Shown piece by piece: positions 1-64,000 of a stretch of 64,000 nucleotides of DNA. Where the stretch lies: positions 496,001-560,000 of the forward strand of contig WHVA01000008.1 of the NCBI GenBank assembly GCA_015179125.1, given 5' to 3'. Source of the stretch: Gautieria morchelliformis (taxonomy: Eukaryota; Basidiomycota; Agaricomycetes; Gomphales; Gomphaceae). The notes beneath the pieces are model-generated. The model was not told the origin of the DNA, made no database searches, and saw only the letters and a list, made by a program, of their open reading frames with translations. A program made the translations under genes and the position numbers. Numbering within the stretch: the first letter of the stretch is position 1; each line of letters starts with the position of its first letter.

Positions 1-254
1 TTTTTAAAAACTTTCTCAATCCAAAAAGTTGTAAAAAATAAAAATAAAAAAGGATGCAGAAAACTGTAAGAAAACACAAAGCTTTTTCCCAAATTTTTTT
101 TTTTTTTTGCAATTTTATCACACTTTTTTTGGATTCAGAAAAAAAAACCACTGATTTTTGTTAAAGTTCTTTTTATATAAAAACCCTGAAATTTTTTGGA
201 AAATCTTTACAGTGTCTTGAACAGTTTTTAAGACCATAAAATTCTTCTCCACTG
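1..254. repeat. Right half of a degraded CACTA-type foldback MITE
   Basis: The AT-rich sequence ends in an order of motifs (AATCTTTACAGT, GAACAGTTTTTAAGACC, then CTCCACTG) that matches the right arm of the intact copies at 28060-28421 and 36621-36994. Only the right arm is in the window; the left arm would lie outside it. Divergence is clearly higher than between the two intact copies, so this is probably the oldest of the three. No coding capacity is visible. Confidence 0.6.
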
Positions 255-1672
255 TAATTTAATATTGGAATATTTGTATGAGTACAACAAATAATAAAAT
301 AGCCAATTCCTGAAGTCCTACTATACAGGACCCCAAGTTAATATAGCTGCCAACTGGATATCCACCTATTCATAGCTAACTGAGGCCTTGATGTCTGAAC
401 TAATCCCTAGTGTTATCATCAAGACTCCCAATTCCCCTTTACTTTGCAGAAAGAGACTCAGGTTGCAACAAAGGACATGCATCTGTAAATAAATGTGATC
501 CTGCCCAATTTATTCACAGGTTATTTATATATTTAGTCTGATCAGCCCACTCAACAACCTGCTCAACATGAAAAATATTATCTTAGGGATGGATCTGTGG
601 TCTTTTTGTTAAGTGTACTGTATTACTGCAAGCACAACTTATTCTAAGTCAAACAGAGACCATCAGGTTGAAGATGAGCCTTTGCCATCACCGAACTTTG
701 CCATTGCCACTTGACACCAACTGCCAGGCTGCTTGGCACAGTACCATCATATATCCAGTTGGGTACCAGCAGCAGTTCACACCTTGATCATGAGGCCTCC
801 ATCCCTTTTCACCCTGGATGAGTTGAGGGACCTGGCCCCTGGGATGTTTACAACCTAGAGAGAGCATGATCCCAGATCCAACACCATCATTTGTGTGTCG
901 CCTTCCACTCTCCCAACATTATCCACAAAGAAACTCTCTGCTTTCAGGAGGATGCATGTGATGAAGCATGGGATGCTTCATGGTGGGGTGGATTTGTGAA
1001 ACACTATCTGCTCTGGCGGACCTATTAAATGTTGACATTCTGGGAGTCACACAGCAGTGTCATATGAACAGGGTAGTGTTTGTGGACTCAAAAGGAGTTC
1101 CCAGAAAGGAACATGAATTTATTGCATCAGCTGTCAGAGAATCAATGACTTAGTAATAGTGTTCTCGGTTTCCTACAGGAATAATAGTGTCATGCAAAGA
1201 GTAAAAGCTAAGAGAGCAGGGAGTTGTCACAGTGCCTGGCATCATGAGCCCAGAGGCTGGGGCCAAGAATTACTTGAGGTCTACTCCTTTGAGGCTCAAG
1301 CCAAGTTATAGTTATACATTTGTGTAATTATTTATAATGCATTTATATACTAATATAAATACATTTTTTCAGCTTTCTCCTCAACACCCCCAGTCTCACA
1401 GATAGTGCACCTGAAGGGACCTGCTGCTCAGTGGCTGAGAAGCCATATGGATGCATCCATTGCTCTGGGCACCACTCAAGGCACTCACAGCAAATTTGCA
1501 AAATTAAAGGCCACCAAGTTTATCGCACATTTCAATCTTGCCCCAAAGACCCACAAAGACAGTATGAAAAATATCTCTCCATAAAGTACTGGCCACAGTT
1601 GGGCAGATAACTGATGTAAGTTGGCACATTGTGTCCACATCCATGTCCTTTTTCTCACTGCACTGATAGCAT
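255..1672. other. No recognisable gene
   Basis: About 1.4 kb without a convincing reading frame. A stretch near 940-1030 reads as a short tryptophan-rich peptide in one frame but soon meets stops. Several segments look like decayed coding sequence, probably an old mobile element, but I could not assign a family. Confidence 0.4.
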
Positions 1673-1936
1673 GTGAAGCCATGGTTTTTCAATCATGCGC
1701 AGCCCCTCATGAAGGGAAGGCATTTTAATAAAGGTAAAGGCATGGTTGGAGAGGGCCCCCTGGATGCCGATGAAGGTGGATTGGATGATGTTGTAGGTGA
1801 ATCGGATGACAATGTGGACAAATTGGATTATGTGGATGATGAATTGGGCGCTTCACAGTCCAAGGCAGCCACAGCCCCTTTGCAGTCCAAGATGGCCACT
1901 GTCACAAAACATGCCATTGAGGCCAAGGACAGGTGA
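1673..1936 (+). CDS. Unidentified acidic ORF, possible first exon
   Basis: An 87-codon frame whose middle is strongly acidic (runs such as DADEGGLDDVVGESDDNVD) and whose end overlaps a good splice donor (CAG followed by GTGAGT near 1933). It may be the first exon of a gene or a remnant of a transposon protein; acidic low-complexity stretches are common in both. No domain is recognised and the following 300 bases do not give an obvious second exon. The start is simply the first ATG. Confidence 0.2.
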   Translation: MKPWFFNHAQPLMKGRHFNKGKGMVGEGPLDADEGGLDDVVGESDDNVDKLDYVDDELGASQSKAATAPLQSKMATVTKHAIEAKDR

Positions 1937-3286
1937 GTTGCACTCCTGATGAGACACAATTCCATTTCTGATATAAACCTCAAGTAGCACTGATAAAAAT
2001 GGGAGGGGTAAAAGGTTTGTATTATAACATTGCTATGCAGAAATTAACCACAGGAATGAATTAATGAGGAAAATCCTGAAACAATTTACTGCTCAGCTCA
2101 ATGGATGGGGATGGGGAGGTAAATGAGAGGGTGAGCAGGGTAGAATGTCCAACTAGATTGGTCACTTGGTGTAATGGCAGGGAGAAAGGATAATAGATAG
2201 AGAAACTTTTATTTTTGTGTCACATCATATGGAACAGATCCATAGACATGAATCTATATGCCTGTTATAAATTCAACTGTTCACCTGCATTTGCTCAGTA
2301 CATTTCACCACAGCATGTTACAACACAAGCATCTACTGTACAATACCGGCATCAACAGGTTACCCCAGGCTCTAGAATTAGCTAAGCACATTTTTTGCAC
2401 ACCTAATTAGTTCCCAGTCAAAAACCCCAAACACTTGTCAGTCTGTGCTTCATATTCTGGGTCAGAGTATGAAGATGAAGCTAAAACTAAGAGGAAGGGG
2501 AAAGGTATGTGATGATACCATAGAGGCAGGACAGGATACTCACCTGGGCACATGCTACGTTTGACTCATGTGGTACTTACCTACAGCTATACACCCTACT
2601 CCTGTCTTGTAACCCTTCAAGACTTTGGTGTCAGAGCTAACACTTTGGTCTATCAGAACATGTCGTATATGAAACTGCAATAATATTAAACACTACTGGC
2701 GTAATGAATAACAAACTATTAGTCTGTAGGTTCAAGGACAACTATCGGGGTCCAAGTATTCCAAAAAGATAGGAATGGCTTCACAGGAGAGTTTGTAAGT
2801 GGACTGACCCAATTAACATCAATGCACTGCAATAAACGAGCGACTAGGGTTTAAGAAGTGACTTGTGAAAGTCATTGAACAGGAAAGTCAGTGATCAGTT
2901 CGTCTTGAATATTGGAGAGCTAATTGACAAGGAAATTGATTGTCAGACTCACTCTGCAGAATGTTACCTAGAGTGTTAGTCTGGGTGGCTAAGTAGAAAA
3001 TCAACTACTTAACTGAGAATTAATACACTAAGTAAGTGTAATAACCCTAGCTGGGGTTAGCAGCTTAGTAAGCTGTGCAAGCTTGGCGAGTCACATGAGA
3101 TATGTGGATAGAAGATGATGATGTATTGGCTGATGAAAGTGTAGGAGACAGGAATTATAGGCAGCAGGAATGGACTTGGAGTTCAAAAGAAAGGACTAGA
3201 AATCAATTCACTCTCTCAGTGAATTTAATTGTCACTGAGAGAGGTCAAAATCGTGTCTTACTTCCAGAGCGGGCACCAAAATATTA
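1937..3286. other. No recognisable gene; possible internal flank of an old LTR element
   Basis: AT-rich, no supported reading frame. The last part, read on the minus strand, begins with a primer-binding-like TGGTGCCCGCTCTGG (about 3265-3279) next to the candidate LTR that starts at 3287. It may therefore be decayed internal sequence of that element. Nothing else can be supported. Confidence 0.35.
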
Positions 3287-4090
3287 TGTAAGAGAGTAAA
3301 AGAAGAAAAATAAACCGAAATAGAAGTACACATGTTTGATAGAAAATCTCTGAAAAATTCTGAAAAATAAAGTGATCATAGGAGAACAATCTGAAATGAA
3401 TTTAGAACAAAATGCAAATTATGGAATGTATTTGGCTTGATTTTGGTGCAGGAGCATATATGCACCCAACAGAAAGGTGGGCAGTAAGGCCTCCTTTTAT
3501 ATTGTAGGTACTATCTATCAATAGACTGGAATGAGTCACAAAGAAAAAGGGTAGTGAGTCAGAGCATGTGTTGGCCAATCGCAGTTCACAATTAGGGAGT
3601 GAGTCATGCACTGAGTCACACAGAAATGGGGTAGTGAGTCAGAGTGAAAAAGGATAATGAGTCAGAACTCATGTCGACCAATCGCAGCCCACAATCAGGC
3701 AGTGAGCCATGCACTGAGTCATGTGGAAATGGGGTAGCGAGTCAGACATGAGTCACGTCTAAGAATAAGATACACCCTTATTCTTAAAGAGGATTAGCTC
3801 AACACAGCCTTTCATTGGGTAAGAGGCCCCTCAACCAATGATACGCCTATTGGGATCTGCACTATAGTAAGCTCAGACGTTCGTGGTGCATGAACAACTA
3901 GTATTACCTGCACTATAGTAAGCTACAGTGCAAGTAAGTAATATGCAGAGAACAGTGAGCGTAACTATGCGTTCTTACCTCAGACGTTCGTGGTGCACGA
4001 ACGACTGAGGAAAGAAGCGGAGTAGCGGAATCGAAACTGATGACGTGGAGTAGATGTGGGTCCATGTAGGTATGACATCGATTTCTAACA
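3287..4090 (-). repeat. Candidate old LTR (minus orientation)
   Basis: The segment begins TGTAAGAG and ends TTTCTAACA, i.e. TG...CA. Immediately outside its left edge the minus strand reads TGGTGCCCGC, a typical primer-binding-site form, which would make this the 5' LTR of a minus-oriented element extending to the left. It holds internal repeats and CCAAT-type and TGAGTCA motifs, fitting an LTR promoter. No second LTR was found in the window, so the call rests on the ends and the adjacent site only. It is a fossil. Confidence 0.4.
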
Positions 4091-4202
4091 ATGCCAGAGT
4101 TCGAGCATGAGTCACGGGCCGAGTCATGCTCTGAGTCATGCAGGAGTCATTTCCTAGTCACAAGACTTTGGACCAATAATACTCCAGCTTTGCAGTGAGT
4201 CA
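3532..4202 (+). promoter_or_regulatory. Array of eleven TGAGTCA (Gcn4/AP-1-type) motifs
   Basis: Exact TGAGTCA occurs at 3532, 3555, 3600, 3612, 3635, 3658, 3715, 3749, 4108, 4132 and 4196, all in the same direction, with further one-mismatch forms (CGAGTCA, GGAGTCA) between them. CCAAT boxes (CCAATCGCAG twice, CCAATGATA, CCAATAATA) are interspersed. TGAGTCA is the known binding site of Gcn4-type bZIP factors. The array partly reflects a tandem duplication of about 80-110 bp (3549-3755). Chance would give far less than one site here. Whether it drives a gene or only an LTR is unknown. Confidence 0.55.
3859..4010. repeat. Two-fold repeat with a palindromic operator-like core
   Basis: The 15-mer GCACTATAGTAAGCT occurs at 3859 and 3910. 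The segment CAGACGTTCGTGGTGCA occurs at 3874 and 3981. The second copy forms a perfect inverted repeat, CGTTCGTG (3985-3992) and CACGAACG (3996-4003), around GTG. The first copy is imperfect in its right arm. This could be a transcription-factor site or a small hairpin. Confidence 0.5.
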
Positions 4203-4567
4203 TGACCCTAATTCCACTTAGGAGTGGAGTCATGGGACAGCACAGCCTAGCATAGCCTTGTTGCTATGGTAGCATTGGCTGTGCTGAGTTTGTATTGCAC
4301 AAACAGTGTCGTGGAGGCTTGGGAATAAATTACTATTTCCAGAGTGCTGAGTCCAAACCGGGTTTGTGGGTGCGTAAGTGTCCACAAGCTCGAGGACTCG
4401 CGTGCATCGGAGTTTGAATAAGCAGAGCTCTGGATACATGCAGACTCATAACTCTGCTGCAACAGAATAGAAGGGTTTTGAGCCAAAGACTTCATTAAAA
4501 ATAGTGAAAAAATGGTAGGAAATTAGAGGAAGTTAAATAGTTCATTCCCCATGATAGCAATACCTGT

Positions 4568-5188
4568 ATGCATGCTTTAAGGTCACTGTGTCGAAAATAC
4601 ATGCTATGGCAGAAAGCTTTGCCCAGCAAAGCAAGATCCCACACACCACCCTGTACCTCATGGCACCTGCTTGAGACTGGCCAATTGACTGGCTCACCAG
4701 GAACTGCATGCCACATTGTGAATGGAATTAGCACACCAGTACCATATTGGCACTGGATCAAGCCAACATTCCGAGCACTCCTTCCCCACAAACTCACATC
4801 ATTGTCTGTGGAAGATACATGCTGGCTTGGTCTTCAAACCTTCTCTGCATTGGCAAAAACCAACAAGATTTTACAAGATCTTCACATCAAAATAGTGTTC
4901 TCTGCAATGCAGCTTTATGGCCTGGGAGCTGAATGTAACAGCCCTACGCAGTGTTGCTGCAATTGGGTCACCTGGTTTTGGATGAGAGTCTCAGCAAAAT
5001 TTATTTATCCAGCATACCCCCTTTGGTTGGTGGACATACCTAAGGTGGTCATGCATTGTGATACAATCTGCAAAGACTGTTTCAATTGGACAATAATGAA
5101 GGTAAACAAGTATCCTGTACTTCTTGAGGAGGAAAGGATCATGGCAAGTACCATTCAGAGAACTGTGGGATATTCAAAAAGGCAATGA
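4568..5188 (+). CDS. Unidentified 206-codon ORF
   Basis: This is the longest frame in the first 9 kb. Its composition (many Cys and Trp, no low complexity) does not exclude coding, but I recognise no domain. It has no obvious membrane segment or signal peptide. It lies in repeat-rich sequence, right after the motif array, and may be a relic of a transposon protein. An antisense frame of 100 codons overlaps its first third and is equally anonymous. The first ATG was taken as the start. Confidence 0.25.
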   Translation: MHALRSLCRKYMLWQKALPSKARSHTPPCTSWHLLETGQLTGSPGTACHIVNGISTPVPYWHWIKPTFRALLPHKLTSLSVEDTCWLGLQTFSALAKTNKILQDLHIKIVFSAMQLYGLGAECNSPTQCCCNWVTWFWMRVSAKFIYPAYPLWLVDIPKVVMHCDTICKDCFNWTIMKVNKYPVLLEEERIMASTIQRTVGYSKRQ

Positions 5189-7540
5189 ATTTAGAATTTA
5201 AGTTCCTACTCTACTACAGTTGTATTTGGGCATTGCAATATACAATTCTGTACACATATGCCTGCCTTACCTCCACATATCTCGTCAGAAAAACTCGAAG
5301 ACGCGGCGCTAGCATGAGTTGTGTGTGCACATTTTACATGTGTGCGCATCAAATAATTAAAGTGCAATCGGAGTAGCATACACTTTACCTTGTACTGTAT
5401 GCTGCAAAGGTGCGTCAAAAGTCCACACATCAAATTCGCATGGACGCGCTCACTGGGATTTGGTGTATGTCTAGGCTACAGTATAGTAGTATGGGTTCAT
5501 TTTATTCACCATTTCCTCATAGGACTGTGATCGAGTTATCAGATTCTGAACTGACTTTTGATCTGGATTCTATAGACCCGAGGTTGATATAGCACCTTGA
5601 CGCTGCCCTCGATCCGCTTTCACGCTCGCGGGGCCACACCGGGACGCTACCCCTGAGGCCTATATTTAAATTCAATTCCTTTATTTTAAAAAAATCCTAA
5701 CCTGAGTCTGTATCGTTCATTCTTAGAGGGGAACAATTGCGGTGTATGGAAACCGTGTCCTTCCTGTACTCACTTCTGATGTTCACGCGAACTTCATGCC
5801 CTCAGCCGCCTCTGCGAAGATCAATCAGTACGAAGGCCAAGACGCTGGAGTACAAGGGGAACAATTGAACTTGTGACACGAATAGAACATGGGTGCAAAT
5901 ACGAGTAAATCTAATATCCATATGAACTTGAGAGTCACAGCGCTGAAAACGAGAATTAGAGTGCGACCCACTTGAGTAGCACGCTTGTGAATCATTGGCC
6001 GGGTCCAAAGGTGCGCTGCTGCCAGCGGAGCGAGCGCCCGGAGTTCGAAGCAACTCTGTGCTCCCATTTCATCGTTGCAAATCCCAGCAGAGCACCATCG
6101 CAGCCACGGGTACTTACCACAGAAGCACATCATCGGAACAGCGACAGCCTTATACTAATCATGAATAAGCGACTTACCAGATAACTCCATAACTGCACCA
6201 TGTTACATCACCGCGTCGCCCCACATGTCTCACCACACCCACACTCACGAGTCACAGCACATATATGGCACACACCGCACGAACAGAGCACAGCCTGCCG
6301 CCCGGGCGTGGGCACACTAGCAGCCGGGGGGTGCATCTTGACGACGCTCCAAGAGCTGATACCGGGGCCTAGCATTGCTGGCGTCATCGCTGGCCAGTCA
6401 GAGCAGAGCTAGGGCAGGCTGGGAGCGCTAGCAAGTCGATCTAGTGAGAACAAGGTAGAAGCCATCGCTCATAAGACGCCGAAGTGACGGGATGCCGTAA
6501 AACCGCGAGTTGCATAATGTGATTCAGCGTCACGCGTCACGTGCAAACATTGCAGTGGGATAATTCAAGTTGCCTGTCTGGACACAAGCCTACTGGTTTC
6601 TGCGTTATGGACGCCGGAAGGTCGGCTGAAGACACTGCGGAGCACTCGTGGCAATTCGAGACGGTGTCTCTAGTCCATGTACTTGGTGATACTCAAAAGG
6701 GTTACAGAAGAACTGACGTGGGATATGTTGCGGTAGTGACATGGACACTGCACTGTCCATAGCACGGTACCCACTGCAGATTCATTGTTTTGGCCATATG
6801 TGTCAGGTGTCACCTGAGCTGCAGCTTCGTACCCTCCCTCCCGCCATCAATGTAATGTGTGCAAGTTCTCAGGATCTGACGGTCGATTCTGGGGGCAGTG
6901 GACGCGTGCACGAGATCGTGCGGGTCATTCTCGTGTTTTAAATGATATATCTCCCGTCTCTCTCTCCAAAACCAGCGATTATATCGCCTTGATCTATCCT
7001 GGTGCTTGTGTCCTGTGAGGGACTTGTTGTCGTAGGAAACATTCTTCCGTCCAGTGAGCGGCCCTGCAGACAAGCAACAGGAAGCGCTCCCTAGCACCCC
7101 TTCTGCCGCAATTTCCTAAAAGGACATATCTGACTGCTCAATCTTTCCGTCGTGTTGTCCATGCTTCACCGCTCTCGCTCCTGTCTCCTCGCCAGTTCAT
7201 TCTAACGTGCTGTGCACTTCATCCTACGCTCAGTCCAGCTCGCTTACCCACGCGTGCTCTTCTATCCTCTCAGCTCCGGTTAACCATTATGGGCCTCTTG
7301 CAGTGGCAGTCCCATCACACCGGCTGTCCCGGTTCACCGTCCCGCCTCCCCTTTCCTCGTCTTTGTCCACTCGCAACCGGTCATATGCGGGTATTTCAAG
7401 CCGTAATCATAATAAATCAAAGGCATACAGACGCAACCTAAGACCGCCAGGACTGCGCCGAGTGACTCTCGCGTGCCTGCAGCACAGCTTGCGCTGATAT
7501 GTAAACGCTGCTCATACACGACCCAAGATATATCAAAAGC
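5189..7540. other. No recognisable gene
   Basis: About 2.3 kb. From 5600 on the base composition changes to near 50% GC, suggesting host rather than repeat sequence. A 60-codon frame at 5410-5592 ends in an acidic stretch (ELSDSELTFDLDSID), but nothing supports it as a gene. Short frames at 6541-6941 are also unsupported. The last few hundred bases are the 3' flank of the acetyltransferase gene. Confidence 0.4.
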
Positions 7541-8495
7541 CTATGGCTCCCGTGATAGAATATGTTCATAGAAGTCTCCCGTAGGGGCGCGCACTAGAGT
7601 ACTTCCCCGCTTGTGGAATCCCATGGAAATATACTTGTGTACGTTTATCTCGGTAGAAGTTGTCAGGCCTATTAGAGTTCCCGTTTCTTTAACCTGCCAG
7701 ACGCTCAATATAATGGTTGAAGAGCTCCCAACTCAACATACCTTCTTGGACATGATCTCTACAAGGGCAGTGGCATATCCTTTACCTTCATGACCTGAAT
7801 CTGTGGCCAAGTTGCTGCACCACCACCGCCTCGCTACTTCCTACATAGAAAGGTGGTCTGAAATTAGGAGACTGATGCAGCAGATTAAGCTGCGAACCTC
7901 TCTCGTAAAAACCAGCTTATCAAGCTTGATAATCGTCTCCGAGTACTATTAACATGCCATAAAGACAATGAATGGGAAAAAAAGTAAATATGACGGACAG
8001 TGTGCTTCAGCCAGTTCTGAGTTTGTGGGGATAATTTCGCAAAAACCTCGTTGTATCCCAGGGCTCGCTGCTCTTCACTGAGGAAGAGGTTCTTCTATTT
8101 CGCCAATAATAGGAAAAAGGGTGACATACCTGTCAAACAAACCCCTTCCAGGCCTAAACCATGAAGCAGTACTAGCGATCCTCTCGTCTTGACCTACAGT
8201 AATGATATACAGTTCACCCTCGAGAGCAGTCGCCCGTATCGTAGCACGGCAGAAGTCACGTTGCAGACTCATATCGCCTCCTAATAACGCTTTGCTGTGT
8301 GGATCTGTGGTGTAGCTGAATTAATAAGATCGAAGCCGGAGATAGCTCGAGGCAGCATACCTCCAGCAAACGCGCGAACCCAGAGGTCGGTCAGTTCTTC
8401 CACCTGCGCGTCTGCAAAAAACAGTGATCAATGTTGTAGGTTGTTTTCGAACTGCCCTCACCTGTGACTGACTCCAAACGTTTAATGTTGTACAT
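7541..8495 (-). CDS. GNAT-family N-acetyltransferase (multi-exon)
   Basis: Predicted acetyl-CoA-dependent N-acetyltransferase, presumably soluble; substrate unknown. Exon 1 is 8462-8495 (MYNIKRLESVT), exon 2 8361-8411 (ending DLWVRAFAG), exon 3 8130-8304 (DPHSKALLGGDMSLQRDFCR, then RIASTASWFRPGRGLFD), exon 4 starts at 8077 (SEEQRALGYNEVFAKLS). Later exons give NLATDSGHEGKGYATALVE, which holds the family's acetyl-CoA loop (H-E-G-K-G-Y-A), then TTSTEINVHKYISMGFHKRG and a stop at 7541-7543. Phases of the first three introns agree. The order of motifs fits fungal GNAT proteins of about 220-240 residues. The join between exon 4 and the GKGYA exon is unclear: the frame reading LGDDYQA runs into TGA beside a perfect 16-bp palindrome, so the gene may be damaged there or my intron may be wrong. 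The start ATG at 8493-8495 gives the usual short N-terminus. Confidence 0.8.
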
Positions 8496-10246
8496 GACGT
8501 TGAGTTTGCTTGTCGAGCAGGCAAGGGCTTACGGCTACTTATTCCCCTTGAGGTTTAAATAGCTGATCCGACCTCCGGTTCTTTAATTGTGTGTCCCCTT
8601 ACTCTGCAACTGGAAAATCGTGGGACAATTGCAGGCACCAGGCACTTATGTCGTGAACGTGGTAAATTCGGCGGAATAACATTACTTATACTAGTCATGA
8701 CTGTTGCCGTGTCGGCGGCAGTTCCCTGTCGTATTCATAGATCCGAGTCATACAGGTTTCTTTCTTATTCCTGGCTTGAATTGCGCAAATCATCACGTTA
8801 TGTCCTGAAATTGTCTTTGGCATCTTCATCAGGAACGGCCGATTCCGGCTTGTAATTCGGCCATATTTACACAGCGCCACCGGCGCTACTAGTAGGTGAC
8901 GTCAACTACGTAGCTGACTACAGATGGTTCTGTGGCGCGCTGCCCGCACTAGACCTACTTACTGCTTTCTACTTTACCTCTAGTGCTCCTCCACCTTCCC
9001 CAACCTTGTCACGCCCGAGCCTCCGCCTCGCTTTCACCCACACTTGGACTGTCTACTCTGTACGCAATGCAGAGGGGTTGGACGAGCTTTGCGTCGTACA
9101 TATACAGTACAAACCGACGATTTGCTTGACCTGTGGCCTGTTCATTAGGCCCGTATGTCGATACTAGAGAAACATCAATTTTTAACACATCCATGTGAGC
9201 TCAATGCCATGGATGGCTGGTGCACGACCGTCTGCCCCAACTGCGTTGCCGCGTCGTTCCTAACAGCACCAAATAGTTGGCGCCATAGAAATACTGCGCT
9301 ATGCCCGGGGCTCAAAGGGGCCGCTCTTTTTCCCCACCACCAACTCCTCCACCATTATGTCACGGAGAGAGTTCTACCAAGCCTCTGTCAATACTATCCT
9401 ATGCTACTGTGAAGCTGACTGGCTCATCTATTAGCTCTATCTGCCATCGCTCCTGGCCGTGCTTCTCCCTGCTATGTTCTGGTCATCTCTGGCTCAGCTT
9501 TAGCTTATACATTCAACTCTTGCAGCGCTCGTCTTCACTGCGGCAGGTCGCTTCCCCTCGGTCTAAGCCCTCGCAAATCACTAAATCTATAGGTGGAGTA
9601 TGTGGTCAAACAGTAGGCATCCTGGCTTCTTGTCAGTGGATCCTAATTCAGCGAGGAGACTACCATGACGTGTACAAGCGTCATCTCGATGGCTTGGACC
9701 AATGGCGCCACTTCAGCCCACGAACCGCCCAAGCTCTGGCCCGTCACCAGCAACGTCTATACAGTTTTGGGCGGTGCGTTACAGCTTATACTCTTATGCT
9801 CTTACATTCGAAATATCACTGACACGAACACCTCACAGTTCCAGGGCAGGGTTCCACAATCTTCCGGAGCGCGTGAAGTCGCGTTTCGACCACGCGAGGC
9901 TCGCATGAGCAGCAGCGGCAATCCGTGACGCCTCCGATGAAGAATAAATATGGCAACTTTTCCTCTGTGTATATATACCAACATCTAATGGTGAAATGAT
10001 CTTAACCCCCAATGCCTCCCGAACCCTGAACCTGCATTACATCTCCTGGGATGTAGCCCACCGTAGACACCGCGCGGCATCACGTGTGACTAGTGTAGCC
10101 CACCGTAGCCATGGCGCGCAGCTACATGGTCCTACGGCACACTACAAAATTAGGCCCGCACTACGGAGCACATTATAATAGGGGGGGAACCTACACGCCT
10201 ACAAGTCCTGCGTGGGGTACGTACCATTCCATAACATCCCCCGTTT
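8496..10246. other. No recognisable gene
   Basis: Host-like composition, many short overlapping frames, none with a domain I recognise. The first 100 bases hold the promoter region of the acetyltransferase gene. Near 10039-10110 the phrase TGTAGCCCACCGTAG occurs twice within about 60 bp, with related CTACGG words to 10155, hinting at the end of a repeat. Confidence 0.4.
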
Positions 10247-10585
10247 TTGCTGATGTTTGCATTCAATGCATTCACCCAGCGTTCGATCGAGGGCCCTCTC
10301 TCCAACCCGTGTCGTGCGTACTCAGCCACGCCTTCAAGTGATAATGTTCAAGGTATGGAAGTGTTTGATTGTGCAAGGATCAACAGTTTGGCATGTAACT
10401 TACAAGATTCATGCAGCTTCGCAAATTGGCCGGTGAGCGATGCAAAAGAAGACATGAATGCTGTGAAACTTACTTATGGTATTTCTCCCCTCCCCGCCTT
10501 CGACATCACCCGACAACTAACCATTCCATCCCAATACGAGAGGTTGCTACAAGGTGCTATTGTTGATGTTCATTTAGAGAGCTAG
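10247..10585 (+). CDS. Hypothetical small protein, possibly spliced
   Basis: A 112-codon frame whose C-terminal half (GISPLPAFDITRQLTIPSQY then ERLLQGAIVDVHLES) has the look of real protein sequence. A resumed stretch at about 10619-10710 in another frame (IREMLIILPPSASGSIGFDK) may be a following exon. Small proteins with this kind of ending occur near mobile elements in agaricomycetes, but that is recollection of a style, not a match. Function unknown. Confidence 0.3.
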   Translation: MLMFAFNAFTQRSIEGPLSNPCRAYSATPSSDNVQGMEVFDCARINSLACNLQDSCSFANWPVSDAKEDMNAVKLTYGISPLPAFDITRQLTIPSQYERLLQGAIVDVHLES

Positions 10586-11180
10586 GTGTTTCCACGGAAG
10601 ACCCCAAAGGCGATGAACATACCTGTTATCCGAGAGATGCTGATTATATTGCCGCCTTCTGCCTCTGGTAGCATCGGCTTTGACAAGGAAAAATATAAGG
10701 GATAGCCCATCAACGAGTCCTAAGAAGCATATGCGCTTCTGACTTCTGGCATTTTGACTACGTATCAGCTTTGTTGTGTAAATAAGTAGTACAAATTATT
10801 ACAGCCATTTGCCCAGCGTATTTCCAGAGAAAGGGGTCTGCCGGTATCGGCCCTTACTCTAGTATGTATGAAGTTGGATAATTGGATGGACGTGATGTCT
10901 CTAGCATACTTGGATAGAACGTTGCTCACTGCAGATTTAGTTCACCATACAGAAAATTGCCGTCATGGCACATTTTCTCGGTACTGCTCAAGCCTGAGGT
11001 ATGCCATTACACTACATCACATCACACGGTGCACGCCACTGAGTACTGCGGAAACGAAGGCAAACAGAGGTGAACAGTGCAATATATGTCAGGCGATAGA
11101 GATGTACAAGGAAGAATACCGAGAGTGAAAGATGAGATCCTAACAAATAAAGAAAGACTGAAAGCAAATAAAAAACAACA

Positions 11181-13375
11181 CTACAGAGCCACAGCCCCAT
11201 CGGCATTCTGTTTACCTCGTGCGATATCCAGCATGGTATGATTGGAGACCACAGTCTCATAATCGTAGGGATCTCCATGTGCCTTTGGTGTATTTGTGTG
11301 ACTGGAGGCATTCTGCGCCGGAACATCAAGGTATTGAGAATTAGTTGAACCTTTTCCAAAACATCAAGGCATCAAGAAATTCCTGACATAGCAGTTACAG
11401 CCAATTGCTACAACAACAAGATATGACTCACCTTGCTCGTGCCAAAGATAAGAAAAGCAACGAGAGGGGCTGTGAGAGTTGGAGCTCGTGAGTAATAGTA
11501 CGGTCACTATGCTATAGCACGATGGCGGCCAAAACGCACTTCCGGCTTGCAGCATGTCGACCCACACAGGGATGAAAGAAAGTCCAATTCCTTTAGGGCC
11601 ACTAGGGATGAGCATTCTCCATGCGCTAAGCATAGTTGCCACGTAGGCTCTTTCACAGTGGCAGGTTCGTATGTAGCCGCGCGGGTACCCATGCACATGA
11701 TCAGACACAGGACGCGAAAGACTGCATACGGGGAAAGGGAACATACACGGCGACCACAACACGATATACGCAAAAAAAGATGACGCGCAAGATCACAGAG
11801 AGTGAGATTTGAAGTCCCTTTTCTCCAGTTCGTCGGAAAAACCGCCAATGACGGTACAGAATGCGGATTATACACACTTTGAGAACGATCAGCGAAGCTT
11901 CGCAAAGAGAATCCACTTACCATCAAGTATCAGAGTAACCATCAAGATAACGAACAATAGAATGTACTGACAGAGAACCCTGGGGAGGCGGTCACCTGTC
12001 TCGCTTACATAGTGTACATGATACAAAGTGCTCACAAAATTCTGCTTAGTGATAAAAAACAATAAAAATTCAACTGCGAGAAAATAAAGGCCCTTTCAAC
12101 AGCCTGGAAAATCGAGTGGACTATGGTCAGAGAAAGCATTGTCATATAAGAAATGAGACATTACTGGAGTAGCGCTGAGACCCGGCAACGAGAACAACAG
12201 CAGAGACACGTAAGGCGCTGATAGAAGCTGTTGTGGTGAAGAAAGGTCTAATAAATACCAGTCACAGGTGATGGCGAAGGAGAAGCACCGCAATTCTCGT
12301 CCGTCGAATTTGTCCGGGTTTACGAGGTCCATAGATGGCAGCTCTGATATCCAACCACATCTATGTATGTCTGAATTGTGTACTCGCCATGACGATAGAA
12401 GAACACAGATACCTGAACAATCAATGAACACATAGCAGTATCTGTCATCGCCTGAGTTCCGGGGACCAGCGCTGCCTGAATCAAGCACTCCCCGGCGGAG
12501 TGGATGAATGGAAGAGGGTATAAACCCTGCTGGCTGGGCCCAAGCGGTATAGTCTGCCGTAGCCCGTGGTGAAGTGCTGTGACCCGAAATACGGAAAGGC
12601 TTGACTCACCCTATAGAGAATGTTATGCTGGACAATATCCACGTGAAGCAAAAGCTAAGAAATGTAACATTCCGTCTCGTTTTTTTGGGAAAGATAGAGA
12701 AGATGAGGAGGATGGGAAGTCCAATGTGACCGCCGATTATCTGTAGCGCACGGTATATGGCCTGCTGTTCCCCCAGCTCTGCAAAAGATCCGGACAAAGC
12801 AGATGAAGAGGGCAGCAAGAAAATTGATGAGTTTCACACACGTTCATCTAGTCGATTCATACTGTCCAGTATAGCCGAGGCATCAGGTGTGAGCTGGAGT
12901 TGCACGTTGTCAGTGCTGTGTCCATCAAAATGGCACAAGGCTATTTGGGCTAGTACAGCTACATGTCAGATGCTTCTGCAAAGTAGCAATTTGTGACCGA
13001 CGACATTACCGTTCAAATCATATTGGACCTGTGCCAAGCCATCTGCATAATAATTCCCGCATAACGATGCAATTGCAATACCCTGGATTTCATTGTTTGA
13101 GCAGCAGCCACGAGCCCCAGAACATACGGTCGCGACTGCTACGTTGGGGCACTTCATTGCTGGTTCGTGCTTTCAGTTGGGCTTCCATCCCGAGTGAACA
13201 GTTCACCTGTAATGCCATCGTTCCATTGGGAAGAGGGGCGGACAATGGAATATAATTTCTAATGACTGAACAAAGACATTAATTCTCCGAGCAAGATCTT
13301 GGACTAAGTATTGTTCTCACTGTTTGAACATGTGACAGCAGAGACGAAGAGTAGGATCACAGCGATCCCAAGCAT
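11181..13375 (-). CDS. Seven-pass membrane protein with secreted ectodomain, copy 1
   Basis: Minus-strand multi-intron gene, one of three paralogs here. It starts with a signal peptide (MLGIAVILLFVSAVTCS, ATG 13373-13375) followed by an ectodomain containing GARGCCSNNEIQ (about 13070-13125). Hydrophobic segments follow in order: GGHIGLPILLIFSIFPKK with FCFTWILSSITFSIG (12606-12740), a segment near 12430-12480, one near 12150-12215, a segment ending RHWRFFRRTGE near 11820, and TAPLVAFLIFGTSK (about 11438-11490). The C-tail reads EFLDALMFWKRFN and ends YETVVSNHTMLDIARG, stop 11181-11183. Layout and spacing suggest an N-out receptor-like protein at a cell membrane. A GTGAGT donor follows GTSK, and an intron inside the signal-peptide codons resembles that of copy 3. 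Whether all exons are intact cannot be told by eye; frame changes in the ectodomain may be introns or damage. Confidence 0.6.
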
Positions 13376-15878
13376 TGTCGCAAGCAAAGAGAAAACTTTC
13401 AAGCAGAAGAATGAGTGATTGACAGCCTGAACTGCAGGCGGTTTCTGTTATAAGAGTGGAATGATCAATTACCAAGGCAGGTCAGTGGCTGTGCATACAC
13501 AGTGGTCTCAGATTGGCTAAGTGACTTGAAATGGTTACACAAGTTCCCGGAAGAGATGCGGTGCTGCATACTAGAGATAAGGCCATCACAGAAGCTGCCA
13601 GATCATCTAGAAGTCAGTGGGTACGAATTTGAGGCGTCGTCGCCATCTCAACCCATCGAAATCGTCACGGCATCACGCCGTTGCGATCAGGATTTTTGGA
13701 TTGTTCCTACAGAACAAACTCGAACGCATCAGTGTCACATAAACGCCGCTGTAGTGCATGTCTTGCTTACCTAAACTAGATTAGCATGACTGGTCTGCGG
13801 CACACTTTCGCCCTGCTTTGTCGTGTCCGGCTCCATGAACACCGGCTCCGTTCTCGCCGCTTTCTCAACCTCGCTATACTTAAGCGCTAAATAGTTCTTA
13901 GGTGGTGTCTGCGCTCACAGCACCATCAGTGGCCGCTTCTCACAGGCGCACGCACCCCGCGGTGACTCATTCCTGTCGCCGCCCTCTATACCCGTCTTTA
14001 CCTCTCCCAACAGCACTCGCATGCCACCCTCTGCTGCGCTTCAAGCTTCACCTCCTATCCCTCCCCACCCATGATCTCCCCAGCTCAGCCCCATATATCT
14101 CAGGGAAAATGGTGAATAGAGGTCGAGAGCGAGTGGGCACGCGTACAGTATTCTCTGTGGCCACGTTGCTGCGGATGCACAAGACCACACTGCGTTCTGG
14201 TATGGTGTCGCCATAAGGCCACGCACAGCTAAGAACGCTGAATCACTCCAGCATGGGGCTTTCGGTGTTCTGGTGCGCTTTGGTAGCTGTGCTTATGGTT
14301 TTCTTTGCTGTTGGTTCTGTGTGATTTGATGTGTCTCTGCCGTCTTGGTACTTCTCTCTCCTTTGGGATTGCTCTGATTTCTGCCATCCTCTTCCATCTT
14401 TTCATTTCTCCTCTGCTCCTATGTCTAATGGGTGCGGTTTTTGGGGCTATGAGTCCTTTTCGTATCGTGGGAGTTACGCGCGTTTATTGGTCCGTTTGGT
14501 GAGTCGCACACTTTGGATGGATCTCACCTGCAACATCGTGTCTAGTACCAAAGGTCATCCTCTCATTTGTTTCATTTTAAATCCCTCGCGTCGCCTCACA
14601 GTCCCTCATCCGCATTCCTTCACTATCTCACCTCGCCCAGCATATCCCTTCCTCTCCCTCACCTCGCGTCTCCTTTCCGCCTATCTAGACGAGTATTGTA
14701 TATCTCCCAGGATACCGTAAAGGTAGCATATCAAGAGGCTTTCAGGGTGATCGAAATAGGCAGTCTTTTGAGTCGATTTAGGTCATGAGCACACTAACCC
14801 ACTCACTGCTTGTGGCAGGGCAGCTGCATGTGCGCAGTGTATCGCTCAATCCAATCTCGTATGCCCCTTGTCACACTGGTCATGCTGCTCAGCACCTATG
14901 GATACTTGCTCTGACTACATCTCCAGCGAGGCACGAGGGCTGTACAGGAGCCAGGAATGGGTTGAAGACCACGCCGCTATCTATGCACTCAATACGTGCT
15001 CGATTCCATTCCTTTGACACAACCTTCTGCATTGTGGTGTCATGTGTTTGGTTTCGTTTTTATATCTCTGCTTTGGTTGAGCTTAAGTTCGCATGCCGCT
15101 GCTGCTAGTGTGCTCCATCGTATCCCGAGTCACTTTCTTCCGTCTACCCTCTCGATGTCGGCCACCGATTTCTTGCAGGCAATTCAATATCATGAACACA
15201 GTAAGACCAGAACCCGTCAGTGGCTGGTGACCTCCCGAACGAGGCACAGCTCCCGCCGCCTGGCCTTGCCGTCTCCTTATTGATGTTTTTCACGCCCGTC
15301 TCTTAGTTCGCTCTTCCCTACCGTTTGCGCTTCGGCTCCTCGCACTCAGTCCGACTCGCTCTCGTACACCGACCGCCCTTCCCAGCCTCACCATCTGAGA
15401 TAGTTCTAGGACTCTATAACCATCGCAGTCGCCATCCGCTCGTCAGCGTCTACTCAGCGTCCGGGGCCACCCTACTCCCACCCGCCTCCTCACTTTGTTA
15501 GAGACCGTGGGAGGCCAGAGGCAGGGCCAAATAATGCAAACGTGCAAACCCGGTCATGCTCAGACGAGCAGGAAAGCATTAAAGAGTGACTCCCGCCCGC
15601 CGCTCTCGACCCTGACGTTTTTGGTAGATATTTTTGTGGTTTCTATCGATTGGCTTTGATTATCATGTTATTCTCTGGGTATGCTCCCACTGCTACTCTG
15701 ATGACTCGTCTACCTTTTGTAACTACCTTGATAGAAGCTCGCTGCTTCCTCTGGGACCCAAATGGTTGACCAGAAATTGCATGGGTCACGAAACCATGAC
15801 AATGCAACCCAGGCGTTGACACCGAGCCCAGATATGTGGGGCGCGGTGTTATACAATGAACAACTACAGGGCCAAACC
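13376..15878. other. Intergenic; 5' flank of copy 1 and duplicated 3' flank of copy 2
   Basis: No supported gene. Sequence upstream of copy 1 (13390-13520) resembles that upstream of copies 2 and 3, so a promoter is probably shared. From about 14780 to 15760 the sequence is homologous to about 52760-53650 downstream of copy 3. A part near 14000-14300 resembles 35480-35780. Short plus-strand frames (14331-14720, 14785-15108) show no domain. Confidence 0.5.
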
Positions 15879-18088
15879 CTAATCGGTATGCTTCGTTTCT
15901 TGCCTAATATCCAATACGCTATCGCGGGAGGCCACACTCTCGTCATCAAAGACCTCTCCATGCGCATTGGATACTCTTTGTGTTGTGACTGGAGACCTTT
16001 TGCGCCGGATTATCAAGCTGTAGAAATCGACTGGCTTGAATCTTCTTGGCCAAAATATTAATGTGTCGAGAACTTCCTGCGAAAGAAGCTCGAGCCACGA
16101 ACTTATTGTATGAAATAGGAATATATGACCCACTTTGTTCGTGCCAAAAATAATGGAAGCGACGAGTGGGGCTAGGATAGACATGAATACATAGATAATT
16201 GCCATAGCATGATGAACGTGAATCACGTACTTTGAGCTTGCAGCGTGTCGACCCAGATAGGGATGATGGAATAAGAGCCAGATTGATCAGGGCCCCGGAG
16301 GGTAGAAATGCCAGAAACGCTCAGCATAATTGCCACATATGCTCTTTCACCGTGGCAATCCCATAGATAACCGAGGGATAGACATGCAAATGGTGAGCCT
16401 CAGGACGCGAGAAGCACCACAGCATATGGGGAAAATAAACATACACGGCGACCACAATGCGATATGCGCAAAAGATGATGACACGAAAGGCAACAGAGAG
16501 TGGTATTCCAAGTGCATTTTCTCCAGTGCGTTGAAAAAACCACCAACGGCGATACAGAATGCGGATTATGCATACTTTGAAACGGATCAGGGAAGCAACA
16601 AAATGAGGACCCAACTTACCATCAAATATGAGAGTGACAATCAAGATGAAGAGCAATACCGTGTACTGGGAGATGAGGCTATGGAGGTTGGAGTTAAATG
16701 TCTCAGTTTGCAGAGTGTAAATAAAAGGATGGAGTGCTCACAAAGTGTCATTTTCAAGTAACGTACAATAAAAATTGGTTTGAAGTGGTCGTCCGGAACT
16801 GAACTGAAACCAGAGCGTATAGATAACCAGAGGAGACTTGGCCGTAGAAGCAATGAGGTCTAACCTTGACAAAGCCCGCGCTAGCACTAGCGCTGAGAGC
16901 CAGCAACGAGAACGCCAGTAGGGACACATAAGGCGCTGCTAGAAGCTGTTATGGTGGAGAAAGGACCCATATATTACAATTACAGATGATGACAAATGAT
17001 ATCTACCGTAGCTCTCGTCCATCGAATTTGTCCAGGTGTAAGAGGTCCATGGATGGCAGCTCTGATATCCAACCACAGCTATGGATGGATGAATTGTGCA
17101 CTCCCAATGACAATAGAAGAACACAGCTACCTGAACAATCAATGCACACATGGCGGTATCTGTCATCACCTGAACTCCGGAGACCAGTGTTGCCTGAGTC
17201 AAGCACTCCCGGTCGGAGTGAATAAATGGAAGAGTCGCTGGAAAAGATACGCTTGCTGGTCAACGATATAATCTACCGTAGCCCGTGGCGATGTGCTATG
17301 ACCCGAAATACGACAAGGCTTGACTCACCCTATAGAGAAAGTTATGCTGGACAATATCCACGTGAAGCAAAAGTTAAGAAATATAAGATTCCGTATCGTT
17401 TTTTTGGGAAAGATAGAGAAAATGAGGACGATGGGAAGCCCAATGTGACCGCCGATTATCTGTAGCGCAAGGTATATGGCCTGCTTTTGCCTCAGCTCTG
17501 CATAATAACCGAACTGAGGAGACGAAAAGGGCAAATCAATGAGCTTCACACACGTTTATCTAGTCCATTCAGACTATCCAGGATAGCCGAGGCATCAGGT
17601 GTGAGCTGGAGTTGCACGTTGTCAGCACTGTGTCCATAAAAATGGCACAAGGCTATTTGGACTACCATGGCTACATGTCAGATGCTTCTGCAATTGGCAA
17701 TTTGCGACCGATGACATTACTGTTCATATCATATTGGACTTGTGCCAACCATACCCCATCTGGTTCAGAATTCCCGCATAGCATATACATTGCAATATCC
17801 TGGATTTCGTTGTTTGAGCAGCAGCCACGAGCTCCAAGGCATACATCCAAAGGTGAAGACTTCGGTGGGCACTTCATTGCCGGTTTGTAATTTCAGTGAG
17901 CTTCCATAGCGAGTAAACAGTTCACCTGTAGCACCATCGTTCCATTGGAAAGAGGAGCTGACAATGGAATGTGATCTATTTTGACTGAACGGACATAAGT
18001 TTTCCTTGCAAGATCTCGAAGTATCGTACTTACTGCTTGAACATGTGGCAGCAGCGACGAAGGGTAGAATCACAGCAATCCCCAGCAT
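15879..18088 (-). CDS. Seven-pass membrane protein with secreted ectodomain, copy 2
   Basis: Best readable member of the family. Signal peptide MLGIAVILPFVAAATCSSS starts at 18088; a likely intron begins GTAAGTACGA in the next codons. The ectodomain gives NGTMVLQVNC, then GARGCCSNNEIQDIAMYMLC and WLAQVQYDMNSNVIG (about 17685-17840). Hydrophobic segments: GGHIGLPIVLIFSIFPKK and FLNFCFTWILSSITFSIG (17325-17460), TDTAMCALIVQVAVFFYC (about 17110-17165), APYVSLLAFSLLALSASAG (about 16880-16935), IPLSVAFRVIIFCAYRIVVA (about 16440-16500), and YVFMSILAPLVASIIFGTNK (about 16140-16200). After a further intron the tail EVLDTLIFWPRRFKPVD and a polar cytoplasmic end reach the stop at 15879. The hydrophobic loop layout, with FGT near the end of the last helix, is typical of an agaricomycete 7TM family; ligand and signalling partner are unknown. 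Confidence 0.65.
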
Positions 18089-20353
18089 TCACAGAGAGAA
18101 AATGTTCAAGTAGAAGAATGAGTGGCGATTGACTCCGCCTGAACTGCACGGGTTTCGGTTATAAGAGTCTATCGCGAGCGCCAGTCCGCGAAGATTTAGC
18201 ACAGCAAACTTTGATCGGCAGTGTCGACTCAATGGTCTTCTAACGAGAACAAACAAACGCCAAAAACGAATACAGTCAAAGGCAGCATGTTACAATGGTA
18301 CAAAGGGGAAATAAATCAGTTAGTAAAATGGATAAACCAAAACCAGGCAAAGAACTTTACCTCCGACTGTCAGAGGGGAGAAGTTACGCCTAAGGGAGGA
18401 AGAGCGATCGACAAGTGCGAATGAGTCAAGGGAAACAAAGCAACGAAAGCAATAATACCACAACGAACCGAGTGACATAGATAAGCGGCATAAGTGGCGA
18501 CCATTACGCTGTTGCGTGAGTGCCTCGCTATGCACCACAAAAGAGATCGAAGCGCCTGGCCGGCGCATTGCTATGACCCATCATGATGGTGAGGAGAATG
18601 ATACGATATGAATTAAGTAAGTTAGGGGTCAACGACGAAGGATATCCTTCGGGAATCGTGCATATCCCTTGAAGTGAAGTTGGGTCGAGAGAACCCTCTT
18701 TCGTCGGAGCGAGGACATAAGCTGGATCCATGTATAGAAAGTTGCGGTGCTTCATACGCTGCCAACACGTTCGACAGATCCCAAGCGGGCAATTGGCAGT
18801 GAACCAGTATAGGGCTTCTTACCTTGGAGCAGATCAAACGAACGGCACCGATGAATGTATTCTCAGCTGGATGACATCAATCAGCGTGCACGGCAGAGAA
18901 CAAGTTGGTGGATCGGTTCTTCGGTAAAGACCGGGACAATTCTACACTGTCACTATTACCTGAGGTTTGTCTTTCCACACCCTATAGTCTCATCGATCTC
19001 ATCGATGGTAACCATGGCGTAGAATCTACGCCATGACAACATGATGCGCCTCAAACTCGTCCCTGAATTCGCCCCTGTCATACTGCAGCAGGCGTAAAGA
19101 GGATCGAGCCAACGTCAGATATCTTGGGCATTCGAGCGATTCTCAGGTGCCGCCTTTATAGGCATTTGCATGTGCCTGATGAGCGGATCCTGTCTGACGT
19201 GGAATTTGTCCGGCCTTGATCGGTTCTTGCGGAAGGGGAAGTAGCAGCGTGCCATACACTCACTGGCGACTCGCTTCCAACGTCCGGACCGTGTTGATGA
19301 TCACGCCCCGTGACATCTCTAGCTCATTGTCCTGCACCAACTTCAACTCCTTCGTGGCATGGCGCGTGAACTAATGCCGTGCCATGTACCGTTCTAGCTG
19401 AGCGCGAGCGCGGCTAGATGTCGGTGCCGCGGACACTGTCCCTTGCGGCGCTGGACGGTTCTTGGGTCTGGGTCTCCTACCTGGCTGCACCAAAGCAGCC
19501 GTCGCGACTGGTGGCACATACGTCCCGTTCCATGAATTTCCCCTTCGTGACACTCATTAGTTGGTCGCAGTTGGAGGTTGAGTCATATGATCTGTCAAAG
19601 CCATCGATTAAACCTACTGCCCATGACTGGCAACATGTACTCACTGGTTCACCCCATCTACGACGTGTGCGGACCGTCCGCCCATCTGGTATGGTGTCCA
19701 CATGCTGGGTGCTGATGGACCGTCGCTCGTACATGGCCATCGCTTGGCCGCTGTGCCACCGGACAATGGATGTCAGCGTAAGCGCTCTGTCCATTTCGCT
19801 GAAGGATTCGCACAGTCGATCGCATAAGGAAGATCAGGCCCTAGAACCTTGGAAGTGGGGAAAGTAGCCATGGTGCTGACTTGTTCGTTCGTCATACAAT
19901 TCGCCTCCTTCGGCAAGAAGTCTGATGAGTTGCACTGTCATTGAAGGCGACAGAACGTCGCGGTGAGATGGCTCTGCCACGCCGTACGGCTGCCATGCAT
20001 GATTCCAACATGCATCATGCTGTTGGTTAGGTTGCTGACCCCAGCAGCAAGAAGGAAAGAGATACAGAATGAAAAATCATAATAAATATTTACATAACAC
20101 GTCATGCGGCATACCGCAACGGCGACGCTTCAAATTCCCAAGTGCGTGACACTTTCGGTCAAGTCTCCATGATTTCAAATCACAGGTAAGACGCGAATGT
20201 TTAACTGTGCCAAAAACTCTTCATGAACCAGCAAATTCAGTGGTTATTCAAACGACACGGGTCACAGTGAGTGGTAATTGTGCTCGGCCGGGAGAGCCCT
20301 TTATCCTGAAATTGATGCATATATAAGTGTGGCCATAAATTTTGGGATTAGGC
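18089..20353. other. No recognisable gene; weak minus-strand coding signal at 19300-19560
   Basis: The first 150 bases are the promoter side of membrane-protein copy 2. Around 19371-19553 the minus strand reads an Arg/Pro-rich peptide. A following stretch, ELKLVQDNELEMSRGVIINT (about 19280-19340), looks like real protein in a shifted frame. This may be a decayed gene or element protein. The rest of the 2.2 kb is anonymous. Confidence 0.3.
19013..19035. repeat. Perfect inverted repeat, 11-bp arms
   Basis: CATGGCGTAGA (19013-19023) and TCTACGCCATG (19025-19035) are exact reverse complements around a single A. Just upstream is the palindrome-rich CATCGATCTCATCGATGG. The structure could be a binding site for a dimeric factor or a small cruciform. 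Confidence 0.7.
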
Positions 20354-20764
20354 TCACATTGGGGTTACAAGGTGGGAGGCACCCTTGATAATTTCAGGAT
20401 TTCCAGGAGAAGGGGCGAATTCAAAGTTATCCAAAAGCTCGATTAGTACCGCCTGCATTTCAATTACTCTGAATCGTTGTAAGGAGCCGAAAGTCAGCAG
20501 CATAGCGGAGAACACACGCGAAGCGCCATCTGGATACAGGGAGGTCACCCCCTTTCGCGGTCAAGAAGTGAAGCAGAGACGCACCCAATGCAAAGCCGTA
20601 CACCGCTGCTGAATGTTGCGCTGCCAGTACGAGTTAGCTTCGCATACCACTTGGACTAAGTTAATCCGTACATGTTGCCGAGCACGCCAATACCGGTTTT
20701 CTGATTGGATTCGACACCCTCCAGGAAACGCTGTGGCCTCCATATGTCTGCGTCTTCACCCCAT
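20354..20764 (-). pseudogene. Cytochrome P450, C-terminal part (split by a retroelement)
   Basis: Minus-strand end of a P450. Next to the insertion point the frame reads GEDADIWRPQRFLEG and QKTGIGVLGN, the region before the heme loop. After a short intron comes FSSGVRLCIGWRFA, the heme-binding loop with its axial Cys (CIG); it is itself split by an intron (GTGCGTCT...TCCAG), and another intron (GTGTGTTC...TTCAG) follows RFA. The last exon reads VIEMQAVLIELLDNFEFA and ends GASHLVTPM, stop at 20354. All these are standard for class II microsomal fungal P450s of about 520-550 residues. The continuation lies at 26148-27960, beyond the copia-type element. Confidence 0.85.
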
Positions 20765-21767
20765 TGTTGCGTCATGTGATACAGTCAGAGTATTAGTCAG
20801 CATTTGGTGCTAAGATAGAAGTCATCTTAAACTGGCACCTTTATGTAAGCGGGCACTTAGGTCACGTGATGCGCCAAATCCTCGCCTCGGTGTTTGAATC
20901 ATATTACATGAATTCCTTGTCCAACTCAGACATAATGTTTGGAGGTAAAGAACAATGGGCATGGTATTTACAGTTTGCCCAGACAGCTTGTGCCCCATTC
21001 AACCCTTTTTTGTAGGCATCTATAAATCGGGCCAACCTATTAGCATACCTGTTGAGGAGTTAGAATCTGCTGATAGGAAACAATTCTCACACACCTCTGA
21101 ATCTGTACCAAGGGGACATCATCTAGACAGCCATGACCCCTGAGGCCTGAATGTGTGAATGGGGTTGGCCGGGCGGTCTAAGTGATGACTAAGTAAGCGG
21201 CCTGCAGTGGAACTCACCTAGTGTAAGGTTGTACCTACCTAAACCCCGATTTAAGCAGTAGAAATGTGTAGCAAGGGCCCCAGAGTGGTTTGAGGCTTTT
21301 TTCGTGCATCGTCCAAAGGTTCGAAAGGCTGACAAATAGGTCACGTGACCACCAAATTCCATCAGTCAGAAAACCGAAATTGCAGGAAATCATTCTAGGA
21401 CATTGGAAAAATAATTTGATATTTTTTCTATGTCACATTTTGGATGCTATATATCTCCTCAATAAATATAGATATATCCTAAGTCTCTCCTAAGGATTGT
21501 AGGTAGACATGTCCCAAAGAGACTCTAGGAAGCCATTTGGCAAAAAGTGTTTGCCTTCGAGTGTTATTGAGCTCGCCGTTGGACTGTGCTCAGCTTATGT
21601 AAGGGGTGCCAGTTTAAGATGACTTCTATCTTATACAGTAGAACGCAGCTGAGTTCGAAGGAAGAATCACACTTATCTTCTTCCGAACTCAGGCAAGTTA
21701 TTAGTATCTTGTAGATAGGAAGAATCACACTTATCTTCCTCCGAACTCAGACATCACTGCGCTAACA
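20765..21767 (+). repeat. 5' LTR of the copia element (interrupted)
   Basis: LTR sequence at 20765-20812 and 21632-21767, separated by the TA-flanked element at 20813-21631. Compared with the 3' LTR it carries an extra tandem unit built on GAAGAATCACACTTATCTTC. It ends GCTAACA directly before the primer-binding site. Confidence 0.88.
20813..21631. mobile_element. Non-autonomous TIR element with TA target duplication (Tc1/mariner-like MITE)
   Basis: The ends are exact 27-bp inverted repeats beginning AGATAGAAGTCATCTTAAAC, with partial matching for roughly 15 bases more. TA stands on both sides (20811-20812 and 21632-21633); the uninterrupted site survives in the 3' LTR as GGTGCTATACAG, so the element boundaries are certain. 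It is 819 bp long with no transposase frame, hence non-autonomous. The superfamily is inferred from the TA duplication alone. It inserted after, or was carried in by, the retroelement's 5' LTR. Confidence 0.85.
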
Positions 21768-21783
21768 GGTTATGGGCCCCGCG
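21768..21783 (+). promoter_or_regulatory. Candidate primer-binding site of the copia element
   Basis: GGTTATGGGCCCCG follows the 5' LTR with no gap. It resembles the complement of the initiator-Met tRNA anticodon stem-loop, the half-tRNA primer known for several copia-type elements, rather than a tRNA 3' end (no TGG start). The pairing is inferred from memory of that tRNA region. Confidence 0.55.
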
Positions 21784-21810
21784 CTGTAAATCGAAGAATA
21801 GATCATCGCC

Positions 21811-22706
21811 ATGTCAGATTCAGAAGCGGAAAACCGCACGAAGAGCACGAAGCTCACAAGTACAAACTACAATGTCTGGACAGTAGCGCTACAAGGCAAA
21901 CTAATGACTGTCAATGCGTGGCGAATTATCACCAAAGAATTCAAACGGCCAACCGACGTAGAAGAGGCCGAGAAATGGCAACTGAAAAAGGAGGAAGCGG
22001 CCGGCATCTTATTAAAATCCTTATCGCCCACACAATACGTCCACGTTGAAGGCGTAATGGACGATCCCGTGGAGATGTGGAAGAGATTAAAAGCAGCACA
22101 CCAGTCACAAGTCGCAAATAGTTGATTCCACGCGATGCAAAAACTCTAAACATATGAAAGGACGATGCCGAATCTCTTACAGACTGTATCACCCGCGTCA
22201 ATACCACTACAAATGATCTCATAGCCCTTGCACCAAATACCCTTACCGTGCAAAACGTTATCGATGAAATCGGCGTACACGCAGCACTTACAGGTCTTGA
22301 CCAAGCTGAATATGGGGCTTTCACGTCATCCCTCCTCCTGATCAGCACCCTTGACCGTACCACAGTGGCCACGGTGTTCCAAAACGAAGATCTGAAGTGT
22401 CACACTTCTACGATCTCAACGGCCGCCGCACTATCCACAACTCGAGGCAAAAAGGGTACTGTACCTACGTGCGCGGTATGCAAGAAGCGAGGGCACCTGG
22501 CAGATCGCTGCTGGATCGCTCATCCAGAGCTTAGACCAGCATGCAGGAGTGAAGAGAATGACAAGGGAAAGGCCGCAAATCAAGCCAGAGAGAGCGAAAA
22601 TATGCAGGAACTCGCTGGAAACGCGAGTTTGCGGCTATCTTTCCCCTCCCACAGCGACGATGCTGCTTACGCTGGAACACAGACATGGGAGCCACGAGTC
22701 ATATGA
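21811..22706 (+). pseudogene. copia gag region
   Basis: Begins MSDSEAENRTKSTKLTSTNY, the usual start of a copia gag (substrate phrase NYNVWTVALQGKL), and contains a CCHC zinc knuckle, CAVCKKRGHLADRC, near 22470-22515. In intact relatives this forms the capsid and binds RNA. It is part of a broken element. Confidence 0.8.
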
Positions 22707-24159
22707 CTCCACACCGACACTGGCTCCGAAACTACGAGCCTTACCGCGTTCCCATACGATTAGCCACGAATGAAGTCGTCTATTCGACCGGAAAGGGGCA
22801 GATTCTATTCACCCCTATAATTGACGGGAAAATGGCACAAGACATCATTTTCTCAAATGTTTTACATGTACCAGCCCTCCAAAATAATCATTAGCCGTTC
22901 TTCACCTCACCACCCATCATAATTTTTCCGTCAATATCATGCAAAGCCGTATCTCATTCGTCCAAGATGGAGTATTACATTTCTGCACCACGGTGCGAAA
23001 CGGAACTGGTTTCCTAACCGGAAACACTGTCCCTAACCCAGAATACGCCTTCTCCGCATCGTCTCCCATTGTAGATCGATCCTTGTTACACAGGCGACTC
23101 GCACACATCGAGTCATCCCGTTTGGAAAGACTCTTAAAACATGACATGGCCCGTGGGATACACTTGAACTCCAATGCAAATATGCCGCCTATCTGCGAAC
23201 TCTGCATTGCGGCGAAGCAACACCGTGATCCATTCCCAAAAAGAAGTGAAAGCCGTACTTCCAAACCGCTCGACCTTGTCATCTCCGATGTCCATGGACC
23301 CCTCCCTGTGCGCACACTGTCCGGTCATCGATACTGGATAACTTTTACAGACGATCACACACGCTTCCGATGTGTGTACCTCCTGAAATCAAAGGACGAG
23401 GCCTTCGATGCCTATCGCTCCTACGAGGCGTTTGCTGAAAACCAAACAGGATCACGAGTGAGGAGATTCAGGGATGACAAAGGAGGGGAATACATAGGCC
23501 GGAAATGGGACGAGCATTTCCAACACCGAGGGATAATTCATGAGCACACTACCAAGGGTACGCCGCAACAGAACAGAATCTCGGAACGAACAAATCACAC
23601 ACTCATTGAAGGAACGATCACATTACTGCAACAGGCTCGTCTACCAGCATCAATGTGGGGAGACGCCCTACAACTATTAGTCCGCATTATCAACGCCACA
23701 CCAACCTCTGCACTACCTGACATGACGCCATATGAAGCCTGGTACGGCCACAAGCCAGATCTGGGAATGTTACGCACTTTTGGCTGTATGGTGCATGTTC
23801 ACGTGCAAAAGGATGGAAGGGATGGGCTTCAGCCTAGATCTCGAAAATGCATCTATCTTGGCTTCGAAAATGGATACAAAGGTTGGCGTTGTCTCGATCC
23901 CACTACAAAGCGCATCATCATATCCCGCGACATTATCTTCAATGAAACCGAGTTTCCGGGCCTCTCCACTAGCGATCCTACCCAAAGCTTGCTCAGATCA
24001 ACACCTGTCCTACTCCAACTGAGATTGCTGCACCGCCTGACCCAGACCCACCAGATGCCCACCATGAAGTGCACCCTCCTCCTATTCCTGACCAACCTGA
24101 CCAAGACCTGCCGGCTCTTCCAGACCCTGCCCCACTCTCCCCTGAACCGCCAGTTCTAG
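22685..24159 (+). pseudogene. copia protease-like and integrase region
   Basis: A protease-like phrase (MGATSHMT) near 22685 is followed by a zinc-binding integrase head (HRRLAHIESSRLERL ... CELCIAAK). The core is recognisable from DLVISDVHGPLPVRTLSGHR, FRDDKGGEYIG and GTPQQNRISERTNHT, the D, D and E region. A downstream Pro-rich linker leads toward the reverse transcriptase. In intact relatives this enzyme inserts the cDNA. It is part of a broken element. Confidence 0.82.
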
Positions 24160-24457
24160 CTCCAGACCCCGCCCCACCCGCACCTCCCTGCAACCCCGCC
24201 GATCCAGCAGAGCTCCCGCCTGCCCCGATTATCGGTATCTCCATGACCCCTTTTTCCGACCACGACCACCTCCCGATCACGACGATCCTGGGCCTGAAGG
24301 GGGTGCTGCAGCCAGAGCCTCAATAATCCAGGCCCTGGAATTCATACGCGATGGATCGGACATCACCAGAGCAAAATTAATCTCACCTGACACCATTGAA
24401 CTGACATTCAACGCAACCATCAAAGATGATCGTGTCCCAAAAACGTTCGCTGAGGCA

Positions 24458-25996
24458 ATGTGTCGCTCTGATGCACCATTATGGAAGAACTCTACGGACG
24501 CTGAAATCCAAGCACTCTTGGACAACGGGACATGGGAGTTGGTGAGACTGCCGCCTGGAGAAAAGGCCATTGGGTCGCGATGGGTATTCCGGATTAAATT
24601 CAACTCAGACGGTTCCCTGGACAAATACAAAAGTCGTCTGGTAGCAAAAGGCTATACCCAGCGACCAGGCATTGACTATGACGAGGTGTTTGCCCCTACC
24701 ACGCGATGGGCAGCCCTGCGGACAATACTGGCACAAGGGGCACTTCAGGGAGCATACATCGAATCTATAGACATTTCGAACGCATACCTAAATGGGATCC
24801 TAGGCGACGACGCCCAAATCTATATGGAAAAACCAGAGGGATATCATCAAGGGGGTGCCGACTGGGTATGCAAGCTAAAGTGAGGGCTCTATGGATTAAA
24901 GCAAAGTGGACGGCTGTGGTATGAGCGGCTCAGATCGGCACTTGAGAACATGAGATTCACTCGCCTCCAATCCAACCCAAGTGTCTATATCTGGACAAGC
25001 AAGACCGTCAAGATCGTTATACCAGTCTTCGTTGATGATCTCACCCTGGTATCAAACTCGAGACACGATCTTGACAGGGTCAAAGGCCGTCTAGCTAAAG
25101 TCTTCAAATTGAAGGATTTGGGAGAAAAAAAATCACTGCTAGGTGTGGAAGTACAGTATGATCGCCTGCAGAAGACGCTAAAACTCTCACAAAAACAATA
25201 TGTCGTGGAACTACTCGACCGATTCCACATGTCCGACTGCCGACCCATATTCATGCCTATGAGCCCTGGATTAAACCTAAGCTCAGCAATGGGACCATCT
25301 ACACTGGAGGAGATAGCAGAAATGAAAAACCTGCCTTACTTGAATGCGGTTGGAGCATTGAACTATCTTGCCATCCCCACTCGCCCTGACATTGCCTATG
25401 CCATTGGATGCCTCGCTCGATTCAACTCAAATCCGGGCCCAGCACACTGGGTGGCAGTAAAACACCTCCTGCGTTATTTGAAGGGGACGACTGATCTAGC
25501 ACTCACATTCGCACCAAATAACGCAGGCGAAATCTTTCGAACATGGACGGACGCCGATCACGGAGGAAATCCAGACAACGGTCGCTCGACGTCTGGTTTC
25601 CTCATCAAGATCGGGACCGGAACAGTTAGCTGGGCCAGCAAGTTGCAAAACATAGTTACCTTATCAACGACAGAAGCCGAGTTTGTGGCAGCAACTCTCG
25701 CTGGTACTGAAATCATCTGGCTGCGAAGCCTATTCGACGAACTCGGTTCGAAGGTTGATGAGCCATCTCATCTCTACATCGATAATCAATCCGCACTCAC
25801 CATCGCCAAAAATCCAGAGCACCACGGGCGGATGAAGAATCTGGACCTCCGATACTTCTGGTTGCGGGAGAAGGTTGCTCAGAGAGCCATCCAAGTTGGA
25901 TATGTGCCCACAAAGGATATGCCGGCCGATTTACTGACAAAAGCGTTACCTTGTGAATCGGTAGAACGGCACCGTCGTGCTATGGGACTCTTCTGA
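24458..25996 (+). pseudogene. copia reverse transcriptase and RNase H region
   Basis: Begins MCRSDAPLWKNSTDAEIQAL and GSRWVFRIKFNSDGSLDKYK, the conserved copia start. It has IESIDISNAYLNG, the catalytic box VFVDDLTLV, and SRPDIAYAIGCLARF-like sequence (here TRPDIAYAIGCLARF). The RNase H part reads TWTDADHGGNPDNGRSTSGF, TEAEFVAATLAGTE and LYIDNQSALTIAKNPEHHGR, ending at 25996. It is part of a broken element. Confidence 0.85.
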
Positions 25997-26023
25997 TCGC
26001 AGACTGACTGCATCAAGGGGGTG

Positions 26024-26147
26024 TGTTGCATCATGTGATACAGTCAGAGTATTAGTCAGCATTCGGTGCTATACAGTAGAACGCAGCTGAGTTCAAAGGA
26101 AGAATCACACTTATCTTCCTCCAAACTCAGACATCACTGCGCTAACA
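26024..26147 (+). repeat. 3' LTR of the copia element
   Basis: 124 bp, TGTTGCATCATG to GCTAACA, preceded by a polypurine tract and followed by target duplication CCCAT. It preserves the uninterrupted TA site used to define the element nested in the 5' LTR. Confidence 0.9.
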
Positions 26148-27960
26148 CCCATACCGATTTGAGTCTGAGATAAAGTAATTGGAACATGAACGGGGTAAGA
26201 AACAAGCACCACTAGCCTGTCGTACGCCGCCAGGGAAATAATAACCCACTGTCCTTTGCTGACGGGGACACTGGTAATGACTTCACCTGTTCTCGTTGTC
26301 TGTGGCATGGACAGTGGGATGATGTGATCCTTGGCCGCTTCACGATTCATAAGAGTAGCAATGGGATGGCATCTCAGAGTCTCCTGCGAACAAGGTATAA
26401 TAGGGCAGATTGTCAGTAGAGTGTATAACCTAATAGCATTTGGCTCACTTTCATGAGAGCAATCATATATTTCATGGAATTCAAATCGGCAATACTCATC
26501 TCTCTATCACCCCTCTGTGCAGCATGTGCGTGAGTTACCCGTATCTCCTCACGAATTTGACTTTGGAATCCCGGGTGTTTTGCAAATTCATAGAGAGCCC
26601 AGCTTAAAGTATTGGTACTCGTTTCATGCCCGACAATCATCAAGGTCCTAATATGCATAACAATTAACCAGTCTGTCTCTCCACACGATTGTGAAGGAGG
26701 AACACCAACGTTAACTGCGCCATTACCTCCTCCTCCGTGAGTTTAGTTTTCGGATCCTCGGACATATTGGCTTTGACTGGGATATGGATTAGGATTATTT
26801 TGGCGATATGTATTGGTTTGAGATACACACTAAGGGTACTCATGACGTCTTTTCCACCTTCTTTAACGACCGAAAGTGCTTGAGTTTGTGTGTTCACTAT
26901 AGTTTTAGCGAAAGAGCGGGCAACTGTCATATACCTCTTCAAGCGCGAAAGCTGCTTTGTCGGAAACCTTCCGAGCATTATAGCCAATTGCAAAGGTATG
27001 AACCCCCACAGTGCCTCAAAGGTGATGCTCAAGTCGGAACGGTTATAGAATGAGTCAGCACTGGCCGACGACCATCAGTGGCACGATGTAAGCGAAAGAG
27101 CCGCCCTTACATGAGATTATGGTAGACATTCGCAAGCTCGTTATCCTTCTCGTCTATTGCCCCGAAGTCATAACCAAAGGCGGCTGGTACGGGTCAGAGT
27201 ACGCTCATTCCCTAAATCTTGGAGAGGTTCACCTTGGCCGAGCACGTCCAACGCAGTGTGAGACAACCAAGCTGGGATGGACCGTAGATGTACCACTCCA
27301 GGACATCTCCTCTTTCCATTTGGTTACAGTCTTCGGTTGAGAGTGAGTACAGAGAACTCCCAGATATCTACATGGACGAACCCGCTGTGCATTATAGCGA
27401 AACAGAGGTAGGTAGAATTTCAAGACGAGAACCCCGGGTTCATAATATTTTTGTGCCTGGAATGTTGATCGCCTGGCATACCAATGCAAGGATGAGTCCG
27501 TGGTCATCTCCCATATACCAAATTGAGGGCACCTTGTGCAAAAAAGAGACCCTCGCCTGTCACCAACCTCAAAGTAGCAATAATCTGCTTTGTTTGGGGA
27601 AGTGGTACCCTCCTCCAGTGTTGCAAACATATTGAAGGGCCTGGACGGATTATTTGAGAGGGTCGATTTATATGCAACAGGAGAATTTACCTTTGGGTCA
27701 GCTGTAAACAGGGCCTCGGTCTGAGATGATCAACGTTTGGATGTCGTGTCAATATCTGAACAAATATGAAAACTGACACCCCAAGCTCCCTTGATCCTAA
27801 TAGCAGATCCATACTTTTCAGTCCATGCAATCTCTGCATCAGCTGCGTTCTCTGGCCGAATCAGGTCAGGCAGATTGCCTGTTGAGATAAATGAGAAGTA
27901 TACTCATATTGGCTATCTGAAAGTGATATTACCAACGAGCCAAGACCCAGCAGGGGGCCC
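26148..27960 (-). pseudogene. Cytochrome P450, N-terminal and middle part
   Basis: Minus-strand exons read downward from 27960. They give GPPAGSWLVG (27933-27960), NLPDLIRPENAADAEIAWTE (exon from 27878), TEALFTADPKALQYV, GDQHSRHKNIMNPGFS (helix C), KWKEEMSWSG, FGAIDEKDNELANVYHNLM, then ITFEALWGFIPLQL (about 27030). They continue with the I helix GHETSTNTLSWALYEF (oxygen-binding threonine region), MKYMIALMK joined across an intron to ETLRCHPIATL (ExxR motif), and SVPVSKGQWVIISLAAYDR. The order fits a fungal class II P450. The membrane anchor and first 30 or so residues are missing: recognisable sequence stops at 27960 in T-rich repeat DNA. A probable stop lies near helix C, and the last intron here shows GC at its donor with the frame one base off after it. 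The gene is therefore dead even without the retroelement. Confidence 0.85.
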
Positions 27961-28059
27961 AAAAAAATATAAAAAAATATATACATGCAATCATCATATA
28001 ATAACACACAAACATAGGAGCAGTAGTGCCAAAGGCACTGTAGCTGGAAGAAAATATGA

Positions 28060-28421
28060 CACTGGAGGCATATAAAAATTTTCTGGTCTGAAAAACTGTT
28101 GAAAAAACTGTAAAGATATACCAATTTTTTTTAGTGTTTTTAATGTAAACAAACTTTAACATAATTTTGTGTTTTTGTTAGAATTTGTTGAGCAAGAAAA
28201 TTGTAAAAAAGTTTAAAGTTTTTTGCAGGGTTTTTTTATGTCTTTTTAGAAGTTTCTTTGTGAAAACACAAAGAAACCTATAAAAAACCCTGAAAATAAC
28301 TTTGAATCTTTTTACAATTTTCTTGCTCAACAAATTCTAATAAAAACACAAAATATTTGGAATATCTTTACAGTTTTTTGAACAGTTTTTCAGACAAGAA
28401 AAGTTTTATATGCCTGCAGTG
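28060..28421. repeat. CACTA-type foldback MITE, intact copy
   Basis: 362 bp that folds almost entirely on itself. The left end reads CACTGGAGGCATATAAAA, and the right end is the reverse complement of CACTGCAGGCATATAAAA. TGA lies directly outside both ends, a 3-bp target duplication. CACTR termini plus 3-bp duplication are the marks of CMC/EnSpm elements; no coding sequence is present. The hairpin centre is near 28265. Confidence 0.85.
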
Positions 28422-28644
28422 TGAGAGGATCATGTTGTACGTGAGTTCTCTGGCCTGGGGTTTATATACAATATTGGTGGTATTATGGAAAGCTGGACTG
28501 ACAAGCTTCATTTTTAGCCGCTGCACCACTGTGTCAGTCACGATTTATCAGCGGATGGGTCGGCATGAACCCTTAGACCCCCAGACATCATAATAAACAC
28601 AGTCTTGGGGTGAAATCAAGGTGTACGGTGAATAAAAAATTGAT

Positions 28645-28726
28645 CATGTGCTACTGCGTTATAGGCCAAAAATGATCGCTAAGTGAAGTTAAAACTGTAC
28701 GCTAAGTGAAATTAAAACTGTAAGTG

Positions 28727-28760
<34 letters not shown>

Positions 28761-28965
28761 AACAGGTCCTGTTGCATTATAAGCCATCACAAAAAATATG
28801 GCTAAGTGAAATTCAGTGTGCAGTGAAAAAAAAAAATCCCTGGTCATGTGCTACTGCAGATTTACACCAGTGTCTTCTTCAAATGGCTCTGAGGCAAACT
28901 GTCCAAAGTCAGTGCAAAAGTGATTGCACTTGTGTTGGCCTGGAAATGATTGCAAACCAAGTGGC
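28645..28965. repeat. Left inner inverted arm, with antisense copy of the kinase last exon
   Basis: Starts CATGTGCTACTGCGTTATAG, contains repeated GCTAAGTGAAATTAAAACTG units and a 27-bp A tract (28727-28753). From about 28858 it reads, on the minus strand, QHKCNHFCTDFG then EPFEEDTG, matching the end of the alpha-kinase at 30640-30712. Homology to the right arm stops near the 5' side of that exon. Confidence 0.7.
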
Positions 28966-29658
28966 CTTGATAGAAATCGTAGTTGACCAGGCGGGTCCGG
29001 CCCTTGAGTATCGGACCAGGATTGTTCCTAGACCCACCAGCCGAGATTGTAGAGTCCGATACATGGAGTCCCCTTCCGCTCTCCCAGATTCTACACAATG
29101 TTGGGAAGCCTCCGTCATCACACCAGGTATAAGTCCATTTATTGACTATGCAACGGAGACCATGAATTCTTACCTGTCGTTCATCAGCTCGCCAGTGTTT
29201 TGCCCTCTGTCATGCAATCTGCTGGACTACCCTCACGTACCAGTATCCTTTCGGATCAAGTCCCGGTAGCTGTGTACCTGTGTATCTCCTAATTGTGCTA
29301 ATGAGCGCCTCCCTGCCCAGATCCCCATGGCCAGTGTTGATGTTTCTTCCCTCTCCCATGCAGACATTGAGTCCGCTCCTGACAGACAGGCCCTCGGAGC
29401 ATCCCGCAAGCATCCAGTAAGTGTTCAGCAAGTTTGTTGCACAATAATTGACCGGGTAACAATGCAGCTATCAATGCCCACATCTCCTGAACGTACTCCT
29501 CGCCCCAAAAAGTCCAACAGTCCTGAATGGCAATCCCCAGATAGAGCAGTCCTATGCAGTGTGCTGCAACAACAGGTGGTGAATGTTAAACTTGCCAGTG
29601 CATGAACCTGCCTTTTCAATCCATGATGTATTTGTTCATGTCTAAATAAGGCTCCGAG

Positions 29659-30712
29659 GTGCAGCATGCAATCGAATTTTTCCCGATTTATTTGAAGGCC
29701 TTTTTTCAGATGCTTTCTTCATGTCCCTCCCCCAACTTCAGTGTCCACGCTTACCATGGCCACTTGTATACTGATCTGCAGACTGAGCTGGAACCACCAG
29801 GCTCATTCAAAACTGCCCATCCAGGACGATTATCCCTTGATGCCCCACAGACATTGGTTCCTCCGGCACTAGGAATGATCCCATATGAGTCTATTGCAGT
29901 CAAGCGGGCATACTACAAGGAGACGGTCTGTGGGAAGGACCGGGTGAAATGCTTTTCAGGGGCATATGAGGTAGATATTATGGGCTGTGAAGGTAAAGCT
30001 CTGTATTGGGAAATGTCCCTGATGGATATGGTCTATTTATTGCTTTGTGAAGCGCCATGTGGGGAAAGCTGTAGTGTCCCAGGAAGGCTTTGCAGTGCCA
30101 GAGGCAAGTGCTGGTGTCACCTTTCTGATCCATCTAGACTGACTCTCCATGGCCAGATACGCTTTGTGAATGCTGGCCTGGCCATTATTCGTAACATGGA
30201 GGGCAAAGCAACCAAGGCCTTGCTCTTGGAACAGTTGATTGATGCCGGCCAGGGTTTGTTTCGCAAATTTGTCCACAATGGCTCTGCCAAACCTTTACTG
30301 GATTGCGGGAGCCAAGATCACAATCTAGCATGCTTCCTGTGTTTTGTGCAACACGTGCAATGGACGAAAACAGGTGGATTGGCTTGGGTATCTGATTTCC
30401 AAGGCATGGTTTGAAATCTCCCTAGCTGTGAAATGCTAATGTGTGTCCTTGGTAACAGGAGGTGACACTGTACTTTCAGACCCACAGATCATGACACACC
30501 CGTGAAGGCATCATTAATATACTGAAGCTAGTGCTAACACAGATACTGTTGCTGGACATATCAGGGCACTGGCAGTGATCTTCAGTCAGGGGAATGTAGC
30601 AGCGGCATTCCGATCATTTCCAGACCAACATGAGTGCAATCACTTTTGTGCTCACTTTGGACTGCTCGCCCCAGAGCCATTTGAAGAAGACGCTGGGGTA
30701 GAGCTGCATTAG
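29659..30712 (+). CDS. Alpha-type (atypical) protein kinase
   Basis: Predicted serine/threonine kinase of the alpha-kinase (MHCK/eEF2K) family. Exon 1 from 29659 holds the N lobe (IAVKRAYYKETVCGKDRVKC) and then QIRFVNAGLAIIRNMEGKAT, LIDAGQGLFRKFVHNGSAKP, LACFLCFVQHVQWTKTGGLA and VSDFQG. Intron 1 is 30404-30458, a GC-AG intron in the second base pair of the Gly codon, and gives QGGDTVLSDPQIMTHP, the conserved DLQG/LTDPQ region. Intron 2 is 30502-30585. Exon 3 reads QGNVAAAFRSFPDQHECNHF then CAHFGLLAPEPFEED, with the H-x-C-x3-C zinc module typical of the family, and stops at 30710-30712. The domain appears complete and all phases agree. An upstream frame (29327-29605) and a possible exon ending at a GTATAAGT donor (about 29130) may belong to an N-terminal extension; the true start is unknown. 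Confidence 0.8.
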
Positions 30713-31021
30713 CACACAACCCGGGATTTTGTTTTCACCGCACACTGAATTTCACTTTGCCATATTTTCCGTGATGGCTTATAATCAACTGGACCTGATT
30801 TTATTTCATTGTACAGTTTTGATTTCACTTAATGTACTGTTTTAATTTATGTGATGGCTTATACCCAACCGGACCTATTTGTGTTTCATTGTACAGTTTT
30901 GATTTCACTTAGCGTACAGTTTTAAATCCACTTTGCATACATTTTAATTTCACTTAGTGATGCTTTTTGTCGTGGCTTATAACAGAGTTGCACATGTTCA
31001 CATTGATCTGTAGTAGCACAT
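30597..31021. repeat. Right inner inverted arm
   Basis: Reverse-complement counterpart of 28645-28965, covering the last kinase exon and its 3' flank. It has repeated TTTGATTTCACTTA and GATGGCTTAT words and ends GTAGTAGCACATG. The last coding exon lies wholly inside the arm. Confidence 0.7.
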
Positions 31022-31376
31022 GAAAATAAACGGGGACAACAGAATGAGAATAAATGGATATCGTGCTTCCCAAATACTTTGTTCAAATTCTGGGACAAAG
31101 CGTGAATACCGAACCATCCCACGGCAGAGGAGGAAGTCGTCTTCTTCCCTCTTAGTTGCACCTGTGAAAAGGAGTGTGCCCTTGCTTGCCAGCTGATGTG
31201 AGTCGGTTTACAGCCTTTCCACCAAGCTGACGCAGATTTGGAGGCATGCATCGGTGACTTGGCGTACATTAGCCTCTCTGGCAAGCGGGAAATGTGGAGA
31301 ATCCCGCACGAGTCTTCTATGAGTTGACCTTGAATACTCAAACGACTTAAGGTGGACCCAACGTCGGAAGACAGCG

Positions 31377-31612
31377 TGCGGTTCACATGCACCGTCCGCC
31401 GTATGCACGTATGGTGCACAGGCACCGTGCGCCCTCCCGATGTACAGTGCACTCGAACTGTATGCCATCTCCATGTACAGTTCACGTCCACCATATGCCA
31501 TATGCACGTACAGCACACGTGCACTGTTGCCATATCCACATACGGTTCACGTCCATTGTCCGCCGTATGCACGTATGGTGCACGGGAACCGCACGCACGA
31601 ACGGTGAACATG
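31377..31612. repeat. Imperfect tandem repeats of about 33 bp
   Basis: Roughly seven diverged units built on GTATGCACGTATGGTGCAC and TGTACAGTTCACGTCCACC. The best pair of units is 31381-31427 and 31544-31590. Open frames on both strands across this stretch are by-products of the period being close to a multiple of three. Confidence 0.6.
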
Positions 31613-31946
31613 ACAATTGTCAAGTCTACCATCAGAGTCATGGTTGCTGAGGGCAGCAACGACACTGTACTAGCCATAAAGAGGGGCAGCATCGCCGTCT
31701 GTCTGCCACCAAAGGGGCTCGGCCACTCCTGGGTTGAGACAAGCGTGTTCCATGGATATCTAGCTGGTGAGTATTACTCTACAGCTGTCTTTGGGGTCTA
31801 AGGGTTCATGCCGACCCATCCGCTGATAAATCGTGACCGACACAGTGGTGTGGCAGCTAAAAATGAAGCTGGTCAGTCCGGACGGTATTGTCTAAAAACG
31901 GTGTGACGATGGTCCAAACTGGGTATGATCCTACAGCATAGTTAAC

Positions 31947-33221
31947 TGTCAAGATTGCTTTTCAGGCGTTAATATCGTGTATTAGTGAACACAGCGAATG
32001 CCCGAATAACTTGTGCGAATAAGTATGCCGTTCGGTGAATAGGTGAACCAATGGATGTTCACAAGGTAAGAGGGTTTGCCTAAACGGGGCTCACCCTATC
32101 TACAGTCGTAGCGAAATAGCCCGTGACTCTTGACGATGTAACGTGCAAGGTCTCACGGAAGGGCTGTCTAAGTCTCGACAATCCCTTCACTGGCGAAGGT
32201 GCTCCTTCGGAGCCCTTCACCAACAGCCCAGAAAATGGTTCGAAGGCTAAGGTAATGAAGATGAAGTATGAGAACTCACCAGTGATGCCTAAGTCCTTTG
32301 CTAGTCGAAGATGGGAATCTCCAAGAGAAGGCTTAAGATGATGACCACGGTGAGGTCAAAGCTGCACAAGATGAACGATGTATAATAATTGAACTGGGGG
32401 ATATACATGCGAATGTAAACTACTTATATCGAATGCTCGTAAGGCATCAGCGAATAGGAAAGAGGCCGTCACAAGTCAGGGTTGGATAGGGGTGCGCAGC
32501 CATGATACAACATAGATGAAATAAACATGCAATAGAATGTGAGAAGAGAGAGAACATGAAACGACGGAGGGTAAAGGTGGCGAAGGCACTTATGGACAAA
32601 ACCATGTCTTGGGACCCGCATACATGCTACCCTGCACGGACTCTTGGTCTACTGGGTTGATTCCGCACGATCTATGGAAAGGATGTCCTGTGAACATACT
32701 TTGACCATACGAACGCTCAATGGGGTTGGATTTAAGAAGACGATGGGGTTAATGATGAACCATCATGCAGGGTGAATGGTATCGATCGTTTTTGATGGTG
32801 TGCCTGCTGGCGAATGATGCGAGCGGCGAATAGCCGTTCGGCGAAATGCAAGGAAGGGCGAACAGAAGTGACATAGGGGAGGAGAGGTCGAGGTGGAGGG
32901 TGAAGCCGAGCGAACACTGAGGAGGGGTAGCGAAAGGGAAAATGGGGATACCAAGGTGCAGGAGATGCACAGGTCATGACAACCAAACTATTAGAACACC
33001 ATCGGAAGAGGGTCGAGCAGAGGAGGTGGTAGGCCCAGTGATGACTGCCGAGTCAGTCCCAAGACGTCGATCGTGCGTTTTACGGTGCGGCTATGGTAGT
33101 TGGCGCGAACAGCGAGAGTTGGTTGCCAAACATGACAATGGTGATCGGAACGAACATGAAGGTGGGGTGAGAAAATAGGAAAACTGAGCTTCTGAGTATG
33201 GGAAATAAACACGTCATGACA
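31947..33221. repeat. Solo LTR, copy A
   Basis: 1275 bp from TGTCAAGATTG to GTCATGACA, bounded by the 5-bp target duplication TTAAC (31942-31946 and 33222-33226). No internal retroelement sequence adjoins it, so it is a solo LTR left by recombination. The superfamily is not certain; long LTRs of this kind are usual for Ty3/gypsy. Unit B at 33294-34568 is the same family. Confidence 0.85.
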
Positions 33222-33293
33222 TTAACAAGGCTGCAAGAGACCATGCGGATTATCAGCTCCCCGGGAGTGCCAGGCCTCGTACTAGCTCAGCCC

Positions 33294-34568
33294 TGTCAAG
33301 ATTGGTTTTTAGGCATTAATATCGTGTATTAGTTAACACAGCAAATGCCCGAATGACTTGTGCGAATAAGTATGCCGTTCGGCGAATAGGCGAACCAATG
33401 AATGTTCACAAGGTAAGAGGGTTGCCTGAACGGGGCTCGCCCTATCTACAGTCGTAGCGAAATAGCCCGTGGCTCTTGACGATGTAACGTGCAAGGTCCC
33501 ATGGAAGGGCTGTCTAAGTCTCGACAATCCCTTCGCTGGTGAAGGTGCTTCTTCGGAGCCCTTCGCCAACAGCACAGAAAATGGTTCGAAGGCTAAGGTA
33601 ACGAAGATGAAGTATGAGAACTCACCAGTGGTGCCTAAGTCCTCTGCTAGTCGAAGATGGAAATCTCCAAGAGAAGGCTTTAAGACGATGACCACAGCGA
33701 GGTCAAATTCGCACAAGATGAACGATGTATGATAATTGAACTGGGGAATATACATGCGAATGTAAACTACTTATATCGAATGTTCGTAAGGTATCAGCGA
33801 ATAGGAAAGAGGCCGTCACGAGTCAGGGTTGGATAGGGGTGCGCAGTCATGATACAACATAGATGGAATAAACATACAATAGAATGAGAGAAGAGTGAGA
33901 ACATGAAACAATGGAGAGTGAAGGTGGCGAAGACACCTGTGTACGAAATCATGTCTTGGGGCCCGCATATACACTGCCCTGCACGGGTTCTTCATCTACT
34001 GGGTTGATCCCACACGACCTACGGGTAGGACGTCTTGCGAACACACCCTGCTCATATGAACACCAAAAGGGGGTTGGATTGAGAAGCTGATGGAGTTACT
34101 GACGAGCCATCATGCCGGATAGGGATGTCGATCGTGATTTGATGGTGTGCCTGTTGGTGAATGATGCGAGCAGCGAATGATCGTTCAGCGAAATGCGAGG
34201 CAGGGTGAACAGAGGTGACATAGAGGAGGACAGGTCGAGGTGGAGGGAGAAGCCAAGCGAACACTGGGGATGGGGTAGCGAAAGGGGAAATGGGGAAAAC
34301 CAGGTGCAGGAAATACACAAGTCATGACAATCCGATCATAGGAACACCATCGAAAGAGGGTTGAGTAGAGGAGGCGATAGGCCCAGCAATGACTGCCAAG
34401 TTAGTCCAAAGACGTCGATCGTGCATTTGACAGCGTGGCTATGGTAATTGGCGCGAACAGTGAGAATCGGTTGCCGAACACGACAATGGTGATCGGAGCG
34501 AACATGGAAATGGGGTGGGAAATGGCAGGACAGAGCACCTGAGTATGAGAAATAAATGTGTCATGACA
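33294..34568. repeat. Solo LTR, copy B
   Basis: Also 1275 bp, TGTCAAGATTGG to GTCATGACA, with its own target duplication AGCCC (33289-33293 and 34569-34573). It lies 72 bp from copy A in the same orientation. The different duplications show two separate insertions rather than one element's two ends. Copies A and B look about 90% identical by eye. Confidence 0.87.
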
Positions 34569-34573
34569 AGCCC

Positions 34574-36620
34574 TCTCCAGCCTTCATTTGTTCGTAATTA
34601 TAGAAGTCTTACCAAATTGATACGGGGTTGACATGTGGAGGACGGCACAGAAGAATTGTAGACAGCCCGTGTGAGCATTTGCAACTCGAACACTGATAGA
34701 ATGCATACATGCCCGGGACGCACAGTCCACCGCGGATTCCGTGTTGCACTCTCGGCGATGTATGGGCGACGCAGACCTGCGTCACAGACAGGGACCCTTG
34801 ACCTCGCCATGGAGGCCCAACTACGCGGTATCAATGGCCTCAACGATGTGAAGGCAGCCCTCATACATATCTGAGGGACACCCAAAGAGTCAAAATAGCA
34901 ATTGGTGCCAGGAACACTGAGCACTCCCCCAGTCGATGAGATTTGTCGAAGTCCTTCGTCGGTATCCATGATCACGATGACACAGACAGGCAGGATTGGC
35001 GTTGGATCTTGTGGCATGAAACGCATTATACTTGGCATCCTAAGCGCCGAGTGGATGCAATCCTAGCACAAACATACCTGAGGGAAGAACTGCAGGAACG
35101 GAAGCAATTAATCCTACTGGCTGCACCAACATGATACTTACTTTGGACTGGATCAAGCGAACTCCACGAATGGACGTCTGAGGGAAGAACTGTCGCACAC
35201 AGCGCAAAGTCGAAGTACTGGAAGCCAATGGGTTTGAATCTGAAGGGGTCACGAGCACCCACATCCACAGTGCTCTTTACCATGTCATGTTCTCATGTCT
35301 CCTCCCTCTCCTTGTCCGCCTTCATCAATGCTTCCAGGTCCAAATATTCATGTGTGTTGCCTGAGTCTCCCTTGCCAACTGCCTCCACACCATCACAGCT
35401 CACATGCATCCGCACTTGTACATATACTGTCCCGGGACATGCGACATTATTACCATCAATACCAATGCATCGCTCCCTCTATAAATGTCTATTCATCGCC
35501 CGACGGCACCCGCCCCACCTCTCCCCTCATTTGTTCCTAGTCAGTTCCATATCGCCGGCAATGTTAGGAGTAAGCATTGGGAGAAAGTGGGTGGGTGTAT
35601 GATGCTCTATACACACATTGGTTGCCTCTCAGGCTGGACGCACAAGTACCACATTGTGCGCTCTGGTATGGCTATAAGTACAGACAGAAAAGAACCCCGA
35701 AGAACGCCAGAAGACTGGCTCTGATGTTCTGGCGCACTTTGCTGACTGCGGCTTACCTCCTATGGTTTGCTTTACTTGAAATTCTGGTGCATTTGGGTGA
35801 TTCGTTCCACTTCGGGTGTCCTCTGGTGTCCTTGGCTGTGGGTTTGCCGTCCTTTTCTCCATTACCCTGTGTGTTCCGTACATCAGGCAAAAGGCATGGT
35901 GATACACAGTCCTATGCAGTCCTATGTAGGCTATGTAGGACTTATAGGCCTGTAGGACATTGGCCATTTATGTAGCATACCGTAGTTTGACAGTGGTACT
36001 GTAGGCCCATGTAGCTGTCTTGTAGGCCTACGTAGTGGACACACAAGAGTACATTGAGCGCTGTAGGTTGATGTAGCAGCGAGGTAGTTGCGCTATAGGC
36101 TGTCTGCGGTATTTCTTCAATTCAAGCTTATTTGGAATCAATATATCTCATTTATACTGTACGCGTACTACAATCCGCTGGCAAATAAATTAGCAAATGG
36201 GACCTCAACCATTCTCAATCCTCATTCTTCAATGGGCTGCGCGGCCAGTGTCAACTTTGTCAGATTGAAGTTCGGGCTTGGGCCATCTTGCATGATCACA
36301 AGGTGGGCATGACAGCACATGTTAACATTGTATTGTGGTTAAAAGATACTGTGGGGACTTACCTGCCGTTACCATACCGATTCTCTTGAGGCGACAGAGA
36401 CTCTGAGCGGATTTTGTGCTAAAGCATCGCCAGGCTAGATGGCCACTGAGCTGGTGCACATACACCTCATGGAAAGAGTCCTCCACAAAAGATTACCTGC
36501 GCTGTGGAGAGTAGGAGCCCCACCCGCATCAACAACGGCACTCTGCAACAATGTGTGGTCAAGTGAAAGATTGGATCAGCCATGGGTGACAGTCCAACAA
36601 TCACAGAGCAGTTTAGTTGA
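34574..36620. other. No secure gene; possible minus-strand fragment and a low-complexity patch
   Basis: The minus strand at 35130-35283 reads MVKSTVDVGARDPFRFKPIG and continues to a good GTAAGTATC donor after DPVQSK. A second minus frame, 34598-35038 (MDTDEGLRQISSTGGVLSVP, then GTNCYFDSLGVP), may be a later exon. I recognise no domain. The segment 35480-35780 resembles 14000-14300. A plus frame at 35577-35975 has hydrophobic stretches but no other support. Sequence 36100-36620 is anonymous. Confidence 0.3.
35926..36088. repeat. Cluster of GTAGG/TGTAGGCC words
   Basis: About twelve GTAG words in 165 bp, several as TGTAGGCC or CTATGTAGG, with CCTACGTAG in the middle. Short dispersed words of this type are typical of subterminal regions of DNA transposons, but no element end could be fixed here. 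Confidence 0.45.
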
Positions 36621-36994
36621 CACTGCAGGCATATAAAAGTTTTCTTGTCTGAAAAACTGTTGAAAAAACTGTAAAGATTTTCCAAATATTTTTAGTGTTT
36701 TTATTAGAATTTGTGAATCTGTTGAGCAAGAAAATTGTAAAAAAATCCAAAGTTTTTTTCAGGGTTTTTTTATGGGTTTCTTTGTGTTTTCATAAAGAAA
36801 CTTATAAAAAGACATAAAAAAACCCTGCAAAAAACTTTAAATTTCTTTTACAATTTTCTTGCTCAACAAATTCTAACAAAAACACAAAATTTTGTTAAAG
36901 TTTTTTTACATTAAAAACACTAAAAAAATTTGGAATATCTTTACAGTTTTTTGAACAGTTTTTCAGACCAGAAAAGTTTTATATGCCTCCAGTG
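36621..36994. repeat. CACTA-type foldback MITE, second intact copy
   Basis: 374 bp, CACTGCAGGCATATAAAAG at the left and its near reverse complement ending CTCCAGTG at the right, with TGA outside both ends. Same family as 28060-28421; arms of about 180 bp fold back on each other. Non-coding. Confidence 0.85.
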
Positions 36995-37316
36995 TGAAGA
37001 TGTTTATGCCATTCTAAGTTTGACACTTGTCAAGTACTGACGAGCTCAAACGAAGCATGCGGTGCAGGGGAAGAAATGACAGAGTGAACATAAAATTTTA
37101 CCAGAACATATTATTAGCATCCATAGGGAGTCATAAAGAACTATGAGAAAAGTATGCAGTGCGTCTGCAGCTCGAGGACCCAAGGCAGGTTGGTGGTGGT
37201 ATGGACAGAAGGTCGTGTTTGGTTGTATACCAAAACAATGCTTCAGGTCACGTGCAGCCTTGAAACATCAGAGCTTGAAATAACTTGTGAGAAAATGGTG
37301 CAGCAGGGCACATTGC

Positions 37317-37724
37317 GGGGTGGGTTAGCACAGGTGGAACTGACCCAAACCAAGCGCCCGTTTGGGATCATGCGAAGGGAGAGCCTCCAGGTTTGAATCC
37401 CCCCCTCCCCATTTGTAGCAGTAATTACTACAATGGTTCACCCCTCCGATAGGTGTCGATAAGTGTTAGGATTATGAGGCTCCTGGACTTCCACCCGGCA
37501 TATAAGACCTACTGAAACTGACCGGTACTGATATGTATCTAAGGTGATTAGGCATTGTAAACAAACAGGAAGTATCCTATGTTGGTGCCAGCATATCTCT
37601 GGCTTACTTCAGTAACTACGATACCCTAGCATGTAAAACACTTTGATTACTCTATTCCGTGTTCCGGGTAGAGACTGCCTATATAGGGCTCGGCCCCAAG
37701 GTGGCAGTATAATAAACAGAATTC

Positions 37725-37752
<28 letters not shown>
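37317..37752 (+). mobile_element. tRNA-derived SINE with target duplication and poly(A) tail
   Basis: 436 bp. The head carries a pol III A box (TTAGCACAGGTGG, about 37324-37336) and a B box (GGTTTGAATCCCC, about 37390-37402) at tRNA-like spacing. The tail holds AATAAA (37711) and 28 A residues (37725-37752). An 11-bp target duplication flanks it: GGGCACATTGC (37306-37316) and GGGCACATCGC (37753-37763), one mismatch. The body has no ORF. Mobilisation by a LINE is expected for this class; whether the LINE at 59.5-64 kb could be the partner is not shown. Confidence 0.75.
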
Positions 37753-37757
<5 letters not shown>

Positions 37758-37966
37758 CATCGCAAAAATAACATCGTACTTCCACACCTAGGTGTAGGAC
37801 ACCCACCGCTTGCCCGAAAAAATGCTCTGTCACAATACCAACAAAATGCTCCAAACTACCAAGTATTGTGCGATGAATTATAACAGGGTAATTAGGAGGG
37901 CAATCCACTGCATCGTGGTCCTCGGCACTGCGTACTTAAGTTTGAACTTGACAGGAAGCGGGAAAT

Positions 37967-38385
37967 TCAACTGAATTGTTGCGCATTGGGATGAACGTCA
38001 AAGAGCATCTCGAATTTTAATGTCGATCTTTGGCCTGTAAAATGCGCCGTCACCTTCCGTGAGCTCCCATTTGCCAAGATGAAACTTCTTAAGGGCTTCT
38101 GAGAGTTGCTGAAGAAGAGAAAAGACATCCATAAGACAACAACAATGGTATAGCCAATAGCATCCTTCTCTGCAACATTCCACGTCTCTATTTCTCCTAG
38201 ATATTTTTCGTAACGGGTGGACAACTCGAGCTGGAATTCGAACCCGAATGTTCCATATACTTGCTGCAGAAAGCGACAAGTGAGGTGATTTCCTTCCCTA
38301 TCTGTGCGGGTTTCGTGTCAACCACATCATGTCTGTCAGAAAAGAAAGCCTGTACTCTGTGGAGTAAAAAATATATGTGTATCAT
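37967..38385 (-). pseudogene. Fragment of an unidentified host-like gene
   Basis: Minus-strand reading gives [20 protein letters not shown], then in a second frame [20 protein letters not shown] and [18 protein letters not shown]. After a probable intron ending TTCTTCAG comes [20 protein letters not shown]. The peptides look genuinely protein-like, but the family is not recognised. The frame change between the first two pieces suggests damage or an unrecognised intron. Confidence 0.35.
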
Positions 38386-38803
38386 CCTGTATGCACAACA
38401 ACACCTGTGCGACGGCAGTGTGTGTTAGAGAATGCTAGCTGCGTTGTAACAAGTGAACTCACATATCTCACCATACGCTCAAGTTATCGGAGGCTCGGTT
38501 GACTGATCGACATGTAGGCTACAATGCTGCAAGGCTTTAGTACGTCGGCCTACATCACTAAAAGTGCGCTTAGATGGCGTCACCATGTCACGCATGGCAC
38601 GTGCGTCCATCCCGGCCCGCCATGTCGCCGAATGGGCATCTCCGGCTTCTGGTACCATGGGCTGACCATCACGGAGCAGGGATGGCTGCCGCATAACCAT
38701 GGCAGTGAATGCTGGCGCTCAATGTCCTCGGCTGGTAATTCCTTGGCATCGATGATACCATCGTTGTTGCCAGCTGGCAATTACATTCCCATCATCCCCA
38801 ACC

Positions 38804-41800
38804 TTGGAATCCATGCCATTGCGCTGCGCCTGTGGTAAGACCTTCACCCGTGACCATACACTGACAAAGCACCTGAACTCTGGCTGTACCGAGAGTCACA
38901 AGTGCATCCGATCATCAGATGAGGCCGCTCGTGCACTCACTCCGAGTCATAGGAAGCGAAAACAGCGGAAAATCAGCCATTCACGCAGCCCAGAACGTCG
39001 TCCTAAACATCGGAGCACCGGGGTGAGTGGGAATGACAACCTGACGGACCGTGACAAGGGGCCCGGGGATGATCATCAGGATGATTCCGATCGCATGGAA
39101 GTGCAGGGAGGACTTACCCCTGGGAATGCAGAGCCGGCGTTGCAAGGCCATGGGCACCGGAAACGCTGGCCCACGAGGAAAGTGCGTGACATGCTGCCGG
39201 AAGGTCCTGGCCCACTGCCTCTGCCCCCTGTGCCACAGGAGGCCGAACCATCAGGATCGACTGAGCAGGCAGAACCAGAGCAGCATATCGCACGAACATT
39301 CATACAGCTCAGTAAACATGTCCGGCTCCGCTTGACACAAGTGGTTCAGACCACCGCCAACACTTTTGGCCTATCGCGGATCTACTATGGTCGACCAGCA
39401 CGGGTTCCTGATGAACACGCCACTTTGGATGAAACCGCCGCTTCAGCCTCCCTCCGAGCTACAGTTTTGCAAGCTCCAAGGCCTTCGCTTAAAGAATCTT
39501 TGTGGCCCTATCCTAACACGAGTGCATGGCGCTTAGGAGATTGTTTTTGGAGTGGGGGAGATACCAAATCCAAAAGTGGCCTGAAGTCCTTGGTCAGCAC
39601 AGTTTTGCTTGCCCGCGACTTTGTTCTCGAGGATTTGATCGGTGTGCCATGGGATGCCATCGATGCGAACTGGCTCTGGCACACACCGTGACATCATCTT
39701 TCACAGGCAGAGGTTGGACGGAGTCCTCCGTCCGCATTCATGTGCCACTGGGTGTCAAACGCACCAAGAAGGCGACGAAGAAAGCACATAAGCGTCAGGG
39801 TGCGGCACATGATGCAGGAGATGACTCGGGTCTCGGATCTATATCCGATGCGTGGTTTACGGTCAATGGGCTCTGGCGACGCTCCATTGTGGATATCATC
39901 AAGACCGTATTTAGTGATGATTCAGCGGCAGCACAGTTCCATTTTGAGCCCTTTCGTCATGTGTGGAAGCCCCCCGGCAGTGAAGACAGGGCACAGCGTG
40001 TGTATGATGAATTCTACACATCGGATGTCTTTTTGAAGGAGCACGACCTTCTCCAAAATTCACCTCGGGAGCCGGGCTGCGACCTCCCAAGAGTCATTTC
40101 GGCACTGATGTTCTCGTCAGATTCGACACATCTCGCACAATTCGGTACAGCCCAACTATGGCCGATATATATGTTTTTCGGAACCAATCCAAGTGGGAAC
40201 GTTGTAAGCCATCCACAGAGGCTTGTCACCATGTTGCGTATATGCCCAAGGTCTGTCTCAGATGCTTATGATACGTGCACGTGGTATTCATGTCTATTCA
40301 TGTCTATACTAGTTACCAGATACCATTCATGACTTCTTTCGGAAGTCACAAAGTGGCAAGACGGCTTCCAGCGCACTACTAACTCACTGCCGAAGGGAGC
40401 TCTTCCATGAGGTCATGAGACTTCTCTTGGATGCGGATTTTGTGCATGCCTGGAAACACGGTATAATCATTAAATGCCACGATGGGATCACGTGGAGGGT
40501 TTACCCACGTATTTTCACGTACGCTGCTGATTATCCAGAAAGGTAAGCCCACATGTGATTATTGTCTGGTCCGTTCCCTGACGCTCCAATCACCTTCATG
40601 GTCAGGGTGCTACTCTAGAGTATCCGGGATGGGAGCGAATGCCTTTGCCCCGACTGTCATTGTCGGAAACAGGACGTATGTCGTCTTGGGACTTTACGTG
40701 ACAGGAAAACTCGGCTGCGTGGGGTTAGAGAAAACACACGAGAGCTCAGGGCCAATATAGCGACTGCCCGGCGAATTATTTACAAGGATGGCTACATGGT
40801 GAACAGTCATGGCCTTGATCTGTTTCTTAAGATGGGCTCGTACGTAGCCACAGAGGTAAGCAGCTCTATGTGCATGGTGTCCATTTCTAAGCTAGAGCCA
40901 GCAGAATGTGTTCGCTCACATTCTGTCATTTGCAAACTTCAATCATTTTTGTATGCTTGTCTCAGACCTGATGCACGAGGTGGAGATTGGTGTTTGGAAG
41001 GCACTGATGATACACCTCATACGTATGATGAACGCTAAAGGTCCCAAGGTACTCCAGGAATTTAATGAGAGGTACATCTCCCATTCCGATCTCTCCTACT
41101 TGACTCATTCAATGGTTTCGACGCTCAGGTTTCGGGATGTACCCAGCTTTGGCAGGGGGATGATCCGTCGCTTCTCTCATAATGTGTCAGAGATGAAAAA
41201 ATTGGCCGCACGCGAATACCAGGACATATTACAGGTGAGTGATGTATTCGGTCCAGGGATAATGGACTGAGGGTGCATGATCACAAGTGTGTGATCCCTG
41301 TCATTGAATCCCTATTCCCTGAGCCGCACAATGCACCGATTCTTGACCTTCTCTGGGAGTTAGCACTTTGGCACGGTATGGCCAAACTGCGATTGCATAC
41401 TGAAACGACTCTCCGGCAATTGGATACCACGACCACCCATTTAGGGCAGCAGTTCCAGAGGTTCACTGATGAGGTGTGCCCCCACTTCCATACTTACGAG
41501 ACTCCCACAGAGGTTCAGGCCTGCCTCCGCCGGAATGCGGTGGCAGCCGGGAAGGTTGGGAGCATCCCGGGATCGAAAGAACCTGAGCACACAGGCTGTA
41601 AGCACAAAAGCTTCAATATGTGCACCTATAAGATGCACGCGCTTGGGCATTATGTCAAAAACATCGAACCATTTGGGACGACAGACTCCTATTCCACCCA
41701 AATTGTGCGTATCGACTGCAACCATGTGTGTACTCATGCTGAACTGGGAACCCAGGGTGAAACAGAGCACCGCCGGGCCTCTCGTTATCGGAATAGGACC

Positions 41801-43103
41801 AACAAGGGTGACTTTGTGAAGCAGCTCACCCACCTGGATACTCGTTCGACAACACTACCTGCAATCCGGCAGAAATTGAAGGTTTGTGGTGTGCAGGTAC
41901 CAGATCATCAGGTAGCACTGGATGCCACTGAGGAGGCATAGGCATATATCGATCCTGAAGCACACTACCACATATCGCACGACACTCGCAATCCCTTAGT
42001 CGTAGGGCCCTGGGCTGGCCGTCATGAGTGGGATCCAGCCGTCCAGGTGAGTTGCATGCCATTGTGGCCGTTGAGTGGGCAGCACTCATTTATCACCTCC
42101 AGTCTTTCATTCCCCAGCTCAAAAACCATTTACTCTCATGTATTCAGCGAGTGACTCGTGCGGGCGAAGAACTCTCATTCTCTCATGATGAGCACAACCG
42201 GCTGTTTTTTCAACATGACCGTATATACAGACACACTGTGCTATGTGTCAACTATACAACATATGATGTGTGCCGCGAACAGGACTTCATTAACCCCCGG
42301 ACGAGCACGCGCTTCGTGATGCTGGAATCGAACGAAGATGGAAGAGGGGTCTCCTCACCGCACCCCTTTTGGTATGCACAGGTTCTTGGCATATTCCACG
42401 CCCAAGTGCAGGTCTTGATTGTGGGACAACTTTGCGCACCACAGCGCATGGATTTTCTGTGGGTGCGGTGGCTTGGGTTGGACCCTGGCTATCGCAGTGG
42501 GTGGACTCAGAAACGTCTGGCGAGTGGGCTATGTGCCTCATGATGACGCAGAGGCCTTTGGTTCCTTGGATCCTGATTGTGTTTTATGTGCTTGCCACTT
42601 GATACCTGCTTTTGTGCAGGGTCGTACAACTGAGCTATGCCCTCCATCCGTTGCCCGAGATGACGATGGGGATTGGACTGGTTTCTATGTCAATAGGTAA
42701 CTCATCTGTCTGCACATACGCCACTCGCTCACGTATCCTGCTGATCGCACAACCTAGGTTTGTGGACCGTGACATGCTCATGCGCTACCTCGGTGGAGGT
42801 GTAGGCCATTTGAGCCATGCAACAACTGCTACCCAACCCCCTCTCGGAAACCTGGAGGATGTGTCAGATGATTCTGACAGTATGACGGCAGAATCCCCCA
42901 GCTCCCAGGACCTGATCGAGTCCGATTCAGACTCCAGCTCTCCAGGGGAGGATCTCGGTCATATGTCTGATGTATCTGACAACAACCCCATAGAGGGCTT
43001 AGACTTTGATGTCGAATCTGAGGCCGATTCGACATCTTCAGATGAATGCAGGGAAGACCCAAACATGAGCGGTGATGAAAGTGATGAGGGATTTACATAT
43101 TAA
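38804..43103 (+). CDS. Plavaka-type transposase (decayed, multi-exon)
   Basis: Transposase of the basidiomycete Plavaka group, allied to CMC/EnSpm DNA transposons. It begins with a C2H2-like finger (CACGKTFTRDHTLTKHLNSGC) and a basic/acidic linker. Landmarks follow in family order: VYDEFYTSDVFLKEH and ALMFSSDSTHLAQFGTAQLW (about 39995-40165), RRELFHEVMRLLLDADFVHA (about 40390), LVSDLMHEVEIGVWKAL (about 40955), GRGMIRRFSHNVSEMKKLAA (about 41155), ESLFPEPHNAPILDLLWELA and AKLRLHTETTL, RHTVLCVNYTTYDVCREQDF (about 42230), MDFLWVRWLGLDPGYRSGW, and RFVDRDMLMRYLGGGVGH. It ends in an acidic tail. At least five introns fit, e.g. GTGAGTGATG...CACAAG near 41235. It is broken: a one-base frame change near 39670 and another near 40175, and in-frame stops at 40616-40618 and 41939-41941. 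Confidence 0.88.
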
Positions 43104-43322
43104 CAGTTGTAGACTATTAAATTTAACTATCTCTTTCTGCTGCGCCATATGGGCCCTAGATGATCTATTAGCCTATGAAAGTGTGTGGACGCATTGTGGA
43201 CACACTCGCGATCTATTAGCTAATGAGTGGACGCGTTGTGGACCCAGTGGCCGTGCTATATCTCATGGTGTCTCACGTGATCTGTTCATGCTTCCTTTAA
43301 CTCCACCATCACCCATCACATC

Positions 43323-44045
43323 ATGCCATCTCCCACCCGTTCTCACCAGTCCTCACGATCACGCCACTCTAGGTCTAGTCACACAATGACTTCTCACTCG
43401 TCCGAAAGTAGACCTTCCCATGCTCACCGCCGCTCCCGCGAATATGAACCACGCGTCATTGATAACGACACGTGTGGTTCATATTCTCGGAACAGGAGCG
43501 CATCCCCTGGTCCTCCTCGCGATATAGCCCGGAGGCCCCGACCCCGGCAATCACACTCATCCTCCAGTACCACACCTGAGCCTGATATAATTCGGAGGCC
43601 CCGACCCCAGCGATCACACTCATCCTCAAGTACCACACCTGAGCCTGAACCACCTAGTGGAGCTGACTCCGATGAAGCTGAGCACCATGCGAGGAAACGC
43701 CAACGCACTCAAGGGGGTGCATGCAAGAACCCGTGAGCATGTGCAAAGTGGCTGGATTTCGTGCTGACCTCCATCCCCACCAGTCAACCCAGTAATGAGC
43801 TATCAAGCGCCGCACGACACTTTGGTCATGTTTCTGAAATGTGGGCTCGCTTTGCCCAGATTTTACATGGTCAAGCATATGAACCCAGTGCCCCTCGCAG
43901 CGATTATGATGATGAGTATGTGTCTTGGTTGCCCGTTAATCTCTGACTATTCTGCTGATACGCCACAGTCAATGGTTTCACATCAAATTATACTGAGACC
44001 TTGAGAAGCAAGTTCCCTCCCTCGCAAGCCTGCTCCAGGGGCATC
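43323..44045 (+). pseudogene. DUF6698-like protein gene, first part
   Basis: Starts MPSPTRSHQSSRSRHSRSSH, an Arg/Ser-rich low-complexity head with two copies of a block around PRPRQSHSSSSTTPEP. It then reads HARKRQRTQGGACKNP near 43730 and, in a shifted frame, FGHVSEMWARFAQIL. It begins about 220 bp after the transposase stop, same strand. It is interrupted at 44045 by a retroelement; the rest lies at 50725-51631. The protein's role is unknown; such genes recur beside Plavaka transposases in basidiomycetes. Confidence 0.6.
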
Positions 44046-44480
44046 TGTCAGGGTTCACGCATTTCCTTCCACAAGTTTCTATTTCCTTCCATGAGTTTCC
44101 GTCAGTTTCCATAACCTTCCGTCAGTTTCCATAACTTTCCATCACCTTCTGTCACACTCCATCACATTCCTTCACATGTCACATTCCATCACATTCCGTG
44201 ACCTTCCATCACTTTCCGTGACCTTCCGTAACCTTCTACAAGTTTCCGTCTCCCCTATTATGTAAGCCTTGCCAGCGCTATAAGACTGTAGCCCGTGTGG
44301 TGGCGTTTCCTCAGCTTGATCTCTGAGGATACCCACTACACAGGCAAGTCCCCATGTATCTATCATTGGTAGAGTTATAAACTGAGGATACCCACTACAC
44401 AGTTGGTCATTGTCCTAGTATCGGCTCTTATCTCCTTGAGTATCTTTGGTTGTGGCTTCGTCATTAGTGTTGCCCTCACA
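44046..44480 (+). repeat. 5' LTR of the gypsy element
   Basis: TGTCAGGGTTCACGC to GCCCTCACA. A patch of roughly 12-bp repeats of the type TTTCCGTCA/CCTTCCATCA fills about 44070-44240. The repeated phrase TGAGGATACCCACTACACA (44326, 44382) follows. Confidence 0.92.
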
Positions 44481-45647
44481 GAAGATCAAGCTCATAGGAC
44501 GACCCCACAAACTTTTCTTAACCAGCCTTCATCTCAGCCTATGGCAGACCAACTCCCAGATGCATACTGGGACCCCCTGGGTGACCATGGTCCATTTCTT
44601 CGAGGCCTCCTTTCCAGCCAAGCACAGCAGCTGCAGCAACTTCAACTGCAGAATCAGGAACTGCACAGTCAGATTGTTAACGTTCACGACCACTTAGCCA
44701 ATGCTGCCGCCAACGCTGCTATTGCTGCTGCTCAAGCCCTTGCGCCCTCAGTACCTCACAGTGTCCCTCCATCTACTCGCTCTATCAAAGCAGCGGAACC
44801 GGAGAAGTTTAATGGAGACCGTGCAGAGACTGAAGGGTTTATCAGGTCTATCAGGTTGTCCATCGCTGTCCAGCCAGCATCCTTCCCAGATGAGTGCACA
44901 AAGATCCTATATGCTCTTTCCTTCATGACAGGAGGCTCTGCGGAGATATGGGCACACAACGAGACACAGGCTGTCATTGATGGCACCTCCTCTATATCCA
45001 CTCTGGAGGGGTTCATTAAACGTGTGGAGGAGGCCTTTGGTGACCCAGATCATGCCAGAATGGCTCACACTAAACTGCATGACCTTAGGATGGCGTCAGG
45101 AATGTCGGCAGATGAATACACGGCTCAATTTGAGATCCTGGCAGGCAGGACAGGCTTTAATGATGAGGCACTCAAGGATGCTTATGCTCGTGGCCTTCCA
45201 GCAGGTATCCTTGATAAGATCCACGCCCAGCCCTTTCTTCCATCCAACCTCAAAGCCTGGAAGGAAGCAGCCTGTCAGATTGACCGCAATCATCGCCGTC
45301 TGTTAGAGGTCAGGAAGGCACAGACACCTCATGTCCCTAATCGCCCTCCTCCTGCCCGACCACTCCACACTCCTGCTATGGCTCCTGTTGTCACAGCACC
45401 ACCCAGTAATGCGACACCTATGGACATTGACTCATCCCGCCGCCGCACTGAAACACGGACCTGCTACAACTGTAAGAGACCTGGTCACATTTCACCAGAC
45501 TGTCCTGAACCTCGCAAGCCACGAATCCGCGCAAACCTCACAGAGGCAGACATTGCAGCAATTGTCTCTAAATCTGTAGCAGCGGCAATGGAGGAACACA
45601 AACAGAAGGTGGAAGCCCCTGTCCAAGATGAAGGAAAGGGTTTTTAG
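44403..45647 (+). pseudogene. gypsy gag region
   Basis: Gag-type protein with a Gln-rich coiled stretch (AQQLQQLQLQNQELHSQI), a retrotransposon-gag core (AEPEKFNGDRAETEGFIRSI to FGDPDHARMAHTKLHDLRM) and one CCHC knuckle, CYNCKRPGHISPDC, near 45460. The first ATG lies inside the LTR; the ATG at 44541 (MADQLPDAYWDPLGDHGPF) is a more likely start. Forms the capsid in relatives. Confidence 0.85.
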
Positions 45648-45879
45648 GCCAGTCAGCGGTGAAAGACATACCCCGCTTGACGAATCGGTTTTCAGTTCTC
45701 AAAACATGTACAATAGGGATCACAGGCGATATGATGCATCCTTCTCCTATCCCTGATCGAACTGAAACCAAACCAGCCATGCCAAAAACCCAACCTGTCG
45801 CTCCAGTTGCTAATGCAAACCTTCCGGTCCCTCTATATGTCCGTACTGCTGACCTCCGCTGATGCACCAAAGTACCTCT

Positions 45880-48800
45880 CAAGGTCCACTCCGTTGACAC
45901 AGGGCATCCACTTGCAATTGACTCCCTCCTTGACAGTGGTGCTACAGGGATGTTCATCGATGTGGAGTTTGTAAGGGAACACAGACTTCGGACCCGTCCC
46001 CTACCCCGTGCCATCCCCGTCTACAATATTGATGGTACCCCAAATGAGGCTGGCTCAATCAAGGAAGAAGTTGACCTCATTTGCACCTTTGGGGATCATA
46101 CGGAATGTGCCACATTCTCCGTCACGAGCCTTGGATGACTTGCCATCATTCTTGGTCACACATGGCTTGTTGAACACAACCCAGAAGTTGACTGGCGTAC
46201 AGGAGATGTGAAGATGACACGCTGTCCCAAGTCATGTGGGGGCAGACCTGTTGTCAGAGGGCCCACAGTCGAAACTGTTCCAGAAGAGAGTGTAGATCAA
46301 GAGGAGGTTCCCATACAGCACACCCGCTCCCTACTTGAGGAAGGAGACAGGACCTTTGTCATCTTTGTGAATGAGAGTCCTGAAATGATTGGCGCAGGCT
46401 GGACTGTCTCCCAACAGCTTGCTGAACGGGCCAGCAAGTCTGCACCAGTCAGATCCTTCGAGGACCTTGTCCCTAAACCATACCAGGAGTTCAAGGATGT
46501 ATTTTCTAAGGAGTCATTTGACCAACTGCCTCCTCAAAAGCCCTGGGACCATGCAATTGAGCTCACTCCAGGTGCACAACCCTTCAGCACAAAGGTTTAC
46601 CCAATGTCACCGGTTGAGCAAAGGGAACTGGATAACTTCCTTGAGGAGAACCTGAAGAGCCATCGTATCCGCCCCTCCAAGTCACCTATGGCATCTCCAG
46701 TCTTCTTTGTGAAGAAAAAGGACGGCAGTCTTAGATTTGTGCAAGACTACCGGAAACTCAATGATATAACAATCAAGAATGCCTATCCTTTGCCCCTTGT
46801 TCCAGACATCATGAATAAGATTGCTGCTGGAAGGGCTAAATACTTCACAAAGCTTGACATTCGCTGGGGATATAATAATGTACACATAAAAGAGGGAGAT
46901 CAGTGGAAGGCAGCCTTTCGGACAAATAGGGGCCTGTATGAAGCTCTAGTCATGTTCTTTGGACTCACGAACAGCCCAGCAACCTTCCAGACGATGATGA
47001 ATGACATCTTCAAGAGTCTCATCGATGAAGGGGTTGTGGTGGTGTTCATGGACGACATTCTCATCTTCACAGAGTCGCTTGAAGAACATCGTAGGATTGT
47101 ACGACGTGTCCTTGAAATCCTCCGGGCCAACAACCAGTACCTCAAACCTGAAAAATGCCTATTTGAGCAACTAGAGGTGGAGTATCTCGGCCTCATCCTC
47201 TCTCAAGGACAGGTTGCCATGGACCCAGTCAAGGTTGCAGGGGTGCGGGACTGGCCAATACCACGTAACGTCACTGAAGTCAAATCATTGCTTGGTTTCA
47301 TCAACTTCTACCGTAGATTTGTGGAAGACTTCTCACACATTGCAAAGCCCCTCAACCAGTTGACAAAACAGGATGCCCAATGGCCTTGGGATCCAAATGG
47401 CCCAGAGCAAACGCCCTTCGACAAACTCAAACTCCTCATCACATCAACACCGATCCTTGTCCTCCCTGATCAAGACAAACACTTCCGTCTTGAAACAGAT
47501 GCCTCAGCCTATGCCACAGGAGCAGTACTGTCCCAGCTATGTGATGATGGCAAATGACGACCTGTGGGGTTTGTCTCCAAAAGCCTCAATGATGCTGAAC
47601 GCAACTATGCCATCCATGACAAGGAGCTTCTTTCTGTTATTCGGGGATTAGAGGAATGGCGCCACATCTTAGAGGGAACGAAGCACAAGATTGAGATTCT
47701 CAATGACCATCAGAATCTCACCTACTTCCGCACTGCACAAAACCTGAACCGTCGTCAAGCACGCTGGTCACTCTACCTCTCTCGCTTTGATTTTGAGCTG
47801 ATCCATCGTCCTGGTCGTCATTCAGCCAAGCCTGATGCACTCTCACGACGCGTGGATCATAAGCGGGGGGAGGAAGACAACCAAAATCAAGTCTTACTTA
47901 CCCCTGACTTGTTCCACATCAAGGCAAATCCTCCAGAGGCTGGCGCGCAGTTAGTCCCAGGTGAAGGTGATGCTTTCCTCAATCGAGTAAGGAACTGTGT
48001 AGACCGGGATGAAAAGGTTGTCAAGGCTCTCAAAGAACTGGGCTCCTCTGGAAATTTACGAGGAGAAGAGTGGTCTGAACAGGATGGGCTTGTCCTCTAT
48101 CACAACAAAGTGTACGTGCCGCTTGATGCAAAACTACGACATTACATAGTGAAAGCGCACCATGACATGCCTCTCACCGGTCACCCTGGTCGTTGGAGAA
48201 CCACTGAACTAGTTGCTCGGAGTTACTGGTGGCCTGGGATGGGATGTTACATTGCAAAATACGTGAAGGCCTGTGACCTGTGCAACCGGACAAAAACCTT
48301 CCCTGCTTCTCCCATTGGCAAGCTTCTACCAAACCGTATCCCAGACCGTAGATGGCAGGTTATGTCTGTTGACTTGATTGTAGAACTGCCTACCAGTCAT
48401 GGCTATGATGCTCTCCTTGTTGTCGTCGATCGCCTCTCAAAGCGTGCACATGTCATTCCCACCACTTCAGATGTAACTTCGGTGGGAGTTGCCCGACTCT
48501 TCTGTGATCATGTTTGGAAACTTCATGGGCTCCCTGAAGAAATCATCAGTGATCGAGGCACACAGTTCATCTCCCAGTTCATGCATGAACTGAACAAACT
48601 TCTTGGTGTCAAAGTCGCTGCCTCTACTGCTTATCACCCCCAAACTGATGGACAGACTGAAAGGGTTAATCAGGAGATTGAGCAATACCTTCGACTATTC
48701 ATCAACCAGCGTCAGGATGATTGGTTTGAATGGGTATCCTTGGCCGAGTTTGCCTATAACAACCGAATCCATGCCTCAACCCAGACTACACCCTTCATGT

Positions 48801-49621
48801 TGGACAGTGGCCAACATCCAAGGCTGGGACTGGAACCAGTCCGGGAAACTCGACTCGAGGCCCTGGATGAGTTCACAATGCGGATGGAAGCGGCCACAAG
48901 AGAAGCTCGTTCAGCCCTGTCCAAGGCAGCAGAGGACATGGCACGCTTCTATGACGTGCACCATAAAGCAGCCCCAGTTTATAAGCTTGGTGACAAGGTC
49001 TGGCTCAATGCACAAAACATCACAACCACTCGCCCAATGAAGAAGCTAGACCACAAGTGGCTAGGTCCCTACACTGTTAATAAGGTGGTCTCACAAAATG
49101 CCTATGGTCTAAATCTTCCTGCATCCTTCGGTCGCACACATCCAGTGTTCTCTGTCGTCCTGCTTCGGCCATATGAAGATGACCCAATTCTTGAACGTCA
49201 TGCCCCTCCACCACCCCCCCCTGTCATACGGGATGGAGGCGAAGAATATGAAGTTGAAAGGATTCTAGACAGCAGGATGTTCCGTGGAAGGTTGGAGTAT
49301 CCTGTGCGCTGGAAGGGCTATGGAGCTGCCGACGATCTCTGGCTACCAGCAAAAGATGCTCTGGGGCAAAGCGACTCGTTAAAGAATTTCACCAGCAGAA
49401 CCCAGAGGCACCTCAGCGTATCTCAGCAGCCACATACATGTCCCTCCCCTTCCAGAGATATCAGAACTTCACAGAACCTTCCAGGCAAACTCTCTTCGAC
49501 TGGACAGCAGGCAGGGCTTCTACCTATAATGTCAAGGGTCCAGAACCCCAAAGATAAGCGATATCGGCCTCCGCCTAACCAATTCATTCCGATAAGCTAT
49601 ATATCCCCTCTCCACCTGTGA
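45880..49621 (+). pseudogene. gypsy pol region with chromodomain
   Basis: Domains in order: aspartic protease (LLDSGATGMFID, about 45930-45965); reverse transcriptase (FVQDYRKLNDITIKNAYPLP, then FMDDILIF at about 47047); RNase H (LETDASAYATGAVL, about 47490); zinc-binding integrase head (HHDMPLTGHPGRWR ... CDLCNRTK); integrase core (MSVDLIVELPTSHGYDALLV, ISDRGTQFISQF, YHPQTDGQTERVN). A chromodomain follows (YEVERILDSRMFRGRLEYPV then RWKGY, about 49245-49325). The chromodomain places it among chromoviruses, which target histone-marked chromatin. Part of an element with few breaks. Confidence 0.9.
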
Positions 49622-49663
49622 CCGTTCACTTCCACTGCATCGACCCCACCACATCCATCAACC

Positions 49664-50221
49664 ATGTCCTCGCCCGCCATTGAGCTTGTTGCCCTCCCTA
49701 GCTTCACCCAAAACCTCTCTGACCTGCCAAACATGTCACGTGTCGATCCCGCCCTCCTGCACTTCTCCGGCTTCTCGTCATCCAGAGCAGCCAGTGAAGC
49801 CAAGCTACAAAGGATGCTTGACTGCCATGATCTCGACGTCGCATGGTCTTCAAAGTGGTCCGTCAGCTCTGAGGACCTCACACCAGCGAAGAGTCAGGCG
49901 CCCACTCGCCCTGCACTCGCATTCCTCAGACCCCGACACAGACGAGAGAACACGTACTACATCGGTGACCCTGTCTTCCTCAACGATGGAACCCCCCCTT
50001 GTGGAACCCCCTACACTTTTGAAGGCTGGGTGGGGCGGCGTTTCCGTAACATGGCAGGAGAGCGAATACGTCGAGCAAGGTTCCGAGGGCCGCACTTGCC
50101 CATGGACCCCAATCCCCCTGAGCTCATCATTGACCTGCGTTACCAGAAAGGGAAGGGCCGAGCGCCAGGAGGCCAGGAGAGATGGTGGTCCCGCCTGTGG
50201 CGTACTTGGAAACAATGTTGA
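49664..50221 (+). CDS. Extra 3' reading frame of the gypsy element
   Basis: A 185-codon frame between pol and the 3' LTR, starting MSSPAIELVALPSFTQNLSD. The second half (RPRHRRENTYYIGDPVFLND, then EGWVGRRFRNMAG) is Arg-rich and ends in a basic tail with WWSRLWRTWKQC. An overlapping frame (49680-50228) is open by chance over nearly the same bases. No domain is recognised. Extra 3' frames occur in some fungal gypsy elements. Confidence 0.5.
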   Translation: MSSPAIELVALPSFTQNLSDLPNMSRVDPALLHFSGFSSSRAASEAKLQRMLDCHDLDVAWSSKWSVSSEDLTPAKSQAPTRPALAFLRPRHRRENTYYIGDPVFLNDGTPPCGTPYTFEGWVGRRFRNMAGERIRRARFRGPHLPMDPNPPELIIDLRYQKGKGRAPGGQERWWSRLWRTWKQC

Positions 50222-50274
50222 GGGCTAGGTGGCAGCTGTGCTTGTCGGGACGACAAGCATTGAGAGGGGGGTGA

Positions 50275-50719
50275 TGTCAGGGTTCACGCATTTCCTTCCA
50301 CAAGTTTCTATTTCCTTCCATGAGTTTCCGTCACCTTCCGTCAGTTTCCATAACCTTCCGTCAGTTTCCATAACTTTCCATCACCTTCTGTCACACTCCA
50401 TCACATTCCTTCACATGTCACTTTCCGTCACTTTCCATGACCTTCCATCACTTTCCGTCACCTTCCATAACATTCTACAAGTTTCCGTCTCCCCTATTAT
50501 GTAAGCCTTGCCAGTGCTATAAGACTGTAGCCCGTGTGGTGGCGTTTCCTCAGCTTGATCTCTGAGGATACCCACTACACAGGCAAGTCCCCATGTATCT
50601 ATCATTGGTAGAGTTATAAACTGAGGATACCCACTACACAGTTGGTCATTGTCCTAGTATCGGCTCTTATCTCCTTGAGTATCTTTGGTTGTGGCTTCGT
50701 CATTAGTGTTGCCCTCACA
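50275..50719 (+). repeat. 3' LTR of the gypsy element
   Basis: 445 bp, same ends as the 5' LTR, one repeat unit longer in the TTTCCGTCA-type patch. Preceded by a purine-rich tract and followed by GCATC. Confidence 0.92.
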
Positions 50720-50724
50720 GCATC

Positions 50725-51631
50725 ACTTGGATGACATTGCCGATGAGGTCAGTGATTCCCAGTGTACGCGTGCATGACTCATGGCACTATCTAGCTTGAT
50801 CGCCGCCGCAACACAGCTCGCGGGGAAGACATCAAGCGTGTCAAAGACCACGCGCAATTTCTCCGGCCTGCCGACAATCCATTCATTCCGATGATAGGCC
50901 TGAATGACAAAGTTACCCAAGGCTTCAAGCATCCCCAGATCGCCCGTCTGATATGCCCTGTCAGTTGGCTTGAGGACTTTGATCAAGACCCCGAGTACGT
51001 GCATATGCCTCTCTCTACCATCCACCCTTATCTCTTCGTAGGTTCTGCCAGAAATTGGCCAATGGCAAATGTGTCCCTCATCCACATGATTGGCCGCTTC
51101 TCCTCTTTGATGAAGCGACTTTCGACATTACCAACCTTTGTGTGAGTTTTTTGCGCAACGAGATGCTAGTCTAGGTACGTTACTTCTATTGGGCCCTGCA
51201 CATTACTGACCCATTCAGGCCTGGCGTATGATATTCCAAGGGCCGAGTGCTGTTGATGGACGCACTTCGAACAAGGCTACCAAACGCGGCAATGCCTTAC
51301 GTCATGGCATGAAATCTGTCACCGTCAATGCTCTGGCTTATATTGCCACCCTGGTACGTCCTACTTCCTTGACCCTTTTTTTGACCTGAATTCTTTGCTA
51401 CAGGTTTACTTTGCGCTCAGCTCCCAGGAAGTGTTCAGCGCTGGAGGGGGAGATAATGAGTTTGATTACTATGAGTTTTACCGAGGACTTGTGGCCACAC
51501 TCGAGGAAGAGTTTTCCGTCGAGGATCGCTCTCAGGTGATAGAATGGTGGAATAGGTATGAATTGCGATATCTACTGGTACGAAAAGCCGTCCTGACTAC
51601 ATCTCAGGCAAGTTTTCCTGAAGTATGTTGA
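50725..51631 (+). pseudogene. DUF6698-like protein gene, second part
   Basis: Exons read ARGEDIKRVKDHAQFLRPAD, KVTQGFKHPQIARLICPVSW then LEDFDQDPE (about 50820-50995). After an intron ending in CAG near 51220 comes AWRMIFQGPSAVDGRTSNKA, KRGNALRHGMKSVTVNALAY then IATL. After another intron (GTACGTCC...TACAG) comes VYFALSSQEVFSAGGGDNEF, YEFYRGLVATLEEEFSVEDR then VIEWWNR. The pattern G-N-A-x-x-H-G-M, Y-I-A-T and F-A-L-S-S, with a final WWNR, matches my recollection of DUF6698. A Glu-rich acidic helix precedes the end. Function unknown. It is the second gene of the Plavaka element. Confidence 0.65.
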
Positions 51632-51659
51632 TACGCTGTCCAAAACCACGGCAGCGTCT

Positions 51660-53804
51660 AAACCAGTCGTGGATTAATGATGGCGCAGATGCGCCAGAGG
51701 GATGCCAGAAATGCTGCTTAGCATGTATTCTTGGAGGATAGTAATCTCATAGCTATGAATGAAAATGGTGGAATTTATCTGCAAAATTGTATGAGCTCTC
51801 ATTGCGTGACATGTCCCCTACCATACGCAACAAGTCTGGTAGGAAGGAGCCAGAATGGAGGGTGATGATATGAAGCAGCCAGAATGGCGTGGTGTGGTCA
51901 TTTCGCGGTCATGATCCGTCCCTGATGGGCAACCGGCAGGCATGATGGATCCCCGACGGGACATTGGCCAACGCGATGGTTCCTTGATGGCCCATCAGCT
52001 CACACCATGGTTGCATGATGGCAGCACGCGCCGGAAATGGTAACGCTGTGACATTCCACCTCTGGTTGGTATCTGATGGTTGCAGCACATGGCACCCCTT
52101 TTAACCGTGTTACCGATGGCCATTCAACGATAGCACAATGGTCACTGAAGGTCATACCTCCGCGGTTTTCGTGATGTACGCAGACTACATAGGAAGGCCC
52201 GATTTACGTGACCAATGTATTTTGGGCCTCCGCTACCAGGTTTTCGGCGTTTTCCTGATGTAGTGCATGTCGTTCGCGTGGCCTTACCACGGCGCTGACC
52301 ACCCACGCGTGCACGTGCAGGGAAATACGCCGTCGTCCACTCATTCCCTTCGCTTTATGCCTCGCGAGGCCTCGTAACCCCTCATTCCCCTCTCTTCCCC
52401 CTTGCCCCGCCCACACGTCCCTACGTCCGCCCTCACTCGCACTTCGCGTCTCCTCCCTACCTAGCTGTCCTGCACATCAGCCAGTTTGTCTCGGCTCCTG
52501 ATACACAATTTATGCGTTCACCTTTCAGCCTTTCCACGGGCCTCCAAGCCCAGCGAGGAATCGCGCACGGACGCCTCACTTCCCACCCCTCTGGCCGACG
52601 CATTCAACTACTCACACTTACGCCCGTTAGTCCCGCTACCCACACGGTGATGGAAGATACGGTACTCGTCCCAGGGTCCTGCACCTGCATCGTGTCGCTT
52701 GGCATATCACAAGGGTCCATAATGGACAAATTTCGCACTCCAAGGACTACTGGGCTGGTTTGGATCGGGATATCTCCCGAGTGAAGACACTAACCCCACT
52801 TCTCGCAGCCGGTTATTCGCAAGTGCGCAGTGCTTCGGGTTCTCACCACTCAAATTCCAGTGCTGTATGCCGCTTGTCGTATTGAAATGGGGCTGCTTAG
52901 CACTTGCGGATACTTTGACCTTCCTGTGTCTCAACATGTCGTCTGTCGCTGAACTACATCATATACAGGGTGGATCACAGGAGCCTTGTAGGTATGGAGG
53001 GGTGCCAGAATGGGTTGGAGGTCACTCGAAGAGCACCGTCTTATATGCACTCGGTGTACGTGCTCGTTTCAGCTCCTTTGTTACAACCTCGTGTATCGTG
53101 AGTGCTAGTTACATCCTCAGATCCTAAGTCGCCGTCCTTCGTTTACTCTCATCCTCCATCGAATACGACTGTCCACAGGCAATACAGTATCACGAAATAC
53201 CGGCTTTTTTACTCCTCTCGTTTCTTGGTTCACGCCTTCCTATGACTTTGCCCCCTGATTCCAGCTCTTTGGTTACTCCTCCATCTCGCACTCAGTCCTA
53301 CTCGCTCTCGCAGTCGGTTCCTCCCTTCCGCGAGCGGCGACATAAATGGAGCACTAGCCACTATCTGCCCAGGTCGCGCTCCCCTCATCGCATCCGCCCA
53401 GTGAGCATGAAGACAGTGCGCAGCAGAGCATCAACCAAGGGATGCAAGCGCAAGCACAAACCCAGTCATAGTCAGACGGGCAGGAAAGTGCCAAAGATTG
53501 ACTCCCGCCCGCCGCTCTCCCTGACGTCTTGGCAAGATATTGGTAATTTCTATCGATTGGATTTGATTATCATGTTATTCTCTGGTGTATGCTCCCTCTG
53601 CTACTCTTTTGACTCTTCCACCCTCTAGTAACTGCTTTGAATAAAAGCTTGCATAGTTCACGAAACCATGACAATGCAACCCGAAAATTGCCACTCAACT
53701 CCAGATATGTGCGGCGACACAGATATATAAGCTAGGACATGAGAATAAACTGATAGAATATGTCGTGACCATAATAAATTGTCAAAGCAAATTGAAAAGA
53801 AAAA
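51660..53804. other. Right flank of the Plavaka element, then duplicated flank of membrane-protein copy 3
   Basis: 51660-52170 holds many ATGATGG/CCATGG words and no gene. 52200-52750 is host-like but anonymous; a minus frame at 52204-52416 is Arg-rich only. From about 52760 to 53650 the sequence is homologous to 14780-15760, the flank of copy 2, although several insertions and deletions separate them. No gene is supported. Confidence 0.5.
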
Positions 53805-56179
53805 CTACAGGGGCAAACACCCACCCGTACTCTTTGTTTCTGGCTTAATATCCAGTGCGCTATCGCCGGAGACCACATTCTCGTGATCGACAACCTCTCC
53901 GCACTCATTGGATTCCCGTGGTGTGACTGGAGACCTTCTGCGACGGCACATCGAAGTAGCGAGAATGGGGTTGAACCATCTCCAAAACATCAAGGCGTTA
54001 AGAAATTCCTGAGATAGCAGCTCCAGCGACCGAATTGTGACAACAAACAATGCTTACCTTTCCTGTGCCAAAGATAAGGAAAGCAACGAGAGGGGCTATG
54101 AGAGTCGGAGCTCGTGAGTACTGGTACGGTCACTATAGTATGAGGGCCACCACAACGCACTTCCGGCTTGCAGCATGTCGACCCATACAGGGATGAAAGA
54201 AGCAACAAAGTCAACATGTCCAAGAGTGTCCATAAGGATATTAAGTCCATCAGCTCCATTAGGGCCATCAAGGACAGTGATTCCCTGGGTGTTAAGCATA
54301 GTCGCTACATAGGCGCTTTCATGTCGGCAAGTCCGTACGTAGCCAAGCGGATATCCATGCAATGATCAGACACATGACACAGAAACAGCATATGGGGACA
54401 GGGAACATACACAGCAACCACCAAGCGATACGCGCAAAAGATGACGACACGAACGGCAACAGAGACTGGTACTCCAAGTGCGTTCCCTCCAGTCCATTGA
54501 AAAAACCGCCAACGGCGGTACAGAAAGTGGATTATACATGCTTTAAAACAGATTAGGGTGGCAACACAGTGAGAGACATTGAACTTACCATCAAATATGA
54601 GAGTGACAAACAAGATGGCAAGCAATACCGTGTACTGGGAGATAAGGCTGTGGAGGTCGTAGTCGGTTTGCAAAGTCTAGATGAAGGCATGAAAAGTACT
54701 CACAAGGTGTGAGGAGAGATGTGGCTGTGGCTGTGGAGGTTGTAGTCGGTGTGCAAAGTCTAGATGAAGGCATGGAAACTGAAAGTGCTCACAAGGTGGG
54801 CTCATCAAATAACACACAATAAAATCTTGTCTGAGCGGCAGTTAATCTTGCAGCTCCCTGAAAATAGATTCAAAATCAAAGGAGGCTTAGCTGTAGAAGC
54901 AGTGAGGTCTGACGAAGAGGTAAACGCTAACGCCGAGAGCTGGCAACGAGAAAGCCAGCAGCGCCACGTAAGGCGCTGCTAGAAGCTGTTGTAGTGAAGA
55001 AAGGCCTCATAAATACCAATGACAGGTGATGCCAAATAAGGTCTACCATAGCTCTCGTCCATCGAATTTGTCTGGGACTACGAGGCCCATGAATAGCAGC
55101 TCTGAAATCAAACCAAAGCTATGTGTGTCTGAATTGTGTACTCGTCATGGAGATAGAGGAAAACAGCTACCTGAACGATCAATGCACACATGGCGGTATC
55201 AGTCATCACCTGAGCTCCGGAGACAAGCGCCGCCTGGGTCAAGCACTCCTGGTCGGAGTGAATGAATGGAGGAGTGACTACAAAAAATGAACTTGCTGGT
55301 CCCAAACGGTATAGTCTGCCATATCCCGTAGTGAAGTGATCAGACCAGAAATACGTCAAGCATTTGACTCACCCGAGAGAGAAGGTTATGCTGGAAAATA
55401 TCCACGTGAAGCAAAAGTTAAGAAATGTAAGATCCCGTTGCGCCGTTTTTGAAAAGATAGAGTAAAGGAGGAGGATAGGAAGTCCAACGTGACCACCGAT
55501 TATCTGTAGCGCACGGTATATGGTCTGCTGTTTCTTCAGCTCTGCAAAAGATCCGCACCAAGGAGATGAAGAGCACGGCAACGAAATTAATGAGTGTCAC
55601 AAACGTTCATCTTGTCGATTCATACCGTCCAGGAGAGCGGAGGCATTCGGTGTGAGCACGAGTTGCACGTTGTCAGCACTGTGGCCATCAAAATTGCACA
55701 AGGCTATTTGGTCTAGTACAGCCAAATGTCAGATACTTCTGCAGTGGTAAAGCCAACTGACAAGGTTACAGTTTATTTGATACTGGGCCATTGCCTGCCC
55801 ATACATGAGGGAAGAGGGAAGATTCGTCAGATACCCCGCACAAGGGACCAATCGCCAAATCCACGATTTCATTGTTTGAGCAGCAGCCACGGAGGTCGAC
55901 GCCACATGCCCGTTCCGTAGGGTCTGGCAGACTGTGACACTTCGCCAGTGCTAGCTCCTATTTTCAGTTGAACATCCATAGTGACTGAACAGTTCACCTG
56001 TATCTCCATGGTCCCAGTGTGAAGAGGTGCCGACAATGGAATGGTGCCAGTCACGGCCGGGAATGTCATGTTGACTGAGCGCAGGCATAAGTTCTCCGCG
56101 CAAGAGCCAAAATATTATGCTTACGGCTTGAACACGTGGCAGCAAAGATGAAGAGTAGAATTAAAGAAATGCCGAGCAT
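53805..56179 (-). CDS. Seven-pass membrane protein with secreted ectodomain, copy 3
   Basis: Third paralog. Signal peptide MLGISLILLFIFAATCSS (ATG 56177-56179), then a probable intron (GTAAGCATAA...GCTCAG) and an ectodomain with NMTFPAVTGTIPLSAPLHTG, TMEIQVNCSVTMDVQLKIGA and RGCCSNNEIVDLAIGPLCG. The helices can be followed as GGHVGLPILLLYSIFSK and FLNFCFTWIFSSITFSLG (55369-55500), TDTAMCALIVQVAVFLYL (about 55150-55205), and GVPVSVAVRVVIFCAYRLVV (about 54420-54480). The tail EFLNALMFWRWFNPI leads to a polar end, stop at 53805. Compared with copy 2 the tail is a little longer (ends GGCLPL). A small tandem repeat of TGTGGAGGT...CTAGATGAAGGCATG (54646-54778) lies in an intron. Integrity of every exon is uncertain. 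Confidence 0.6.
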
Positions 56180-57657
56180 TGTCGTGAGCAAGGAGAGAAA
56201 AATTCAAGTAGAAGAATTGACTGTTATAACAGTGAATGATAAGTTACCTCAGCATAGGTAGAAGGCGGCTGTGAATGCAGACTGGTCTCACTTGAGCTAA
56301 GTGATTTTATTGGCTAAAAGTTCCCAAATTGCTTGAAAGAAGCAAAACACGGAAGCTTTGATAAATACCAAGTGGATGATTGCAAAGTGGCAGTGAAGCG
56401 CTATAGAAGAGAATAGGTAAACCATTTTCGGGGAAAATCGAGAGCAGAGGCCTTAGGTCTTCTTACCTTCAAGACCATGCGAACTCATGCATCGATTCTT
56501 AGGTGGCTGACCCGAAGAACGTAAGACATGTCCAGTGATGTGAGCGAGTGTTGATAGATGGTACACCACTACTGGTGGGAAATGTTTTTGAAATGTTTAG
56601 CTAAGGATCTTGAGACAGACTGGCCTATGGCTTACCAAGATCGGGTGGTTAGCTCCAGCAAAGAAACCTCCGCGAATCGATTTAAGCTTAAAAAACCTAC
56701 AACGTTTCATTGAGCTTTGGCAGAACTCTCTGTGACATATGTCATAACTCGTCAATAATATATTATCGCACAACATCTCGATGACCATACTTAAGCATTT
56801 CTGCAACCTGAATATTCGGCTCTCATTGACAATACTAGCGGCTCTTCATGGGCCACTTTCTGCCGCAATATTACCCTATTGTGGCACTCAAATTGACTCT
56901 TGCATGAATTCAAATTATTGGTAAACAAAAGTTAATAATGTGTAGGGTGAGGATATTAAATAAGATACACTATAATCTTCAGAAACAGAAGATATAGAAA
57001 TGGAATTTTTCTATGTGAAAAGTGTTTGTTAAAGAACTGTATAACCCTGTCCAAATGTCTTAAAAATCTGCTCAATCTTGCCTGGTACATATCAATGTTG
57101 CCCATTCCAAATATTTTGTACTTGCTGCCCATTAATTCTGCATACCTAGGCTGGAAGTCCTCACTCCACCTGATCCATATCAGCCTGACCCCTTCCTTCA
57201 ACTCTTTCTATTCCTGCCCATCTTGTGATGATCACAAACCCTCTGCCATTCCTCGAGGTCCATTGTAAGAGCTACAGGGCATAGTGTGAGTTCTGGGTTT
57301 GATCTTAATAATGCTGGTCAAATGTGTAGTTCATCGTCATGGCTCTTTGCACACAGTCTTAGCTAGGAGGATAATCGAAATGGTCATGTGATACAGCATA
57401 TATGAGTATACAATATATATTATAAGAGTATTAATAACAACATATAGGAATATATAGTAGTATTTATAAGGAGAATAATAGATGCTATTAGAATATTCTG
57501 TATATGTTTAAACATCTCGGAGATATATATACATATGAGAGAGTATCTGACTACAAGATAGAATAACAGATACTTGGCTAGATACCTCTAATAGATATGA
57601 GTAGGAGTATTAGTATGAATAGTTATAATGATATAGTGTATATTAAAAGTGGGTAGA
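56180..57657. other. No recognisable gene; AT-rich
   Basis: The first 120 bases match the promoter side of the other membrane-protein copies (e.g. GACTGGTCTCACTTGAGCTA versus the region near 13500). After that the sequence is AT-rich with TATATA-type stretches at 57390-57540 and no supported frame. Confidence 0.5.
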
Positions 57658-57729
57658 AAAAATAAGAAGAGGTGTAAAAATAAGAAGAGGTGTAAAAATA
57701 AGAAGAGGTGTAAAAATAAGAAGAGGCGT
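57658..57729. repeat. Tandem repeat, 18 bp x 4
   Basis: Four head-to-tail units of AAAAATAAGAAGAGGTGT, the fourth with one change (GGCGT). Read in frame it encodes Lys/Arg-rich repeats (KKRCKN), but no gene context supports translation. Confidence 0.85.
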
Positions 57730-57879
57730 TCTCATTGGCGGAGCCACCGCTCGGGGAGGGACAAACATAAATTTATTTATATCCCAACAATAATATTGGC
57801 ATGTACTTTCATCCTCTTCTTTTCTATAATCTGAGAATAAAATGGGTGAAGCTACAGGTAATAAAAAGTTGTGAGCATC

Positions 57880-58823
57880 CACCCTTAGTGAACACAGAGA
57901 ATGCCCGAACGGCTTGTGCAATGAGGTGTGTAGTTCGGCAAACAATGTCAAGCCAATTAAGGTTTATAAGGAAAGGGGGCTACTCGAACAGAGCTCGCCC
58001 TGTCTACAGTCAAAGCAAAATAGCCCATGATACTTGAAGATGTAACATACAAGGTATCATGGAAAGGTTGTCTAGTAGTAACAATCCTTTTGCCGGCGTA
58101 GGTGCTCCTTCAGAGCCCTTCGCTGACAGCACCGACAATGGTTTGCAGACTAAAGTAGTAAAGGTGAAGTATAGAAACTCACCAGTGGTGCTCAAGCCCT
58201 GCTCTGGTTAGAGATAGTAGTCTAGACAAGAGGGCTTAAGACGATGGTCACAGTGTGGTCAAGTTTTGCACAAGATAGACATATGATAATTGAACTGCAG
58301 AATATACATGTGAATGTAAACTACTTATACCCAATGCTCATATGATATCAGCGAATAGGAAAGAGGCCATCGTGAGTCGGGGTTGGATAGGGGTGTGCAG
58401 TCATGATACAAATAGGTGAAACATATATATAATAGAAGAAAGGAGGAGTGCGAACATGAAATGACAGGGAGGGAAGAGGACAAAGGTACCTATGTAAGAA
58501 AACACGCCTCAAGACCTGCATACATGTTACCCTGCACAGACTCTTGGTCTGCTGGATTGATCCCATACGATCTACGGGTAGGACATCCCACAAATGCATT
58601 CCAGCCATAGGAACACCCAAAGGGGGTTGAATTGGGGAGGTGATGCCAGTGATGAACCATCACGCTGGGTAAAGGATGTCGATTGTGTTTGATGGTGTGC
58701 CTACTGGCGAATGATGCAAGTAGCAAATGGTTATTTGGTGAATTCAGCGAAGAGCGAATGGAGAGATGGAGGGATGGAAGGGAAAATGAGGTAACTGGAT
58801 ACAAGAATAAATGAGTCATGACA
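57880..58823. repeat. Eroded relative of the 1275-bp solo LTR family
   Basis: Can be followed along most of copies A and B (GTGAACACAGAGAATGCCCG, ACAGTCAAAGCAAAATAGCC, GGTCAAGTTTTGCACAAGAT) and ends GAGTCATGACA at 58823. The left end is blurred; it is shorter and much more diverged, so much older. It is a fossil. Confidence 0.75.
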
Positions 58824-59511
58824 CAAAGCTTCCAGCTGTGGAACAGAAAGTGTGTCTGCTGTAGTTCTTGTAATAGGATCAGCACATTGCACTTCTTCAG
58901 ACTCATACCACAGTCCCAGAAGATGACGTGGCAGATGGCAACAGCCTTTAGAGCTCTGCTATGTGTGCCGGCCAAAATCCAAATCCAAAATGATGCAACT
59001 TTTCCAAAACACCTACAGAGGCGCTTTGGGAATTTGGGTTGGTTTTGGGCACGAAACACCTTCTCAAATCCCCATCAAAACCTCTACTCTGATAAGGCCT
59101 AATGTCAGGCTGACCTGTCAGCCAACTAGCTCCCAATGCCTGGGCCTTCCTGCAAGGAGGGGAGCTTGGCTTCATTTTCAGAAGCCCAGGCTTTGGGAAC
59201 CAATGTGGATCATCATTTGCAAAGTACAAAAGAGTTAACTCTAGTTACAAAAGAATAGACGAAAATATATCAACTGTTTTTTCAACCATCCACCCATCCC
59301 CACACTCCAAATCCCAATGCCTCACGTGGTCATTGGCAGCTCCGAAGAGGAAATCAAGGAAATAACCTGATTCAGGTGGCATGCATGTGGGCCCCCTCCT
59401 GCCCCCCATTGCCTCCATGGCATCATCTGCCCTGCACTAGGTACCCGTGTGCTGCCAGCCCCACCCCCACCTCTGTCTCCACCTCCATTCCCAACGTCAC
59501 CTCTTCCATGC
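58824..59511. other. No recognisable gene; target flank of the LINE
   Basis: Short frames on both strands, none with a recognised domain. Near 59150-59210 GC-rich inverted words (CAAGGAGGGGAGCTTGG and AAGCCCAGGCTTTGGG) could form small hairpins. The last bases before the T tract are the 3' insertion flank. Confidence 0.45.
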
Positions 59512-59693
59512 TTTTTTTTTTTTTTTTTTTTTTTTCCCATTTTACGTATTTTCAGGCAGCGCCCTATGTAAGATGGTATGTACAGCTTCCTCCTTGTTTT
59601 TTCCCCTTCTCCCCTTTTGACCTCTGTTCTCTGCTTGTGCTCAAGGGGCTTGGCCCCCGAGTGTGTCCGTGCCTTTGTGGGCGAGGTGTATAT

Positions 59694-62600
59694 TCAGCGT
59701 CTTCTCTCCCTGCGCTGTCTGCCGCTTTTTCTCTTCCCCTTGTCCTCTTTCACCGGTGGTAGTGCAATGCTTCCATACTGGTTTTTGAATCGCTTCGTGT
59801 CCTGTATGTACCCGAATAGATGCTCTAGTGCCTTGTGCCCTCCCAATAGTGTTTTTGCGGATTTTGCGCCCCTCCTCAGCTTTTTCTCCAGTTTCTCCCT
59901 CTGCTTCTTGTACGCCTTGCACTGGAACAGAAAGTGGTGTACTGTCTCCTGTGCGCTCCTGCACGCCGGGCATAGAGGTGACTCTGCCTTTCCTATCTTA
60001 TGTAGATAGTTGTTCAGTGGTACATGTCCCGTCCTCAACTGCACGAGTAGGCTGGCTTGCTTGCGCGACATGTTCTTCGTGACTTTCGCAAATACTGCTG
60101 ATGGCATGGTTGGGTCAATCTCGTGTGCGCGCATAGCTCTGGGTGACTTAGCGAAAATTTCTCTCGCTCTCTGCTTCAGGTTGGTGTTGTGCCTCTGGAT
60201 TTCCGCTGCTCTGCTTGTTGGCATCGTGCCCCGGCACTCGTTCGGTATGTCTCTCTCTTCACTGCTTTCCCCCTTTGCCACTCTATTCGCCTCCTCGTCC
60301 GCTCTCTCATTCCCCGCTATTCCTTCGTGTCCCGGTACCCATCTCATGACGACCTTGACCCCCGGTTGCTGTTGTACTACGCTTTGGATTTGTTTGTGGA
60401 CTGCGTTGACAAGGTATTGGCCAGGGATTGCGTGTTCCCTCCTGGTTGTCTGTATGACTGCTTGGTTGTCCAGGGCTATCGTATACTTCCCTCCCCGCTC
60501 TGCGCTCAGCATCTTTGCTGCCAAAGCTGCGCCCGCTAACTCCGCTTCGAATACGGTATGCTCGCTCACTGTGCCCATGTGCAGTCTGGCCGTCCTGCAC
60601 TCCCTTCCGTTTCTGTACATCACGGCGGCTGCCCCTACTCCGCCCTCTATGCACGACCCGCCTGTGTACACCACCACCCCTGTTCCTTCCGCCTCTATTT
60701 CTTCCTTGGCTTTCTCTTTGGTCGACGGGATCCTCGTGCTGAATGCCGGAGCCCATTTGGGTCCGAGTACCACCGTGTGGATTTTTTCCATCACGTCCGG
60801 GTTTATCTCAAACGCGTGCATCATCTCATGTAGGGGGGATCTATGTCTCTTGACGTACCTCTTTGCCGCTTTCCTTATTTTCCCTGCTAGCGGGTATTCC
60901 TGAGGCAAGCACGCTAGGCGTACTGCGGCTCTGTGTATTGTCTTGGTCACTAGCAGCGGAAATGGCAAGAGGTTGGCGTGTGCGTCGAGTGTGTCGGTGG
61001 CTGTGGTCCTGAGCGCGCCTGTAATGTCTATCGCAACTTGTCTCTGGATCCTGGCCAGCTTGTTCACGAAGGCCTTGGTGCCTTTGGTTCTGCTGGTTGC
61101 TGGTGTGAGGAATATGTCAGCGGCATACAACATTCTCGGTATCGCGACTGCTAGGTAGTATGTTCACATGTACTTAGCTAGTATTCCCTTTGTTGGTTTC
61201 GCTAGCCTTTTGTACTGTCCAACGTATGCTTCCCCTTTTTTTAGAGCGTAGTTGACATGCTCTTTGAACCTCAGTTCCTGGTCCATCATCACCCCCAGGA
61301 ATTTGTGTGTCACCGCAGGCCGCACTTCATGTCTCCCTATCTTTATGGGTGGTCTCGTCGTCGGCCTGGTTTTTCTCGGCTTCGCTGGGTCTTTCTCTCT
61401 CCTTCTGGTGAGCCCCATTAAACCAAACTTCTCCACAGCGAATTGGCACTGGTGTTGCTCCGCCCATTCGTACGCTCCCCGGGGCCTTTCCATCATGTCT
61501 GTTAACTTTCTAAAGGCCTCCGGCAAGTCTTTCCCTTCCACTGTTAGGGTCGTGTCATCAACGAAACCCACACAGCCTTCCCCTCTCTTGATCTGCGCGA
61601 TGTCTATCAGGTCTGCGTTGTAGAACTGATAGGCGATCGCAGAGAGGGGACAGCCCTGGTCCATGCCTCATTCTATGGGCCTGGTCGCTGACGTGTAGTC
61701 GTCCAGGCTGATGACTGTGAGTCTGTTCTGGACCTTCCTGCGTATCCAGTCTGTGTACTCACGTGGTACTCCTCTCCTGCGCATGTTATGGGTCAGTCTT
61801 TCCAGTACGATACTGGGGAAAGCCCCCTTTATGTCCAGGTATAGCACCCCCAGTACTCTCCCTCTCCTCCAAGTGTCCTTTGCCTGTCCTACCATGAAGT
61901 GTATGGCATCGGTCGTTGTCCTGCCCAGCCTACATCCGAAGTGATTGTCGGGTAATAATCGGTGCTTTTCTGCCATTTTCACAATGTCTTCCGCTACGCA
62001 CGCTGATAACACTTTGCCTATCGTGTCGAGCAAAGCAATCGGCCTGTATGCGCCTGGGGCTGTGTAATCTGCTTTCCCCGGCTTTCGCAGGACTTTTGTG
62101 ATGGAGTCCCTCCATACGGCTGGGTACACTTTGAGGTCGAATGTTGCTCGGAAGAGAGGACCGTTTTCCCGTGGCGCTTTGAACCTGTTGAGCCTGTCTA
62201 CTGCTCTCCATATCTGCCCATCGGTAATTGGCTGATACTCGAATGCCGGTGTCGGGTACTCGTAGTCTGTTGGGATTTGCTCTGACGCTTCATTTGCTCT
62301 GGGGAAAAATGTGTCGAAGAGCATTTCTGTCTTCTGTTCGTTCATTTCCGCTACCTCTCTCGTGCTGTTCCCCCTTTGTGCTACCATTGTCGGCGCCCTC
62401 GCCAGCCCTCCGTCTGATATGCCCGCTGATGCATACCTGTGTGCCGTCCACACCGTTTTCTGGTCGATGTTCGTGAGGAAATCAGCCCAGTGCTCCTTTT
62501 TCGATTCAGCTATTGCCTCGGCGTAGCTGTTCCTGGCCTGTCTGTGCTCTTCGTGTGAGGGGTGTGTTGGGTCATTCCTTGCTGCATAGGCCCTTCTCCC

Positions 62601-63629
62601 CAGTCGCCTCGTTTCCTTTCTCTTCTGTGTCAGCTGCAGCGACCACCAGCGCTTGACGTATGGCAAGGGCCTGCTCCTCGGTATCAGCTCCTCTGTGGTG
62701 TCCTGAATCGCTGTGAAGAGGGCTTCTAGGCGAGAGTGAAACTGCGTCTGGTTTTTCAGGGTAGGATCTTCTATACGCTGTTCTAGCCTTGTTTCCGGCG
62801 CTTTGTTGTACGCTTTCCAGTCCACCTGTCTGTAGTTGTGTTTCGGGCTGTGTGTGGTGGCTTCGACTATAAGGTCTATTCTGGTGTCTATGGGATAATG
62901 ATCGCTTTTCGGCGGTCGTTCTTCTGGTACTGTCGTGCAAGTGATTAGCCTCTCTATCAGCAGATTTGATGCGAACACATTATCTGTTCTGGTATGATTC
63001 CCCATGGCCATCGCTTTGAGTGTCGGTATTCCCTTGGGCAGCGCCACGTGCATATCGTGTTCCGCCATGGCATCCAAGAGTACCTGTGCCTCGTCGAGGT
63101 TTGCCCTTGTAAACAGATGCGAATTGCGGAGCTCGTCCCACAGGGGATGGTGTCTGTTGAAATCCCCTAGCCACAGCATTCCCTCTGTTCCCCGTCCCTG
63201 TGTATCTCCTTCTGCCGCTTTTTCTTGTATGTGCTTACGCACCGCCCTGATGCTGTCTGATCGCATGCAGTCTTCATATATATTGTAGATTAGGACGTTA
63301 CCAGTGTCTGTCTTTATCCTTATTGCCGTGACGTCTGGTGATCCGACATTCATTGCCCCCCATGCGCTCGTCGCTATCTTTTTGTTTATTAATATCATCG
63401 ACCTTGTTCTTGCCCCTCTGTTCTGGTAGTGTGTTTCCGGGTATACTGAGTACCAGCTATGCGTAGCTCTAGAGTTTCCCAGGAAGTCAACGTACGGTTC
63501 CTGTATAGCAAGAATATCATAATGATCAGGCGAGCACTTAGCTAGCATTTCCGCCGTTGCCGTGAGTGACTTGTTTACATTTTGTTGTCTGATTCTCAAA
63601 TTGTAGATTTGTTGGTCGTTTCTACTCAT
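59694..63629 (-). pseudogene. LINE ORF2 (endonuclease, reverse transcriptase, RNase H)
   Basis: One frame of about 1310 codons. Endonuclease: ILAIQEPYVD, WLGDFNRHHPLWDE, TDNVFASN and KSDHYPI (63629 to about 62850). Reverse transcriptase: YRPIALLDTIGKVL, HFGCRLGRTTTDAIHFMV, GVLYLDIKGAFPSI, QGCPLSAIAYQFYNADLI and the catalytic box FVDDTTL. RNase H: VVVYTGGSCIEGGVGAAAV, FEAELAGAALAAK, IALDNQAVI, WVPGHEGIAGNERADEEAN. A C-terminal Cys/His module follows, CPACRSAQETVHHFLFQC. Two in-frame TGA codons (61668-61670 and 61164-61166) interrupt it; both stand where Arg (CGA) would fit. The first RNase H Asp of T-D-G-S appears as Gly (GGC, 60660-60662). Confidence 0.9.
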
Positions 63630-63786
63630 CGTGCTGGTGGACGTTGTTATTTTCGTTGTGTTGTTCTATCTGTGTTTGTTCTTGTTGTGTTCCGATCCCG
63701 TAGTCGTCTAGTCGGCTCTGTCGTCCTTCCCCTTGTTGTCTCTCTTGCCATCACTGGTCCATGTGTCCTACCCGCGGGTTTGCTCC

Positions 63787-64000
63787 TCATCCTCTGCCCC
63801 TTGCGCTTCCTCGACTTTCCATTCGTCCCCCCCTCGCTGGGTTTTCTAGTTCTGTCTGTCGCTCTTCGCCTCTTCTTTCTTGTGTCTGCCTTCTCGTGTG
63901 GGCCTCCACCTCGGCTGCTCTCCACCTCCTTTCTTCCTGCTCCCTGACTTGTTTCAGCAGATCTCCTGCATCTACCACTCTCTCCGCCTCGCCTTGTTGT
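63787..64000 (-). CDS. LINE ORF1, C-terminal end (partial)
   Basis: The minus frame is open from the window edge to a stop at 63787 and reads DAGDLLKQVREQEERRWRAA, then a long Arg/Glu-rich stretch ending ARGGRMESRGSARGRG. The charged, probably coiled-coil and RNA-binding character suits a LINE ORF1 protein. It ends about 160 bases before the ORF2 ATG. A second Arg-rich frame (63647-63925) overlaps it and is probably chance. Confidence 0.55.
   Translation of the reverse strand, partial: QQGEAERVVDAGDLLKQVREQEERRWRAAEVEAHTRRQTQERRGEERQTELENPARGGRMESRGSARGRG

Follow-up and report, generated by a model that had tools for sequence, protein, structure and literature searches.

The closest described systems are the TET+ IS3EU elements, which are DNA transposons of fungi, including Pucciniales and Tuber. 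In PMC12730594, all TET+ IS3EU families are reported to carry an alpha-kinase gene oriented opposite to the transposase, and the Pucciniales IS3EU families are given 6-bp TSDs and the ends TAYGG..CCRTA. For IS3EU, PMC10045372 describes TSDs that are usually 6 bp long and ends of the form TA..TA. The Agaricomycotina section of PMC12730594, which covers TET-bearing families only, names no IS3EU in its available portion. Among the papers examined from the open-licence literature, PMC12730594 was the only source for an alpha-kinase as cargo of a DNA transposon; TET-less IS3EU families in Repbase may have this cargo too. The original prediction had held that no described transposon family is defined by such a cargo; this belief was wrong, because the fungal TET+ IS3EU are described with one in that paper.

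The locus analysed here lies in a 64-kb stretch of DNA, referred to in full as the window. An alpha-kinase gene is enclosed by inverted arms, as originally proposed, with the outer and inner arm blocks in identical order on the left and right, far above chance, and with an antisense copy of the end of the gene in the left inner arm (Table 1). We consider it moderately probable that this unit represents the remains of an ageing, transposase-less DNA transposon carrying the alpha-kinase as cargo.

Table 1. Features of the candidate unit and of its surroundings in the window.
Feature	Position	Strand	Remarks
Candidate unit	~28485-31890		Inverted arms on both sides of the alpha-kinase gene
Left outer arm, candidate TIR	28495-28581	+	94% complementary to 31793-31879
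Left inner arm	28638-28955	+	Two 23-nt units, A tract, partial 80-nt unit, antisense kinase end
Antisense copy of the last 35 kinase codons, including the stop	28851-28955	-	In frame throughout the copy
Alpha-kinase main exon	29650-30403	+	Open frame 29650-30411; 5' end of the gene provisional
Intron 1, GC-AG, donor GCATGG	30404-30458	+	Required for SDFQGGDTVLSDPQI in frame
Alpha-kinase small exon, GGDTVLSDPQIMTHP	30459-30501	+	Modelled by eye, frame checked
Intron 2, GT-AG	30502-30564	+	From sequence; frame checked
Alpha-kinase last exon	30565-30712	+	Zinc motif H-x-C-x3-C; stop TAG 30710-30712
Right inner arm	30608-31004	-	Kinase end, about two 80-nt units, about three 23-nt units
80-nt units, right inner arm	30763-30842, 30843-30922		Repeat search
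About three 23-nt units, right inner arm	30891-30957		Repeat search
Right spacer	31005-31792	.	788 nt; contains 33-nt-period array 31442-31575
Right outer arm, candidate TIR	31793-31879	-	Partner of 28495-28581
Copia-type sequence	22888-25993		Pfam domains
Plavaka transposase	39517-40329		42 bits (Pfam)
Gypsy-type sequence	44373-49618		Pfam domains
LINE-type sequence	61671-63665	-	Pfam domains

Judged from its sequence, the gene between the arms is an alpha-kinase. The joined model yields SDFQGGDTVLSDPQIMTHP in frame and scored 42.9 bits against PF02816 (E 7.7e-11; gathering cut-off 21.3), with a match spanning profile positions 74-185 of 185. A first, incomplete splice that omitted the small exon had scored 23.2 bits against the same profile, and neither kinase exon frame by itself matched alpha-kinase in Pfam. 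The open frame of the main exon comprises 254 codons, a length attained in 3/500 shuffles of the unit. The predicted protein shares the C-lobe aspartate and zinc motifs of the PF02816 family (eEF2 kinase, myosin heavy chain kinase A, TRPM7), and its D-x-Q-G, DPQI and H-x-C-x3-C elements were aligned to eEF2K and MHCK-A by phmmer against the PDB, in matches that were weak (E 0.01 to 0.09). The sequence AVKRAY, a candidate for the N-lobe region of the ATP-binding lysine, was seen by eye outside the PF02816 profile match; the N-lobe, and its completeness, were presumptively assigned by analogy with fungal relatives. A candidate first exon lies somewhere in 29270-29605, its junction judged by eye. 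Single-sequence structure prediction of 29785-30408 gave a mean pLDDT of 36.2, and the model was unusable. Pattern searches for relatives of the kinase returned 1 and 8 matches in viral contigs and 10 in prokaryote contigs, none of them a relative by tblastn. A hint of Cys_Knot_tox (E 0.007 to 0.01, below the Pfam cut-off) was attributed to a chance match to the cysteine-rich kinase stretch, and Nucleotid_trans (E 0.025), DUF7662 (E 0.18) and, outside the unit, FTSW_RODA_SPOVE (E 0.011) were dismissed as below the cut-off.

The repeat search identified outer arms of 87 nt with 94% complementarity and core inner pairs at 28828-28955 / 30608-30735 (84%) and 28776-28834 / 30727-30785 (92%), together with smaller pairs; under gapped alignment, the inner arms lengthened to the extents given in Table 1. 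The inner-arm alignment scored 366 compared with a maximum of 112 in 300 first-order Markov shuffles. The outer-arm score, computed on the wider stretch 28440-28640 / 31700-31940, was 164 against a maximum of 49 in the same number of shuffles. One alignment carried the outer arms outwards to 28460 / 31899; this extension was rejected because the outer flanks, with the neighbouring small element removed on the left side, reached a score of 51, below the 95% level of 60 obtained from shuffles. The arms had been predicted to share many short words, and this was borne out by iteration within them, with the 23-nt unit at 28677-28722 and 30891-30957 and the 80-nt unit at 30771-30925. Of four arm words sought with at most one mismatch, two cluster in the unit (TATAAGCCATCAC with 3/3 and TAAGTGAAAT with 8/11 of their places inside it), and the other two are common outside as well (AAAACTGTAC, 6/18 inside; GTAGCACATGA, 3/9 inside).

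The zinc-motif exon had been placed at 30586-30712, within the right inner arm. The better exon starts at 30565, and it is the stretch 30608-30712 that falls inside the arm. The predicted duplication of this exon in the left arm is likewise real in part: the antisense copy comprises the last 105 nt of the 148-nt exon, not the whole of it, and occupies 28851-28955 instead of about 28858-28965. No kinase frame was present among the upstream frames examined, so the copy cannot make a kinase by itself, and a 32-residue piece translated from it had no Pfam match. The two exon copies differ at 17/105 positions (7, 3 and 7 across the codon positions); over the 35 codons compared, 12 were replaced, 3 were changed silently and 20 were the same, giving a dN/dS of 0.81. 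The antisense copy retains the zinc histidine and cysteines, which carries little weight at 35 codons. As the exon copies appear free of coding constraint by this ratio, it is probably the DNA ends, and not the protein, that were kept alike.

Arm divergence was 6-16% at aligned positions, with large length differences in addition. With gaps excluded, the differences numbered 5/87 in the outer arms, 10/98 and 7/73 in the subterminal parts and 17/105 in the exon. The exon was more diverged than the remaining arm parts (p = 0.04, Fisher; small counts), and the pattern is a contrast rather than a smooth gradient. This unevenness is the main point against a rival explanation that we regard as rather unlikely, namely that an inverted copy of the 3' end and downstream flank of an ordinary alpha-kinase gene (about 1.3 kb to the right) came to lie on its 5' side with no mobility, either by template switching or through the collapse of a divergent kinase gene pair, the latter close to an alternative raised originally. 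Such a duplication would produce nearly the same picture, and the copied piece is the 3' gene end plus flank, as that explanation expects. In addition, a word spanning the kinase stop codon is found again farther out in both arms, a hint of repeated local rearrangement. However, a plain copy should diverge evenly, and transposons commonly have iterated words close to their ends.

The distance between the inner and outer arms is 788 nt on the right (31005-31792) and 56 nt on the left (28582-28637). This spacing, the 6-16% arm divergence and the small counts behind the divergence contrast are points against the transposon reading. The spacing speaks for two nested things, in which a small inverted-repeat element, represented by the outer arms, was entered by the kinase and inner arms, these being either another unit or simply an ordinary gene. 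The palindromic element at 28059-28422 lies beside the unit and also speaks for nesting. Yet the exact direct matches at the inner boundary are short (6-7 nt) and mostly A/T-rich, and the outer arm alone has no copy in the window; overall, nesting appears distinctly improbable to us. No Pfam family above the cut-off was found among the frames tested in the right spacer. A minus-strand open frame of 283 codons at 30925-31773 is longer than any frame obtained in 500 shuffles of the unit, with no Pfam family above the cut-off; its length may be explained by the array that it spans, since the 33-nt period is a multiple of three.

The best TSD candidate, GGTATTAT before 28487 and GGTATTGT after 31883, matched at 7/8 positions and was equalled in 47/400 control draws; an exact 6-bp match, GGTATT, is present here, and such a match occurred in 42/400 control draws. 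Pfam identified no transposase family in the unit frames scanned, which covered part of the frames of the unit, and the minus-strand frame 28862-29209, considered as a transposase remnant, had no Pfam family. No second copy of the arms or of the kinase was found within the 64-kb window: tblastn of the kinase at E below 0.1 recovered nothing beyond the kinase gene and its copy in the left arm, and blastn of the unit (28495-31879) returned its own arms, the tandem units and A-tract matches only. The single copy in the window, the TSD no better than chance and the frames scanned without a transposase all speak for the inverted duplication. With no standout TSD, transposase or second copy within the window and the frames scanned, mobility is at most presumptive. 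The earlier idea of a mobile unit with kinase sequence in its terminal repeats is still preferred, without the TSD candidate as a support.

The transposon reading is the simplest because of the iterated subterminal words, the faster-drifting exon and the transposon-rich neighbourhood. The matching order of the arm blocks, the DNA ends kept alike, the intact kinase frame and the precedent of alpha-kinase genes in fungal IS3EU transposons also speak for it. Under this reading, the ends would be long compound inverted repeats, each made up of the outer 87-nt block, iterated subterminal words and the last 105 nt of kinase coding sequence. The kinase is transcribed outwards and terminates within the right repeat, for which reason its opposite number on the left bears the same stretch in antisense; a gene ending inside a terminal repeat would require no special duplication mechanism. 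The ends would serve as binding sites for a transposase supplied by another source, which would mobilise the whole unit together with its kinase; both this supply in trans and any advantage that the element gains from the kinase are, like mobility, presumed. That the unit belongs to a non-IS3EU family whose transposase-recognised end overlaps the kinase coding end, such that loss of the kinase would harm mobility, is in our view quite improbable.

To address the intactness of the kinase frame, neutral decay was simulated for an 810-nt part of it, with 2000 runs per setting over a range of indel rates. The frame remained intact in 8-40% of runs at an arm divergence of 0.057, in 1.7-23% at 0.096 and in 0.05-9% at 0.16. 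The intact frame is mild evidence for some constraint on the kinase, or for a lineage that stayed alive and moving until not long ago. Intact frames were not rare at 0.057, the lowest arm divergence, and this weakens the transposon reading.

The window contains several other repeats. The Copia-, Gypsy- and LINE-type names in Table 1 are assigned from the domains. Together with the short introns, the Plavaka transposase points to a basidiomycete source, probably one that forms mushrooms. A Gypsy-type element at 44046-50720 has RT, RNase H, integrase and a chromodomain, and is bounded by direct repeats at 44046-44481 and 50275-50720 (96% alike), read as LTRs; GCATC adjoins both of its outer ends and is likely a 5-bp target duplication. 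A tandem pair of 1.28-kb repeats (31946-33221 / 33293-34568, 87%) starts 67 nt beyond the right end of the unit, and a third, diverged copy (about 74-76%) lies 24 kb away at 57885-58758; in the one frame tested in the pair (33336-33770, minus), no Pfam family was found. A dispersed repeat of ~2.3 kb is present in three copies (11180-13457, 15863-18168 and 53796-56217), 69-82% alike in the listed pieces. The minus-strand frame 26664-27074 resembles, by eye, a cytochrome P450 fragment, and the cytochrome P450 family was not reported for it by Pfam. The palindromic element is present in two copies (28059-28422 and 36620-36995, 93% alike) with the ends CACTG..CAGTG and TGA on both sides of each copy; it is CACTA-like, a small inverted-repeat element whose target duplications are 3 bp long. 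The Plavaka ends given in PMC12730594 differ from these ends.

Some basidiomycetes show a strong expansion of alpha-kinases according to PMC4469406, in which the family is called "highly expanded" in rusts and the PF02816 table row counts are 79 and 39. Should transposons of more than one family carry alpha-kinases, mobile DNA could account for expansions of this kind, and it becomes possible to test whether the element uses the kinase selfishly. If only an inverted duplication took place, the unit is an ordinary rearrangement.

Compared with the TET+ IS3EU, the unit has in common inverted ends longer than 30 nt, with 87-nt outer arms here, and an alpha-kinase inside, identified by the 42.9-bit PF02816 match. 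In contrast, TET+ IS3EU possess a TET/JBP gene as well as a transposase, and no transposase, including an IS3EU-type DDE transposase opposite the kinase, was found in the unit frames scanned. The left side carries TATGG at 28484-28488, as in the TAYGG end of IS3EU. CCRTA is absent at the right arm end, which reads CGGTA (31883-31887), and the nearest listed CCRTA site is at 31674. Searches for 6-bp TSDs beside TA..TA ends, allowing at most one mismatch, gave 0 pairs for left 28420-28500 / right 31870-31960 and 0 pairs for the inner ranges 28582-28660 / 30980-31060, and a search over a broader range for TAYGG..CCRTA pairs having a 6-bp TSD (at most one mismatch) gave none. The unit was therefore not filed as IS3EU, given the right end without CCRTA and the lack of a TA..TA pair with a 6-bp TSD near the arm ends; it may be a decayed IS3EU relative or a member of another superfamily. 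Non-autonomous transposons with long TIRs offer a second comparison, as these likewise have inverted ends, no transposase found and transposon genes as neighbours. Unlike such elements in general, the unit has an intact-looking gene with its coding end in the TIR.
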